Assembly (NCBI GenBank): GCA_024275315.1
Contig: JAJRZK010000029.1
Span: forward strand, 54,516-118,515
DNA length: 64,000 nucleotides
Origin: Nitrospirota bacterium
Lineage (GTDB): Bacteria > Nitrospinota_A > UBA7883
Direction: 5' to 3'
The notes beneath the pieces are model-generated. The model ran no database searches and was not told where the DNA came from. It was given only the letters and a program-made list of their open reading frames with translations. Below are positions 1 through 64,000 of the stretch, in pieces. Positions within the stretch are counted from its first letter, which is position 1. Each line of letters opens with the position of its first letter. Position numbers and translations under genes: made by a program.

Positions 1-274
1 CACCCCGGCGAAAAACGTCCGCGTAATCCTGGCCGAAAGCGAAAAACGCGCATTTGCCATAGTCCCGGATGACCAGCTTTCACCGGCCATAGGAAAAAAG
101 GGGATCAACATCCGGCTCGCCACAAAGCTGACCGGGTGGGAACTCGACGTAATGAGCCAGCATGAGTACGAACAGAGCAGGCTAAACCGCGAACCGGATA
201 AGAACCAAAGCCAAAAGCGGAACGAAGAGCAAAACGGCGAAATCGAAACTCCTCCGGGAGATGGGGCGGCTTAA
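1..274 (+). CDS. nusA: Transcription termination/antitermination protein NusA, C-terminal part (5' end outside window)
   Basis: Frame starting at base 2 reads TPAKNVRVILAESEKRAFAIVPDDQLSPAIGKKGINIRLATKLTGWELDVMS..., a KH-domain NusA C-terminus; TAA at 272-274; followed by infB. Confidence 0.9.
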   Translation, partial: TPAKNVRVILAESEKRAFAIVPDDQLSPAIGKKGINIRLATKLTGWELDVMSQHEYEQSRLNREPDKNQSQKRNEEQNGEIETPPGDGAA

Positions 275-339
275 TACGGGAACCGTTCAAATTATAGGCC
301 CGGTTTGATTGTCCGGCCAGATAAGCCTGTTTTCGGCCA

Positions 340-386
340 CATGTTAAACATGGCAACACGTTAAACGTGGCAACACGTTAAACGTG
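340..386. repeat. Three tandem 17-bp units, each with a 13-bp palindrome (CATGTTAAACATG, CACGTTAAACGTG, CACGTTAAACGTG)
   Basis: Read directly: palindromes at 340-352, 357-369 and 374-386 in the nusA-infB intergenic region. Confidence 0.9.
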
Positions 387-477
387 CTTGATTAGTATTC
401 TCACAATGGTATGATTACCAATTAGCCACTTGCAACAACGTGATGGCTGGATTGGTTTTTTTTGTGAGGAGATCTTT

Positions 478-3030
478 TTGTCCGGAGTACGAGTATATGA
501 ATTAGCGAGGGAGCTTGGTGTCGCCAACAAGATACTGCTCGACCTTTTGAACGGTATGGGCTACCCGGTGAAGAGCCACTCCAGTTCCATCGACATGCAT
601 CTTGGAGACAGGTTGCGGCGCCAGGTGAAAAAGATGGGGCTGGAAACCAAGAGCAAGAAAAAGCCCGCCAAGGCTTCCGCAAAGAAAACCGCGGCCGCAA
701 CCACGACCCAAAAGGCCAAAACCGCTCCTGCAAAACCCGTTGCGGCAAAGAAGAAAACCCAACCGGCGAAGACAGCCCCTGAACCCGAGAAAAAGCCGGT
801 CGCCAAAAAGGCCACATCGACCAAAGGGAAAGGGGTGAAAAAGGATGTCTCGCCAGTTGCAAAAGCAAAGCGAGTCGCCACTCCGCCCAAAACCGCAGAA
901 GCTACCCGGCCAATTGCGTCCAAGCCGAAAATCAGTGACGCGGAGCCAAAACGCGCTCCATCAAAGCCCCAACCCAGGCAAAAGGAGCAAAAGCCCTCCA
1001 CCGGACCCGGCAAAACCACACCGCCCATCAGCAAAAAACCGCTACGTGAAATAAGGGCGACCCCTCCCGCCCCACCAGCGAGGAGGACAGCGCAACAGGC
1101 CAAGGAGGCCAGGGAAAAACGCAAGAGAGAAGAGGCCGAAAGACGTGTAGCAGAGGCGAAAAAACGTGAAGAAGCCGCCATAGCTCGTGCGCAGAGGGAA
1201 AAACAGCGCAAGATTGAAGCGGAAGAGCGGGAGTTGCAACGCCTGATAGATGAAGAAGAACGCGCCAAACAAGAAGCTGAAGCCAGAAGGATCGTTATTG
1301 ACGAGGCGACAACGGTAAAAGAGTTCGCCGACAAGCTCCGGGTGGGTGTAAACGAGATAATAACCAAGCTGATCACCAAGGGGATCATGGCCACCCTGAA
1401 CCAGACCATAGACGCGGATGTGGCCAGGGAGCTTGCTCTTGAAATGGGTTACGAGATCAAGACCAGGGAAGAAAATGAACTCGAAGAAGAGATAGCCGAA
1501 GACGAAGACGAAGAATCACTTGTAACGAGGCCTCCTGTCGTGACGATAATGGGCCATGTGGATCACGGGAAAACCTCCCTTCTTGACACCATCCGCAAGA
1601 CCAGGGTCACAGAGGAGGAAGCCGGCGGCATTACGCAGAGAATCGGCGCCTATGCCGTAAAGCTGGACAAGGGCACGGTAGTGTTCATAGACACACCCGG
1701 CCACGAGGCGTTCACCGCGATGCGGTCGCGAGGCGCTTCGGTTACGGACATAGTCGTGCTGGTAGTGGCCGCGGATGACGGCGTTATGCCCCAGACACTA
1801 GAAGCGATCCATCACGCGTCCGCCGCACAGGTGCCTGTGCTGGTGGCGATAAACAAAATAGACAAGCCCGGAGCGAATCCGGACAAAATCAAACAAGAGA
1901 TGGCGACCCACAACCTTGTCCCGGAGGAATGGGGCGGCACGACAATTTTTTGTGAAGTGTCGGCGAAGGAAAATATTGGCATAGACGCTTTGCTTGAAAT
2001 GATTCTTCTCCAGTCCGAAATTCTGGAGCTTAAAGCCAACCCCAAACGAATGGCCTACGGGACAGTTATTGAATCCAAGCTTGACAAGGGGCGTGGTCCG
2101 GTGGCCACCGTCCTTGTGCAGAAAGGCACATTGAAGATTGGCGACTCGTTTGTAAGCGGCATGCATTACGGCAAAGTGCGAGCCATTATAGACGACAGGG
2201 GCAAGCGTATTAAAAACGCGGGGCCGTCCATGCCGGCGGAGATACTCGGGTTTTCCGGGGTTCCAACGGCGGGCGAGAGCTTCATGGTAGTGGAAAGCGA
2301 GCGTAAGGCGCATCAGATAGCCATCAAACGGGAAGAGTCGATGCGCCTTGAAGGGTTAACCGCGAAGGGCCACGTGAAGCTGGAAAACCTGCACGCCCAG
2401 ATCACCAAAGGAGAGGTTACAGACCTTAACATAATCATAAAAGCGGATGTGCAGGGCTCCATCGAAGCCGTGCGCAAGGCTTTCGACGATATCAAGGTCG
2501 AAAGCGTCCGGGTCAACGTCCTCCATGGCGCGGTGGGTGGGATCACCGAAACAGACATCGGCCTGGCGGCCGCGTCAAACGCGATCGTTATCGGCTTTAA
2601 CGTGCGCCCCACTGAAAAGGCGAATAAACTGGCCGAGGACGAGGAAGTGGACGTCCGGCTTTACAGCGTGATATACAACGCGATAGACGACATCAAGCTG
2701 GCCCTGGAAGGGATGCTGGAGCCTGTGTATAAGGAAATGATCACAGGCCGGGCGGAGGTTCGCCAGACGTTCAACATATCAAAAGTCGGCGCCATCGCAG
2801 GAAGCCACGTCCTGTCCGGCAAGATCACGCGGAACAGCGACGCCAGGCTTATCCGCGATAACGTGGTCGTGCACACAGGCAAGATTTCCTCTCTCAAACG
2901 TTTCAAGGGGGATGTCAAGGAAGTGACCTCCGGATATGACTGCGGCATCGGTCTTGAGAAGTACAACGATGTGAAGCCAAACGACATAGTGGAGTCTTTC
3001 GTGATGGAGGAAATAGTCCGTTCGAGCTGA
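478..3030 (+). CDS. infB: Translation initiation factor IF-2
   Basis: IF2N ([21 protein letters not shown]), long K/A/P-rich linker, G domain [29 protein letters not shown]; likely TTG start at 478 after gaggag. Confidence 0.97.
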
Positions 3031-3107
3031 CTGTCCACGGCTCTTTCCGCTATGCATGGAAATGATGTTTTTCGCCCGCGCCACCATGACAACCCGCCAG
3101 CGAAACG

Positions 3108-3998
3108 GTGAAAACGCATACCATGGGCCATGAGGTGAAATCCAGGCTTGTGGAATACCGCCATAAAAATTTTCGTTTCAGGTTCAACAGAACCCTGGTC
3201 ATGGGAATTCTCAACGTCACCACCGACTCTTTTTCCGACGGCGGAAAATATCTGGACATCGATAAATCCGCAAACCGCGTTGATGAGATGATAAGACAAG
3301 GAGCGGACATAATAGATGTCGGAGGTGAATCCAGCAGGCCCGGGGCGAAGCCCGTGAGCGCCGACGAGGAGGCTGGAAGGGTGATCCCCGTGATCAGGAT
3401 GATAGCGAAACGACATCCAGGCGCCCCTGTTTCTATAGACACGTACAAACCCGAAGTGGCAGAAGAGGCGCTTTTAGCCGGGGCGGTCATGATAAACGAC
3501 ATTTCCGGATTACGTGATCCGGCCATGGTAAAGCTGGCCGCAAAAAGCCGGGCTCCTGTTGTGGTGATGCACATGAAAGGAACCCCCGGCACGATGCAAA
3601 AAAATCCCATGTACAAAGACGTGGTCAAGGAGATTACGGGATTTTTCAAGGAGCGGTTGAAAACTCTTTCTTCGAATGGAATAAGAAAAATCATCCTGGA
3701 TCCCGGGATAGGTTTCGGAAAAACAGGAAACCACAACCTTGCCATACTGCATAATCTGGATAAAATGACAGCGCTGGGTTACCCTGTGCTGGTCGGGTTG
3801 TCACGTAAATCATTTATAGGCTCCGCTCTTAGCAGGGGAGTCGATGACAGGGAGATAGGCACACTTGCGGCGAATGTCATGGCGGTGTCCAAGGGAGCTA
3901 GCGTTATCCGGGTTCATGATGTCGCCATGAATCTCCAGGCGGCGAGAATGGCGGATTGTATCCGTAAAGGCTCCATGCGATCCTGCGGGCGCCGTTGA
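3108..3998 (+). CDS. folP: Dihydropteroate synthase
   Basis: VMGILNVTTDSFSDGGKY, DIIDVGGESSRPGA, ILDPGIGFGKT, VGLSRKSFIG motifs. Confidence 0.95.
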   Translation: MKTHTMGHEVKSRLVEYRHKNFRFRFNRTLVMGILNVTTDSFSDGGKYLDIDKSANRVDEMIRQGADIIDVGGESSRPGAKPVSADEEAGRVIPVIRMIAKRHPGAPVSIDTYKPEVAEEALLAGAVMINDISGLRDPAMVKLAAKSRAPVVVMHMKGTPGTMQKNPMYKDVVKEITGFFKERLKTLSSNGIRKIILDPGIGFGKTGNHNLAILHNLDKMTALGYPVLVGLSRKSFIGSALSRGVDDREIGTLAANVMAVSKGASVIRVHDVAMNLQAARMADCIRKGSMRSCGRR

Positions 3999-4062
3999 TG
4001 TCAAGTGAAGGAGGCAGGCCCCTGCGGCATAATTTTTTAAACCATAAAACGAAGAGAGTAGT

Positions 4063-4983
4063 ATGAAACTTACAACCACCGTGATAGGCAGCTATCCGTA
4101 CGCCCGGTTAGCCCCAGCCGATGCGATCAAACGAGCGGTGACGGACCAGGTGGAGGCGGGAATAGACGTAATCTCCGATGGCCAGGTACGCGCGGACATG
4201 GTCGCCCTGTTCGTAAAAGGCATTCCCGGATTCGATTTGCAGGGCAGAAAATATAACGTTGTCTCAAAGATCACCCCTCCCGCGGCGCCTATATCCCTGG
4301 ACGACCTGCTGGAAGCCAAAAAAAGCGTCACCGGACAGGCCAAGCTCAAGGGGATCATTACAGGCCCCACGACCATAGCCAACTGCTCCATTATCCAGGG
4401 AAGCTGCCCCTACCATCCCCATCAAATGCCGGAAGGGTCCCGGTCGATGGTTGTGGACGAGAACCTTGTAATGGATATCGCCCGCGCGTTGGCGGAAGAA
4501 GCGCGGTTTCTTTCCAACGAGGGATTCGACATTATCCAGATCGATGAGCCCTTTTTTTCCATGCCTGACGTGGATGTGGATTTGGGCAACAGGGCGCTGA
4601 AAATCATATCGGCCAATATCGGCTTTTCCGCTCTTCACGTTTGCGGCGACATCACCGGGGTTATGGACAAGCTGATGGACGCGCCGGTGGACATGGTAGC
4701 GGTAGAAGGTGGGCACGCCGCCAGCGTCGACTGGCTTACAAAGGAGAAGGTGGACGCCAAGGGCAAGAAAATATGCTGGGGAGCCGTGACGGTCAACACC
4801 AACAACGTGGAGCAGATCGACGAAATCAAAGCCCGTATCCAGGTCGGCGTGGACAAGGTGGGAGCCGAGAACCTGTGGGTCTCCCCCGATTGCGGCATGC
4901 GGGTCCGAAAACCAGACGCGGCCAAGCTTAAGTTGCAAAGAATGGCCGCCGCCGCCAGGGCTGTGGCGAAATCGTGCGGCTGA
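4063..4983 (+). CDS. Core-type (MetE C-terminal domain only) cobalamin-independent methionine synthase-like protein
   Basis: 306 aa TIM-barrel UROD/MetE-like: TTVIGSYPYAR, ITGPTTIANCS, IIQIDEPFFS, LHVCGD, WVSPDCGMRVRK; no N-terminal MetE domain. Confidence 0.8.
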   Translation: MKLTTTVIGSYPYARLAPADAIKRAVTDQVEAGIDVISDGQVRADMVALFVKGIPGFDLQGRKYNVVSKITPPAAPISLDDLLEAKKSVTGQAKLKGIITGPTTIANCSIIQGSCPYHPHQMPEGSRSMVVDENLVMDIARALAEEARFLSNEGFDIIQIDEPFFSMPDVDVDLGNRALKIISANIGFSALHVCGDITGVMDKLMDAPVDMVAVEGGHAASVDWLTKEKVDAKGKKICWGAVTVNTNNVEQIDEIKARIQVGVDKVGAENLWVSPDCGMRVRKPDAAKLKLQRMAAAARAVAKSCG

Positions 4984-4986
4984 GGC

Positions 4987-5547
4987 CTATTGCCGTCGCG
5001 CCCTAAGGTTCAGCATCAGCGCATCGGCCTGGGCGTGCACCTGGGTTGCGTTTTGTCTTATCTCCTCGCTGAACTCCTCGTCCGCCGCGATATATTTCAT
5101 GAGATACAAAGTTCTCGCCATTTCAGAGCCCACGATTAACGCTTTGACATCCGCAGACAGGGTGTCAGGCTTCCGCTCGGCCAGCTTCAACTCACGGCTC
5201 TGCAACGCCACGCCAAGGATGCTCACCTTTTCATCCAGCGACCTTATTGTTACGTTATAACTTTTTTCAACGTTCTCCAGGCGATCGTCCAGTTTTGCGT
5301 ACATTATGGATATGAAGCCGAGAGCCATAAGACCGATAATCATGGATAAAAGTGAAAACACCCTGGATAAATTAAAATCCTCGGGATTGTCCCCCATCCG
5401 CGCCTCCGCGGGCTCCAGGGTTATTGACACGTTTTCAACCGGCGCGGTGTTGTCTTCGCTGGTTTGGGTTTGATCGGTTTTTTCTGACGCTACGTCGTTT
5501 TCAACAGGCGTCGCGTTGTCATCGGTATTTTCGGTTTGATCAGACAT
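4987..5547 (-). CDS. Hypothetical single-pass membrane protein with repetitive acidic N-terminus and coiled-coil region
   Basis: ORF 4987..5559; MSDQTENTDDNATPVEND... then TM FSLLSMIIGLMALGFISIMY. Confidence 0.6.
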   Translation of the reverse strand: MSDQTENTDDNATPVENDVASEKTDQTQTSEDNTAPVENVSITLEPAEARMGDNPEDFNLSRVFSLLSMIIGLMALGFISIMYAKLDDRLENVEKSYNVTIRSLDEKVSILGVALQSRELKLAERKPDTLSADVKALIVGSEMARTLYLMKYIAADEEFSEEIRQNATQVHAQADALMLNLRARRQ

Positions 5548-5734
5548 CATCCACCCCACCTAGAATGTTCTGTGTTAATAATCTCCACCACTCGCACGCA
5601 AGAACGATACTATTTCCCGATATATTAATATGACATTTCACGCCATACAAGGGTAACATTTGAATGGGCCACAATAATATGTCGCAAGGCAGGCCCGCAA
5701 TTGACCACTATGGACATAAACGGAAAAGATTCGC

Positions 5735-5881
5735 ATGAAAAACGGGATTGATAACAACAGCCTTTTGGAACAGGCGATGGCCGAGGCAATGCGCTCATCG
5801 GGACCATCGCCAAGTTCCGCCACGAGCCACACCAGCGGTGGCATATGGACGGCCCCACCTTATGACAGGCGATCAGGGTAG
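5735..5881 (+). CDS. Possible 48-aa small protein upstream of the SGNH genes
   Basis: ATG..TAG frame: MKNGIDNNSLLEQAMAEAMRSSGPSPSSATSHTSGGIWTAPPYDRRSG; below the ORF-track cutoff. Confidence 0.3.
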   Translation: MKNGIDNNSLLEQAMAEAMRSSGPSPSSATSHTSGGIWTAPPYDRRSG

Positions 5882-5885
5882 CGTC

Positions 5886-7121
5886 ATGACCGGCGACAAC
5901 AGAACGCCCGGGGCCAATATGGCCATCGATTTCGGATTGACCTTCCTGGCTTGCGTTTTCGCGCTGGAGGTTTTTTTAAGGCTTATCTTCTGGAGCGACA
6001 GCTTCATGGGCATGACGCTGGTACCCTACCCTGTCATAACCGACGCTAACAAGGACTCGCTGTCCAGGCTCGCCGATGACAAGACAGCATACCTGAAGTT
6101 CGATCCGGAGCTCGGATGGAAAATAAAAACAAACGGCGACCACAACAACGGATTCTACAAATCCAACAGTTTCGGTTTCCGTTCGAGCAAGGAGTATTCC
6201 CCGTCGCCGGCAAAGGAAATATTGCGCATAATCACGTATGGAGATTCATTCACCCACTGTGACGACGTGAATAACGGTTCGACCTGGCAAAACTACATGG
6301 AGCTGAAAGGGAAAAATATCGAGGTTCTTAATTTCGGGGTCATGGGCTATGGCACGGATCAGGCGCTGATTCATTTTCGCAACACAGCCGCCAGGTGGAA
6401 ACCTGCGGTGGCGATTATGGGGTTTATGGTTGATAACATCGTAAGAAACATAAACAGGTTCCCGCCGTTCCGCGCTCCGGATAACCTGCCACTGGGTAAG
6501 CCAAGGTTCAACTTGAAAAACAACAAGCTGGAACTGGCGCAGGCTCCATCATTGAAACCGTCGGATTATATCGAAAAACCCGGTGGGGAGCTTTTAACAA
6601 TACTTTCGAAAAATGATGATGTATTCGACCGTTCCCTCTATGAACAAAGCGCGTTTGGATATCTTTACACCACCAGGCTGGTTAAAACACTTCTGCGACG
6701 ATACGAAGCGAAGAAACGCAAAGCGCCAAATTGGGTTTCGTTTTACAAAAACGAGGAATATGTCGAGTTGTCATACAGGCTACTGGCGCAGTTCAGCGAA
6801 GAGGCCGCGCAATTGGGAGCAAAACCGATCGTGGTAATATTTCCGGATTATTTCGCTCTCAAGGATTATAGAAGGAACAAGAAAAAGGTATGGGCTCCGA
6901 TAACCGCAAAACTTGAAAAAGGTGGCGTGGGATATGTTGATCTTACCGAAGCCCTCTCAGACTACCTGGACAAGGGGTTGAGCATGGAATCACATTTCCT
7001 GCCCCATTACGATCCGGAGCTAAATTCCGTCGTAGCCGACAATCTTTTGGCTGCGCTCGGCTCTTTTGGATTTTACACAAACGCGGGAGACAGCCGGGGG
7101 ACCAACCCGGATGATTACTAA
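5886..7121 (+). CDS. SGNH/GDSL-type hydrolase-like protein, N-terminal TM
   Basis: YGDSFTHCDDVNNGSTWQNYM and NFGVMGYGTDQALI blocks; start chosen inside ORF 5748..7121. Confidence 0.65.
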   Translation: MTGDNRTPGANMAIDFGLTFLACVFALEVFLRLIFWSDSFMGMTLVPYPVITDANKDSLSRLADDKTAYLKFDPELGWKIKTNGDHNNGFYKSNSFGFRSSKEYSPSPAKEILRIITYGDSFTHCDDVNNGSTWQNYMELKGKNIEVLNFGVMGYGTDQALIHFRNTAARWKPAVAIMGFMVDNIVRNINRFPPFRAPDNLPLGKPRFNLKNNKLELAQAPSLKPSDYIEKPGGELLTILSKNDDVFDRSLYEQSAFGYLYTTRLVKTLLRRYEAKKRKAPNWVSFYKNEEYVELSYRLLAQFSEEAAQLGAKPIVVIFPDYFALKDYRRNKKKVWAPITAKLEKGGVGYVDLTEALSDYLDKGLSMESHFLPHYDPELNSVVADNLLAALGSFGFYTNAGDSRGTNPDDY

Positions 7122-7124
7122 CGG

Positions 7125-8300
7125 GTGCGTAGCGATAAAATCAAGACAATAGGCGCTGGCCGGAGGATCGTTTTCGCCATTGCCATTTTTCTTTGCCTGG
7201 CCGCGTTCGCGGAGATAGCATCATTCGGATTTTTCATATGTTACGGCAAGGCGAGGCTGAAATATCATCTGAAGGTTGACGAGAAAAAATTTGTAAAATA
7301 TGTCCTGGAAAAACCGAAGGACCAGCTCCCCGCCATAAACCACGATCCTGTGCTGGGATGGGACGAGCCTCCGGCGAAAACAGGCGCCATGCGCCCTTTT
7401 GATGTCGCCAGCAGAAAGACGCCGTACCCGTCCAAATCGATCCGGATCTCAACCTATGGCGACTCTTTCACATATTGCCAGGATGTAAAGGACAACGAAA
7501 CATGGCAATATTACCTGTCCGAACTGACAGACACCATGGTTGTAAACTACGGAGCGCGGGGGTATGGCCCGGACCAGGCGGCGCTGAAGATCGAGAAAAA
7601 CATCTCATCAGGACGTTTGACACAGATCGTGATCCTGGGGATATTAAGCGAGAACATCGCCCGTGTGGTTAATGTAAACCCGAAATTTTACTGGGCGGAT
7701 GGAGACGTGAACACCTTTAAACCGGTGTTGGTCGGGCGTGGGGACGAATACGAATGGAAAACTAAATATCTGAAAAACCTTGAAACCAGGAGCGGCCGGC
7801 TGGCGGCTATTGAGGCGGTAAGAAAATATGATTTCTGGTATACGTACAATAAGAATCGTCCTACAGTGTCGTTTCCATATTCGATGAGCGCTATCGGGGT
7901 GGCGAACTATCTTTTGTTTCACTCCATCCGATGGTCAGACCTGTGGGGCCAGCCAAGAGCTTCGAAGACTGTCGAAAAAGTGATAGATTATTTTCATTCA
8001 ATGGCGAAAAACAACGGATTTTACCCGATAGTGCTTTTCATACCGGAAATAATCGACCTGAAACTTTATATGTCCGGGGAAAAATCATCCTACGAAAAGT
8101 TTGTAACAGGGCTTGAAAATTCATATGACACATCGGAGCTGATGGTCATAGATATCTTCGATGAAACTTTCGACCCGGCCCGGTTCAACATTTCCCCGTA
8201 CGCAGGGCACGCATCCGCGTATGGGAACAAAGTTATAGCCCAATCGATATACCGCCACCTGCAAGACCTGGCTCAACAGCATGAGGATCTGCTCCGGTGA
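7125..8300 (+). CDS. SGNH/GDSL-type hydrolase-like protein, paralogue of the upstream gene
   Basis: YGDSFTYCQDVKDNETWQYYL and NYGARGYGPDQAAL; GTG start; N-terminal TM. Confidence 0.65.
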   Translation: MRSDKIKTIGAGRRIVFAIAIFLCLAAFAEIASFGFFICYGKARLKYHLKVDEKKFVKYVLEKPKDQLPAINHDPVLGWDEPPAKTGAMRPFDVASRKTPYPSKSIRISTYGDSFTYCQDVKDNETWQYYLSELTDTMVVNYGARGYGPDQAALKIEKNISSGRLTQIVILGILSENIARVVNVNPKFYWADGDVNTFKPVLVGRGDEYEWKTKYLKNLETRSGRLAAIEAVRKYDFWYTYNKNRPTVSFPYSMSAIGVANYLLFHSIRWSDLWGQPRASKTVEKVIDYFHSMAKNNGFYPIVLFIPEIIDLKLYMSGEKSSYEKFVTGLENSYDTSELMVIDIFDETFDPARFNISPYAGHASAYGNKVIAQSIYRHLQDLAQQHEDLLR

Positions 8301-9793
8301 AAAATCGCCCCGCGGGAAACGCCGTGATATTGTTGACGCTTGTGGCGTTTCATATGGTCGTGTCCGGTGTCATGTCGCTAATCGCCAGGTCAGACTATTT
8401 CGCAAGCTATCACAACGGGCGGGGCTTGTGGAGTTTCGGGATGGACTCGTTCCAGTACCATCTCAACGCCGAGGAAATCGTCGAGTTTATCCAGGCGGGA
8501 CAATACCACAGGTGGCTGACCTTGAGCGAGCCTGCGCATGTAAAGCTCATATCCCTCACATACTCGATATTTTCTCCGGACCACTATTCGTTCGAGCCGG
8601 TGAACGCGTTGGCCTGGGCCATGACGATGGCGCTGGTCTACCACACGGCCCGGCAGGTTTGCCCCGGCCACGAGCGTGTCCCCGTTCTGGCCGGGGCTGT
8701 ATACGGGTTCTGGCCTTCGAACCTGCTTTTATCCACACAGTTGCTGAAAGATCCTTTCTACAATCTCGGCGTGATATTGGTGTTCGCCGGATGGACCAGG
8801 CTGCTTTGCGGGAAACGGGGGATTTTGCATATACTGGCGCCGGTGGCCGGGATCGCGATAGCCTCTGGCATACGCGGCGGCGCATGGCCGCTGTTGGGGC
8901 TGGTAAGCGCAATTGCTCTTGTCCTGCTTGTTATCCGCTGTAAAACCGCCCGTACAACGGCGATGTGGATAATACTACTTGCGCCACTTGTTCCGGCGGT
9001 TACTCTTGTCGGCGGCGCTTTTGCAAACAAAACTGCAAAGGCCAACGCCACCTCAAAAGGTTTTGACGACAAAATATCAGAAGCCAAACGAAGGATTTAC
9101 GAAATAGAGGGCGTCAAACAGACACCGCAACTCGATAAACAGATGGACGATTGGCTCGCCAACGCCCCGTGGGGCGATTTTAACGACCGCAGGGACGTGC
9201 TCGTCAGGCTGGCCGAAACCCACGGCGGCAGGCTCGGGCGATTTATTGACAGATTCAACACAAAATGGAAATATTCAAACTGGATTCCGGACCTTCTCGA
9301 ACGCCGGGCTTTCGAGGCGAACAAATACCGGGACAGCTTCTTAACATATTATATCAGCCCGGACTCCAACACCCTGGACAAGGATATATTGTTCAGGAGC
9401 GTCGCCGACATTATCCTTTATCTGCCCAGGGCTTTGCAGATAGGGTTTTTCGCTCCGTTCCCCGACCGGTGGTTTGGCGAAGGATCCCGGGGCAGCGGCG
9501 CCATACGCAAAATAGCGGGGGTGGAGATGGTCTTGTTGTATTTACTGTGGATCGGTTTCGCGATTTTCATCCTCCGCTCCACAGTCACGTATAATGTTAA
9601 AATTTGGATGATAGCTTTTCTGGTCATTCTCACGGCTCCCATAGGGCTTTTTATTCCAAACCTTGGCGCCTTGTACAGGATGCGGTTCGTTTACATGGCG
9701 CCCGTCCTGATAGGCGGTGTGGAGGGGTGGCGGCTGATATTGGCCATGATGAAGAAAACACCGTTAAACAATACTTTTGACAACCAGGGTTAG
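8297..9793 (+). CDS. Polytopic membrane protein, glycan-locus type
   Basis: 498 aa, many hydrophobic segments, overlaps upstream stop; GT39/PMT-like look only. Confidence 0.5.
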   Translation: MKNRPAGNAVILLTLVAFHMVVSGVMSLIARSDYFASYHNGRGLWSFGMDSFQYHLNAEEIVEFIQAGQYHRWLTLSEPAHVKLISLTYSIFSPDHYSFEPVNALAWAMTMALVYHTARQVCPGHERVPVLAGAVYGFWPSNLLLSTQLLKDPFYNLGVILVFAGWTRLLCGKRGILHILAPVAGIAIASGIRGGAWPLLGLVSAIALVLLVIRCKTARTTAMWIILLAPLVPAVTLVGGAFANKTAKANATSKGFDDKISEAKRRIYEIEGVKQTPQLDKQMDDWLANAPWGDFNDRRDVLVRLAETHGGRLGRFIDRFNTKWKYSNWIPDLLERRAFEANKYRDSFLTYYISPDSNTLDKDILFRSVADIILYLPRALQIGFFAPFPDRWFGEGSRGSGAIRKIAGVEMVLLYLLWIGFAIFILRSTVTYNVKIWMIAFLVILTAPIGLFIPNLGALYRMRFVYMAPVLIGGVEGWRLILAMMKKTPLNNTFDNQG

Positions 9794-10963
9794 ATGACCG
9801 CTAAATCCGGATATACAGGCGCCGCCAAGACGCTTGCAGTTTCCATTTTCCTCTTTGCGATCCTCAACGCGTGGGTGCTCAAAAACGCGCCGGTTCAAGG
9901 GGGGGACACACATCATTTTGTGGACGCCGTAAATGAGCTCGTTGAAAACGGCTCCATCACGAACAGGAGCCAAAACTACTCCGGCTACGTGATATTCCTC
10001 GCCATTTGTAAACTGATCACGCCATCGGGCGGTTCTTATTTCGCGACTTCGATAGCGATACAAACCCTGTTTTCGTTCATCGCGATGTTTTGCGTGTTCC
10101 ATCTTGGAAATTCCGTTTTCTCGGAAACCACCGCGAAACTGGCCACGCTATTTTTTTCCGTCAACTATTATACGATCTACCTGAACCAGTATGTGCTAAC
10201 CGATTCGATGTTCATATCCCTGGCGCTGATATCATGCTCCACGCTGGTGATGGCGTCCTGGAACCGGTGGTGGTTTGGGCTGGCCGCGCCTGCGACAATT
10301 TTCACGGCGATGTTCAGACCCAACGGCATCGTGTTTTTCCCGCTGTTCGCCTTGTACGCGCTATCCTTGCTTAAGGCAAAAACCCAGGCTGTGATTTACA
10401 CTATTCTAGTTGTGGCTCTTGTGGCCGCCGGCCCGTTCCTGCTAAAGGAGTTCTACAAGGCGACAAGCAGAATCCAGGCCTTGGGCCAAATCGAGCGGGG
10501 CACGGTGGTTTACGGGTATAAATTCATCGAGATGCCAGAGCTTAAGAACAAGTCGCATGATCTTCTAAAAGACACGGCGAGATACGCCATGGAATATCCC
10601 GGCGCGCTGTTGAACCTGGTGTACAACAGGTTGTACAGCTATTATTTTTTCATGCGGGACGAGTTTTCCAGCCTTCACAACATGTTTTTGAAAATCACTT
10701 TGCCTGTATTTTATTTGCTCGCCCTTATGGGGGTCGCACGCTGTTTCGCCACAGGTTTTGATAGGAACCACCTTTTGCTTCTCGGAATAATAGCCGCCCA
10801 GTCGGCCATAACCGCCAGCGCATACTCCGATCACGATCCGCGGTTTTTATGTTACATTATCTCGCTTATAGCCCTGTTTTCCGCTTTCGGGCTGACGTGG
10901 ATCGTTTCCTGCGTTACAGGGATTGGAGACCGGCTTTTTAATTGCAGTTCAAAAGATTTATGA
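9794..10963 (+). CDS. GT39/ArnT-like membrane glycosyltransferase
   Basis: 389 aa polytopic; GDTHHFVDAVNELVENGSI loop after first TM, typical of GT-C transferases. Confidence 0.55.
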   Translation: MTAKSGYTGAAKTLAVSIFLFAILNAWVLKNAPVQGGDTHHFVDAVNELVENGSITNRSQNYSGYVIFLAICKLITPSGGSYFATSIAIQTLFSFIAMFCVFHLGNSVFSETTAKLATLFFSVNYYTIYLNQYVLTDSMFISLALISCSTLVMASWNRWWFGLAAPATIFTAMFRPNGIVFFPLFALYALSLLKAKTQAVIYTILVVALVAAGPFLLKEFYKATSRIQALGQIERGTVVYGYKFIEMPELKNKSHDLLKDTARYAMEYPGALLNLVYNRLYSYYFFMRDEFSSLHNMFLKITLPVFYLLALMGVARCFATGFDRNHLLLLGIIAAQSAITASAYSDHDPRFLCYIISLIALFSAFGLTWIVSCVTGIGDRLFNCSSKDL

Positions 10964-12393
10964 ACGACAGAGCATATTTGGATTATCGGGAAAAACGAAT
11001 TAACCATTGGGATTCGATAGCTCCGAATCTCGATTACTGGCGCAGGCACAGCAGGTATTACCACTCCAGGCTTACACAGATTATCCGCTTCGCCACGCCA
11101 CCAGGCCAGCGCGTCCTGGAAATCGGATGCGGCAGGGGCGACCTTCTGGCGGCGCTCAACCCTTCCGTGGGTGTCGGGATCGACTTTTCCGCAGAGATGA
11201 TAAACCTGGCCCAAAAGCGTCATCCGCAATTGAAATTCATTCACACAGACATTTACGATCTACAGCTGGAGGAAACCTTCGATACAATTATTGTCTCGGA
11301 CGTTGTAAACGAGCTGTGGGACGTGCAGGAAGCCTTGAAAATAATCCGCCCCCTGGCGCCTGCAGGGGCCAGGGTCATTTTCAATTTTCAAAGCAGGCTG
11401 TGGGAAATCCCCCTGCGTATCGTCAAGCACCTGAAGCTCTCAACCCCCACCCTGGACCAGAACTGGCTCACGTTTGAGGATGTGGAGGGACTTCTGGAGC
11501 TGACAGGTTTCGAGGTGATAAGACGCCGGCGGGAAATCATGTTTCCTTTTTCCTTTCCTTTTCTGGATAAACTCATGAACAGGGTGTTGGTCAAGCTTTG
11601 GCCGCTATACCATTGCGCGCTGACAAATTTTGTCGTGGCGCGTCCTCGCCCCGAAAAATGGGAAAAGATGGGAAACCCCCTGGTGTCGGTGGTGACGCCA
11701 GCCAGGAACGAGGCTGGCAACATATCATCCATATTGGATCGCACGCCGGAAATGGGATCGGGGACGGAACTGATTTTTGTGGAGGGCCACTCCAGCGACA
11801 ACACGTATGAAACGATTGAAAAGGAAATATCAAAACGTCCCAATCGGAACATAAAGCTTTTGAAACAGTCGGGAACAGGAAAGGGCTCCGCGGTGAGGGA
11901 GGCGTTTGACGTGGCCAAGGGGGACGTCCTGATGATCCTCGACGCGGACATGACAGTGGCCCCGGAGGATCTGCCCAGGTTTTTGGACGTAATCACTTCG
12001 GGCCAGGGCGAGTTCGTCAACGGGGTGCGGCTTGTATACCCGATGGAGGACGAAGCCATGCGATCGCTGAATCTTTTGGGGAACAAGTTTTTCAGCCTGG
12101 TTTTTTCCTGGCTCCTGGAACAGCCTGTAAAAGATACACTCTGCGGCACAAAAGTGTTGAGCATGGATAACTATCGCAAGATCGCGGCCAACCGCTCCTA
12201 TTTCGGAGAGTTCGATCCATTTGGAGATTTCGACCTGCTGTTCGGAGCGGCAAAAGCAAACATGAAAATTGTTGATATGCCGGTTCGCTACCGGGCGCGG
12301 ACATATGGCTCCACCAATATCGACAGGTGGAGGCATGGATGGCTGCTGCTGAAAATGGCCGTGTTCGCGACGAAACGACTGAAGTTTATCTGA
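10942..12393 (+). CDS. SAM methyltransferase-GT2 glycosyltransferase fusion
   Basis: N-terminus RVLEIGCGRGDLLAAL...GVGIDFSAEMI; C-terminus VSVVTPARNEAGNI...MILDADMTV. Confidence 0.8.
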   Translation: MQFKRFMNDRAYLDYREKRINHWDSIAPNLDYWRRHSRYYHSRLTQIIRFATPPGQRVLEIGCGRGDLLAALNPSVGVGIDFSAEMINLAQKRHPQLKFIHTDIYDLQLEETFDTIIVSDVVNELWDVQEALKIIRPLAPAGARVIFNFQSRLWEIPLRIVKHLKLSTPTLDQNWLTFEDVEGLLELTGFEVIRRRREIMFPFSFPFLDKLMNRVLVKLWPLYHCALTNFVVARPRPEKWEKMGNPLVSVVTPARNEAGNISSILDRTPEMGSGTELIFVEGHSSDNTYETIEKEISKRPNRNIKLLKQSGTGKGSAVREAFDVAKGDVLMILDADMTVAPEDLPRFLDVITSGQGEFVNGVRLVYPMEDEAMRSLNLLGNKFFSLVFSWLLEQPVKDTLCGTKVLSMDNYRKIAANRSYFGEFDPFGDFDLLFGAAKANMKIVDMPVRYRARTYGSTNIDRWRHGWLLLKMAVFATKRLKFI

Positions 12394-12488
12394 GTGGTAA
12401 AACATGGCGTTTGGCGCTTTGGCGTGCTAGGCTTTATGGTCATGCGTGTATTGGATTGACAATTATTGAGCGTGGTCTGGAGGGATAG

Positions 12489-13802
12489 ATGTTCACCGGT
12501 CTGTTGAGCGGGTTGCGCAAACGTAACGAGTCCATAGCCGTAATAGGTTTGGGTTACGTTGGTCTTCCGCTGGCGATTGCTTTTGCCAAAAAGTTTCAGG
12601 TCATCGGGTATGACAACAATGAAACCAGGATTAAAGACCTTGGCGGCGCAATTGATTACACCGGGGAGGTCGAATCATCGGAGCTGAAAAACGAGAACCT
12701 GGTTTTTACTTCTGATCCGTCGGATATTTCCAGGGCGCGGTTTATCACTGTAACCGTCCCTACCCCTGTAGACAAATACAAAAGGCCGGATTTGCGTCCC
12801 ATCCTGTCCGCCAGCGTCACTGTCGGGAAATATATAAAGCGCGGGTCTGTGGTCGTGTTCGAGTCGACAGTGTACCCGGGTGTGACGCAGGAGGAATGCG
12901 TCGGTGTGATCGAGAAGGAATCGGGGCTGAAGTGCGGAGTGGATTTCAAGGTCGGCTACTCCCCCGAAAGGATAAACCCCGGCGACAAGGAGCATAAGAT
13001 CGACCAGATAAAAAAAGTGGTTTCCGGCCAGGACGAGCAAACCCTTGGCATAGTCTCGGGCGTGTATGGAGACATCATCTCCGCCGGCGTCCACATGGCT
13101 CCTTCCATAAAGGTCGCCGAAGCGGCCAAGGTGATAGAGAATATTCAGCGCGATATCAACATCGCCCTTGTAAACGAGTTTTCGATGATTTTCAATTTAA
13201 TGGGTATAAAAACATCAGAGGTCCTCGACGCCGCAGACACAAAATGGAATTTCATTAAATATTCACCCGGCCTCGTTGGCGGGCATTGTATCGGCGTTGA
13301 TCCATATTATCTGACAGCAAAAGCGGGCGAGCTCGGCTATGACCCGCAGATTATTCTTTCCGGGCGCCGGATCAACGATGGCATGGGCAAATATGTGGCC
13401 CAGCAGGCGATCAAACAACTCATAAACTGCGGCAAGGCCGTCAAGGGCGCCAGGGCGGGCGTGCTGGGGTTGACGTTCAAGGAAAACGTGCCGGACCTCA
13501 GGAACAGCAGGGTCCCGGACATACTCGACGAGTTGAACAGCTACGGTGTTCAAACCCTGGTGCACGACCCTTTTTGCGATCCACAGGAATCCCGGACAAA
13601 ATATCGCGTCAACCTGTATGAAATCGACGAGATGAAAGATCTGGACATGGTCATCCTCGCCGTCGCACACGACGAATACATGCAGATGGGCTCTGAAAAA
13701 CTATCCGCCATGCTCAACGACGGCAAAGGTGTGGTTGTCGATGTCAAGTCGGCCCTGGACGCATCAGACTTCGGCGACGGCGTTTTTTATTGGAGCCTGT
13801 AA
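12489..13802 (+). CDS. Nucleotide-sugar dehydrogenase (UDP-GlcNAcA/GalNAcA type, TviB/WbpO-like)
   Basis: IAVIGLGYVGLPLAIAFAK, SPERINPGD, GLVGGHCIGVDPYYLT, GLTFKENVPDLRNS. Confidence 0.9.
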   Translation: MFTGLLSGLRKRNESIAVIGLGYVGLPLAIAFAKKFQVIGYDNNETRIKDLGGAIDYTGEVESSELKNENLVFTSDPSDISRARFITVTVPTPVDKYKRPDLRPILSASVTVGKYIKRGSVVVFESTVYPGVTQEECVGVIEKESGLKCGVDFKVGYSPERINPGDKEHKIDQIKKVVSGQDEQTLGIVSGVYGDIISAGVHMAPSIKVAEAAKVIENIQRDINIALVNEFSMIFNLMGIKTSEVLDAADTKWNFIKYSPGLVGGHCIGVDPYYLTAKAGELGYDPQIILSGRRINDGMGKYVAQQAIKQLINCGKAVKGARAGVLGLTFKENVPDLRNSRVPDILDELNSYGVQTLVHDPFCDPQESRTKYRVNLYEIDEMKDLDMVILAVAHDEYMQMGSEKLSAMLNDGKGVVVDVKSALDASDFGDGVFYWSL

Positions 13803-13894
13803 GTCGCGGAACCCGGCGGGCTCGCCCGATCATGGCGCCGACAGCTTCCCTGCGCCGGTTTCATGATCGGCTGATATCGCAAACAGCGGTTTCG

Positions 13895-14803
13895 TCATAT
13901 TCCCAGCTGTCCCGTCCACCAGGCTATCGTCTCGTCAAGCCCGGAATCCATGTTGTACGTTGGCGACCACTTCACGGTATCGGCAAGGATGGAAACGTCC
14001 GCCACCAGCATTGAAGATTCCTGGTTTTTAAGCGGGCGGTTTTCTACGCTTAACAAATCTCGCCGCCCGATCTTCCCCGCGATGATATCCGAAAAATCCC
14101 TTAGTGTCACAGGAACGCCAGACCCGACGTTCACAGGCCCGGTCACATCGTTTGCCAGCACCGAAGCGATCGCCGATGCGGCGTCTTTTATATACAGAAA
14201 ATCGAGCCTTTTCTGTCCATGATCGACCCGCGCGCAGGTTCCCTTGAGCAGTGACGCGATCGTGGAGGGAACAAATCTTCCCGGAGACTCGAAGGGGCCA
14301 TAAAAATAGAACGGCCTCAACCATGCGAAATGGATATCATGCGACGCGCTATAGACCTCCGAAACCCGTCGCAACGCGTCTTTGGTTGCGCTGTATAAAC
14401 TTTTTGGCCTAAGTGGTGTGACCCGCTCCGAGCAATAGCCGTAACGCCAGTTGTACTCCGCGCAGGTGCCAGTCATCACTGCCCGTTTTCCCCCGTTGCG
14501 GTGAAAATGCTGTAGCAACGACAAGCTCGTGTTCATCCAGGCGATATTGGCCTCCGATTCCCAGAACTTCTTGTGCTCCACATACCAGGCCAGGTGGAGC
14601 AGGTGCGTCGGTTTCACATCGCCCATCAATACGGCCAACTGACCCTGGTCGTGCAAGTCGGCTTTTATCCATCGCACATCCCGATCACCATTGTCGGGAT
14701 CGTTTTTCCGTGTGGCGAACACTTCAAACCCCTGTTTCGCCAAATGCGCCAAAACGCCTCTCCCGATGAAGCCAGACGCCCCGGTGACCAACACTCGTCC
14801 CAT
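13895..14803 (-). CDS. NAD-dependent epimerase/dehydratase (extended SDR)
   Basis: RVLVTGASGFIGRGVLAHL; YSATKDALRR; NVGSG. Confidence 0.85.
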   Translation of the reverse strand: MGRVLVTGASGFIGRGVLAHLAKQGFEVFATRKNDPDNGDRDVRWIKADLHDQGQLAVLMGDVKPTHLLHLAWYVEHKKFWESEANIAWMNTSLSLLQHFHRNGGKRAVMTGTCAEYNWRYGYCSERVTPLRPKSLYSATKDALRRVSEVYSASHDIHFAWLRPFYFYGPFESPGRFVPSTIASLLKGTCARVDHGQKRLDFLYIKDAASAIASVLANDVTGPVNVGSGVPVTLRDFSDIIAGKIGRRDLLSVENRPLKNQESSMLVADVSILADTVKWSPTYNMDSGLDETIAWWTGQLGI

Positions 14804-15038
14804 TCTATTTCACCTTCCCAATGGAATTTCCATCAAGGCAATATTTCCATTACACCACCAACTCCAAAGTATATAATGGAAAAAACCTAAACTGGCAAGC
14901 GTACATGACAACAAGGATAAGCAAAAATACCGCGGCGCACGGACATGTCGCCCTGTTCAAAATCGCTTTTGTGCGCTTTGGTCATCGTCTCTTTCAATTC
15001 CGCCAGCTATAATATCCTCGAAAAACCGCAACACGACA

Positions 15039-15803
15039 ATGGACCTTATCGAAGCCAAAGAGCTGAAAAACCGGCGTCACCCCTGGGAGATTTCCAAGTC
15101 ACGCGCCATATCCGATATTATATTCGGTTCAGGATAAATAAAGCCACCTTTGCGCGTGGCCGACATTGGATGTGGTGATGTATTTATCAGCAATGAATTG
15201 TTCGGCGGACTTGATGATGTGTCGGTTGCGTGTCTGGATGTGAACCTTACAAAACGCCATATCGAGCAGCTAAAAGTGGCCAACCCCGCGTTTTTTTTCA
15301 CAAACAAACCCGAAGATATCTCTGGCGGCGATTTTGATTTGATACTCATGCTCGACGTGATAGAACATGTCCCCGACGACAGGGAGTTTTTAAAGTCGAT
15401 TGTGGATCATTCCCTGAACAACGGCGGGACAGTCCTGATCACAGCCCCCGCGTTCAACTCGCTTTTCGGCTCCCACGACAAGCTGTTGAAACATTACAGA
15501 CGTTACAGCAGGAAAAAGCTTGTGCATTTGACCATGAGCTGTGGATTGACAGTGCGATCATGCGGGTACCTGTTTTCCGCCTTGTTGGCGCCACGGATTT
15601 TCTCTGTGATGTATGAAAAGCTTTTCGGGACACCTTTTCTTGCGGACAAAAGGGGGCTTGGCGCCTGGAGCCACGGGTTGGTAATAACAAGCGTAATCGC
15701 TTTTTTCCTGAACATCACAAATTCGCTGGCGCTGGTTCTCAGCAGATTCAGAATACATCTGCCGGGGCTTACCGTTTGGACCTTATGCCAAAAACAGCGA
15801 TAG
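15039..15803 (+). pseudogene. Class I SAM methyltransferase interrupted by an in-frame TAA (15135-15137)
   Basis: ATG 15039 reads MDLIEAKELKNRRHPWEISKSRAISDIIFGSG*IKPPLRVADIGCGDVFISNELFGG... in one frame; remainder to 15803 open. Confidence 0.75.
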
Positions 15804-16558
15804 TCGTACCATGCTTCAACGAAGAGAAGCGACTGGACACGGAAGAGTTTGTCAGGGCGATCGACGATGATGACTCTCTGCATTTCATTTTTGTAAACGA
15901 CGGAAGCGATGACGACACCGGGCCGGTGATAGAAAAGATGAGCGTGGACCGGCCGGGCAGAATATTCGCCGTCACCCTGGATATCAACTCCGGCAAGGCA
16001 GAAGCCACGCGGCGGGGGTTTGGCAAGGCGTTTGAAAACGGATACGAATTGATCGGATACCTGGACGCAGACCTCGCCACCCCTCTTTCGGCCATACAGG
16101 ACTTTGTCGCCATCATGGAGCGGGATAACGTCCTTATGATAATGGGCTCCCGGGTGCGCCTGCTTGGGAGAGATGTCAAAAGGAGTTTGGCGCGCCACTA
16201 CCTTGGCAGGCTGTTCGCCACTTTCGCCAGCGTCGCGTTGAACCTGCCCGTGTACGACACCCAGTGCGGAGCGAAGCTGTTCAGGAATTCAGAGCCGGTT
16301 CGAGAAGCGTTCGCCCTCCCTTTCGGCGCCCGATGGGTGTTTGATGTCGAAATAATCGCACGGCTTGCGTTGGCGATCAAGTCAGGCGGCGGGGATAACA
16401 TAGAAGATCTTGTTATTGAGCATCCGCTGGATCAATGGAGGGATGTCGCCGGATCAAAAATCAAACTCAAAGATTTTGTCATGGGCGCCATGGAACTGGT
16501 GTTTATCATGCTGCGGTATTCCAGGAAACTGTACAGAGCGAAAAGCTATTCATCCTGA
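15785..16558 (+). CDS. GT2 family glycosyltransferase (dolichyl-phosphate glucose/mannose synthase-like)
   Basis: IVVPCFNEEKRL...FVNDGSDDDT...GYLDADLATPL. Confidence 0.85.
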   Translation: MPKTAIVVPCFNEEKRLDTEEFVRAIDDDDSLHFIFVNDGSDDDTGPVIEKMSVDRPGRIFAVTLDINSGKAEATRRGFGKAFENGYELIGYLDADLATPLSAIQDFVAIMERDNVLMIMGSRVRLLGRDVKRSLARHYLGRLFATFASVALNLPVYDTQCGAKLFRNSEPVREAFALPFGARWVFDVEIIARLALAIKSGGGDNIEDLVIEHPLDQWRDVAGSKIKLKDFVMGAMELVFIMLRYSRKLYRAKSYSS

Positions 16559-16647
16559 ATTGGTTGACGTCGCCTCATCACTATATTTGCAACGGCCGGC
16601 CGTTTGGCGCATGCGACCATATCGTCCGGCGACTTTCCTCCATGATT

Positions 16648-18669
16648 TCAATTAACCTTGATCAGACGATACTCCTTGTTTGAAGCCACTTCAGACAGGT
16701 AAAAATCGACAAGGTTATCCGGTATGTTGTTCGGGAACTTTCTATTTATAAACAAATAGCCTATCTTGCGTTCCTTTAAAAACGCTACGTTCTCCATATC
16801 AAACCGCCTGTCCCAAAACCATTTCATATCTTCGAGCCTGCGTCTGTCCTGCTTGGTGTGCAGGTTGTTATAGACAAAGTTGGAGGCGTAAAACTGGTGG
16901 CCGAAAAGCGCAGGGTATAAAACGTTTCGATATTTTCGTCTGTTGTCCTCCACTGGGTATGCGTGCTGGTTCGTCGCGATAACTGAATCCAAAGGCGCGG
17001 CGGACAACACCTCCTTCACCTTTTTGACATCCACCATTTCAGAATAATAGGCAGGAGGCCTGGCAAAGCCCAGGGCGTACATCGTCGCCATAACGGCCAC
17101 ACAGCAGATGGCCAGCCTCTTCTGCCAGGCAGGGTATTTGCAGTATGTCTCATACATGATCAGGGACCCCATCAATACAAGCAGGGATTGGCCTATGCGA
17201 AGCGAATGAACGGAAAATCCGGCCCGGGTGTATGTCTGGCTATATGTTACACCGAGAATTTCCTGGTAAAGCCGGTCAAGCTCCTCTCCGGCCTTGAACA
17301 CAATAATAAACGGCAGAAGATAGAGGAAGAATATGACAAGCAGGGTGTACCCATGCGGGCTAAAAATGGACCACAGCTCGGACACACGCCTCGGGCTACA
17401 AAATCTGAGTAAATAAATCGCCGTAGCCAGGAACACAAAAAGTGTCGAGACGCGGAACAAAAGCGACATGAGCGTTCCAACAAATTTGTACACTCCGCCT
17501 GTGGGCAGTCCGAATCCGTCCCACAAATAGCTTACGATCACGGGGATATGGGTAAAATACTGGAATCCATACCCTTTCCCGATCAAAACACTGAAACCTT
17601 CGATCCTCAGCATACCGAAAATCTGGAAAAACAGCGTCATCCCGAGGGCGACCAGCCCCGCAAGGAAAGGAGCCGTTTCCTTTTTTGCAACCAGCCTCCA
17701 TATGGCGTACAGCGCATACGCTATCGCGAAAGATAAAAAACCCTGCGGACGCACGAAGCTTGCATAACCCAGCAACGGCGCGGCTATATAATATCGTTTA
17801 TGGATCAGCAACCCTGCAAACGGGATGAACAGGCTGAATACCAGCAACTCCGCGCCGACCATTCCGTTTAGCATAAACAGTTGAGGTTGCATGTATGGCT
17901 CATAACCCGGCAACAGCGACACATCACGGGAAAAGGCCAGCCAATACAGGGCGAGCCCGATGTCAACATCGAAATATAAAACGAACGAAGCTACAGCCAG
18001 CGACATGGCTATATAGTTCGAACGGTGATCGACACCGCCAGGGCGGAGCGCCACCATAACAAAACCCGCGATTATCCACATGCGGAAAAGGGCGCTGGCG
18101 AGGATATAATAGGCCGGCCCCAACGGGATGAAAAACATTTTCGCCAACAGAGACGCTATCGCTCCAAACCCCACATGATACCTGGTGGGTTTACAGCAAA
18201 ACGACAGGTCATCCGGAACGCATTTTTTCATCAGCGCCAACCCATGGGAAAAATGCCACGGCTGGTCTGTGTATAGATACAGGTTCGGCGTCGCGGCCAA
18301 TCCGTTGTAAAACAGATACCATGCTATCGGTAGACATATCGCGCCCATCATCCCTGAAAGGATCACCGCCTGGGTGATTGTCTGAGTCCTGTCGAGCCTG
18401 TGACTGCCTTTTATAATAATGTCCCGATTGATCCCGACAGCGGCAAGCGTCAGCCCGCCCGACGCCAGCCCCATCAGAAAAACCGGAAGTCCCAACAGAC
18501 AGAACAGTTGTCTGAACGTCGCCAACAACACGAAAAACAGCATAGTCCTGACAGACAGGTCGGCAAATTCTGCAAAAACGTCCGCTCCGGCTGATACGCT
18601 CCTGTAAAACCGGAATGCAAAACACCCCCAAAACGTCCAGCATGAAAAAGCGAAAATAATTTCCGTCAT
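16648..18669 (-). CDS. Large polytopic membrane protein
   Basis: 673 aa with many TM segments in the glycan locus. Confidence 0.55.
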   Translation of the reverse strand: MTEIIFAFSCWTFWGCFAFRFYRSVSAGADVFAEFADLSVRTMLFFVLLATFRQLFCLLGLPVFLMGLASGGLTLAAVGINRDIIIKGSHRLDRTQTITQAVILSGMMGAICLPIAWYLFYNGLAATPNLYLYTDQPWHFSHGLALMKKCVPDDLSFCCKPTRYHVGFGAIASLLAKMFFIPLGPAYYILASALFRMWIIAGFVMVALRPGGVDHRSNYIAMSLAVASFVLYFDVDIGLALYWLAFSRDVSLLPGYEPYMQPQLFMLNGMVGAELLVFSLFIPFAGLLIHKRYYIAAPLLGYASFVRPQGFLSFAIAYALYAIWRLVAKKETAPFLAGLVALGMTLFFQIFGMLRIEGFSVLIGKGYGFQYFTHIPVIVSYLWDGFGLPTGGVYKFVGTLMSLLFRVSTLFVFLATAIYLLRFCSPRRVSELWSIFSPHGYTLLVIFFLYLLPFIIVFKAGEELDRLYQEILGVTYSQTYTRAGFSVHSLRIGQSLLVLMGSLIMYETYCKYPAWQKRLAICCVAVMATMYALGFARPPAYYSEMVDVKKVKEVLSAAPLDSVIATNQHAYPVEDNRRKYRNVLYPALFGHQFYASNFVYNNLHTKQDRRRLEDMKWFWDRRFDMENVAFLKERKIGYLFINRKFPNNIPDNLVDFYLSEVASNKEYRLIKVN

Positions 18670-18840
18670 ATGATTCTTATGGCTCCATAGCCTGGGATTA
18701 TGGTTCTGGACTATCCGACACTCGTCATACGCGCCGGGATTTTGCCATCAAATTCGCGTTGCCGGCTAGTCTACTCCACCTTGCGCAATCCATACAACGC
18801 CTCGTTTTACAGTTCACACAGGACAGCCCTTGGCGCAGGA

Positions 18841-19422
18841 TCATTGGACCGGGGGTAAATCCTCCGGTCTGTTTACATTGTGGAACGAATCGAGCGATGG
18901 TTCAATTTGTCGAAGCTTGCTTTCCGGTATGAATGTTCTGTCCAGGTTTTTTCTGAACTCGTCAAACTGGATCGACGCGGCGCTGATACGGTCCCGCATT
19001 TTTTCCACCGACCTGCGCCTGTATATGGCGAACAACCCCTGCTCGCGCCCGTTAACGACCGGGATCACCGCATCGCCCGGAAGATTGGAGCAAGAGACGA
19101 TAAACCTCGCCATATCCACGCTGATCATCGGCATATCGCAGGCGACCAGCAAAAGCTCATCCGCCGATGTGGCCTCAAACGCGGTCACAAGGCCGGAAAG
19201 CGGTCCCATTCCACGGATCAGGTCTGTATAGATTCGCGCGTCAATTCCCTTTAGCGACCCCGGGTTGTTGGAAACGATTATTATGCGTTCCACACTGGGC
19301 TTTACGGCTTCCACAACTCTTTGAATCATCGGCGTGCCATGATATTCCAACATGGCCTTGTCCCGCCCCATACGGACGCTTTTACCTCCAGCCAGGATAA
19401 CGGCAAGCATATTTTGCAGCAC
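18841..19422 (-). CDS. mobA: Molybdenum cofactor guanylyltransferase
   Basis: VILAGGKSVRMGRDKAMLEYHGTPMIQRV; ACDMPMI; MoCo gene neighbourhood. Confidence 0.9.
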   Translation of the reverse strand: MLQNMLAVILAGGKSVRMGRDKAMLEYHGTPMIQRVVEAVKPSVERIIIVSNNPGSLKGIDARIYTDLIRGMGPLSGLVTAFEATSADELLLVACDMPMISVDMARFIVSCSNLPGDAVIPVVNGREQGLFAIYRRRSVEKMRDRISAASIQFDEFRKNLDRTFIPESKLRQIEPSLDSFHNVNRPEDLPPVQ

Positions 19423-19455
19423 AAATAAATTTTTGATATCGGCTTAGCGCCGGTG

Positions 19456-19872
19456 TTACGGGTGATTCTCCACCCAGTGATTCCCATCGGACAAAAATTC
19501 TTTTTTCCAGATCGGAACCCTGCGTTTCAACTCGTCTATAACCCACTGGCACGCCCTGAAAGCGTCGGAGCGACGCACGCTGGTGACAATTATCAAGACG
19601 ATATTTTCATTCACGCCAACCTCCCCGGTGCGGTGTATCACAAGACAATCGAGAATATCAAACCCTTCCACAGCGTCCCTTTCGAGCCTGGCCAGCTCCT
19701 TTTCGGCCATGCCCTGGTATTGCTCGAATTCAAGCTTTGTAACCCGCTCTCCCCTGGAAAAATCCCGGACAACGCCCAGAAAGCTCACCGCGGCGCCTGT
19801 TCGCCTGTTTTTTCCCACAAGAGCTTCAATTTCAGAGCCCACATCGAAATCTTCAATCTGCAACCTTGGCAT
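19456..19872 (-). CDS. moaE: Molybdopterin synthase catalytic subunit
   Basis: GAAVSFLGVVRDFSRG, HRTGEVGVNENIVLIIVTSVRRSDAFRACQWVIDELKRRVPIWKKE. Confidence 0.92.
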   Translation of the reverse strand: MPRLQIEDFDVGSEIEALVGKNRRTGAAVSFLGVVRDFSRGERVTKLEFEQYQGMAEKELARLERDAVEGFDILDCLVIHRTGEVGVNENIVLIIVTSVRRSDAFRACQWVIDELKRRVPIWKKEFLSDGNHWVENHP

Positions 19873-19875
19873 AGG

Positions 19876-20127
19876 CTACGCTCCGCCAGATAAGGGAGGG
19901 AGGACCGCCACTTCATCCCCATCTTCCACCCTGCTATGTAAAGTGGCGATCTCCTGGTTTACCGCGTATAGCAGTGATTTATTAATCAAAACGGACGGAT
20001 CAACACATGCCACGTCCGCCGCCCTTTTGAGGAGCTGTCGAACGTCCACAGGCTGTTCCAGCCGTAAAACCATCGAATCCGTTCCGACCTTTTCCTTGAC
20101 CGTGGCAAAAAAATTTAGTTTCGCCAT
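19876..20127 (-). CDS. moaD: Molybdopterin synthase sulfur carrier subunit
   Basis: Ubiquitin-like fold with C-terminal EVAVLPPLSGGA; adjacent to moaE. Confidence 0.9.
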   Translation of the reverse strand: MAKLNFFATVKEKVGTDSMVLRLEQPVDVRQLLKRAADVACVDPSVLINKSLLYAVNQEIATLHSRVEDGDEVAVLPPLSGGA

Positions 20128-20194
20128 ATTTACTCGGTTATTCCATTTGGATGTATTATTCTATTATAAGCCATCTACTTGGGAATGACATTCA

Positions 20195-20722
20195 ATGATC
20201 CATCCTCCCGTTATCGCCTTCACCGGCCCTTCAGGATCGGGCAAAACCACGCTTCTGGAAAAGCTAATTGTTCGATTAAAAGCCAGAGGCCTGCGCGTAG
20301 GAGCGATAAAACGAACGCATCACAAGATCGACCTGGACAAGGAGGGTAAGGACTCGCGAAGGTTCCGCGACGCTGGGTCAAACCCCACACTGATCATCGG
20401 GGACGGCTTTTTAGGTTATATGGAAATGACGCGAGAACCGATCAGCGTAGGCAGGCTTGCCGCGTATTTTTCCGGAAAAGCTGATATCATAGTAATTGAA
20501 GGGTTCAAGAACGAGGCGGTGTTGCGGTTTGACTTTGCCGAGCCATCCTCTTCTGTTTCTCAGGATCACGCTATGAATGACAAACTGCTGGGATTTATCA
20601 CGGACAAAAAGCCCGCCGGATCAACCAGCGCCAAGCCGGTCTTTTGCAGGGACGATGTCGACCTGTTGGCTGGCTGGATAATCGAAAACGTTTTGATGAA
20701 GCAGTCAATTTCCGGGTATTAA
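20195..20722 (+). CDS. mobB: Molybdopterin-guanine dinucleotide biosynthesis protein B
   Basis: [20 protein letters not shown]-loop; [25 protein letters not shown]. Confidence 0.9.
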
Positions 20723-20724
20723 TC

Positions 20725-21216
20725 ATGGGCATTACCCATCTGGACAGCAGGGGCAAGGCGCGCATGGTGGGGATAGGAGACAAGAACAGCACCGACAGGA
20801 CAGCCGTGGCCACGGGCGTGGTCCGCATGCGGCCGGATACGCTCCGCCTGATTTCGGATGGAGCCGCTCCCAAGGGGGATGTCCTGGCGGCGGCGCGAAT
20901 AGCGGGTATAATGGCGGCGAAAAAAGCTCCGGAGTTGGTCCCGCTTTGCCATAACATCCTGATAAACTCCATACAAGTCGATGTGGAGCCTGACGAGAGC
21001 AGTTCTTCGGTCAAAATACGCGCCACCGTCTCATCGCATGGCAAAACAGGGGTGGAGATAGAAGCGTTGACCGCGGTTTCCGTAGCGGCGATCACCGTTT
21101 ATGACATGTTAAAGGCCGTGGACAGGGGCATGGTAATTCACGATGTTAAGCTGGTGGAGAAAAAAGGCGGAAAAAGTGGACACTATCTGCGTGAAATCGA
21201 AACGGCCAAAGAATAA
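20725..21216 (+). CDS. moaC: Cyclic pyranopterin monophosphate synthase
   Basis: [64 protein letters not shown]. Confidence 0.95.
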
Positions 21217-21925
21217 TAACCGGCCAGCGCACGTCGCCGGGCCGGGGCGTGCCTGCCATTTTTTACTCGCCCTTGTCCTTGGCGCCACACTATCCTGCTC
21301 AACCGGAGCCCATCGGCAAAGTGGTGTCACCGCCCAGATTGCTGATAACACGCAGGACCTGTCCGGAGCAAAGCGTGTAGCGGTGATCGACTTTTTCGAG
21401 GGGAGCCATCCGGGGACACCGTACGTTTGCCACCTAAGCGGGATAAACTTCATCCCCGGTGATGTGGAACATGGCGCAGGGGAGGAGGTGGCCGATCTTT
21501 TCCGGCTCCACCTGTCGAATCGCAAAATGGATGTCGCAGATGATAATTCTGTAAAAAAAGCTCTTAACAGGATCGCCAAGGGACTTGCCGCCGATTACTG
21601 CTTTGACCTTGGCATAAAAGCGGGAGAGTTGACAAAAGCCGATGTGGTGATAATGGGCGTTGTCATGCGTTTTGAGGAGCGATCGGGAACAAAATTCGGC
21701 TCCAGCAAGCCTGCGTCCGTATCGTTTTCCGTGATAATAATCGATATGAAGACGAAAAAGATAACCTGGAAAGCAAAATTTGAAAAAACCCAAAAAGCTC
21801 TTTTCAGCAACATGCTCGACTATAAAACCTTTTTCAAAGGGGGGATGGTATGGCAGACAGCGGCCGAACTTGCCGATATGGGTGTCCAGAACGTATTGAA
21901 CCAGTCCCCGCTTCCAAAACCTTGA
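21191..21925 (+). CDS. Putative secreted protein/lipoprotein
   Basis: GTG start gives [36 protein letters not shown] signal; no confident family. Confidence 0.5.
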
Positions 21926-21940
21926 AGGCCGCGCTACAGA

Positions 21941-23623
21941 CTATCCGTTTTGCTTCCTGGCTCTTTGAAACTTGAAAAGCTGGCGCTTGTAATATGAATC
22001 GTTCGGGACCAGCTTCACCGCGCGTTTTATGAGCTTGACAGCTTCGTCATAATTTCCTTTTCGGAAATTTATTTCCGACAGCGTGTCTATATACTCCGGA
22101 ATATCGGGAAATATCAAGAGCGACTCCTTGGAAAGCTTCTCCGCCTTGTCCAGGTTCACACTCTGTTTCGCGTAAATCCACGCCAGCCGGTTCTTAGCCG
22201 GCGCATAGTCACTTACCTTGTCCAGTATCTTTACGCACTCTTTGGCCGCTTTTTCGTTTTGCTCCAGCTTGCTGAACACCATCGCCAACCCAAGCCTGGC
22301 CCTGTGGTTGTCCGCGTCTTCTGTTAAAGAGAGGCGGAAATTCGCCGCGGCGTCATTTAAAGCGCCCTTGTTGAGCTGCTGAAAGGCCAGGTTGTTGCGG
22401 GCTTCTATAAAGCTGGGATCCTGCTTGGCCATGAAATTGAAATGTACCAGGGCGTCTTTCTCCCTCCCTGTCCTGTGAAGAGTTCGAGCCAGCAGAAGCC
22501 GCACATCGGTGTTCGACGGAAAATCCTTCAGCGCCTTTTCAAGCAACTTGATCGATTCCACGTATTCGCGCCGCTTAAGGAGCATGTTGGCCAGCTTTAT
22601 CCTAAGCTTAGGGTTAGAGCGATCCTTTTTTATTTGCGCCTTAATCTCCTCCACGCGGTCTGGCAGGGCGGAACGGGTGGTGGTGAGACTTTCAAGCCGA
22701 CTCTTGATTTTCTTGTCGCCGGGGGCCAGCAGGCTCATTTTTTTCAATGTCGAAATCTGCCCTTCGCTGTCACCGGCGCTTTGGTACAAATCAGCCAGTT
22801 CGCCAAGCATTTTGAGGTCGTCACTTGTCTTGCTCAGCTTTTCATATATCTCTATGGCCCGAGATCGATTATTCGATCTTGCCGCCGCGGCGCCAAGCAT
22901 CTTGAGAGTCTCCTCGTCGCCACCCGACAGTTTCACGACTTCCTCCAGCTTTTCCGCGGCCAACTCATAGTTTTCGTCGGCAAAAGCCAGGGCCCCTTCC
23001 TCACGCAGTTTGGCGACCATGTCTTTTCGCTGGGCAGATCGCTGTTGGGGCTCTTTTACTGCCGTAGGGGGAATCGCTTTTTCGCCGTCTATGGCGTCCA
23101 TCAGGCTGGAGCCAGGCTTGAAGAAAAACCATGCGCCAGCGAAAACGACGACAACCAATAATAAAACAGCTATTTTGCCAAGGCCACCGGAGCGAGCGCC
23201 ACCCGACGAAATGTCTTTTATTTGCTCCATATCGGACGGCTGGAGCTCGCCGGTGATTTCTTGTCCCTTGCTCCCGGAGACCAGTTCCTCCCTGCGGCTG
23301 ATCGGCATTGTGCAAGACCCCTGGAAAAACGCCAACTCCTCGGTCATCAGCACAGGAGTGCTCAAATTGCCTTCAAGGCTACTTTTCGCATGCAGGGAAA
23401 CCTTACTTTGCGCGTCTACATCACCGACAATGACTCCAAAATTGTATAATGTCCCTGCCTTTATATTGGCTTCCACCTTGCCCGGAGCCCCGACGATAAA
23501 GGTGTCGCTGGTGCTGATGTCCCCCGTAAACTGCCCGTCAAAACGCAACAGTCCTTTGAATTTCAAGGAACCTTTCATGGCGGTTCCCTCTCCAAAATAG
23601 GAGTTGAGTTTATCCATGCGCAA
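21941..23623 (-). CDS. Bactofilin-domain protein with TM helix and TPR repeats
   Basis: N-terminus GSLKFKGLLRFDGQFTGDIST..GKVEANIKAGTLYNFGVIVGDV (bactofilin beta-helix); TM IAVLLLVVVVFAGAWFFF; many TPR units after. Confidence 0.75.
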   Translation of the reverse strand: MRMDKLNSYFGEGTAMKGSLKFKGLLRFDGQFTGDISTSDTFIVGAPGKVEANIKAGTLYNFGVIVGDVDAQSKVSLHAKSSLEGNLSTPVLMTEELAFFQGSCTMPISRREELVSGSKGQEITGELQPSDMEQIKDISSGGARSGGLGKIAVLLLVVVVFAGAWFFFKPGSSLMDAIDGEKAIPPTAVKEPQQRSAQRKDMVAKLREEGALAFADENYELAAEKLEEVVKLSGGDEETLKMLGAAAARSNNRSRAIEIYEKLSKTSDDLKMLGELADLYQSAGDSEGQISTLKKMSLLAPGDKKIKSRLESLTTTRSALPDRVEEIKAQIKKDRSNPKLRIKLANMLLKRREYVESIKLLEKALKDFPSNTDVRLLLARTLHRTGREKDALVHFNFMAKQDPSFIEARNNLAFQQLNKGALNDAAANFRLSLTEDADNHRARLGLAMVFSKLEQNEKAAKECVKILDKVSDYAPAKNRLAWIYAKQSVNLDKAEKLSKESLLIFPDIPEYIDTLSEINFRKGNYDEAVKLIKRAVKLVPNDSYYKRQLFKFQRARKQNG

Positions 23624-23754
23624 AATTCAAGGAAGAAAGCTCATTTGTGATTCCACTACAGGACCAGTTATGAACACTAGACTGCAACACGTTTAAAGTC
23701 AAGGTATTTCTCATGGTTCCAGGCAATCGAATCTCCTGTTTGGAAACATATGGC

Positions 23755-24507
23755 CTAAAGCGCAAGAAATCGTTCCGACCGCATATTCCGTCTGATATGG
23801 TATTTTACAAATCCCGCGACTATTTTGTCTATATCCCCCTGCAAACCCGGATCGGCTTTAAGCCTGTCAAGCTTTTCGAATGGCATCTCGAGGCTCTTTC
23901 CCATCAACTTCACGGAACCGACAAACACCCTCGAAGCCGCAGGGTCAGAAGTGATGCATTTGTGACACACCACCCCCCCCTTTATCGCGTTGAATCCGGC
24001 TTTTGGACCAATGATATCACCCCCGCAATCCACGCAACTTTTAAGAAACGGATGAAAACCGATGGTAGACATATATTTCAGCTCGAACAGACGTAAAAGC
24101 AAGTCCTGCTTGCGGGCGTCCCCCTCCACGGAAAGGCGGCGCCACATCGCCAACAGCAGTTCGAATCCTTCCATGTTGGTGTCGCGCTCTTTCTGACAGA
24201 TGTCCACCAGCTCAGCGCTTACAAAAGCGTGTTTGAGTTTTTCGAAATCGCCTCGAACCAGGCCGAACGGTTCGATTATATCGCATGAGTTCAGCCGTAA
24301 CAGGTCGGCTTTTTCTTTCCCGAAGGCAATCATGTTGCAATACACAAAAGGCTCCACCCTTCCTGCAAACCTGCTTTTTGGTTTTGTGGTACCTTTTGCA
24401 ACCGCCTTGAGCTTGCCGTAGTAAAGCGTGAAAAATGTGATTATCTTGTCCGTATCGCCCAGTTTCATGCTACGCAACACTACCGCCGGCGATTCGTAGA
24501 GGGGCAT
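23755..24507 (-). CDS. recO: DNA repair protein RecO
   Basis: SPAVVLRSMKLGDTDKIITFFTLYYGKLKAVAKGTTKPKSRFAGRVEPF; CVDCGG and CHKC. Confidence 0.9.
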   Translation of the reverse strand: MPLYESPAVVLRSMKLGDTDKIITFFTLYYGKLKAVAKGTTKPKSRFAGRVEPFVYCNMIAFGKEKADLLRLNSCDIIEPFGLVRGDFEKLKHAFVSAELVDICQKERDTNMEGFELLLAMWRRLSVEGDARKQDLLLRLFELKYMSTIGFHPFLKSCVDCGGDIIGPKAGFNAIKGGVVCHKCITSDPAASRVFVGSVKLMGKSLEMPFEKLDRLKADPGLQGDIDKIVAGFVKYHIRRNMRSERFLAL

Positions 24508-24509
24508 GA

Positions 24510-25412
24510 CTATTTCCCCTTGCCCCGGCCATACCCGAATTCATGGATGATGCGCTTGTCGGCCGTCCATTTTTTTTTCACGCTGACGCGCAGTTCCAGA
24601 AATACCCTGGTATCAAACCTTTTCTCCAGCTCTTTGCGGGCGGCAGTTCCTATCTTACCCAGCATCTGTCCCTGTTTTCCGATCACGATTCCTTTTTGCG
24701 ATTCCCTTTCCACAAACAAGGTGGCTCCGATGACCATGGCTCCGGATTGGCGGTCTTCCACACTGTCGACCAGCGCGGCGATGGAATACGGCATCTCCTT
24801 TTGAAGATTGAAAAAGGCCTTTTCCCGGATAATCTCCCCTATCACGAATTTCTCGGGCTGGTCGGTCACCATATCTTCAGGATAATAAAAAGGCCCCTCT
24901 GGCAGAACCTCGCCAATAAGCTCTACGAGCTTGCCTAAGTTCTCCCCGGTTTTTGCGCTGACTGGCGCCACCTGGCTGAACTCCTCCAATCTGGAAAGCT
25001 CCGATATCTGCCCCAGGAGAGATTCCTTGTTAACAAGATCTATCTTGTTTAACAACAGGAACTTTGTTTTGGCTTTACGCCCTAGAAGATGGAGCGCTTT
25101 TCTGTCCGCGACAACGTCGGGATTGCTGGCGTCGGTTACAAAAAGAAGCAGGTCGCTGTCCGAGCTTGAATTGATGGACGATTCCATAATGCTTTTGCCT
25201 AGTTTCGATTTGGCCACACCGACGCCTGGCGTGTCTACAAACACTATCTGGAGAGCGGGTCTGCTAAGAATGCCAATGATGCGGTTGCGGGTGGTTTGCG
25301 GCCTTGGGGAGGTTATGGCCACCTTGCTCCCGACAAGAAGGTTTAGCAGGGTTGATTTGCCCACATTCGGGCGACCTGCGATGGTGACAAATCCTGATTT
25401 GGTCATAAACAA
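24510..25412 (-). CDS. era: GTPase Era
   Basis: KSGFVTIAGRPNVGKSTLLNLLVG, DTPGVG, KH domain VIGKQGQMLGKIGTAARKELE. Confidence 0.95.
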   Translation of the reverse strand: MFMTKSGFVTIAGRPNVGKSTLLNLLVGSKVAITSPRPQTTRNRIIGILSRPALQIVFVDTPGVGVAKSKLGKSIMESSINSSSDSDLLLFVTDASNPDVVADRKALHLLGRKAKTKFLLLNKIDLVNKESLLGQISELSRLEEFSQVAPVSAKTGENLGKLVELIGEVLPEGPFYYPEDMVTDQPEKFVIGEIIREKAFFNLQKEMPYSIAALVDSVEDRQSGAMVIGATLFVERESQKGIVIGKQGQMLGKIGTAARKELEKRFDTRVFLELRVSVKKKWTADKRIIHEFGYGRGKGK

Positions 25413-25433
25413 CAGGAAAAACCATGGCGGTTC

Positions 25434-26147
25434 TTAGCCCTGTTTTGTCTCCCTGGTTTTGTGAGACTTTATTATCTCCACCTGGCACTTCAGGAATTCG
25501 TATCTGACCCTCTGGATGAACACCAGGACGAAAAGCAGGAGAATCGTCACAAATGACACCTTGAACGCCATGAACATGTCCGGATGCATACCAGCGTCTC
25601 CCCCGGACCTGTCTATGACAGGATGAATCCCACGGGACCACAGTTTTACGCTGTAATGCACCAGGGGCACGTCCGCAAATCCGATTATTCCCATTACAGC
25701 CGAGTATTTCGCGCGTGTAACCTCATCGTCCACCTGCGACCGCAATATAAGGTATCCCGCAAAAATCAGCCACATGATAAACGATGTGGTCAACCTCGGG
25801 TCCCATGTCCAGTACGCTCCCCAGATCGGCCGTCCCCACAACATGCCGGTGACCAGCATCATGTTGGCAAAAAGCAACCCGACCTCCGCGCCTGAAACGG
25901 CGAAACTGTCCCATTTCAGGGAACCGCTCCAGAGATATCCGATGGAGCATACGAATGTTATAAAAAAACCGACGTAGCACATGATGGCGATCGGCACGTG
26001 GAAATAGAATATTTTCTGCGGCCATCTCATGAACTGCTCCAATGGAGCGTGAATGAACACCATGAACAGCGCCACCACCATGAACAGCGCCGTAAGAGCC
26101 GTCAACGCCATGGTGATCGTGTCTATATTCTTCTTTATAAAATCCAT
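25434..26147 (-). CDS. ccmC: Cytochrome c maturation protein CcmC
   Basis: GAYWTWDPRLTTSFIMWLIFAGYLI tryptophan-rich motif; adjacent ccm genes. Confidence 0.92.
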   Translation of the reverse strand: MDFIKKNIDTITMALTALTALFMVVALFMVFIHAPLEQFMRWPQKIFYFHVPIAIMCYVGFFITFVCSIGYLWSGSLKWDSFAVSGAEVGLLFANMMLVTGMLWGRPIWGAYWTWDPRLTTSFIMWLIFAGYLILRSQVDDEVTRAKYSAVMGIIGFADVPLVHYSVKLWSRGIHPVIDRSGGDAGMHPDMFMAFKVSFVTILLLFVLVFIQRVRYEFLKCQVEIIKSHKTRETKQG

Positions 26148-26214
26148 CTGTAAGCAATAAGCTCCAAAGCTTTTACCCAGCAGGCAAGCGTCCCCGGTGT
26201 CCTGCGGGGATTAG

Positions 26215-26346
26215 TTACTTTTTCAGCTCGGTAATCTCGTTTTCCAGCTGGGATATCTTGCGGCCAACCCTGACGATGTACGCAAAAGTGAAAAACCAGA
26301 TAACGACATAGGCCGCTATCACATACCCAATGTTAGCATTTTCCAT
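26215..26346 (-). CDS. ccmD: CcmD-like small membrane protein (43 aa, absent from ORF track)
   Basis: Reverse frame: MENANIGYVIAAYVVIWFFTFAYIVRVGRKISQLENEITELKK*, between ccmC and ccmB. Confidence 0.8.
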   Translation of the reverse strand: MENANIGYVIAAYVVIWFFTFAYIVRVGRKISQLENEITELKK

Positions 26347-26377
26347 ATATACGCTCCAGCGGGGGAAAAGATCTCCT

Positions 26378-27055
26378 CTATTCCTCTATTATTTTTTCGA
26401 AAACAAGCCAAGATACTACTAAGTATATCACGTCAAAAGCAATCAGAATCTCCAACCACACCCACCAACCCTCCGCCGGTTCGCCGCGGATCATCCCGCC
26501 GGACGCCTCCACCGCCGCGATGACCACCGGAGCCACCACAGGCAACATCAAAAGCGGACCCAGCATCTCCCGGGCTCTCAAATTCACCGACATGGCGGCG
26601 ATAATCGTGCCGACGGTGATAAAACCGGTCGTCCCAAGCAACAACGCCGCCAATTGATACAACGGTTTTTGCATCACGTTGATGTTGAACAATACGATAA
26701 ATATCGGAATGATGAAAACTTCGGAGATCAGCATCAGCGCCAGGTTGGAAATCAGCTTGCCAAAATAGATGCTGCTCCTGTCCAGCGGCGCCAGCATCAG
26801 CGCCGACAGGCAATCGTTTTCTTTTTCATACAAAAACGAGCGATTCATGGTCAACGCGCCCGCGAACAGTAACGCCACCCACAAGATCCCCGCGGCCGAC
26901 TTCCGGATTTCCAGGGAGCTCATGTCAAAAGCGAAATTGAAAATGACCAGCGTAAGCAGGGCGAAGAAGAAGCTGGTGGTAACTATCTCCTTCCCCCTAA
27001 GCTCCATCGACAGGTCTTTGCGTACGATGGCCAGCACACCGGACCAGAAACTCAT
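26378..27055 (-). CDS. ccmB: Heme exporter membrane protein CcmB
   Basis: Polytopic protein: VRKDLSMELRGKEIVTTSFFFALLTLVIFNFAF..., ENDCLSALMLAPLDRSSIYFGK. Confidence 0.92.
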   Translation of the reverse strand: MSFWSGVLAIVRKDLSMELRGKEIVTTSFFFALLTLVIFNFAFDMSSLEIRKSAAGILWVALLFAGALTMNRSFLYEKENDCLSALMLAPLDRSSIYFGKLISNLALMLISEVFIIPIFIVLFNINVMQKPLYQLAALLLGTTGFITVGTIIAAMSVNLRAREMLGPLLMLPVVAPVVIAAVEASGGMIRGEPAEGWWVWLEILIAFDVIYLVVSWLVFEKIIEE

Positions 27056-27057
27056 GG

Positions 27058-27789
27058 CTAGTAGTGGGCCTCCCCGACTGTTTTAAAATATATATCGTCG
27101 AAACGGGCGTGATCAAACTTGTCCGACGGCTGATCGAAGTGTATTTTCCCGGCCACCTGCAACACCACCCTGGTTCCCATTTCTATCCCCAGTTTCAGGT
27201 TATGGGTGATCATGACCACGCTCCTTGACCGGCCGTGAAGGATCGAGAGTGACTTTCTGAGCATTTCAGCCGCGTGCTGATCCAGCCCGGTGAACGGCTC
27301 GTCCAGAAACAAAACCCCCGGGTCATGAACAAGCGCCCTTGCGATGGAAAGACGTTGCAACATGCCTCGGCTGAAAGTGCGCGACGGATCGTTCGCCCTG
27401 GCCGAAAGGCCAACCTGGTCGAGCAGGTCCCTGGCCCTGTCTTCCGGATTTTCCACTCCGTAGAGCCGACCGAAAAAAAGAAGATTCTCCAGAGCCGTCA
27501 GTTGGCCATATGTAAATGTCTGGTGAGATATATAGCCTATTCGCCGACGAATCTCATCATGATAATCATTTATATCGAGCCCCCCAACGGTGATCGACCC
27601 AGAGCTGGCGCGCACAAGCCCGGCCATCATCTTCAGCAACGTGGTTTTGCCCGCGCCGTTTGGGCCGAATATGGTTATAAACTCCCCGTGTCCGATAGTG
27701 ATATCCACGCCATCGACCGCCGTGACACGTCCAAAACGTTTCTTCACGCTGTTGCATGTTATGGCGAGGTTTTCCGTATTGTTTGTCAT
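27058..27789 (-). CDS. ccmA: Heme exporter ATP-binding protein CcmA
   Basis: ABC ATPase: IFGPNGAGKTTLLKMMAG, SRGMLQRLSIARAL, VLFLDEPFTGLD. Confidence 0.92.
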   Translation of the reverse strand: MTNNTENLAITCNSVKKRFGRVTAVDGVDITIGHGEFITIFGPNGAGKTTLLKMMAGLVRASSGSITVGGLDINDYHDEIRRRIGYISHQTFTYGQLTALENLLFFGRLYGVENPEDRARDLLDQVGLSARANDPSRTFSRGMLQRLSIARALVHDPGVLFLDEPFTGLDQHAAEMLRKSLSILHGRSRSVVMITHNLKLGIEMGTRVVLQVAGKIHFDQPSDKFDHARFDDIYFKTVGEAHY

Positions 27790-27884
27790 GCGATGATAAA
27801 GGGATCGTCAGATATAAATGGTCGGGATGCATTAAAACTGGCGGAATACATGACCATACGCGGATTCCAAAGATAAATTAAGGC

Positions 27885-28187
27885 TCAAAACTCCCGCCCT
27901 CCCGGAGGGTTGATATTTTTCTCGATAGCTTTTACACAATCGTCCGATTTTGCGTTGGAGGCCGCCTGCCTGACAACGTTTTTCGCCTCCTCAAGCTCGT
28001 TGTGCATAATCAGCACCGCGGCGTAATCGAGCTTGTTGAGAACCTTTCTTTTCCCCTCACTTTTGCAAATTCCCTTTTTAACCTCCACCAGCGACCCGGA
28101 CCATTGTTCCTTGATTTTCATCTCACTCATCGCTTCGGCGCCAGTCGCCAGAGTAAACACAACGAGAACCGCTATCAACCGCTTCAT
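27885..28187 (-). CDS. Small secreted hypothetical protein
   Basis: 100 aa with signal peptide MKRLIAVLVVFTLATGAEA. Confidence 0.55.
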   Translation of the reverse strand: MKRLIAVLVVFTLATGAEAMSEMKIKEQWSGSLVEVKKGICKSEGKRKVLNKLDYAAVLIMHNELEEAKNVVRQAASNAKSDDCVKAIEKNINPPGGREF

Positions 28188-28376
28188 CGCCTCCCCGTTT
28201 TACATATGGTTCAAAGATGTTTGATTATAATATCGTTTGCACGCCGGTTCTCATTTTTTTTCGGCATACAACCCGGTTTATGTTGTCCGACGCGAAAATG
28301 AGCCTTAATTGCGGTTACACTATCAGAGTCTGTATGGCATTATTTACTGATCATTGCAACTGCGGAGTAAAACCGT

Positions 28377-29606
28377 ATGATTCTGCGAAAAGAAGCGAAA
28401 AACATTATCGACAACACCATAGCCCCTATTGACACCGTTGAAAAAATCAGCCTCATAAATTGTCACGCCCGAATACTGGCCGAGGACGCCATATCCGATG
28501 TGGATATTCCGCCCTTTAACCGGGCCACAATGGATGGGTATGCCGTGATCGCATCTGACAGACCGGGAAAATACGAAGTCGCAGAAGACATACCGGCGGG
28601 AACATTCCCCAAGGTAACCCTCACCCGCGGCAAGGTGTCTAGAATAATGACAGGCGCGCCGCTGCCCTGTGGAGCCGACGCCGTTGTCGCAGTGGAGAGC
28701 ACCGGTGGTTTTGTAGGCGTCGGCCAGATGGCTGAAATAAATCGGGGTGTTACCATCGGTAAAAATGTCGCTCCGAAAGGCGAAGACCTTAACAAGGGTG
28801 ATTTGGCGCTTAAACGGGGTGTGTTAATAGGACCTGCGGAAATGGCCCTGCTCGCGTCTGTGGGGTGTGATCCTGTGACCGTATACAAAAAACCGCGGGT
28901 CACCATTATTTCCACCGGTGACGAACTCGTCGAGCCGAACAAAATACCAGCCCCCGGCCAGATAAGAAACTCCAACGCCTATTCCATGTTTTCGCAGGTT
29001 TCTGGTATGGGGATCGAGCCTGCCGGTCTTTATGTGGCCTCTGACAACCAGGACGATCTGGAGGGAAAAATCAGGAGAGCGTCAATTTCCGATTTTCTGC
29101 TGGTGTCGGGAGGCGTCTCGGCCGGTGAGCGGGATATTGTCCCGTCCACGCTAAAAAAATGCGGTTATGACATTGTGTTCCACAAGGTGAGCATAAAACC
29201 GGGAAAACCGGTCCTGTTCGGTAAGGGAAAAGATAACCGTTTCGTTTTTGGCGTACCTGGCAATCCGGTCTCTTCAATTGTGGTGTTCGAGCTTTTCATA
29301 CGCCCTGCCATCCGCAAATTCGCCCGAATGCCAGACCCTGGCGACGCAGGGTTCATGGTGAAGCTGGCCAGCGATTATAAACGCAGGAACGCCTCTCGCG
29401 AGGAATATGTCCCTGTAAAGCTGGTAAGGGACGGCTCCGGATTCGTGGCGGAGCTGGTTTCATATCATGGTTCCGGCCATTTCGCCGCTCTGGCCACAGC
29501 CAATGGCTGGATCAGGGCGCCTATAGGAACCAGCAAGCTTCACGCCGGATCTTTTGTGGAAGCGATGCTGTTTCCACCTTCAATTCAGAAGATGGGAATA
29601 GTATGA
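28377..29606 (+). CDS. moeA: Molybdopterin molybdenumtransferase MoeA
   Basis: PPFNRATMDGYAVIASD, IISTGDELVEP, VSGGVSAGERD, GVPGNPVSSIVVFELFIRPAI. Confidence 0.95.
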   Translation: MILRKEAKNIIDNTIAPIDTVEKISLINCHARILAEDAISDVDIPPFNRATMDGYAVIASDRPGKYEVAEDIPAGTFPKVTLTRGKVSRIMTGAPLPCGADAVVAVESTGGFVGVGQMAEINRGVTIGKNVAPKGEDLNKGDLALKRGVLIGPAEMALLASVGCDPVTVYKKPRVTIISTGDELVEPNKIPAPGQIRNSNAYSMFSQVSGMGIEPAGLYVASDNQDDLEGKIRRASISDFLLVSGGVSAGERDIVPSTLKKCGYDIVFHKVSIKPGKPVLFGKGKDNRFVFGVPGNPVSSIVVFELFIRPAIRKFARMPDPGDAGFMVKLASDYKRRNASREEYVPVKLVRDGSGFVAELVSYHGSGHFAALATANGWIRAPIGTSKLHAGSFVEAMLFPPSIQKMGIV

Positions 29607-29651
29607 TAACGGATTGAACTTTTGAGCTGGAATGGACAAGCAGGAGAATTA

Positions 29652-30404
29652 ATGATGTCGGGACACTCAAAATGGTCTTCCATAAAACATAAGAAAGCGG
29701 CGGTGGACGCCAAACGGGGCAAGGTATTCACGAAGATAATCAAGGAAATCACTGTAGCCTCCAGGATGGGAGGGGGGGACCCAGGCGCCAACCCTCGCCT
29801 CCGCACCGCGATATTGAACGCCAAATCCGTAAACATGCCCAACGACAACATAGACCGCGCCATCAAAAAGGGAACAGGCGAACTGCCGGGTACAACGTAC
29901 GAGGAAATATCATACGAAGGTTACGGCACAGGCGGCGTGGCCGTCATGGTAGATGTTATGACAGACAACAAAAACCGCACCGTGGCGGAAATCCGATCCA
30001 TATTCACCAAGGCGGGAGGGTCGCTTGTAGAAAACGGCTGTGTCGCGTGGATGTTCGATAAAGCAGGGATTATCAATGTCGCAAAGGACGCCATGGACGA
30101 GGACGAGCTGATGGAAATCGTGTTGGACGCCGGCGCGGAGGATATGATCCTAGAGGATGATGTTTACGAAATCAAAACCCCGCCGGAGGCGCTTCACGCC
30201 GTAAGCTCCGCGATAGAGGCCAGAAACGTGAAGCTGGAAAACGCGGAGATCACCATGACACCGCAAAACACCGTCTCTCTGGGTGAAGAGGATGCGAAAA
30301 AGATGCTAAAACTGATGAACACCCTCGACGATCATGACGATGTCCAGAAGGTTTACGCCAATTTCGATATACCCGACGATATCCTCGAAAAACTTGGCGG
30401 ATGA
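29652..30404 (+). CDS. yebC: YebC/PmpR family transcriptional regulator/translation factor
   Basis: [31 protein letters not shown]; upstream of ruvC. Confidence 0.95.
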
Positions 30405-30408
30405 CAAA

Positions 30409-30900
30409 ATGAAAATAATCGGGATCGACCCGGGAATCCATATTACCGGTTACGGTGTCATTTCCGAAACCGATGGAGAACACAACTGCCTCGGATGGGG
30501 AGCCATCCGCACCAAGGCCGGCGCCATGTTGCCATTTAAATTAAAGCAGATAGCAGACGGAATCAGAGCCGTCATATGTAAATACAATCCGGACTGCCTC
30601 GCAATGGAGGAGAGCTTTTTCGCCAAGAACCCCAATAGCGCACTGAAGCTCGGCATCGCCAGGGGGGTTGTGATGCTTGTGGCCGAGGAGGCGGGGCTCC
30701 CCATGGATGAGTATTCTCCGTTATTGATAAAACAAACGGTGACCGGATATGGCAGAGCGGACAAACGCCAGGTCAAAATCATGGTGCGAAACATTCTCTC
30801 TTTAAAAGAGGACCCGTCGCCGCTGGACGCCTCTGACGCGCTGGCTGTGGCGATCACCCACGCCAGTCACACCAGATTTTCCCGGAAAGCCACAGGATGA
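30409..30900 (+). CDS. ruvC: Crossover junction endodeoxyribonuclease RuvC
   Basis: MKIIGIDPGIHITGYGVI; AMEESFFAKNPNSALKLGIARGV; DASDALAVAITH. Confidence 0.96.
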   Translation: MKIIGIDPGIHITGYGVISETDGEHNCLGWGAIRTKAGAMLPFKLKQIADGIRAVICKYNPDCLAMEESFFAKNPNSALKLGIARGVVMLVAEEAGLPMDEYSPLLIKQTVTGYGRADKRQVKIMVRNILSLKEDPSPLDASDALAVAITHASHTRFSRKATG

Positions 30901-31496
30901 TCGCCTGGCTATCGGGAAAGGTTGTCAGCAAGAAACCATCCCATGTCATCCTTGATACGGGAGGTGTGGGGTACCTTGTGTTCATTTCTCTGCCGACCTA
31001 TTATTCACTGCCGGACACCGGAGCTGATTTGTCACTCCATATCCACACATATGTAAAGGAGGACGCCATACAGCTTTTCGGGTTCTCCTCCCTGGTGGAG
31101 CAGGAGATTTTCGACCTGCTGATAGGGGTCAACAAAATCGGACCGAAGCTGGCCATCACCATTCTGTCCGGAATTTCCGCCGCAGAACTGGTCGAGGCTG
31201 TCAGAGACAAGGACACGGCCCGGTTGAGCGCGATTCCGGGCGTTGGGAAAAAGACATCAGAACGCCTGATACTGGAGCTTTGCGACAAGTTGCAGGAGAT
31301 CGCAGGGGAAATAGGCGGCTATGGGGAAGTGGAGAGCGCGACCACCGGTGTAGGCGGTGACGCTGTGGACGCTCTCGTCACTTTGGGATACAAGAAACCT
31401 GAGGCGCGCAAGGCGGTAAAAGCCGGGATGGCGCAATCCCCTGACGCGGCGCTGGAGGAGATAATCAGGCTTGCCCTGAACATGCTCGGAGGATAA
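30897..31496 (+). CDS. ruvA: Holliday junction helicase subunit RuvA
   Basis: MIAWLSGKVVSKKPSHVILDTGGVGYLVFI; HhH motifs; overlaps ruvC. Confidence 0.95.
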   Translation: MIAWLSGKVVSKKPSHVILDTGGVGYLVFISLPTYYSLPDTGADLSLHIHTYVKEDAIQLFGFSSLVEQEIFDLLIGVNKIGPKLAITILSGISAAELVEAVRDKDTARLSAIPGVGKKTSERLILELCDKLQEIAGEIGGYGEVESATTGVGGDAVDALVTLGYKKPEARKAVKAGMAQSPDAALEEIIRLALNMLGG

Positions 31497-31775
31497 TAAC
31501 ATGCGAACTGAATCCATAGCCCCGGCCCAGCCCCATCAAGCGTTTTTGCGGCGCCACCTCCTTTTTTAATATGACCGCTTATCTTTTCCACGCTTTCGCT
31601 AAACGTTATCACGGCTATTTTTGTTCCTTTCGGGAGAGCGTGGCGGGTGTGTGGCGCCTGGTTGCGGCCTTCCGGCAGGCTGGCTGATCTCGTCACCTTT
31701 CATGGCGCTTGGTTTTGGTGGTTATCTCGTCAAATCCGAGGTATATTGGCCAATTGGCGCAACAGAGGTTATCCA

Positions 31776-32498
31776 GTGGCTTTCAGCTTGGACAACATTG
31801 TCTTTTGGGGCAGGTCCTTCGATGAATACGTGGCGATGTTCAATATGTCGGAGATGGACCTTGGAAAACGTATTCTCGGAGTCGGCGACGGACCTGCGGC
31901 TTTTAACGCTGCGCTCGCAAGGGCGGGAGGCCATGTCACATCCATAGACCCTATCTATCAGTTTTCCGCAGGGAAGATCAGGAGCCGTATCAACATCTCG
32001 TATCATATGGTTATGGAGCAGATTTATAAAAACTCCAGCGAGTTCGTGTGGAGGCGTATCCCCACCATAGAAGAATTGGGCCGGGTTCGTATGGAGGCGA
32101 TGCTGGATTTTCTCGATGACTATCCCAGCGGGCTGAAGGAGGGTCGGTACATCGCGGCGCAATTGCCGGCTCTGCCGTTTAAGAATCGTTCTTTCGGCCT
32201 GGCGCTTTGCTCTCATTTGCTTTTCCTGTACAGTGACAACCTCTCCGCTGATTTTCACGTCCAATCCATCATGGAGCTTTGCTCAGTGGCGACAGAGGCG
32301 CGGATATTCCCTCTCATAGAGCTTGGTTTGAAAAAATCAAGACACCTTGACCTGGTGATGGCTCGGCTGAGGAATAACGGCTTTGAGACAAGTATGGAAA
32401 GCGTGCCGTATGAGTTCCAGCGAGGAGGCGATCAGATGTTGAGAGTCACGCAAGGTAACGGAAAAAGTAAATCCGGGGGGCGTAGTCCTGATTTTTAA
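31776..32498 (+). CDS. SAM-dependent methyltransferase-like protein
   Basis: GTG start within ORF 31647..32498; MAFSLDNIVFWGRSFDEYVAMFNM...RILGVGDGPAAFNAALARAG. Confidence 0.65.
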   Translation: MAFSLDNIVFWGRSFDEYVAMFNMSEMDLGKRILGVGDGPAAFNAALARAGGHVTSIDPIYQFSAGKIRSRINISYHMVMEQIYKNSSEFVWRRIPTIEELGRVRMEAMLDFLDDYPSGLKEGRYIAAQLPALPFKNRSFGLALCSHLLFLYSDNLSADFHVQSIMELCSVATEARIFPLIELGLKKSRHLDLVMARLRNNGFETSMESVPYEFQRGGDQMLRVTQGNGKSKSGGRSPDF

Positions 32499-32520
32499 TA
32501 TTCTGTTCGCGTAGCATGCC

Positions 32521-32552
32521 AAAAAAAAACCGGGACCACAAAACGATCCCGG
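32521..32552 (-). terminator. Intrinsic terminator downstream of the Act operon
   Basis: Minus strand: CCGGGATC-loop-GTCCCGG stem followed by a T run (aaaaaaaaa at 32521 on + strand). Confidence 0.75.
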
Positions 32553-32581
32553 CGTGCTGGGCGGAAAAATATGTATATTCG

Positions 32582-33226
32582 CTACGGCTTAAACAAGGAG
32601 CGGATATACGAAGCGACGTCTTTTATCTCCTCAGAGCTTAGCGTGCTTTTCCAGGGGGGCATAAACTCGCCCTTACCCTCGGTTATGGTTTTTATGATCT
32701 CCTTATCGGATATCTGCGTTATGGATTTGCTCCCATAGTTGATCATTTTCACCTTGAGTATTTTGGCGAGCACACCATTGCCCGTCCCTTTGTAGCCATG
32801 GCAGGCGACACACGACTGACGGAAGATTTCACGGCCGCGCCTGGCGTCACCCCTGATGCGCATATCCGTCTGGGTAAGGGCCAGAACATACGCGGCGACG
32901 TTGCGAAGGTTACGCTCCGGGATGACCTGCTCCCAATCGGGCATCGTGGAATTATCCCTGTTATACCCCTGTATCAGCCGCAACAAGTCCTCAACATTCT
33001 GGCTCTGGTACTTGTCATCTGTCAGGTTGGCGGGCGGCTTTTCCAGCTTCAGCTTGGCAGTGAGAACTCCCTTGCCCTGCCCGTCCTCGCCATGGCATAG
33101 AGAACAATATGAGTTAAAAAGGCGCTTTCCAACCAACAGGTTCTCTTTGGCGACAGCGTCACCAGCGTAAATAAATTGCGCGAAAACCAAACCAGCCAGC
33201 GCCAATGTGTAAGTATATCGAAACAT
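32582..33226 (-). CDS. Diheme c-type cytochrome
   Basis: Signal peptide and two CXXCH motifs (CSLCH, CVACH); last gene of the Act operon. Confidence 0.85.
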   Translation of the reverse strand: MFRYTYTLALAGLVFAQFIYAGDAVAKENLLVGKRLFNSYCSLCHGEDGQGKGVLTAKLKLEKPPANLTDDKYQSQNVEDLLRLIQGYNRDNSTMPDWEQVIPERNLRNVAAYVLALTQTDMRIRGDARRGREIFRQSCVACHGYKGTGNGVLAKILKVKMINYGSKSITQISDKEIIKTITEGKGEFMPPWKSTLSSEEIKDVASYIRSLFKP

Positions 33227-33246
33227 ATCAAGCTCCCACCGCGTTG

Positions 33247-33732
33247 TTATTCTCTTTTTTGCAGTTTAAGGACATAGGCCGTCACTTCCCAGGCCTCCTC
33301 GTCCGACAGGTCGGTTTTGTAGCCCGGCATAACGCCGGTACCATACATTATACGCTGGAATATCTCGCCTTCAGTGAGTTCGAGCACAGCGTCGTCCATG
33401 AGATTCGCCGGACGCGGATCGAACTTTTCCGCTACAGGTGTGTTGTTGGTTGTGCCATCCGCCCCGTGACAGGGTATGCAATATATATTGTAAAGCTCCT
33501 TGCCTCGCTCCAACATCCCCTTAGCGCCCAGATGCGGATTGACCAGCAGAGCTCCATCCTCGTTTTCATAGTCGGCTCGGTCGCCCGCGATGGTAACCGA
33601 GTTCTCGGGAGGACGAAACCTGGGATATTCCTGGATTTTATAGGATACCTGGTCGTGCAGGTCCAAATCGTAGTTTTCGCAGCCGGACAGCGCCAGGAAC
33701 AATGTCAGACCTAAAACCGCAGAAACTCGCAT
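33247..33732 (-). CDS. actE: Alternative complex III subunit ActE (monoheme cytochrome c)
   Basis: Lipobox-like LALSGC, CIPCHGADG, position in Act operon. Confidence 0.85.
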   Translation of the reverse strand: MRVSAVLGLTLFLALSGCENYDLDLHDQVSYKIQEYPRFRPPENSVTIAGDRADYENEDGALLVNPHLGAKGMLERGKELYNIYCIPCHGADGTTNNTPVAEKFDPRPANLMDDAVLELTEGEIFQRIMYGTGVMPGYKTDLSDEEAWEVTAYVLKLQKRE

Positions 33733-34274
33733 CAGAAGTCGTTTTCCCCTTTACGTATTTTGTATGCTCCGCTATCTGTGAGTAACGCCGCCGCCTTTTC
33801 CTGCTCCTCACGGGTTTTAAGCTTCACCAGCAACCCGAGCGCCCCGTCGGTGATTTCCGGATCGTATGCCCGGTCCGTCCAGTTGGGTAGCCCAGCGAAA
33901 TAGAGCAACGACAACACAGACCCGATCACCCCGAACAGCAACGAAAATTCATACGTGATAATGCCTGTCGGCGCGAAGGAAAAAGCCGCCTTGCCACCCA
34001 CGTTGAGGTTAACTATCCAGCTGGTCCCCCCAGCCAAGGCAACCCCCGTCACAAAACCACATATTCCCAAAATAAAAGGAAACAGGTACTGTCGATACTG
34101 AACCTGGTGCTCCAGGGTTTTGTCGTCAATTACGACCCCGTCGGGCAGAGCCGCGGAGGTCAACACCTCCATGTCCCCATCGACGGTTTCAAACTCCCTG
34201 ATCACGTTGTCGATGGACCTGGTGATAGTATCCACTTTTTTAAACAGCGCCAGCACGGTGTAGTGATCGCTCAT
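33732..34274 (-). CDS. actD: Alternative complex III subunit ActD (DUF3341 type)
   Basis: Two-TM protein, EFSLLFGVIGSVLSLL, position between actC and actE. Confidence 0.88.
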   Translation of the reverse strand: MSDHYTVLALFKKVDTITRSIDNVIREFETVDGDMEVLTSAALPDGVVIDDKTLEHQVQYRQYLFPFILGICGFVTGVALAGGTSWIVNLNVGGKAAFSFAPTGIITYEFSLLFGVIGSVLSLLYFAGLPNWTDRAYDPEITDGALGLLVKLKTREEQEKAAALLTDSGAYKIRKGENDF

Positions 34275-34279
34275 TGTTC

Positions 34280-35779
34280 CTACTCCTTAACCTGCAACCG
34301 CACAGCATGACGACCTAGCCGCATGTCGCCCGATATCAGAACACCTTCCTTGACATCGGCCATTGTGACGATAGGAAACAGCTTGATAAAAATCGCATAC
34401 AGGAACGCGAAATATGCGAACGAGCCCAGTATCACCGAAAACTCCGTAATTGACGGGAAATAGTCTGTCCACATGTAGGCGTTGTCCCTGTGTGTGAGCA
34501 CCGGTACGACGATAAGATAACGCTCGATGTACATACCGCAGTTTACCAGCAGGGTTATGAAAAACATCGCAACCATGCTCCGCCGAACCCGACGCCAGCT
34601 CATCAGGAAAATGTTGAGCACCGACCCGCCGATCATAATCCAGAGGAAAAGCGAAAAACGCTCACCCTGCCACTCAAAAATGGCCCATTCCTCCGGCTTG
34701 TGGGAATACCAGACCACGTTGAACTCGCAGAAGTAAAAGTATGTCCAGATCAGCGCTATGGTGACAAGGAGCTTGGCCAGACAGTCTATGTGCAAAGTCC
34801 GTATGACATTGTCAAGATTGAATATCCAGCGAAGAACGATCATAAGGGTTATGACCGCCGCTATGCCGGAATATATGGCCCCCACCACAAAATAGGGGCC
34901 GAATATCGTCGTGTGCCAGCCCGGTGTCATGGTCATGGCGAAATCCCATGAAACGATCGTGTGAACCGATGGCGCTATGCACAGGATAATGACCGCCAGA
35001 AACAGCGAGCACTTGTTGTAAACAGACCATTCCCGGTGACTTCCGCGCCAACCAAGCGCGAGCACCTTGAGATAGTGTCTACGCCAGTTATTGCTCGCGA
35101 TGGCCCGGTCCCGCGCAACCGCCAGGTCAGGCAAAAGCCCGATGTACAGAAAAGTTATCGACCCTGTCATGTATATGCCGATCGCACAAAAATCCCACAT
35201 CAGGGGCGACTTGAAATTCGGCCACAGCATACGCTGGTTCGGCAGGGGAAACATGTAGTAGACCCGCCACGCCCGACCGACATGGATAAGAGGGAACAGG
35301 CCCGCCACCATCAGTGAAAAAGCGGTCATGGCCTCCGCGGCCCGCAATATCGGCCTGCGCCAGTTGGCCTGGGTAAGCCTCAGTATGGAAGAGACTATAG
35401 TGCCCGAATGGGACAACCCCACCCAGAAAACGAAAGTGGCTATATATGCGCCCCAGAAAAGGGGCTCGTGCATGCCCGTCTGCCCCAGTCCCACAAAAAG
35501 CTGGTACGTAAACCAGCCAAGCCCGTTGGCCATGACAATGCCAAGCCCGAGAACGAAAATAAAATAGGCTGGGGTCGTGGTGAACAGAGGCCGCAGGGTG
35601 TGGTCATTAAACTCTTTTTCACTGAGGAATATATCCGCGTCGTCATATCCGGATCTGGCCGGCATCGTCTCCGGATCCCTGTAGGTCTCCAGCTCCGGCA
35701 ACGCCATGACATCGCCATGACTCCCCGCCCCGGCAGTGGCGGCGTGGGATCGTTTAATGTTCTCAGATGACATCGGCAA
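34280..35779 (-). CDS. actC: Alternative complex III subunit ActC (NrfD/PsrC-like)
   Basis: Polytopic; FWVGLSHSGTIVSSILRLTQANWRRPILRAAEAMT; WDFAMTMTPGWHTTIFGPYFVVGAIYSG. Confidence 0.92.
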   Translation of the reverse strand: MPMSSENIKRSHAATAGAGSHGDVMALPELETYRDPETMPARSGYDDADIFLSEKEFNDHTLRPLFTTTPAYFIFVLGLGIVMANGLGWFTYQLFVGLGQTGMHEPLFWGAYIATFVFWVGLSHSGTIVSSILRLTQANWRRPILRAAEAMTAFSLMVAGLFPLIHVGRAWRVYYMFPLPNQRMLWPNFKSPLMWDFCAIGIYMTGSITFLYIGLLPDLAVARDRAIASNNWRRHYLKVLALGWRGSHREWSVYNKCSLFLAVIILCIAPSVHTIVSWDFAMTMTPGWHTTIFGPYFVVGAIYSGIAAVITLMIVLRWIFNLDNVIRTLHIDCLAKLLVTIALIWTYFYFCEFNVVWYSHKPEEWAIFEWQGERFSLFLWIMIGGSVLNIFLMSWRRVRRSMVAMFFITLLVNCGMYIERYLIVVPVLTHRDNAYMWTDYFPSITEFSVILGSFAYFAFLYAIFIKLFPIVTMADVKEGVLISGDMRLGRHAVRLQVKE

Positions 35780-36488
35780 CCCCTCCCTTCAGATACATCA
35801 CGGAAGGATGCGTGCCCTTATCTTCAAAAAGGCGAATCATCCGGCCGCTGTGGACCAACTCGTGGACCTTGCTTTCATGGTCGTTGATGTTCCCGAATGT
35901 TATCGCGTTGGTGGGGCAGGTTTGCGCGCACGCCGGCTGGATCTCCCCGTCTTCCACATCCCTGCCTTCATCCTTGGCGGTGTCTTTGCCTCTCCGGATT
36001 CTCTGCATGCACATCGTACATTTCTCCATGATGCCCTTTTCACGCAGGGAAACATCGGGGTTGAGCTGGTTGCTCTCCGGCCCTTCGAAGTTGGAGTCGT
36101 ACCAGTTGAAATACCTGACGGAATAGGGGCAGTTGTTGCCGCAAAACCTGGTGCCTATACAGCGGTTGTAAACCTGGACGTTGAGACCTTCCGGGTTCTG
36201 GTATGTGGCCCAGACGGGGCATACGGATTCACATGGGGCGTAATCGCAGTGCTGGCACATCATGGGCAGGAACCGTACCTTCACATCCGGATACGTGCCT
36301 TCTATATAGCGCTCTATCCGGAGCCAATGCATTTTCCGGCCGAGCTCCGCCTGCTTTTCACCGACAGTCGCGATATTGTTCTCCGCCTGGCAGGCCACAA
36401 CGCATGCGCCGCACCCGTTGCACCGGTCCAGGTCGATTGTCATCGCCCATTTGTAATCATTCTGTTTCTTATAATTGAAAGATTTCAC
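35763..36488 (-). CDS. Alternative complex III iron-sulfur subunit ActB2 (separate gene)
   Basis: CNGCGACVVAC, CQHCDYAPCESVCP, CIGTRFCGNNCPYSVRYFNW, CTMC...CAQTCP. Confidence 0.9.
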   Translation of the reverse strand: MKSFNYKKQNDYKWAMTIDLDRCNGCGACVVACQAENNIATVGEKQAELGRKMHWLRIERYIEGTYPDVKVRFLPMMCQHCDYAPCESVCPVWATYQNPEGLNVQVYNRCIGTRFCGNNCPYSVRYFNWYDSNFEGPESNQLNPDVSLREKGIMEKCTMCMQRIRRGKDTAKDEGRDVEDGEIQPACAQTCPTNAITFGNINDHESKVHELVHSGRMIRLFEDKGTHPSVMYLKGGVADVI

Positions 36489-38715
36489 CCTTATACTCCC
36501 CTTCAGGATGAGCGCTTCGAAGCATAACCACCGACCCTCCCGCCTTTTTCACGTTTACCTTGCATGATCTCCAGGCCAGCGCTCCAGATTGGCTGTCCAT
36601 CCCGGTTCCAATCAGTTTCATCGGATTGGCGCCGCGGTTGTTGGCGATCTCCCCATACTCGGTGTGGCCATACCCCAATGGTATAGAGATCACATCCGGG
36701 CGAATACCGACATATGGAAACACAGGCGCGGTAATCGACCCGTGCGGCGATGTCACAGTCACCAGGTCCCCTTCTATCAGGCCGTACTTAGAGGCGGTAG
36801 CGGGGTTCATCTCCACCCAGGACTGCCACATCAACGTGGTGATCGGGTCCGGGGCTTCCTGTAGCCATCCCTGATTGGCGCCGGCGCCGCGTCCCATGTG
36901 CACCGTCTGGTAAAGATGCAGATGATATGGAAAACCGCTCCCCCCCTCAAAGCTGGGATCGTTCACCTTGAGCCTGTTCTTCATCGCCCAAAGCTTGTCG
37001 TTCGACGGCGTTTCGCTGGGTTCCTGCTCTTCTTCGGATGGCCACCACCCCCCTTTGCTCAGCAAGGTCCGCCAAGCGGCGTCGCGGGACAAAGTCGGGT
37101 CTATCTCCAGCATTTCCGCGCGAAACTTGTCCACAATTTTCCGGATATACTCCTCGCCGTTTTTGGCGGGTATCTTCATCCCGGCTTTCCCGGCGGCGGC
37201 CAAAAGAACGTCGGTGGCGGACCGGGTGTCATTAAAAGGTCGAATGACCGGCTGTCGCAGATTGAGAACAGGCACACCCGGGACAAAGTTGGGCACCTGG
37301 GCGGACCAGCTCTCCAGCCAGTGATGATCGGGAAGGACCAGATCCGCCTGGGACGTGGTTTCGTCCATGAAATTGGCGAAAGCGGCCACAAACCCGACCT
37401 TGCCAAGCGCCGTCTTGACATCAAGACTCGCAGGTGTGTCGAACACCGGATTGGTATGATGAATCACACCGACCTTGTATTTCCCGGCCGACATGGCGTC
37501 GACTAATTCTTTTAATCTTCTGAATGTCTGTTTTTCCGGAGCAAGACCGAACCATGCGAGCATACGCTGTTTCAGGTCCTGGTCGGACACGGGAGTGTGC
37601 CTTGGTTTGATGCGAAGCTTTTCCCGCCCGATCTCGTAGGAGACCATGTTCAAAAACGCCACCGCGTCGAGCCCCTCGACACCATTCGAGTATCCGGCGA
37701 TGTCGTCCCCCGCTATGGCGACCGCGGGAGCCTCGTCTATGAATGGCCGGGCGATCCTGCGAATCAGCTCCGCCTTGATCTCCACCTTATCGGCGACTTT
37801 TTCCGGCGCATACTCCGCGAGCGCCTCGCTCCAGCGGCCCAGCGCGTTTCTCTGTATGGATTGGGCCAGCCCTCTGCTTATCACGGATTCGACAACCACA
37901 TGGGCGATCGACAGGGCGAGAACCCCCAGGTAACCGGGAGGAACGGGAAACCATTTGTCACACGACGCCGCGGTGGATGAAAGGCGGCTACCGCAATAGA
38001 CAAGCCTTCCACGAATGGACGGGCGGTCACGCCTGCTTGCCCCGAAAGACCTGGCGAAAAACACCGGGTTACGGTCCGACTCGAAAATATCAGCCCCCAG
38101 AAGAAGTGAAAACTCCGCGTTTTCAAGGTCAGGGTACGGGGTGTGAGGGTATTCGTTGAGGGTGGCCCCTCCGGCAAACTGTGATTCCTTCCCGGGGTCG
38201 TGATTCGTGGCCATGGTAAAACCGCTCATCTTGCCCAGAATAGCGTTTGCGACTCCGGCTGTGATATCGTTATTTCCGCTGTTAAGATAGAAGACGCTCC
38301 CCTCGGCCCCGGCCAGCTTCTCGCCCAGCGTCGCGATGGCTTTTTCCCATGTCACCGGCTCGAACTTGCCAGACCCTTTGGCCCCCTTGCGCATCAACGG
38401 CTGGGTGAGCCGATCCCTGTGATACACTCTCTGCACCGCCGCCTGACCCTTCGCGCAAAGTTTCCCGCCGTTTACAGGATGTACGGCGTTACCTTCTATT
38501 TTCTTGGCCCTGCCATTGACCGTACGCACTATAACACCGCAACCCGAGTTGCATTCGGCGCAGGTTGTGGCATACCAGTAACCATCGACAGGGTTAACTC
38601 CGTCGTCCGGCCGTGTTACGAACGGGATAACTTTTTTCGTAACTTGACCACAGGCGCCAAGGACGCCTGACGAGGCGGTTACCGCCCCAACCTTTAAAAA
38701 CGAACGTCTATCCAT
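36469..38715 (-). CDS. Alternative complex III large subunit ActB1 (molybdopterin oxidoreductase-like), TAT signal
   Basis: MDRRSFLKVGAVTASSGVLGAC; ATTCAECNSGCGVIVRTVNGRAKKIEGNAVHPVNGGKLCAKGQA; ADLVLPDHHWLESWS. Confidence 0.88.
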   Translation of the reverse strand: MDRRSFLKVGAVTASSGVLGACGQVTKKVIPFVTRPDDGVNPVDGYWYATTCAECNSGCGVIVRTVNGRAKKIEGNAVHPVNGGKLCAKGQAAVQRVYHRDRLTQPLMRKGAKGSGKFEPVTWEKAIATLGEKLAGAEGSVFYLNSGNNDITAGVANAILGKMSGFTMATNHDPGKESQFAGGATLNEYPHTPYPDLENAEFSLLLGADIFESDRNPVFFARSFGASRRDRPSIRGRLVYCGSRLSSTAASCDKWFPVPPGYLGVLALSIAHVVVESVISRGLAQSIQRNALGRWSEALAEYAPEKVADKVEIKAELIRRIARPFIDEAPAVAIAGDDIAGYSNGVEGLDAVAFLNMVSYEIGREKLRIKPRHTPVSDQDLKQRMLAWFGLAPEKQTFRRLKELVDAMSAGKYKVGVIHHTNPVFDTPASLDVKTALGKVGFVAAFANFMDETTSQADLVLPDHHWLESWSAQVPNFVPGVPVLNLRQPVIRPFNDTRSATDVLLAAAGKAGMKIPAKNGEEYIRKIVDKFRAEMLEIDPTLSRDAAWRTLLSKGGWWPSEEEQEPSETPSNDKLWAMKNRLKVNDPSFEGGSGFPYHLHLYQTVHMGRGAGANQGWLQEAPDPITTLMWQSWVEMNPATASKYGLIEGDLVTVTSPHGSITAPVFPYVGIRPDVISIPLGYGHTEYGEIANNRGANPMKLIGTGMDSQSGALAWRSCKVNVKKAGGSVVMLRSAHPEGEYKGEIFQL

Positions 38716-38733
38716 TACTATTGCCCAATCAAA

Positions 38734-39264
38734 TCAGGTGTGACATGTCCAACAATCTGTAGGAGCGCCGTTTTCCTGGTGACATGAAAGACAAAAACCC
38801 ATCTTGAAATCGTTGCTCCTGTAGACCACTTCCATGGTTTCAATCGGCCCATGACATTTCTGGCATTTCACGCCTTTTCTAATGTGCCGCTTGTGGTTGA
38901 ACCAGACATGATCCGGCAGATCGAACACCCTTTTCCATTCGATAGGCTTGTCATTATCGTAGTAGTCGTTCAGCTTTTGCGCCTCTGGCTTGTTCGCTCC
39001 GAGAAACTCGTGACAATTCATACATTTCTGGGTGGACGGAACCCCCGCCATTTCGCTTCTGCGCGCGAACGTGTGGCAGTATTGGCACGGTATCTTGTTG
39101 TCTCCGGCGTGAAGCTTGTGGGAATAGGCGATCGGCTGAACCGGCTTGTGGGTGGTCAGATAAATGGGGCCAAAGTAGTTGACACCAAACCCTGAAAGCG
39201 CGCCAAGGGCGGCTATGGTAAGAAACGCCAGCGCGCCTTTTCCTATCGGTGAAATCGAACTCAT
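38734..39264 (-). CDS. actA: Alternative complex III subunit ActA (pentaheme cytochrome c)
   Basis: Five CXXCH motifs: CQYCH, CMNCH, CQKCH, CLSCH, CWTCH; N-terminal TM. Confidence 0.92.
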   Translation of the reverse strand: MSSISPIGKGALAFLTIAALGALSGFGVNYFGPIYLTTHKPVQPIAYSHKLHAGDNKIPCQYCHTFARRSEMAGVPSTQKCMNCHEFLGANKPEAQKLNDYYDNDKPIEWKRVFDLPDHVWFNHKRHIRKGVKCQKCHGPIETMEVVYRSNDFKMGFCLSCHQENGAPTDCWTCHT

Positions 39265-39751
39265 ATCTTGGTTCCGCTCCGGTTTAACTCAAACAAGGCC
39301 TCGCGCAACCACCGCCGGAAGTTGTCACCGTAAAAGCCAGGGAGGAAACGGCGTTGTCGTCCAATTCCATGTCCTCTTTGATCATAACAACATCCCCCGT
39401 TGCAAGCGAAGACTGCACACACAGCCCACCTTCAAATTACACGATGCTTTTTTATGTGAGTGACTTACAAACGCCAATTTGGCGAAAACAGCGTCGGAAC
39501 CCCTCCTCGACTCTGAAGTATTCTACACATCCTGAGATAAAATGCAACACGTATATACACTTTTTTTTATTTTTATTTTTGCCGAAACGATAACGCTGGA
39601 TAACTATTGGAAAACCGGCTTGTAAAAACCGGTGACGACAGGAGCTTAAGTAATTTTAATTCAATCTGTTATTGCGCCACACTTTTGATCGCGCGGTAAG
39701 GCGACAAACTGCGCCGGAGCTTGAGCGCCCTGTTGTGTGCGGCGTTTTTCT

Positions 39752-40753
39752 TCAGATCACCCCGATCATTCTTCCGGCGAAAAAAAGCTCTTTTATTGGA
39801 AAGCGGGATTTTGTCGCCATGTAGACTTTGCGCGTCGGGGCTCTGTACCTGCGTTTATGAAATGATAGCGATCTGAAACCATAAAACCGGTTCGTGATCG
39901 CGGAGTTGTACGTCCATCGAAAAAGACGCATGGTAAAAAAGCTGTATTTGAATTCCGACCTGCTGTTGTCTTCTATGTTGCAGGCTGGCATCAGGCCCAG
40001 GTATAGTTTCTTGGCGCCCTGTTTCCTGAAGGTCTCCATGGCTTCGTGTATCACCCAGGCCAACGTCCCTTACGGAGCGTCCGGGAGACGCCTGAGTATG
40101 GAAGGACAATATCCCTGGATTCTCTGTCCGGCCCAAACCGGATCAAAGTTGACGTACCCGACCATTTTGTCTCCCACATACGCATAAAATTTCCGCACAT
40201 CGGGGTTATCTTCGTACGCCGGTCTTCTGGTGATAAACCACATTTCCTTCGGATGTTTTTTGAGTCGCTTGAGCCACTGGTCGCTGATTTCCCTGGTTTG
40301 GGCGTATATGTTCCTGTCACCATAAATCTCCCTGACCACCAGCCCTTTTCGTTTGGCCGTATTGTGCAAATGCCGGATATCCATCTTTTTACGACCATCC
40401 CAGTTGTATGTGGGAATGTCAATTATAGCCTCTTCCCCCATCTCGTTAACAAAGTAACCAAGGCTATCCAACGCCATGGCGGCAGGTTGCGTGATATGAA
40501 AAAAGGTGATCGACTTGTGGGTGGAGTCAAATTTTTCCACTATCGGCTTCAGATCGACCCTGGAACAAACAGGATCAGCCAGGGCGAACCGGCAGGGTCC
40601 ATAATCCTCGTACGCGATATAACCGTCCGGCAACACGTCGAAATAATCGAGGCCAGGTTGCATGGTGTGGTACGAAAGAGAGTTGAGCCCATAGGCTTTC
40701 AGCAATTCCCACCGTTGGCTTATCGAATCTACGGACGAATTGCCCATTAACAA
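39752..40753 (-). pseudogene. DUF2156/MprF C-terminal-like protein interrupted by an in-frame TAA (40070-40072)
   Basis: ORFs 40070..40753 and 39752..40063 are in one frame: ...YCPSILRRLPDAP*GTLAWVIHEAMETFRKQGAKKLYLGLMPACNIED... Confidence 0.65.
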
Positions 40754-40780
40754 AAACGGTTCAGGCGAGGTCGCGGGTGT

Positions 40781-41059
40781 TCAGGGGCATGTCTGCGTCG
40801 TCGCCATGCTTTTCTCATATTTTTTGGCCTGCCTTACAAACTCGAGAACAAAACCGTTTATCGCCCTAAGCAGGAAACCTTGCCCTGACGAAGATGACAA
40901 CTCGCCGACCCAAAAAACGGAGCGGACAAACGCCACGCAGGGCAAAAACACCAGACGAAAATAAACGGCGATTTTAAAAGTCGATATTTCCGCAGAGTCC
41001 GAACTCTGGAGGGACGATTTCAGGTCTATCTCCCTTATGACACTGCCCTGAACTGTCAT
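40781..41059 (-). CDS. Small protein resembling the C-terminal segment of GT2 glycosyltransferases; possible remnant
   Basis: ATGA overlap with upstream cytochrome stop; FRLVFLPCVAFVRSVFWVGELSSSSGQGFLLRAINGFVLEFVRQAKKYE. Confidence 0.35.
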   Translation of the reverse strand: MTVQGSVIREIDLKSSLQSSDSAEISTFKIAVYFRLVFLPCVAFVRSVFWVGELSSSSGQGFLLRAINGFVLEFVRQAKKYEKSMATTQTCP

Positions 41060-42372
41060 TCTAACCGGTCTTGTTCCAGTGATTTTGATTTTAGCCACAA
41101 CGCGCCGCAAAACCCGAGAAACACCACCCACGACACCGCCAGGCCTATTTTGCGGGTGTGTATCTCCGCCCACATCTGGTCAACGGTCTCTTGCACATTC
41201 CGGGAAACATTTATAATTTTACCGGATCGTTTTTTTAGCGTTTCCACATCGAGCTTGTGGGTCAGCGCGTTGAGCTCCTTGAGGTTGTCCGCCGTTTTGT
41301 CCATGTTCTCCACAAGACCGGAGACCTCAAATCCGCCATGGGCGTTGTTTATGAAATCATCCAGACCTTCCCTGGCTTTCGCCACGGCGGATGTCGTGGA
41401 TATCATCACAGCCTGTATTTCCTCCCCCACCTTGTAGGCCTTGTCGGTTTTGTCATGGCACCCGATACAATCTATATCCTCGTCGCCCGTAAACTTTTTT
41501 ACAGTCGGGCGCAAAACATCGTGATTGTTATGGCACGAAAGGCAAATAGGCTCCCCCTCCTTCTCATATACTTTCCAGTGTGGGCTGGACTTGAAATACT
41601 CCGCCTGGGAAGCGTGACAGTTGAAACAGACGGTCCGCACCCTGGCGGATTTTGAAGATATGACGCCATGGTTGCTGTGGCAGTTCACGCAGGTGGGAAC
41701 CAGCAGATCACCCTTGGAAAACAGTTCGTAATGCCTGCTTTTCTTATACAGCTCAAGCTGATTGAACGGTTTTCTGCGTTTTTTGAATATCTCTTTTTTG
41801 GCGTGGCAACCGCCGCACATCTGCGGAATATTGGATCTGTGTACTGTGGATTTCGGGTCCTTGACCTTTAATATCTTGTGCTTGCCATGACAACTGACGC
41901 ACGAAGGGGCTTGCTCGTCTCCGGAGGAGAGCTTCCTGCCGTGGACACTGCCGGAATAAAGCTGATGCTGGTCCGCCCGCTGGTTATACGCTCTCATAAG
42001 CTTAGCGTCAGAATGGCATTTGGAGCACAGCTTCGGTATGTCCATTGGTTTGGGCTTGCCGATAAATCCCGCTTCCGGCTCCATGGCCAGCTCCTCGTCG
42101 AAAGGGGCCCCGCCGTGGCAGTCCGCGCATCTGACGCCGACTTCCCGATGGACCGACTGCATCCAATCTTTTACAGGGGGTGTGAGAACTTCGTCTTCAA
42201 GATCGGTATGGCAGATTATGCAGTTGTAGTTGTCCGGAATGGCTGATTTTATATCAGCCGAAAACGAGGCGGGATCCTTTTTCGCCGCCGGCTTACCTTC
42301 GACTGTTGAAGACACCGCCGGCTGGGCTACCATGCAACACAGCAACAGAGCCAGAAAAAGAAAACGAAGCAT
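41056..42372 (-). CDS. Multiheme cytochrome c (nine CXXCH) with C-terminal TM anchor
   Basis: CIICH, CADCH, CSKCH, CVSCH, CGGCH, CVNCH, CFNCH, CLSCH, CIGCH; signal MLRFLFLALLLCCMVAQPAVSS; TM IGLAVSWVVFLGFCGALWL. Confidence 0.9.
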   Translation of the reverse strand: MLRFLFLALLLCCMVAQPAVSSTVEGKPAAKKDPASFSADIKSAIPDNYNCIICHTDLEDEVLTPPVKDWMQSVHREVGVRCADCHGGAPFDEELAMEPEAGFIGKPKPMDIPKLCSKCHSDAKLMRAYNQRADQHQLYSGSVHGRKLSSGDEQAPSCVSCHGKHKILKVKDPKSTVHRSNIPQMCGGCHAKKEIFKKRRKPFNQLELYKKSRHYELFSKGDLLVPTCVNCHSNHGVISSKSARVRTVCFNCHASQAEYFKSSPHWKVYEKEGEPICLSCHNNHDVLRPTVKKFTGDEDIDCIGCHDKTDKAYKVGEEIQAVMISTTSAVAKAREGLDDFINNAHGGFEVSGLVENMDKTADNLKELNALTHKLDVETLKKRSGKIINVSRNVQETVDQMWAEIHTRKIGLAVSWVVFLGFCGALWLKSKSLEQDRLE

Positions 42373-42517
42373 ATTACCCCTCGTTATTCCCGATTCCCCG
42401 GCGCGTCCTCCACCCCTGTCAATCATCGGCGACAAAACACATCAACTGGGACGAAACTACGCTTAAAGCCGGTATGACAACAACGACCCAGATCAAATTC
42501 ATATAATTACCAGGCTG

Positions 42518-43792
42518 TCACTTCACCTGGATGACAAATTCCACTCGCCGGTTAAGTCTGCGTCCCTGTTTGGTGTCGTTCGTGTGCGCCGGCCTTTCTT
42601 CGCCGTAACTGATGACGAACATCCGGTCCGCCTCGATCTCAAGCTCTTTCACCAGAAACAGCTTGGCCGAACGGGCTCTTCGCTGGCCGAGTTTGGCGTT
42701 GTACCCGTTAGAGCCGATGGAGCAGGTATGCCCCTCGACAACAAGCCTTACGTTCGGGTTGTTTTTCAGCTTTCCGGCGTTACGGGCCAGCGTATCCCTG
42801 GCTGTGGCGGTCAGCTCGTCGCTGTCGAATTTAAAATGTATCCCTTCGAGGACAATGGTCACCACCTCTTCCGCCTGGCCCTGTCCAGAATCGGCGGGTG
42901 TGACAGCTTCCTCTTTTGCGCCAGTCTCCTCCACGGCGGCGACGGGTTCAGCCGATACGCCCGCTCCCGCCAGTTTCGGCCTGCCAAGGCCCCGTCCGAT
43001 CGTTATACCGGCAAGCCACATATAGTTGGGGCTTTCCTGGCCGTCGCCTCCGCCCCAGGATCCATAACCGGCGGTGACGCTCGCCCAGTCGCTGATGTAA
43101 TAACGCACACCAAGCGACAAAAGGGAGTTATCGTCGCGCCAGGCCACCTGGTCTCCCCAGGCCTGGCCGCTCACCTCGGCGATCAGGCTCAAGTCTCCGA
43201 ACGCGAACCATTCCACGCCAGCGCCATAGAGCCATTCAGGGTCTATAGTGTCGGACTGGTGGTTGAGGTATCCCAGGTTCAGGTGCCAGGATACGTTTTC
43301 ATATTCCTTATCGATGGCAAGTTTCGCCCCGATATCAGTGTCGCCGGTGCCCAGTGACTTGTCCTTGTCTCCCATGGGCAGGGTCACCAGACCTATGAGC
43401 GCAAAACGCAGGTTATGTTTTTCGGAGTTGTAAAAATTCCATTTCGCCCCGGCCAGGCCGTCGCTGGTTCCATCCGCGTCTGCGTGATAAGAGTCGCCGT
43501 CGGTGTTCTTGGTCACAAACTGGGCGTACAGCTCGAACTGGTCGGAAACACCAAGGGTAAACGGAGCGGATATCACCGATTCGTCAACATCGTGGGTTGT
43601 GTGTTTATAGTTTGACGACCAGTAAAAACCGCCAAGACCAAAATTCATATTTCCCAGCGTCCTGGCCTTGTCCACGGTAAACAGCCCGGAACCCCCATGA
43701 ACGCTGACCTGGGCCATAGCGGGAGTGGTGATTGACAATGCAAAAGTGAATGCGACCGCCAAAACGGTTAAAATGTTCTTCACACTGAACAT
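42518..43792 (-). CDS. Outer-membrane beta-barrel with C-terminal OmpA domain
   Basis: GIHFKFDSDELTATARDTLARNAGKLKNNPNVRLVVEGHTCSIGSNGYNAKLGQRRARS; signal peptide. Confidence 0.9.
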   Translation of the reverse strand: MFSVKNILTVLAVAFTFALSITTPAMAQVSVHGGSGLFTVDKARTLGNMNFGLGGFYWSSNYKHTTHDVDESVISAPFTLGVSDQFELYAQFVTKNTDGDSYHADADGTSDGLAGAKWNFYNSEKHNLRFALIGLVTLPMGDKDKSLGTGDTDIGAKLAIDKEYENVSWHLNLGYLNHQSDTIDPEWLYGAGVEWFAFGDLSLIAEVSGQAWGDQVAWRDDNSLLSLGVRYYISDWASVTAGYGSWGGGDGQESPNYMWLAGITIGRGLGRPKLAGAGVSAEPVAAVEETGAKEEAVTPADSGQGQAEEVVTIVLEGIHFKFDSDELTATARDTLARNAGKLKNNPNVRLVVEGHTCSIGSNGYNAKLGQRRARSAKLFLVKELEIEADRMFVISYGEERPAHTNDTKQGRRLNRRVEFVIQVK

Positions 43793-44027
43793 GTAGCCTC
43801 CAAGACTGTAAAATCGCAGGTTACGGGCAAAATCGACTTTCGGCTATTCCTAGTCCTTCCAACAGATGATTCATGATACCAGACACCGAACTGATTGCAA
43901 TAAATAAAAAAACCTCATGCGGCCCGATATCGGACATAAAATCCGTGCGATGAAAACCGGGGAAGAGGAGGCTCGGGGCGGGCCGTACGCTTTCGTCACG
44001 CCGTCACACGACCACATCCGGCGAAAA

Positions 44028-44882
44028 TCAATCCAGGCCGGAGATGGTCAACTGTTTGTATTTGCCTTTCAACAATCTCGTCACAGGCCCAGGCCCGGGG
44101 ATGTCGAATAGTCCGTCGACACAACTAACAGGGACAATCTCCAAAAGGGAGTTGGTGACAAAGACCTCGCTGGCCAGAGAAACTGAATCCGGGCCGAACC
44201 TGCCTTGCGCCGTTTGGATGTTCTCGTGTCTGGCCATGTCCAGCGCAATCCTCCTGGTGACGCCTTGCAGGATTCCGCATTCGCATGACGGTGTGAAAAG
44301 CGTGTCGTCTTTCAGCCAAAACAGGTTTACGGCCACGCCGGAAGCCACGTGACCATCGGTCGTAAGGACCAGCGCCTCGTCGGCGCCCTTTTTCCTGGCT
44401 TCGTCCAGTGTCAGCACCGCCTCAAGCGAACTTATGGTTTTAAGACCGCTCAATGGCGACGAGGGGTTTTTGTTTATGGATACACGCGCCAACCTGAAAC
44501 CTGCGTTGAACATCCGCTCCGACACCGGCTCATACGGCCTTAACGTAAGAGTCCATGAAGGCCGGTCGCATCCTTTGGTCCCATAGCCCCTGGGACCACG
44601 GCCCCTGGTGACGGTCAGCCGCGCCACGCCCCTGTCCACGGAGTTTTTATCCGCAAGGCCCGCCAGAGAATTTCTGACGGTCTCGTTGTCGAAGGGAATC
44701 TCCAGGTGTATCCTGTCTGCGCCGTCCCGGAGCCGGTCGAGATGACGCTCCAGCCCGAAAGGTTTACCGGCGTACAACGGTATGGTCTCAAACAAGCCAT
44801 CACCAAGCGTATACCCCCTGTCCTCCAGATCAACCAACGGTCTATCGGTCATCCCTCCGTCAACTATCGCCCACCGGCTCAT
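44028..44882 (-). CDS. pabC: Aminodeoxychorismate lyase-like PLP enzyme (fold type IV)
   Basis: DRGYTLGDGLFETIPLYAGKPFGLERHLDRL, adjacent to pabB; class IV aminotransferase motifs. Confidence 0.8.
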   Translation of the reverse strand: MSRWAIVDGGMTDRPLVDLEDRGYTLGDGLFETIPLYAGKPFGLERHLDRLRDGADRIHLEIPFDNETVRNSLAGLADKNSVDRGVARLTVTRGRGPRGYGTKGCDRPSWTLTLRPYEPVSERMFNAGFRLARVSINKNPSSPLSGLKTISSLEAVLTLDEARKKGADEALVLTTDGHVASGVAVNLFWLKDDTLFTPSCECGILQGVTRRIALDMARHENIQTAQGRFGPDSVSLASEVFVTNSLLEIVPVSCVDGLFDIPGPGPVTRLLKGKYKQLTISGLD

Positions 44883-46276
44883 CCCTTCACAGCCTCCATC
44901 ATCGCCCTGGCCTTGTCCATCGTCTCGTTAAATTCGTCTTGCGCGTCGGACAGCCAGGTTATACCTCCACCGGCGTGGAACTTGTACCGTCCACCAGCGT
45001 GAACGATGGTCCTGATAACGATATTCGTGTCCATGGCTCCGTCAAATCCTATGTATCCCATCGCTCCGCAATACGCCCCCCTTGGAACCGGTTCGAGCTC
45101 GTCAATAATCTCCATCGCCCTGATTTTTGGAGCGCCGGTGACAGACCCACCCGGGAAAGCGGTTTTGAGCAGGTCAACGGGGCCGTATTCCGGGGCGATC
45201 TTCCCTTCCACCGTGGAGACAAGGTGGAACACGGTCGGAAACTCCTCCAGCGCGCAAAGCTGCGGCGTCTTGACGGAATTCGGCACGCAGACTTTTGACA
45301 GGTCGTTTCTTAACAGATCGACTATCATCACGTTCTCCGCCCTGTCCTTATCGCTTTGCCGCAGGTCCGCTCTCAACAACCTGTCCTCGCGCAACGCGGC
45401 CCCTCTCGGCCTGGTCCCCTTTATGGGGCGCGCCTGGACATCGCCACCTGTCATTTTGAGAAACCTTTCCGGAGACGATGACATTATCCGCGCCGGTCCG
45501 GTGTTGAGATACGCCGCAAAAGGCGCCGGGCTGACACAGCGCAACCGCATATAGAGACTGACCGGATCCACGGTTTCCGGAACGGTAAAACGCTGGGCGA
45601 TGTTCACCTGGTAACAGTCCCCATCTTCTATGTAGCGCCGCACCCGCTCCACCGCGGCCATGAAAGATTCTTTCGAAAAGTCGCTCACCGGCAAAACATC
45701 GTCGCCGGTGAGTGACGAAACAGGCTTTCGCCCGGAAGCTTTAGACGACATGATTTTTTCAAGACTGCGCCGCAGGTCGCCCAGCTCCTCGCCTCCATCG
45801 CGCCCCTCCTCCACGCTCACCACCAGCGACATCTCCGATTTTGCGTGATCAAACGCGATCAACCTGTCGTACAGCCCCAGCCACAAGTCCCCCTCCTCGG
45901 TTTTACCTGTCCTGCAAAGTCGCGTGGAAGGCTCGCAATGGGTCAGAAGACCATACCCCCAGAACCCGGCCACACCTCCGGTAAAATGGGGAAATCCATC
46001 GTTTGGCTCCGCGCTCCACCGGGCCAGGGTCCTGTCCAGCAGATCAAACGGGTCGTCACTGAGCTGACGAACCGAATGACCGGAGGAGAAAACGAACCTG
46101 TCACCCGACCCGCTGATGGTTCCGAATGGCTCCCACATTATGTACGACCATCGGCCTGTCCCCTCCGGGTCCATGCCGCTGTCGAGCCACAAAAGGCCGG
46201 GCCTGTCGCCAAGCTGGCCGATCAGGCGATCCGGCTCGATCCATGGCGATTTGCATGTAACAGTTTTTCGTTTCAT
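44879..46276 (-). CDS. pabB: Aminodeoxychorismate synthase component I
   Basis: VNIAQRF, SSSPERFLKM, ARPIKGTRPRG, GGSVTGAPKIRAMEIIDELEPVPRGAYCGAMGY. Confidence 0.88.
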   Translation of the reverse strand: MKRKTVTCKSPWIEPDRLIGQLGDRPGLLWLDSGMDPEGTGRWSYIMWEPFGTISGSGDRFVFSSGHSVRQLSDDPFDLLDRTLARWSAEPNDGFPHFTGGVAGFWGYGLLTHCEPSTRLCRTGKTEEGDLWLGLYDRLIAFDHAKSEMSLVVSVEEGRDGGEELGDLRRSLEKIMSSKASGRKPVSSLTGDDVLPVSDFSKESFMAAVERVRRYIEDGDCYQVNIAQRFTVPETVDPVSLYMRLRCVSPAPFAAYLNTGPARIMSSSPERFLKMTGGDVQARPIKGTRPRGAALREDRLLRADLRQSDKDRAENVMIVDLLRNDLSKVCVPNSVKTPQLCALEEFPTVFHLVSTVEGKIAPEYGPVDLLKTAFPGGSVTGAPKIRAMEIIDELEPVPRGAYCGAMGYIGFDGAMDTNIVIRTIVHAGGRYKFHAGGGITWLSDAQDEFNETMDKARAMMEAVKG

Positions 46277-46444
46277 AATTCCCGGCTTGTATGTGGTTCA
46301 CGCAGAATCCATAATAAACGGTTTAGCTGTGTGAGAAACAGGTTTTCGCTTGGGCCGAGCTATTCGCGACGCAGGTGAAGCTACGGCAAACAGCAGTATA
46401 ATATACGATAACGATAGATGTATCAGGTAAGGACGAAAGGATAA

Positions 46445-47392
46445 ATGATTTCTTTAAACCATTTGGCCCTGAAGGCGATCGAGCCGCTGGTGAACGACGC
46501 CGAAAAATACGGGGTGTCGGTGCTAAAATCGGAGTACGGAGCCACTATAGTGGATTGCGGCGTCAAGGTCCCGGGCAGTTACGGGGCAGGCAGGTTGTTT
46601 GCCATGGGATGCCTGGCTGGGCTGGCTGATGTCGCCATTACCTCCACCACCGTCGGAGAACATCATCTACCGACGGTCTGGGTGGCGGTTGACCGGCAGG
46701 TGGAAGGTTGCATGGCCTCGCAGTACGCTGGATGGGCGATAAACAAAGGCGGCTATTTCGCCATGGGTTCCGGTCCCGCACGGGCGCTGGTTTCCACCGA
46801 AAATATTTTTGAACATATCGGCCACAAGGAAAAAAGCGACATGGCCCTGGTTTGCCTGGAGTCCCGGAAATATCCCCCGGACGAGGTAATCGATTATATT
46901 TGCGCCAAGGCGGGTGTGGCGCCGGAGAACCTGACGATCCTGATCGCGCCGACAGGGTCTATAGCGGGGTCGGTGCAAATCGCCGCCAGGATCGTGGAAA
47001 CCGCCATCCATAAAATGCATGAGCTGGGTTTCAAGCTGGAGTCGATTCTGTACGGTTGCGGAACATGCCCCATAGCGCCGGTTACGCCTGACGACATGGA
47101 AGCCATAGGCAGAACCAACGACAGCGTCTTGTATGGAGGCTGGGCGAAGGTTACAGTGGATTGCGACGATCTTACGCTAAAGGAACTTGTCGACCGGATA
47201 CCCTCGTGCGCGTCAAAAGACTATGGCAAAACTTTTGGCGAGCTATACAGGAAATACGGGGACTTTTACAAGATCGACCCATTACTGTTTTCACCAGCTG
47301 TCATAGCCGTCAGCAACATTGGCTCCGGCAAAACCTATCGGGCCGGCGCGTTAAACCCCGATATCCTGTCAAAATCTTTTTTTCCAGGCTGA
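46445..47392 (+). CDS. mch: Methenyltetrahydromethanopterin cyclohydrolase
   Basis: LNHLALKAIEPLVNDAEKYGV, VDCGVKVPGSYGAG, MASQYAGWAI, YGCGTCPIAPV. Confidence 0.93.
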   Translation: MISLNHLALKAIEPLVNDAEKYGVSVLKSEYGATIVDCGVKVPGSYGAGRLFAMGCLAGLADVAITSTTVGEHHLPTVWVAVDRQVEGCMASQYAGWAINKGGYFAMGSGPARALVSTENIFEHIGHKEKSDMALVCLESRKYPPDEVIDYICAKAGVAPENLTILIAPTGSIAGSVQIAARIVETAIHKMHELGFKLESILYGCGTCPIAPVTPDDMEAIGRTNDSVLYGGWAKVTVDCDDLTLKELVDRIPSCASKDYGKTFGELYRKYGDFYKIDPLLFSPAVIAVSNIGSGKTYRAGALNPDILSKSFFPG

Positions 47393-48267
47393 TGCGGGCG
47401 GCTATCCTGCGCTCCAGGGAGGGCTGGCACATCGACCAGCTTGAATCGGAGCTTAAACGGCGAGGCGTCGAGGTCTTGAAGTTTTCCATAACGGATATTT
47501 CCCTGTCCGTTCAAACGACCCCATCCGTTAAATGCAAAGGGTTCGATCTGACCACACTCGACGCGCTCATCATCCGCATCATACCGCTGGGATCCTTGGA
47601 GCAACTGATGTTCCGGATGAACGCACTTGGCATTCTGGAAAAATCGGGCGTTAAGATCATCAACTCCCCGGCTTCGATTGAAAAGACCGTGGACAAGTCA
47701 TATACATCCGGCCTGCTGGCCCGGGCGGGTCTGCCCACCCCGAGGACCTGTGTCCTACAGCTGTTCGACGAGGCGATGGACGCGTTCGAAAAAATGGGTG
47801 ACGTGGTGGTAAAACCACTCCACGGCTCGTGCGGAATGGGGATGACGAGGATAAGCGACAAGGATATCGCCTACCGCGTGTTCAGAACCATGGAGATGAA
47901 CCGCTACATATATTACATACAGGAATTTATAGACCATGGACAGGAGGATACGCGGGTGTTTGTGGCAAACTCAAAGGTGGTCGCGGCGATGAAGAGAATC
48001 GGCGGGGGCTGGAAAAACAACTTTACGCAGGGGACAAGAGTCGAGCCGTGCGATCTTGGTGAGCAACGGGCCGCAAAGGCTGTTGAGGCGGCCAGGGCGC
48101 TGGGGTTGTGTTACGCCGGTGTGGATTTTCTTGATTCGGCCGACGGCTCTGAATATATAATAGAGGTCAACGGGATTCCGGGGTGGAAAGGTCTTCAACG
48201 AACAACCGATATCCGCATATCCGAAAAAATCATTGATTGCGTAACGGATGAAACTTTCGAAACCTGA
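47392..48267 (+). CDS. RimK/MptN-like ATP-grasp ligase, H4MPT-cluster type
   Basis: ATG overlaps mch TGA (TGATG); VVKPLHGSCGMGMTRI, GVDFLDSADGSEYIIEVNGIPGWKGLQ; upstream ORF extension judged spurious. Confidence 0.82.
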   Translation: MRAAILRSREGWHIDQLESELKRRGVEVLKFSITDISLSVQTTPSVKCKGFDLTTLDALIIRIIPLGSLEQLMFRMNALGILEKSGVKIINSPASIEKTVDKSYTSGLLARAGLPTPRTCVLQLFDEAMDAFEKMGDVVVKPLHGSCGMGMTRISDKDIAYRVFRTMEMNRYIYYIQEFIDHGQEDTRVFVANSKVVAAMKRIGGGWKNNFTQGTRVEPCDLGEQRAAKAVEAARALGLCYAGVDFLDSADGSEYIIEVNGIPGWKGLQRTTDIRISEKIIDCVTDETFET

Positions 48268-49120
48268 AATAATCGGCGAAGCTGTCCAGATGGCCTGCCT
48301 GTTTGAAGTCAGTAGCGAAAAACCCGGCAACGTCACGCCCACCAGGCAGTTCTCCGATCTGTCATACGCCGATTTTCTCCATAACGCCGTGGTGCTTGGC
48401 CGCGTTTTCAGAAACAACGCAAAAGCAAGAGTTGGGGAAATTATTTTGCAATCGGTAAGCCAATGCGTGGCTAGGACCCGCACCAACGTCAACCTGGGAA
48501 CCATCCTGTTGCTGGCCCCGCTGGCGCGGGCTTATTACAACCGCGGCAAGATCGACTCGTCTGCCGTAAAGCCGGTGCTGGCTTCACTTACAACAACAGA
48601 CGCGGATAAGGCGTATAAAGCCATTCGTCTGGCCAATCCCGGAGGACTGGGGCATGTCAAAAACCAGGATGTAAACAAAAAACCGTCCGTCACCCTGTTG
48701 CGCGCCATGAAACTGGCCGCGGAAAGGGACTGGATCGCATTTGAATACGCCAACAATTTCACCATCACTTTCGAGCTTGGCGTTCCCGAACTTGTAAGCA
48801 ACATTGAATCGGGACTGGTGTTGAGAGAGGCGATTGTACAGACATTCCTAAGGCTGTTGTACTTGTACCCGGATTCCCATGTGGCAAGGCGGACATCCAG
48901 AGAGACGGCGCTGAAAATTTCTGAAAAGGCCGGCGGAATTCTCCGGAAAGGAGGGCTCGCCTCCCCTTCGGGGCGCAGGGCGGTGTATGAGTTTGACCAT
49001 TACCTCAGATCGGACTCCAACATGCTAAATCCCGGAACCACGGCGGACCTCGTCGCCGCCGCGCTTTTTGTCTATTTTATCCAGAACCGCTGTGACACGT
49101 CGTCACCGGGGAAACACTAG
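48248..49120 (+). CDS. Triphosphoribosyl-dephospho-CoA synthase-like (CitG/MdcB family) protein of H4MPT cluster
   Basis: ACLFEVSSEKPGNVTPTRQFSDLSYADFL; RTNVNLGTILLLAPLA. Confidence 0.82.
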   Translation: MKLSKPEIIGEAVQMACLFEVSSEKPGNVTPTRQFSDLSYADFLHNAVVLGRVFRNNAKARVGEIILQSVSQCVARTRTNVNLGTILLLAPLARAYYNRGKIDSSAVKPVLASLTTTDADKAYKAIRLANPGGLGHVKNQDVNKKPSVTLLRAMKLAAERDWIAFEYANNFTITFELGVPELVSNIESGLVLREAIVQTFLRLLYLYPDSHVARRTSRETALKISEKAGGILRKGGLASPSGRRAVYEFDHYLRSDSNMLNPGTTADLVAAALFVYFIQNRCDTSSPGKH

Positions 49121-49123
49121 GCG

Positions 49124-49642
49124 ATGAGCGATAAAATCGGCTGGGCCATAACCGGCGCCGGACACATGATACAACAGACAAAACAGATCATCCTCGACCT
49201 GGAGGGCGTGGAGCTTTTTCTGTCGAAAGCCGCGGAGGATGTTTTGCGTATATACAAGATCAACCTGGACCGGTTCCCCCGCGCGATACACAGGGAAACC
49301 GGAGCTTGCTCCCCGATTTGCGGCCAGTTCGCCATGGGAAAATATCGCGGGCTCATCGTCGCTCCGGCCACGTCCAACACAGTGGCCAAATTCGTAAGCG
49401 GTATCGCGGACACGCTGGTGACCAACATCTTCGCCCAGGCGGGCAAAAGTCATGTGCCGATCGTGGTGATGCCGACCGATATTAAGCCAGTCGTCGAATC
49501 GATGGGGCCAAGAAAGCCGGTGATGGTATACCCCCGGAAAGTGGACCTGGAAAACACGGCCAGGCTTGCCGACTTCGACGGTGTCCGTGTGGTCAAATCC
49601 ATCGAGCAGTTGAAAAGCGTCGTAATGGAAATGTTCGGTTGA
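49124..49642 (+). CDS. Flavoprotein, DmrB/archaeoflavoprotein-like
   Basis: WAITGAGHMIQQT, GLIVAPATSNTVAKFVSGIADTLVTNIFAQAGK. Confidence 0.8.
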   Translation: MSDKIGWAITGAGHMIQQTKQIILDLEGVELFLSKAAEDVLRIYKINLDRFPRAIHRETGACSPICGQFAMGKYRGLIVAPATSNTVAKFVSGIADTLVTNIFAQAGKSHVPIVVMPTDIKPVVESMGPRKPVMVYPRKVDLENTARLADFDGVRVVKSIEQLKSVVMEMFG

Positions 49643-50970
49643 AAACCAGGCATATTAACTTTATCACCAGAGACCTGGCCGCTCCGGCGCTGGCGCGGCT
49701 CCTGGCCAGGCATTCTTTTGATTTCAGCTACGACATAATATCCTTGCCGGGCCAGGTGGCGGCGCTGATGACCACAGGATGGATGGCCAGGCGGCTACCT
49801 GAAAACCTGCCTGGAGAAATCATGATTCCAGGAGGGTGCAAAGGGAGCCTGGAGGAAATCCACAATGTGACCAGCGCCAGGGTGACACGAGGCCCCGTCG
49901 ACCTTAACGGCCTGCCGGAGCATTTCGGAAAAGCTGAGGCCCGTGTCAAGTATGGCCGGCCCCGTCTTAAAATCGTCGCGGAAATCGTAGACGCCCCAAC
50001 CATTTCGATCCGCAAGATCGTGGCGAAGGCCCGTTATTACAGGAGAGCCGGCGCTGACTGGGTGGACCTTGGATGCGTAAACGGGGTCCCGTTCGCGCAT
50101 CTCGACGAAACCGTCCGGGAGCTGCGCTGGCTTGGGTTTAACGTGTCTGTGGATTCGTCCAACCCCGAAGAGCTCCTGACGGCCGGCAGGGCTGGCGCCG
50201 GGTTGTTTCTTTCCGTCAATTCTCAAAATATTCACATAGCCCCGGAGTTGGATGGCAAAGTTGTCGTGATCCCGGATCCGGGCAAGGGCTTGGCCAGCTT
50301 GTATAAAAACGCGAAAACCCTGGCCGGCCTGGGGGTTGATTATATACTGGATCCAATACTCGACCCTCTATGCCTTGGCGCGGCGGAGTCGATCGCTAGG
50401 TATGCCGCCGTGCGGCGAAAGTTTAAGAACACTCCGATCCTCATGGGTGTGGGCAATATCTCGGAGCTTGCCGGTGTGGACAATATCGGGATAAGCGCGT
50501 TTCTGGCCGGCGTATGCGCCGAGTTGAAGATTGATTATGCGCTCACCACGGAGGTTGCGCGATGGAACCGGGATTCTGTCAGACAGCTATCCATAGCGCG
50601 AAACATAATGGAGCATGCGGTATACGAGCGTATAGCGCCAAAACGTTTCGACAACCGGTTGCTGGTGGCCAAAGACGCCGACAGGCCAAGGTTGTCCAGC
50701 CGTCAGATCAAGGGGATATGTGGAAAGATAAAAGACAGGAACTACAGGATTTTTGTCGCGGATGGTTTCATCCATCTGTTCAACAAAGATGTTTATATCA
50801 AGACCAAAACCGTGGATGATATTTTTGAAAAGTTGCGTGTCGACAACCCGTCTCATGCTTTTTACCTGGGCAGGGAGCTTCAGAAAGCGGAAACGGCGCT
50901 GGCGCTGGGTAAGGATTATACCCAGGAAAAACCGCTCGACTGGGGTTATATTTCGGGAAACAGGCGATGA
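49639..50970 (+). CDS. Dihydropteroate synthase-related H4MPT biosynthesis protein
   Basis: GADWVDLGCVNGVP, GFNVSVDSSNPEEL, YILDPILDP, ILMGVGNISELAGVDNIG; H4MPT cluster. Confidence 0.8.
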   Translation: MKTRHINFITRDLAAPALARLLARHSFDFSYDIISLPGQVAALMTTGWMARRLPENLPGEIMIPGGCKGSLEEIHNVTSARVTRGPVDLNGLPEHFGKAEARVKYGRPRLKIVAEIVDAPTISIRKIVAKARYYRRAGADWVDLGCVNGVPFAHLDETVRELRWLGFNVSVDSSNPEELLTAGRAGAGLFLSVNSQNIHIAPELDGKVVVIPDPGKGLASLYKNAKTLAGLGVDYILDPILDPLCLGAAESIARYAAVRRKFKNTPILMGVGNISELAGVDNIGISAFLAGVCAELKIDYALTTEVARWNRDSVRQLSIARNIMEHAVYERIAPKRFDNRLLVAKDADRPRLSSRQIKGICGKIKDRNYRIFVADGFIHLFNKDVYIKTKTVDDIFEKLRVDNPSHAFYLGRELQKAETALALGKDYTQEKPLDWGYISGNRR

Positions 50971-51051
50971 GTTATCCAACCACTCCCCGGCTATCTGTCG
51001 GTCCCCGGCTGTCGGTCGGCGTGGCCTGACGCGGCTGTTTTTGGCGCCAAT

Positions 51052-51648
51052 ATGATTATCGAGACGATCGTATCGACACGTTCCGCCAGCGGTTCTGTAA
51101 ACTTCGCCCCGATGGGAGCCACATTCTCCAGCGATGGCAGGGTGGTGTTCGTGGTGTACCATTCAACCCAGACGTACAGAAACCTGGAGGCGAACCTGTC
51201 GGGGGTGATAAATCTTGTCAGCGACGTTACCTTGTTCGTAAAAACCGCCCTATACGATTTCTCGCCGGCCCACGCCCTTTCTAACCATGTCGAAGGGGGG
51301 ATAATGGACCTGGCCGAAGAGGCGGTCGAATTTGAAATAGACAATATAGAGCCTATGGAAGGCAAATCGAAGCTGTCTGGACACGTCGTTTCCAGGAAAA
51401 CCCTTAAAACCCCGGAGGCGGGACTCAACCGTGGCCGCATCGCGGCGATCGAGGCGTTGATAGCGGTGACCAGGATCGGTGTGCTGGACAGGATGGAAAT
51501 AGCGCAAACCATGGAACGATCCCGGGAAATCGTGAACAAGACCGGTGGAGCTAAAGAGCTCGAAGCGATGAAGTTGATAGAGGAGGTTTATGAAAAAGCT
51601 ATCGACGTTGACAGCGAAGACAGCGGCAAACCAGGCTCGAAGCGATGA
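51052..51648 (+). CDS. DUF447 family protein, H4MPT cluster
   Basis: IIETIVSTRSASGSVNFAPMGATF...NLVSDVTLFVKTAL; HVVSRKTLKTPEAGLNRGRIAAIEALIAVTRIGVL. Confidence 0.8.
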   Translation: MIIETIVSTRSASGSVNFAPMGATFSSDGRVVFVVYHSTQTYRNLEANLSGVINLVSDVTLFVKTALYDFSPAHALSNHVEGGIMDLAEEAVEFEIDNIEPMEGKSKLSGHVVSRKTLKTPEAGLNRGRIAAIEALIAVTRIGVLDRMEIAQTMERSREIVNKTGGAKELEAMKLIEEVYEKAIDVDSEDSGKPGSKR

Positions 51649-51745
51649 AGTGATAGAGGGGGTTTGTGAGAAAGCTATCGACGTTGACACCGAGAACAGC
51701 GACAAATCAGGCTCGAAGTGATGAAGTTGATAGAGGAGGTTATGA
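51560..51745 (+). repeat. Tandem duplication: 77 bp + 76 bp + partial third copy
   Basis: tcgaagcgatgaagttgatagaggaggttt...ccaggc (51560-51636), diverged copy 51637-51712, third starts 51713. Confidence 0.9.
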
Positions 51746-52686
51746 ACAAAACCTCTGAGTTGGCGGTTGTGCGGGCGTGGGCGAGGTTGCACCTGGGCCT
51801 GGTGAAGCTATCCGGCGGCTCTCGATACGCCGCGGCCGGGCTGTCGGTGCGCTGGCCCTTTTGCCGGGTGAAAGTAAAAAGAATCACCAGGCAAATCCCC
51901 CGAATAACCGGAACGCCACAAACAAACGGGGTTATAAAAGCCATATGCGCCCATTTCGATGTTCCCGCCCGTTACGAGGCGACTGTAGTCGACCCGTTGC
52001 CACTCCACTCCGGGTTCGGTTCCGGTACCCGGCATGCGTTGGCTATCGCAAGGGGGGTGGTCAACCTGGCGAAAATCAGGGTTTCCACCATACGCCTGGC
52101 GCGTATCCTGGGCAGGGGGAGCCGCTCGATGATGGGGACACTGCTGTTTGGCAAAGGTGGATTCGCCGCCGATAACGGCGACAAAATCGCCTCTGTTTCT
52201 TTCCCGGCCCATTGGCGCGTGGCCATAATCGAGCCTGCGCCGGATCATCGCCCGGCTTTTGTGGCTCATGGAGAAATTGAAAGAGATATTTTCGATGATA
52301 TCGCCCCCTGCTCCGGCAAAGCCGCGATAAAAGTCGTGGATTCTGTTTCCGACATGATCATGGCCGTGGAGCAGGGCGATTTTACCCTGTTCGAAAAGTC
52401 TGTACGGCAATTGCAGAAATCGGCGTCACGCCAGTTCTCAAAACATCAGCGTGGACCCGCGTCATCCCCATCCGGCGTGGCTGTTCTCAAATATTTGCAC
52501 AGGATGGGTGTATTGGCCTGCGGGCAAAGTAGCTGGGGTCCGACCATATTCGCCATTGTCCCGTCAGAGTCGGATGCGAAAACATTGGCCGAAAAAATCG
52601 GCGCTCACGCCAGTTCCGGATCTGTCACGATAACCACCGTAGCCAGGAGCGGGAGCCGGCTGGACAGTTTCGGGCCCCCATGTTGA
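51742..52686 (+). CDS. Beta-ribofuranosylaminobenzene 5'-phosphate (RFAP) synthase
   Basis: VRAWARLHLGLVKLSGGSRYAAAGLSV; PLHSGFGSGTRHALAIARGV; SSWGPTIFAIV; start ATG 51742 after gaggagg. Confidence 0.88.
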   Translation: MNKTSELAVVRAWARLHLGLVKLSGGSRYAAAGLSVRWPFCRVKVKRITRQIPRITGTPQTNGVIKAICAHFDVPARYEATVVDPLPLHSGFGSGTRHALAIARGVVNLAKIRVSTIRLARILGRGSRSMMGTLLFGKGGFAADNGDKIASVSFPAHWRVAIIEPAPDHRPAFVAHGEIERDIFDDIAPCSGKAAIKVVDSVSDMIMAVEQGDFTLFEKSVRQLQKSASRQFSKHQRGPASSPSGVAVLKYLHRMGVLACGQSSWGPTIFAIVPSESDAKTLAEKIGAHASSGSVTITTVARSGSRLDSFGPPC

Positions 52687-52748
52687 CACAACCATGTGCG
52701 TGAACCAGGCCCTACCAACCGTTATATAAAATTGGCCGGGTCTGTAAT

Positions 52749-53438
52749 TTACAGAGTCTCCCCGACCCTCATCAGGCTCGAAAGGCTGTATGAAACGATT
52801 TTTGTGAAATAAATAACTATCGCTTTGCCGTTGACGCTTTCCACAGGCAACGGACCCCAGTCGCGGGAGTCATAGCTGTTATCGCGATTGTCGCCAATTA
52901 CAAACACATACCCCTCGGGCACCACCAGCGGGCCGAATGACGAGGTTTTGTCTTTCACCAGCACCCGATACTCCTTGCCGTCGACTATTTCATGTTTCAC
53001 AAAATCGTGCGTCCTGCCCGGCCTGGATGTTACGGGTCGGCCGTTTATGTAAAGCCTCGACCGGCTCATTTCAACCTTGTCCCCGGCCACGGCGACGACT
53101 CTTTTTACAAACATTTTCTTGCCGTGGCCCAGTGAGCTTTCAGGCGGGAAAAACGTGATGACATCTCCACGCCTGGGAGCGGACCACATGTAGGCCATCT
53201 TGTCGATAAACGGCAGATGCAACCCGTAGCACAGCTTGTTGACCAGGATATAGTCCCCCTCCACCAACGTCGGCGTCATCGATTCTCCGTATACCTGGGT
53301 GGCTTCCACCAGGGAGCTTTTGAACACCAGCGCAAGAGCCAGGGCGATAAGTATCGATTTGAACAGCTCCGAAGAGTATCGCCTGATCTTGGCAAACAGT
53401 GTCACCGGATTGTCTGTATCGGTGGGTGGCATATTCAT
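52749..53438 (-). CDS. lepB: Signal peptidase I
   Basis: GESMTPTLVEGDYILVNKL, RGDVITFFPPE, VKRVVAVAGDKVE, GDNRDNSYDSRDWGPLP. Confidence 0.95.
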   Translation of the reverse strand: MNMPPTDTDNPVTLFAKIRRYSSELFKSILIALALALVFKSSLVEATQVYGESMTPTLVEGDYILVNKLCYGLHLPFIDKMAYMWSAPRRGDVITFFPPESSLGHGKKMFVKRVVAVAGDKVEMSRSRLYINGRPVTSRPGRTHDFVKHEIVDGKEYRVLVKDKTSSFGPLVVPEGYVFVIGDNRDNSYDSRDWGPLPVESVNGKAIVIYFTKIVSYSLSSLMRVGETL

Positions 53439-53474
53439 AGACTTTGCGCAAAGAGGTTTTTTTATATTGAAATT

Positions 53475-54146
53475 TCAATCTTCACAGGTGGTTTTTCGCA
53501 ACTGGAAAGATTCTATCACAGAGTAAATCGAGCCGCCAGGGCTCAGTTTGCTTTCATACAACATCAACGAGTCGACCGGAACTTCCCCGACGAAGATTTT
53601 CTGGTTGCTGTGGACCAGCCGGATCAGCTCTCCCCTCGCGGTTTGGCTTTTCACCCTGCCTATGGTTATATGCGCCGTAAAGGGCCTTTCGTCCGCGGGA
53701 TACCCCAAAGGCTGAATCTTTTTCGTTACAAGCGATTCCAGCTTTGACAGACTGGCCGTGTCGCCCCCCGCTCCGAACCATACGACCCTGGGCCGGGTCT
53801 GGTTCGGGAACATGCCCATCCCCTCTATGGTCAGGCGAAAATTGGCGAACCCGGAAACAGCCCCCCTCACCGCGTCGCAAAGGGCTGAAATGTTCGATTC
53901 GGGCACATCGCCCAGAAATTTAAGTGTTACATGCAGGTTCCCCGCCCTGACCCATCCGACAGCGGCTGGTGATATGCGGAAAGTTTCCATCAGGCGTTCG
54001 GCGGAGGCTATGGTCGACTGGGGCAAGTCGATGGCGAAAAAAAGACGCTTAGTCTTCCTTTCGCCGGGATGGTTTACCGGCTTTCCCCCGCCCCTGCTCT
54101 GTTTTGCCCCCATACATTTTCCGCACGGATTGTTGACTGGTCCCAA
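53475..54146 (-). CDS. thpR: RNA 2',3'-cyclic phosphodiesterase
   Basis: LFFAIDLPQ, NLHVTLKFLGDV and FTAHITIGRVK (two HxTx motifs); start uncertain. Confidence 0.9.
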   Translation of the reverse strand: MGPVNNPCGKCMGAKQSRGGGKPVNHPGERKTKRLFFAIDLPQSTIASAERLMETFRISPAAVGWVRAGNLHVTLKFLGDVPESNISALCDAVRGAVSGFANFRLTIEGMGMFPNQTRPRVVWFGAGGDTASLSKLESLVTKKIQPLGYPADERPFTAHITIGRVKSQTARGELIRLVHSNQKIFVGEVPVDSLMLYESKLSPGGSIYSVIESFQLRKTTCED

Positions 54147-54227
54147 AATGGCGTCGCATCCATGCGTAATAATAGCAGGTTGCCCCTGCGCTTTGCCAAC
54201 TTTACAAATAAAATTTTACAATAATTG

Positions 54228-54782
54228 TCAAACCTCGTATTCCTCGCTTTCCTGGCGTCTGCCATATTTGTAGTATTCCCTTACAAAAGAAAGCGATTTA
54301 AGATCGCTCATCCTGTCGATAAACACTTTGCCATGCAAATGGTCGATCTCGTGCTGGAACACCCTGGCCGAAAAACCTTCCGCCCTGACCTCCACCTCTT
54401 CCCCTTTGCGGTCAAACCCGGTCACCGTTACCGCCACGGACCGTTTTACCACGCCCCAAAGGTCCGTCAGGCTCAGGCATCCTTCCCAGTCCTCCTCCAT
54501 CTCTTCCGAAAAATCCGTGATCTTCGGATTGATCATCACTTCTATGAGTATATCGCCGTTCCGGGAATAACGCGAGTTCGCTTCCATACCGATAACTATG
54601 ATATTAAGCGGCACATGCACCTGCGGAGCCGCCAGACCGGCGCCTGAGTATTCGTTCTTCGTGTCGATCATGTCATCGATAAGCGTCTGTATTTCCGGTG
54701 ATCCGATCTTATCCGGCGCAACGGGTTCCGCCTTTTTTCGCAGGACCGGATGGCCTAGCTGGGCAACTTTGAGAATCGACAT
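54228..54782 (-). CDS. def: Peptide deformylase
   Basis: GAGLAAPQVHV, WEGCLSLTDL, RVFQHEIDHLHGKVFIDRM. Confidence 0.95.
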   Translation of the reverse strand: MSILKVAQLGHPVLRKKAEPVAPDKIGSPEIQTLIDDMIDTKNEYSGAGLAAPQVHVPLNIIVIGMEANSRYSRNGDILIEVMINPKITDFSEEMEEDWEGCLSLTDLWGVVKRSVAVTVTGFDRKGEEVEVRAEGFSARVFQHEIDHLHGKVFIDRMSDLKSLSFVREYYKYGRRQESEEYEV

Positions 54783-54791
54783 GTTATGGAT

Positions 54792-55409
54792 TTACCCGAA
54801 ATATTTGGCGTGATAACTTTCAAAAAGCTCTATGGCCTTGTCCCGGCATTTACCGCAACCCGTGGAAATCTTCGTGCGTTCCTGCAAGGTTTCAAAATCC
54901 GAAACACCTTCTAGCACCTCTTCTTCTATCTCGTGATCGGTAACGTTCAGACACTCGCAAATAACGGTGGCCTGCTTTTCATCTATCTGGTCGCCACGCC
55001 CTGTTTTGCGCAGATAGTCGTGTATGGCGGAGCGAAGAGCCTTGTCTCCAAGCACAGAGCAGTGTATCTTGATCGACGGCAGGCCGCCCAGCCGGTTCAT
55101 TATATCCTCGGGCTTGAGTTTCAGGGCGTCATTTATATCCATCCCGCCATTTTCCGTTACCATCTCGGACATCATGGATGTAGAGCCAATCGCAGAAGCG
55201 CAACCGAAAGTCTTCCATTTAAGATCATAAATCTTGTCGCTGTGGTCAACCTTGATCCATATTTTCATCATGTCGCCGCATGTGGGATTTCCCACCATCC
55301 CAACCCCGTTGGCGGCGTACTCCTCCTCGGTAACGCGCAACACGTTCCTCGGGTTTGTAAAATGATCCATTACCGTATCGGAATATCCGAAATTGTTATC
55401 CGTATTCAT
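54792..55409 (-). CDS. NifU-like Fe-S scaffold (IscU-type N-domain plus BFD [2Fe-2S] domain)
   Basis: GNPTCGDMMKIW, FGCASAIGSTS, IHCSVLGDKALRSAIHDY; C-terminal CECLNVTDHEIE...STGCGKCRD. Confidence 0.9.
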   Translation of the reverse strand: MNTDNNFGYSDTVMDHFTNPRNVLRVTEEEYAANGVGMVGNPTCGDMMKIWIKVDHSDKIYDLKWKTFGCASAIGSTSMMSEMVTENGGMDINDALKLKPEDIMNRLGGLPSIKIHCSVLGDKALRSAIHDYLRKTGRGDQIDEKQATVICECLNVTDHEIEEEVLEGVSDFETLQERTKISTGCGKCRDKAIELFESYHAKYFG

Positions 55410-55685
55410 ATTTAATCAACTCACTCAATCCATAAATTGTATTGTCAGGCGCAAAGAGCCCTTTAAGTTATACAGGCAAAACCAAAGCCAAAACCTGAAT
55501 TTCCATAATATTCAGTTTTACAGGAAGTTACATCAAATCCAGCCAGTAATTGGGCTGACAGCCCTGTCCGATTTACACTTTTATGCGACTTGGCTGTCCT
55601 ATCCCAGCCATATTATTGGTTTTTCTATGATTTGTCATCCCATCTTTGATCTCCATACCTTTGATATCTGGTATGATTAATTATC

Positions 55686-56600
55686 ATGAGAATCGATTCG
55701 CACGTTCACCTGATCACCTCGAAGATGCTGAAACAAGCCTCGGCGAAGTTCGACAAAATCAAACCGGGTCTTATGGAGCGGGTCATGACAGGAGGCGGGA
55801 AACTGGTGAACAATGAGTTCATTGATTTCCTAAACCGGACATCCTTGAAAAAATTCGCCGAAATCTGGGTATCGGAGCTTAAAAAGCACAAGATCGATCA
55901 CGCCTGCTTCCTGCCTATAGGAGGTGGAGGAGCGCTTGACCAACTGGACGAGTTCGTCAGTTACAACCCGGACATGTTTTCCGCTTACGTGTTCCTGGAC
56001 AATCCCACCACAAAATCCGGAGTCTCCAATTTCGAGCGGCGGATCAACTCCGGCAGGTTTCGTGGAATAAAACTGTATCCGGCCATCCAGGGGCTTTGCG
56101 TGGCGGACAAAAAGCTGTTCGCCCTGTATGAAAAAGCGGCGGAGCTCGACGCTCCCGTGCTGATACATTTCGGAATCACCATGGCCCCTGTGACAGATTA
56201 TCGTTACACCAACCCGCTCGACCTTAATCTTCCGTCGAAGTTGTTTCCGGATACAAAGTTCATAATAGCCCATTTCGGAGCCGGGTTTTTCCGCGAGGTT
56301 CTCCTTCTCGGTTTTCACGCGGAGAATATATATGTGGACACATCAGGCACCAACAACTGGCGCCTGTTCGTTCCGGAAATAACGCCGCTTAAGACGGTGT
56401 TTAAAAGAACAATGGACGTATACGGAGCCAACCGGATTTTGTTCGGCACCGATTCTTCGATCAATAACAAGGCGGGATACAGGGCCTTTGTTCTCAAGGA
56501 GCAGAAGTCAGCGTTGGCGAAACTCAAGACGCCAAAAAAGGAGCGGGAGCTCATCATGGGACAAAACGCCGCCAGGATTTTCCATCTTAACCGGGCGTAG
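55686..56600 (+). CDS. Amidohydrolase-family TIM-barrel hydrolase
   Basis: MRIDSHVHL; GIKLYPAIQGL; VLIHFGIT; FIIAHFGA; ILFGTDSS. Confidence 0.8.
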   Translation: MRIDSHVHLITSKMLKQASAKFDKIKPGLMERVMTGGGKLVNNEFIDFLNRTSLKKFAEIWVSELKKHKIDHACFLPIGGGGALDQLDEFVSYNPDMFSAYVFLDNPTTKSGVSNFERRINSGRFRGIKLYPAIQGLCVADKKLFALYEKAAELDAPVLIHFGITMAPVTDYRYTNPLDLNLPSKLFPDTKFIIAHFGAGFFREVLLLGFHAENIYVDTSGTNNWRLFVPEITPLKTVFKRTMDVYGANRILFGTDSSINNKAGYRAFVLKEQKSALAKLKTPKKERELIMGQNAARIFHLNRA

Positions 56601-56749
56601 GCCCGGAGCCGGCCAGCCGGCTTAAGTAGCCGAAATGGCGCTTGTGAAAATGACAATTATTGTCGCGCATGGGGTCTGGCCAATTAATCATTGAACATAA
56701 TCAGGTTGGAATGGTACGATTTTAGCTTATAGTCAAACTTGTTTCCGAG

Positions 56750-57190
56750 GTGGTTTTGGAACAAAAATCCAAAGGGCTTAACAAGGCCCAGAAAAAATTC
56801 ATGATCGGCGCTTCGTTGCTTGTGATCGCGATCGCCTATCTTATATTCGTCGGCGTCAAAGCCAGCGGCGCCTATTATCACACCGTGTCGGAAGTCCTTG
56901 CGATGGGACCAATGTCCCGGAAAACCGGACTGCGCTTGGAGGGAAAGGTCGCTCCGGGCACAATTTCCAACGACGCGGCGAATCTCAAACTCAGTTTCCA
57001 CATCATCGACGAATCAAAAAAATCGATGGCGGTTGTGTACAAAGGCGTCGCCCCCGACATGTTCCAGGACAATATAGATGTCGTGGTGGAAGGTTCCGTG
57101 GGCGCCGATGGCAAGTTTATCGCCACAAAACTTTTGACCAGTTGTCCTTCCAGGTACGAAGCCGCCAAGGACGTTAAAAAATCGACCTGA
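56750..57190 (+). CDS. ccmE: Cytochrome c maturation heme chaperone CcmE, CxxxY variant
   Basis: N-terminal TM; LRLEGKVAPGTI; VVYKGVAPDMF; VVVEGSVGADGKFIATKLLTSCPSRYEAAK; upstream of ccmF. Confidence 0.88.
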   Translation: MVLEQKSKGLNKAQKKFMIGASLLVIAIAYLIFVGVKASGAYYHTVSEVLAMGPMSRKTGLRLEGKVAPGTISNDAANLKLSFHIIDESKKSMAVVYKGVAPDMFQDNIDVVVEGSVGADGKFIATKLLTSCPSRYEAAKDVKKST

Positions 57191-57260
57191 CCTGACCGCT
57201 TCAAACGAATCGCCGGTCCTCCGGTGGTTCAGACCACGACTTAACTGATAGGTTACTGCA

Positions 57261-59266
57261 ATGAATGAACTTGGTGAATATTCCCTGATTGTCGCGCTGG
57301 GCGTATCCATTTACGCGGCTGTTGTATCCGCGCTGGGGGAAAAGACAGGCTCTCACAGGATGGTCAAAAGCTCCGAATACGCGCTTGTCACGGTATTCGG
57401 CCTGCACACGCTGGCATCTATAGCGTTGCTAAACGCCCTGTACACCCATGATTTCACAATAGATTACGTATACAGCTATACGAACAGGGAATTGGGCAAA
57501 TTTTACACCCTGTCGGCGTTCTGGGCCGGCCAGAAAGGGTCGCTGCTGCTATGGGCCTGGATGCTGGGCATGTTCTCCACCGTGGTTGTATGGCAGAACA
57601 GGAACGTAAACCGGAAACTGATGCCGTACGTTGTGTCCATAATTTCCGTCACCCTCACCCTGTTCGGGTTTCTCATGGTGTTCGCATCGCCGGTGTTTGA
57701 AAGAATGCCCTTTTGGTACAGAACGGTTACGGTCTCAACCCGATGCTCCAGAACCCGGGTATGATATTCCACCCTCCCACCCTCTATGTCGGTTTTGTGG
57801 CGTTTACCATTCCATACGCATTCGCCATGGCGGCCCTGATATCAAAACAGTTGGGGGATATATGGATTCGCACCACGAGACGATGGACAATATTCGCCTG
57901 GCTGTTCCTGGGATTCGGTAACCTGCTGGGGGCGAACTGGGCTTATGTGGAGCTTGGCTGGGGCGGATACTGGGCGTGGGATCCCGTGGAAAACGCCTCT
58001 TTCATGCCCTGGCTGACCGGGACCGCCTTCCTGCATTCGGTCATGATTCAGGAAAAGAAGGACATGCTCAAGATATGGAACGTAACCCTGATCGCGCTCA
58101 CGTTCGTCCTTACCATTTTCGGCACGTTCATAACTAGGTCAGGGCTTATATCCTCTGTCCACTCCTTTGGCCAGTCGACGGTCGGCGTGTATTTTGGCGT
58201 GTTCCTGGTTCTTGTGATCATCTTCTCGACATACATGATCATAAGCCGCGCCTCGCTGTTGAAGAGCAAAAACGAGCTCGACTCATTGCTGTCCAGGGAA
58301 GCTTCGTTCATGTTCAACAACCTGATCCTTGTCGGAGCGGCTTTCGCCGTGTTGTGGGGGACCATGTTTCCGATGATATCAGAAGCCGTCCGGGGCCAGA
58401 AAATCACCGTCGGGCCACCGTTTTTCAACCAGGTGATGATCCCCATCGGCCTGCTGTTGCTTTTGCTCACCGGTATATGCCCGTTGATCGCGTGGCGAAA
58501 GGCAAGCTGGATCAACACCAGGAAAAATTTCGTGGCTCCGTTTGCTATCACCCTCCTGGGCGCGATCGCCCTGTTCGCAGTCGGGGTGCGCGAGCCTCTT
58601 CCCATGATAAGTTTCACGATCTGCCTGTTTGTGGGGGCGACTATCGGCATGGAGATTATCCGGGGCGGGTTGGCCAGGGCCTCCGGTGGTAAAGAGAGCC
58701 TTTTCATGGCGTTTATAAACCTGTTCTGGCGCAACAAGCGCCGCTATGGCGGATACGTCATCCATATAGGCGTGATTCTCGTTTTCATCGGCTTCACGGG
58801 GGCCTGGTACAACCAGGAAACGGAAAAAACCGTTTTCCCCGGAGACAAGATAGAGATAAAGGATTATGTCCTCACCTACTACAAAAACGAGCGGTCCCAG
58901 CCGAAAAAGACGCTCGAAGAAACCGTGGCGACATTGCTGGTGGAAAAAAACGGCGAGAAAATCGGGTATGTCTTTCCGGAGCGAAACGTCCACTACATGG
59001 TAAACGTCAGGGGTGATCTTGTTCCCCAACCCACTTCAGAAGTGGCCATCCGCACCACCTACAAGGAAGATCTGTACGTCATTTTCGCCTCGTTGAACGA
59101 AGACGGGTCAGCCACGTTCAAGGTGCATGTCAACCCGCTGGTGAAATGGCTATGGCTCGGCGGGCTCATCATCGGGCTGGGTTGCATCCTTGCCATGTGG
59201 CCGGACAAACGCGAACGCAAACGGTTCGAAGCGCGGCACTTCGCACCCGGCGCCGCCAAAGCCTGA
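57261..59266 (+). pseudogene. ccmF: Heme lyase CcmF, reading frame split near 57711-57714
   Basis: ORF 57261..57764 (SALGEKTGSHRMVKSSEYAL...YTLSAFWAGQKGSLLLWAWMLG) continues in another frame as 57713..59266 (NGYGLNPMLQNPGMIFHPPTLYVGF...WGGYWAWDPVENASFMPWL). Confidence 0.9.
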
Positions 59267-59290
59267 GCGGCCGGGATGATCTGATTGGCG

Positions 59291-59322
59291 GATAAAGCGC
59301 TGGATATGATCAGCGCTTTATC
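59291..59322. terminator. Bidirectional hairpin between convergent ccmF and aldehyde dehydrogenase
   Basis: GATAAAGCGCTG-GATATGAT-CAGCGCTTTATC, 12-bp perfect stem, overlaps ALDH stop codon. Confidence 0.65.
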
Positions 59323-60731
59323 ACCATCACCTTAATTTCCGTCATCTCCTTGATGGCGTACTTGACCCCCTCGCGGCCCAACCCGGACATTTTGACGCCG
59401 CCATAGGGCATGTTGTCCACCCTGAACGTGGGAAAATCGTTCACGATGACACCCCCAACGTCCGCCTTTTCAAACGTCTCAAAGGCGTTGTCCAGATCGC
59501 TGGTGAACACGCCGACCTGTAGCCCGTAGTCGGAATCGTTGACCATGTCGATGGCGTGCTTGAAATTGTTATAGCTTTGGACGGTGGCGACCGGCGCAAA
59601 CACCTCCTTGCAAACAACGTTCATCCTTTTGTTGACGTCGGCGATCAGGGTCGGCATATAACAGCGTCCCTTTTTCCGGCCGCCGGTCAATATCCTGGCG
59701 CCCCCCTCCCTGGCTTGCCTGACCCACGCGTCGGTCTGTTGCAACGCTCCGCTGTTTATCATCGGCCCCACCATCACCCCTTTCTTTCGGGGATCGCCGG
59801 TTTTGACATTTGTATTGATCTCCCTGACCAGCGCTTTCACGGTTTTTTCGTATATCGGCTTGTGGATCAGTATCCGTTGCACGCTTATACATGTCTGGCC
59901 AGCGGAGCCAAACGCCCCCGCGACGATCCTTGGCACGGCCCATTTCAGGTCAGCGTCACTGTGCACAACCGCCGCGGCGTTACCTCCCAGCTCCAGGGTG
60001 ACCTTTTTTTTGCCCGCCGCCCTGATCAGACGCCAGCCGACAGACGGGCTTCCGGTGAAGGTCAGCTTGGCGATCCTGTCGTCGGTGGCCAGTTGCTCGC
60101 CCACGGCGGGGGAACATGGCACGACGTTATACTGCCCCGGGGTCATCCCCGCCTCCAGGAGTATCTCGCAAAGTAAAAGGGCGGTGATGGGGGTTTTAGT
60201 CGCCGGTTTAAGAATTATCGTGTTCCGCGAAGCGATGGCCGGGGCCACCTTGTGCGTCACGAGGTTCAGGGGAAAATTAAATGGCGATATCCCCGCCACA
60301 ACTCCTATGGGAAATCGTTTCGTAATGGCGATGCGCCCTTCACCCCTGGGATCGATATCCACGGGGAGAACCTCGCCGTCGATACGGCTCGCCTCCTCGC
60401 TGGCTATGTTGAACGTGATTATGCTCCTGTCCACCTCCTGTTCGGCCGCCGACACCGGCTTGCCCGATTCGGCCACGATGCTGTCCACCAGCTTTGACCT
60501 GTTGCGGATAAGGCCGTGGGTCGCGCGTTTGAGCAGGCTGGAAGTGGCGTGGCTGCTCATATATCTTGTGGTCTTAAAAGCGGCCGTGGCCGTCTTTATG
60601 GCGTTTTCTATCTCCGCCGGCCCGGCCATGCACACCTGCGCCACCGGACGGCCGTTATACGGGTTGATAACCGTGGTGGTAGAGTTGGTTTTGATACGTT
60701 TCTCGCCAATCATAATTTCGTGCAGTTTCAT
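59310..60731 (-). CDS. NAD(P)-dependent aldehyde dehydrogenase
   Basis: GVVAGISPFNFPLNLVTHKVAPA, FTGSPSVGW, VTLELGGNAA, GSAGQTCISVQRI, KEVFAPVATV. Confidence 0.92.
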   Translation of the reverse strand: MKLHEIMIGEKRIKTNSTTTVINPYNGRPVAQVCMAGPAEIENAIKTATAAFKTTRYMSSHATSSLLKRATHGLIRNRSKLVDSIVAESGKPVSAAEQEVDRSIITFNIASEEASRIDGEVLPVDIDPRGEGRIAITKRFPIGVVAGISPFNFPLNLVTHKVAPAIASRNTIILKPATKTPITALLLCEILLEAGMTPGQYNVVPCSPAVGEQLATDDRIAKLTFTGSPSVGWRLIRAAGKKKVTLELGGNAAAVVHSDADLKWAVPRIVAGAFGSAGQTCISVQRILIHKPIYEKTVKALVREINTNVKTGDPRKKGVMVGPMINSGALQQTDAWVRQAREGGARILTGGRKKGRCYMPTLIADVNKRMNVVCKEVFAPVATVQSYNNFKHAIDMVNDSDYGLQVGVFTSDLDNAFETFEKADVGGVIVNDFPTFRVDNMPYGGVKMSGLGREGVKYAIKEMTEIKVMVIKR

Positions 60732-60759
60732 GGGAAAGATCTCCGATAATATTACTTGG

Positions 60760-62010
60760 TTAAAACAGCAGGGGCGGACCGCTGGTAAGAATTTCGGTGA
60801 GTTGTGATCCTTTCAGACCCGCCAATCTCTCCGGATCAACCTTGGCGCCACTCTCGATCGCCCGGCACACGTCCCACACGGGTGTTACATATCCGATGAA
60901 AACGCCTCCGATGATCCTGTCACCGTCCATAACAAGCTTGCTATACCGCCCTTTGCCCGCTTCAAGCCTTATGTGTCTTATATCACCACCTTCAGGCTCG
61001 TCGTACTTCCCCACGGCGGAATAAATGGATTTGTAGGCGTGGCTGGCGTTAAAAAACACCTTTTCCTCAAACGGCTCGCCACCCTCCACCATGTTCGCCC
61101 CCGCCACACGACCCTGTCTTGCGGCTGTCAGCCATGTGCGACAGGGAATGTACGATCCGTTAACCTTTCTGACGGCCACGTCTCCCGCCGAATATACGTC
61201 CGGATCACTGGTATTGAGCCTCTGATCCACTATCACGCCCCGGTCGATCACAAGTCCCGACCCTTCAAGAAAGTCTATATGCGGTCTTACACCAATGGCG
61301 ACACCAACCAGCCCCGCCTCGATGGTCTCTCCGCCGCTGGTGACGATCCCCTCCACACGCCCGTCTTTCCCGATAATTTCCTTCAACTCCGTCTTAAACA
61401 AAACACGCACGCCGTCCGACTTCATCTGATCAAGAATAATTCCCGACCCTTCAGGGTCCAGCAACAACTCCAGCACACGGCTCTCGCGAGCCAGCAACGT
61501 TGTTTCCAGCCCCAGGTTGTGAAGATCCTCAACCAACTCCACGCCCAGGATGCCACCCCCCACAACCACCGCCTTTTTCACCGCGTGTTTTTTTATGTAA
61601 TCGATCATATGCCTGGCGCACGTCAACGACCGGTACGTCACCACCCCGTCAAGATCGGCCCCCGGCCATGGCGCGACAAACGGCCACGCCCCGGTGGCTA
61701 CAAGAAGCTTGTCATAAGGCTCGGTTAGGCCGTTCTGGGTACATACTTCTTTATTATCGACCCGGACCTGCTTCACCCGGTCGTTCAAGGTTCGTATATT
61801 GTTCTTTTGCGCCCATACCGCAGGTTTGCCATACAGTTCGTCCTCCGTGATGGCGCCTTTTATATAAAAAGACATCGCGGCGCGAAAATAAAAAGGGAAC
61901 GGCTCCCCGTTGATTATGGTGATGGCGCCATCCGGGTCTTTGGCGCGGATGGTTTCCGCCGCTGTGACACCGGCCACGCCAGCCCCGATTATCACATACT
62001 TTTTTTTCAT
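60760..62010 (-). CDS. FAD-dependent pyridine nucleotide-disulfide oxidoreductase
   Basis: YVIIGAGVAGVTAAETIRAKDPDGAITIINGE; AVVVGGGILGVELVEDLHNLGLETTLL; DPDVYSAGDVA. Confidence 0.9.
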   Translation of the reverse strand: MKKKYVIIGAGVAGVTAAETIRAKDPDGAITIINGEPFPFYFRAAMSFYIKGAITEDELYGKPAVWAQKNNIRTLNDRVKQVRVDNKEVCTQNGLTEPYDKLLVATGAWPFVAPWPGADLDGVVTYRSLTCARHMIDYIKKHAVKKAVVVGGGILGVELVEDLHNLGLETTLLARESRVLELLLDPEGSGIILDQMKSDGVRVLFKTELKEIIGKDGRVEGIVTSGGETIEAGLVGVAIGVRPHIDFLEGSGLVIDRGVIVDQRLNTSDPDVYSAGDVAVRKVNGSYIPCRTWLTAARQGRVAGANMVEGGEPFEEKVFFNASHAYKSIYSAVGKYDEPEGGDIRHIRLEAGKGRYSKLVMDGDRIIGGVFIGYVTPVWDVCRAIESGAKVDPERLAGLKGSQLTEILTSGPPLLF

Positions 62011-63185
62011 CGATGATTCATCCGCTCATATACCAGGCTCACGATATCGACAACTTTCGGCCCGGCCGGTTTTACGCTTTCGGCGAAAGACTCGAGGCAT
62101 GTGACACATTCGACCACCATGGTGTCGGCGCCTGTTCCCATCGCCTCGTCGAACCTGCTGTTGTGGATGGATTTGAGGTTGGCGGGGTTGCTGTGCAGTC
62201 CCCAATAGCCGCAACAGAACGTGTCGTCCGGCCCGGATCGTTTCATCTCTGTTACGGGGTTTAGCCTGGACAGGAGCTCCCGGGCCGGCTCCGGCATCCC
62301 CGATTTCCGGCTGATATGACACGAATCATGGAACGTTACGGCGGAATCGTCTTTTTTCAGGTCAAGCCTGTCGGCAAACCTGTTGAGCCACATCGGTGTG
62401 GTCAACGGTTCAAACGCCATATCGTATTTCACCCTCACCTTGTTTAGCGACATGAAACACTCCGCGCATCCGGTTATCACGAATCTGGGTGAAGACCTGT
62501 CTATCAATCCCGCCAGATGTTTGTGGCAATCCTCCGATTCCTCTGTTCTTCCCGCCATAAGCGAAGGCCAGCCGCAACAGCTTATAAGCCCCCCCAGCAC
62601 CTCGTAATCCATGCCCAGCCTGTCCGCCATGTCCACGCATTGCACGGCTGATCGCTCTTTTGTGAAGATGTAACAACCGAAATAGAAAAGATATTCGGCT
62701 TTTTTAAACCGCTCCTTGTCTATATGAGGCGCCAGTTTTTCGCTTTTGAGCTTCTCCCCGCCGCCAAATTTCCACCTGGCCTTCATAAACGCGTTAAACC
62801 CGGCCTGGCGGATGCGGCTCTTGTCGTGACCTTTCAACGCGAAGTATTTTTTGTGCGATTCGGGGGACAGCCCGCTTTCGGCCATTTTCTCTTTTAGCTT
62901 GAGCATCATGACGGAACGGCCGGCCACGGTGGGGCATACGCTGTCGCACCTGCCGCATTGAACACAGTCCGCGGCGAACTTCAAGGTGGCCTCGGTCAAC
63001 ACTCCGCCATCCCTGGTGGCTTCGTTCAGCTCCTTGATTGAAAGACCGGGATCGACAGCGGGGCATACCTTCATACATTCGTCAACGCCGATGCAGTTTA
63101 AAACGTTCAGCTCCACCCACTCGGAAAGCTGTGTGGAAAACGTTTTCATCGCCATAGTTTTGTAGCCAGCCACGCTTTGTTTCAT
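62007..63185 (-). CDS. HdrD/GlpC-like (Fe-S)-binding protein with two CCG domains
   Basis: CVQCGRCDSVCP; LISCCGWPS...GCAEC; DTFCCGYWG...VECVTC; overlaps the FAD gene start. Confidence 0.88.
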   Translation of the reverse strand: MKQSVAGYKTMAMKTFSTQLSEWVELNVLNCIGVDECMKVCPAVDPGLSIKELNEATRDGGVLTEATLKFAADCVQCGRCDSVCPTVAGRSVMMLKLKEKMAESGLSPESHKKYFALKGHDKSRIRQAGFNAFMKARWKFGGGEKLKSEKLAPHIDKERFKKAEYLFYFGCYIFTKERSAVQCVDMADRLGMDYEVLGGLISCCGWPSLMAGRTEESEDCHKHLAGLIDRSSPRFVITGCAECFMSLNKVRVKYDMAFEPLTTPMWLNRFADRLDLKKDDSAVTFHDSCHISRKSGMPEPARELLSRLNPVTEMKRSGPDDTFCCGYWGLHSNPANLKSIHNSRFDEAMGTGADTMVVECVTCLESFAESVKPAGPKVVDIVSLVYERMNHR

Positions 63186-63317
63186 GTTTCTTGTGGTGTA
63201 TGCATTCTTGCCTCTCGCCGTCCACCTGTCAAGGTCGGGCGAGATATTCTCCGATATGTCAATGGCCCGACAAGATCACAACCTGCGTGATTCGCCGGGT
63301 TGAAAAAACATGGTTAC

Positions 63318-63335
63318 GCGCGTGTTCGCACGCGC
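63318..63335. other. Perfect 7-bp hairpin with TTCG loop upstream of the PTPS gene
   Basis: GCGCGTG-TTCG-CACGCGC read directly. Confidence 0.6.
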
Positions 63336-63422
63336 ATGGGAAGGGTCGCTATCAACCGCCACGCTTCACCCTCTGTCGCATTTAAGTGGCGCCTCAACGG
63401 ACCATAAGCTATTTTAAACAGT

Positions 63423-63905
63423 ATGACACAACTGGATAGACTGCGCATAAACAGAGCCGAGCACCAATTCGCCGCCGCCCATTTCCTGGTGGAGATGGGC
63501 AAATGCGAACGTCTCCACGGCCACAACTACAATATGTCCGTGGAACTGGCCGGGGAAATCGGCCCGAAAGGGGTCATCATAGATTTCAACGTCATCAATC
63601 CGATAATCAAGGCCATATGCCAATCACTGGATCACCGCATCCTCATCGCTGAAAATGACAACAGATGCAAGCTCTCTGTCGATGCGGATAATGTCGAAGT
63701 CGGGTTCAAGGTCAAGCGATATGTTTTCCCGCGTGAGGATTGCGTGTTTCTTCCCATCTACTCGACTACCGTAGAAGCTCTATCCTCGTACATCGCTGAA
63801 AAAATAACCGAAGATTTGAGGGAATATACGAATATAGAATGGATAGAGACAGGGGTGAGCGAAGGAGCGTCGCAATCCGCGCTGACCAGGCGCAATATTA
63901 AATAA
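63423..63905 (+). CDS. 6-pyruvoyl-tetrahydropterin synthase/QueD family protein
   Basis: FAAAHFLVEMGKCERLHGHNYNMSVEL; GVIIDFNVI; LDHRIL; YSTTVEALSSYIAEKI. Confidence 0.9.
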   Translation: MTQLDRLRINRAEHQFAAAHFLVEMGKCERLHGHNYNMSVELAGEIGPKGVIIDFNVINPIIKAICQSLDHRILIAENDNRCKLSVDADNVEVGFKVKRYVFPREDCVFLPIYSTTVEALSSYIAEKITEDLREYTNIEWIETGVSEGASQSALTRRNIK

Positions 63906-63913
63906 AAGACATC

Positions 63914-64000
63914 ATGAACCATATTAACCTTAGTTTATGTAAGGAGCGCCATTTTTCCGCTTTCCACGACGCTCCTTACGCAAACGAGGCTCTGCTGGCA
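63914..64000 (+). CDS. Possible start of a further CDS running off the window
   Basis: ATG frame open to the end: MNHINLSLCKERHFSAFHDAPYANEALLA. Confidence 0.4.
   Translation, partial: MNHINLSLCKERHFSAFHDAPYANEALLA

Follow-up and report, generated by a model that had tools for sequence, protein, structure and literature searches.

The presence of tetrahydromethanopterin (H4MPT) in bacteria is usually taken as a sign of formaldehyde-oxidising methylotrophy. A compact block of H4MPT-type genes in a genome of the phylum Nitrospinota raises the question of whether the cofactor serves that pathway here or a different C1 route. The block lies in a 64-kb stretch of DNA, which we refer to as the window; its host genome has 2.9 Mb in 63 contigs and is 100% complete. 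The family to which it belongs, represented here by seven genomes in which presence or absence of genes was assessed by profile search, includes Nitrospinaceae bacterium UBA7883; the lineage consists of sulfur-cycle bacteria. We consider it fairly probable that the H4MPT made by the block serves a complete module interconverting methylene-H4MPT and CO2, which would end in a selenocysteine-containing formylmethanofuran dehydrogenase.

The H4MPT block

The genes of the block and the profile matches of their products are as follows.

44028..44882, minus strand: pabC-like aminodeoxychorismate lyase (TIGR03461, 170.5 bits, just below the cut-off of 176.85)
44879..46276, minus strand: pabB, aminodeoxychorismate synthase component I (TIGR00553, 357.6 bits, above the cut-off of 328.4)
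46445..47392, plus strand: mch, methenyl-H4MPT cyclohydrolase (TIGR03120, 385 bits, cut-off 229; PF02289)
47392..48267, plus strand: mptN/RimK-like alpha-L-glutamate ligase (NF040720, 269 bits, below the cut-off of 350; passes the RimK subfamily cut-off)
48248..49120, plus strand: CitG-family (triphosphoribosyl transferase-like) protein (PF01874, 220 bits)
49124..49642, plus strand: DmrB/AfpA-like flavoprotein (TIGR02700, 124 bits, and TIGR02699, 116 bits, both below cut-off; PF02441 above cut-off)
49639..50970, plus strand: DHPS-like protein, DUF6513 (TIGR00284, 169 bits, below cut-off; PF20123 and PF14251 above cut-off)
51052..51648, plus strand: DUF447 protein (PF04289 and PF20766, the N- and C-terminal domains, above cut-off)
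51742..52686, plus strand: putative RFAP synthase, divergent in sequence (NF040726, 88 bits, below the cut-off of 328)

A reading made earlier from the letters of the window (the sequence-only reading) had described seven consecutive H4MPT-type genes on one strand, and this description holds: the seven open reading frames between 46445 and 52686 all lie on the plus strand, overlapping or narrowly spaced, and each has a profile match, some below cut-off. From mch to the DHPS-like gene the junctions overlap or almost touch. The mptN-like gene starts at the ATG at 47392, inside the mch stop codon, and not at the start of its open reading frame at 47161; for RFAP synthase the ATG at 51742, which follows GAGGAGGTT, is a more likely start than the GTG at 51718.

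Judged by its profile match, the identity of Mch is unambiguous, and the protein is 46% identical to Mch of M. kandleri. RFAP synthase, the other enzyme that the sequence-only reading had put forward for profile searches, is weak by profile; its assignment is supported by its position and by tblastn, which gives 31.6% identity to the RFAP synthase of Azoarcus and 27% to that of Thiodictyon. As the MptN, flavoprotein, DHPS-like and RFAP synthase matches all fall below equivalog cut-offs, we base these four calls on the combination of genes and on the similar neighbours found in proteobacterial islands.

The seven genes are probably not the whole block, and here the sequence-only reading stopped short. 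The pabB and pabC-like genes adjoin mch divergently on its upstream side, and two relatives (loci L012 and L014) have pabB and mch in the same divergent arrangement. The pabB product also matches trpE_most (382.6 bits, below that model's own cut-off), and it is 44% identical to PabB of the Thiodictyon H4MPT island. Both genes are probably part of the block, where they would supply p-aminobenzoate (pABA).

We found mch in all seven family genomes and in none of the 16 other genomes of the class. The full seven-gene order is kept in three genomes (G022, G019 and G017), and in the remaining ones the contigs stop within the block. In an Mch tree, which the sequence-only reading had also proposed, the family sequences fall together in a supported group that excludes the proteobacterial and archaeal ones; as this tree is unrooted and of limited sampling (15 sequences, including six proteobacterial and three archaeal), it leaves the direction of transfer undecided. 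The same reading had named mptA as a gene to look for; we do not consider this gene diagnostic, since FolE can open pterin synthesis in bacteria.

An Rfam scan of the 64-kb window gave no match, and promoter-like sites were not in excess (4 seen, 3.9 expected). Terminator-like sites numbered 12 against 7.6 expected.

The remainder of the C1 route

The absence of fae, mtdB and fhc from the window, pointed out in the sequence-only reading, was confirmed: no fae or mtdB match occurs there, and the fhc/fwd/ftr matches above cut-off lie elsewhere. A search of the whole genome recovered most of the expected partners, as mtdB, ftr and fwdDBAC are found outside the window, but not Fae. An MtdB-type protein, Ftr and FwdA (TIGR03121) were each detected in seven of seven family genomes; in G000 FwdA is divided by a contig break, both ends of which have an exact 121-base stretch in common. 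The FwdA, FwdC and FwdD subunits of formylmethanofuran dehydrogenase are all present beside FwdB, FwdC with 253 bits to TIGR03122 and the FwdD-like protein with 78 bits, below the cut-off of 175.

Several other enzymes gave no match. Fae was absent from all seven genomes by PF08714, for which the controls were positive, and from the window's own genome by TIGR03126, and Mer was likewise found in none of the seven. CdhC, the acetyl-CoA synthase of CODH/ACS, was also found in none (PF03598), and we therefore reject Wood-Ljungdahl autotrophy. MetF matches occur in five of the seven genomes, in open frames of about 613 amino acids, and the one that was classified (G018) is a methionine-type fusion, PRK08645. 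Searches of the seven genomes with Mer and MetF profiles thus revealed no enzyme that oxidises methyl-H4MPT; with Mer absent and MetF confined to five genomes and to fusion-length frames, we could assign no enzyme to the step from methyl- to methylene-H4MPT.

The genes surrounding ftr and mtdB encode corrinoid-linked functions. Upstream of ftr lies a cluster encoding a QueG-like Fe-S protein, two MtaA/CmuA-like methyltransferases, a corrinoid protein, a RACE-type activator and a Gfo/Idh/MocA oxidoreductase, and this cluster is kept in every family genome as far as the contigs extend (in G020, ftr itself is divided between two contigs). Both methyltransferases resemble the thiol-type MtaA, and neither belongs to the pterin-binding type. 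An MtgC-like corrinoid protein follows mtdB in seven of seven genomes, although in G020 the contig stops within its gene. In G000 and G022 these two genes are followed by a two-component pair and then by a short-chain dehydrogenase/reductase (SDR); the best match of the G000 protein is to pteridine reductase (263 bits, cut-off 288), which makes it a candidate dihydromethanopterin reductase. The corrinoid neighbourhoods suggest that methyl groups may be the source of carbon for the route, although the type of the two methyltransferases and the failure to find an enzyme oxidising methyl-H4MPT speak against it.

FwdB and its in-frame TGA codon

Among 24 genomes of the phylum, FwdB exceeds its cut-off in this family only. 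Its closest solved relative is archaeal FwdB (396 bits, compared with 64 bits for methylotroph FhcB); it is 44% identical to archaeal 5t5i_B and 28% identical to FhcB of Azospirillum, and it carries an N-terminal 4Fe-4S motif, VVCPFCATLCDD. As judged by these comparisons, FwdB is of the archaeal type and differs from methylotroph FhcB, which lacks the cofactor. The sequence-only reading was therefore right to see a cofactor block with Mch in a bacterium, but the methylotroph formaldehyde pathway that its island families call to mind does not fit, given this FwdB and the lack of Fae in all seven genomes.

In G022 the FwdB frame is interrupted precisely between profile positions 112 and 118, and the codon there is TGA. 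The same in-frame TGA is found at the same place in all six readable genomes (G000, G018, G019, G020, G021 and G022), which span four genera, and the profile search counts one TGA within each of the six proteins. It aligns with the cysteine that ligates Mo/W in archaeal FwdB (SVCHGP); Azospirillum FhcB has SDGLYR at this position. Downstream of the TGA, codons +10 to +14 (CTC GGC GGT GCG CCG) are identical in the six genomes, and across the whole fwdB alignment only 8 of the 137 degenerate codons that encode conserved residues are frozen. The frozen stretch forms the tip of a predicted SECIS-like consensus hairpin; the folding energy of the hairpin 3' of the TGA (z = -1.5) is unremarkable alone, and covariation is almost nil.

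SelB exceeds its cut-off in six of the seven family genomes and is present as a fragment in the seventh; in G021, selB lies near fwdDBAC. The genes adjoining selB were considered as selA and rejected: in G022 GAPDH is encoded there, and the protein encoded there in G021 is unassigned. A scan for tRNA-Sec, which covered a small part of the genomes, gave no hit. General reassignment of TGA is rejected, since six of the seven block genes stop at this codon. Taking the codon, its context and SelB together, we think it very likely that the FwdB TGA is read as selenocysteine.

Proposed role of the block, and known systems

The reading we favour assigns a step to most of these genes. pabB and pabC would provide pABA, and RFAP synthase, the DHPS-like and CitG-like proteins, the flavoprotein, the DUF447 protein and the MptN-like ligase would build H4MPT. 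MtdB would interconvert methylene- and methenyl-H4MPT and Mch methenyl- and formyl-H4MPT, Ftr would pass the formyl group to methanofuran, and FwdDBAC would interconvert formylmethanofuran and CO2, with selenocysteine as the Mo/W ligand of FwdB. The cell would thus make both H4MPT and methanofuran; genes of methanofuran biosynthesis were not located, which we count against this reading. Input would come from corrinoid-dependent demethylation, or from formaldehyde condensing without Fae. The direction of flux is not readable from sequence, and we take it to be mainly oxidative, the most likely substrates being corrinoid-bound methyl groups or free formaldehyde. H4MPT genes combined with a predicted selenocysteine enzyme at the level of CO2 point to an archaeal-like C1 route and not to the usual bacterial formaldehyde route. 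A more specific version is rather doubtful, though worth stating: the family may oxidise corrinoid-borne methyl groups to CO2 in archaeal style without Fae, ending in a selenocysteine Fwd decoded with a bacterial SECIS, and the enzyme converting methyl- to methylene-H4MPT may be among the conserved genes of the ftr cluster.

The opposite direction is unlikely, although it fares best among the alternatives. A ferredoxin-using autotroph would reduce CO2 through the selenocysteine Fwd, Ftr, Mch and MtdB to methylene-H4MPT, obtaining C1 units for serine, methionine or corrinoid methyl groups without formate. MtdB enzymes depend on NAD(P) and mostly work in the oxidative direction, the corrinoid methyltransferases by ftr suggest an input of methyl groups, and CdhC, which would be needed for acetyl-CoA synthesis, is missing from all seven genomes; these points weigh more with us than the role of Fwd as a CO2 reductase in methanogens and the reductive TCA autotrophy reported for the phylum (PMC10839748) and for the order UBA7883 (PMC9802188). 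Methylotroph-style oxidation or detoxification of formaldehyde, with Fae lost or diverged and formaldehyde condensing spontaneously with H4MPT, is quite improbable: methylotrophs share the families of MtdB, Mch, Ftr and FwdA, and proteobacterial islands share the block genes, yet Fae is found in none of the seven genomes, FwdB is not the cofactor-less FhcB and Mch falls in its own group. That the TGA is a true stop, so that fwdB would be a pseudogene or encode two polypeptides and the module would be defunct at the Fwd step, is very improbable indeed, since, even though the codon breaks the frame and G018 fwdB loses its frame again after about profile position 326, it stands at one and the same catalytic residue in six genomes, which represent four genera, FwdB retains 78-82% protein identity between the family genomes compared, the stretch of frozen codons is preserved, and the frames of FwdD, FwdA and FwdC are open alongside.

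We now ask how a module that links methylene-H4MPT with CO2 through a predicted selenocysteine Fwd relates to what has been described. Methanogens are known to have selenocysteine FwdB (PMC13188914). A survey lists 149 bacterial FwdB matches and ascribes them to transfer from Archaea (PMC10100899); its text does not mention Nitrospinota. In the passages of the literature read, we found no bacterial predicted-selenocysteine FwdB in a full H4MPT set lacking Fae; the survey of bacterial H4MPT enzymes by Adam et al. 2019 may already list the lineage. A search combining Nitrospinota and tetrahydromethanopterin gave no report of this finding, and the word methanopterin is absent from the Nitrospinota survey PMC10839748, so that the C1 capacity of the lineage seems to be undescribed there. 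This lineage has H4MPT genes but neither Fae nor the Fhc hydrolase, and its enzyme at the CO2 end is of archaeal type and predicted to depend on selenium. If our reading is correct, methylotrophy should not be called from H4MPT genes alone, selenocysteine FwdB is not confined to methanogens, and automatic annotation will cut fwdB in two at the TGA.

The arrangement of the block itself is not new, as two of its sub-blocks also occur in proteobacterial H4MPT islands. The order mch-RimK-CitG is the same in all four islands compared (plasmids of Azoarcus KH32C, Thiodictyon, Aquabacterium and Azospirillum TSH58), and flavoprotein-DUF6513-DUF447 is the same in those of Azoarcus and Aquabacterium; the suggestion that the co-directional order might help to order the pathway consequently adds little. 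RFAP synthase and MtdB are present in these islands as in the Nitrospinota family, and pabB is present in Thiodictyon. Unlike the islands, the family has no Fae, keeps mtdB, ftr and fwd apart from the block, and has a predicted selenocysteine FwdB in place of FhcB.

The likeness to archaeal Fwd/Fmd (5t5i) lies in FwdB, with its 44% identity and N-terminal 4Fe-4S motif, and in a separate FwdD; FwdA, too, is nearer to archaeal Fwd than to methylotroph FhcA. No FwdF or FwdG adjoins fwdDBAC in the loci read. The family differs from the archaeal systems in its bacterial host, in its separate ftr, and in the predicted hairpin, which follows the TGA directly in the manner of bacterial selenoprotein genes. 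A bacterial archaeal-type Fwd with an N-terminal 4Fe-4S domain is known from the fwdDBA-ftr-fwdC genes of the Hakuba Actinobacteria (PMC7325909). Those bacteria have a catalytic Cys118 and CODH/ACS, and no H4MPT synthesis genes were seen in them, whereas the Nitrospinota family lacks CdhC and combines a predicted selenocysteine with genes for H4MPT.

Junction of the DUF447 and RFAP synthase genes

A tandem duplication with a unit of 76-77 nt, present as two complete copies and a partial third (window 51558-51741), covers the region from the end of the DUF447 gene through the start of the RFAP synthase gene. Within the last copy, GAGGAGGTT is found 5' of the ATG at 51742 with which the RFAP synthase gene probably starts; therefore, an older junction, at which the two genes overlapped, seems to have been duplicated.

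Further genes of the window

The same window as the H4MPT block also holds the following genes:

28377-29606, MoeA
34280-35779, NrfD-family membrane protein
36469-38715, molybdopterin oxidoreductase
41056-42435, multihaem cytochrome c

Three long window ORFs (5748-7121, 9794-10963 and 16648-18669), with lengths of 389-673 aa, yielded no match in a Pfam search at E 0.001.

Loci in the family genomes

Loci (L) are located by genome (G) and contig (C) where these are given.

L046:12476-15856 (G019:C208), HypF-, HypB- and HypA-like hydrogenase maturation genes, assigned by eye
L009:9092-17544 (G000:C21), corrinoid methyltransferase cluster with ftr as its final gene
L042:14805-15551, SDR close to mtdB
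L045:4850-5593, SDR close to mtdB

In genome G018, fwdB (L048:956-3754) loses its frame past approximately profile position 326 and continues in a different frame, which may reflect either a sequencing error or a real lesion. The Hyp-like genes of G019 share their contig with fwdDBAC. A peroxiredoxin-like gene lies between the Gfo/Idh/MocA oxidoreductase gene and ftr in G000, G020 and G021. The SDR near mtdB in G000 scores highest as a pteridine reductase and is a candidate enzyme for the final reduction in H4MPT synthesis.
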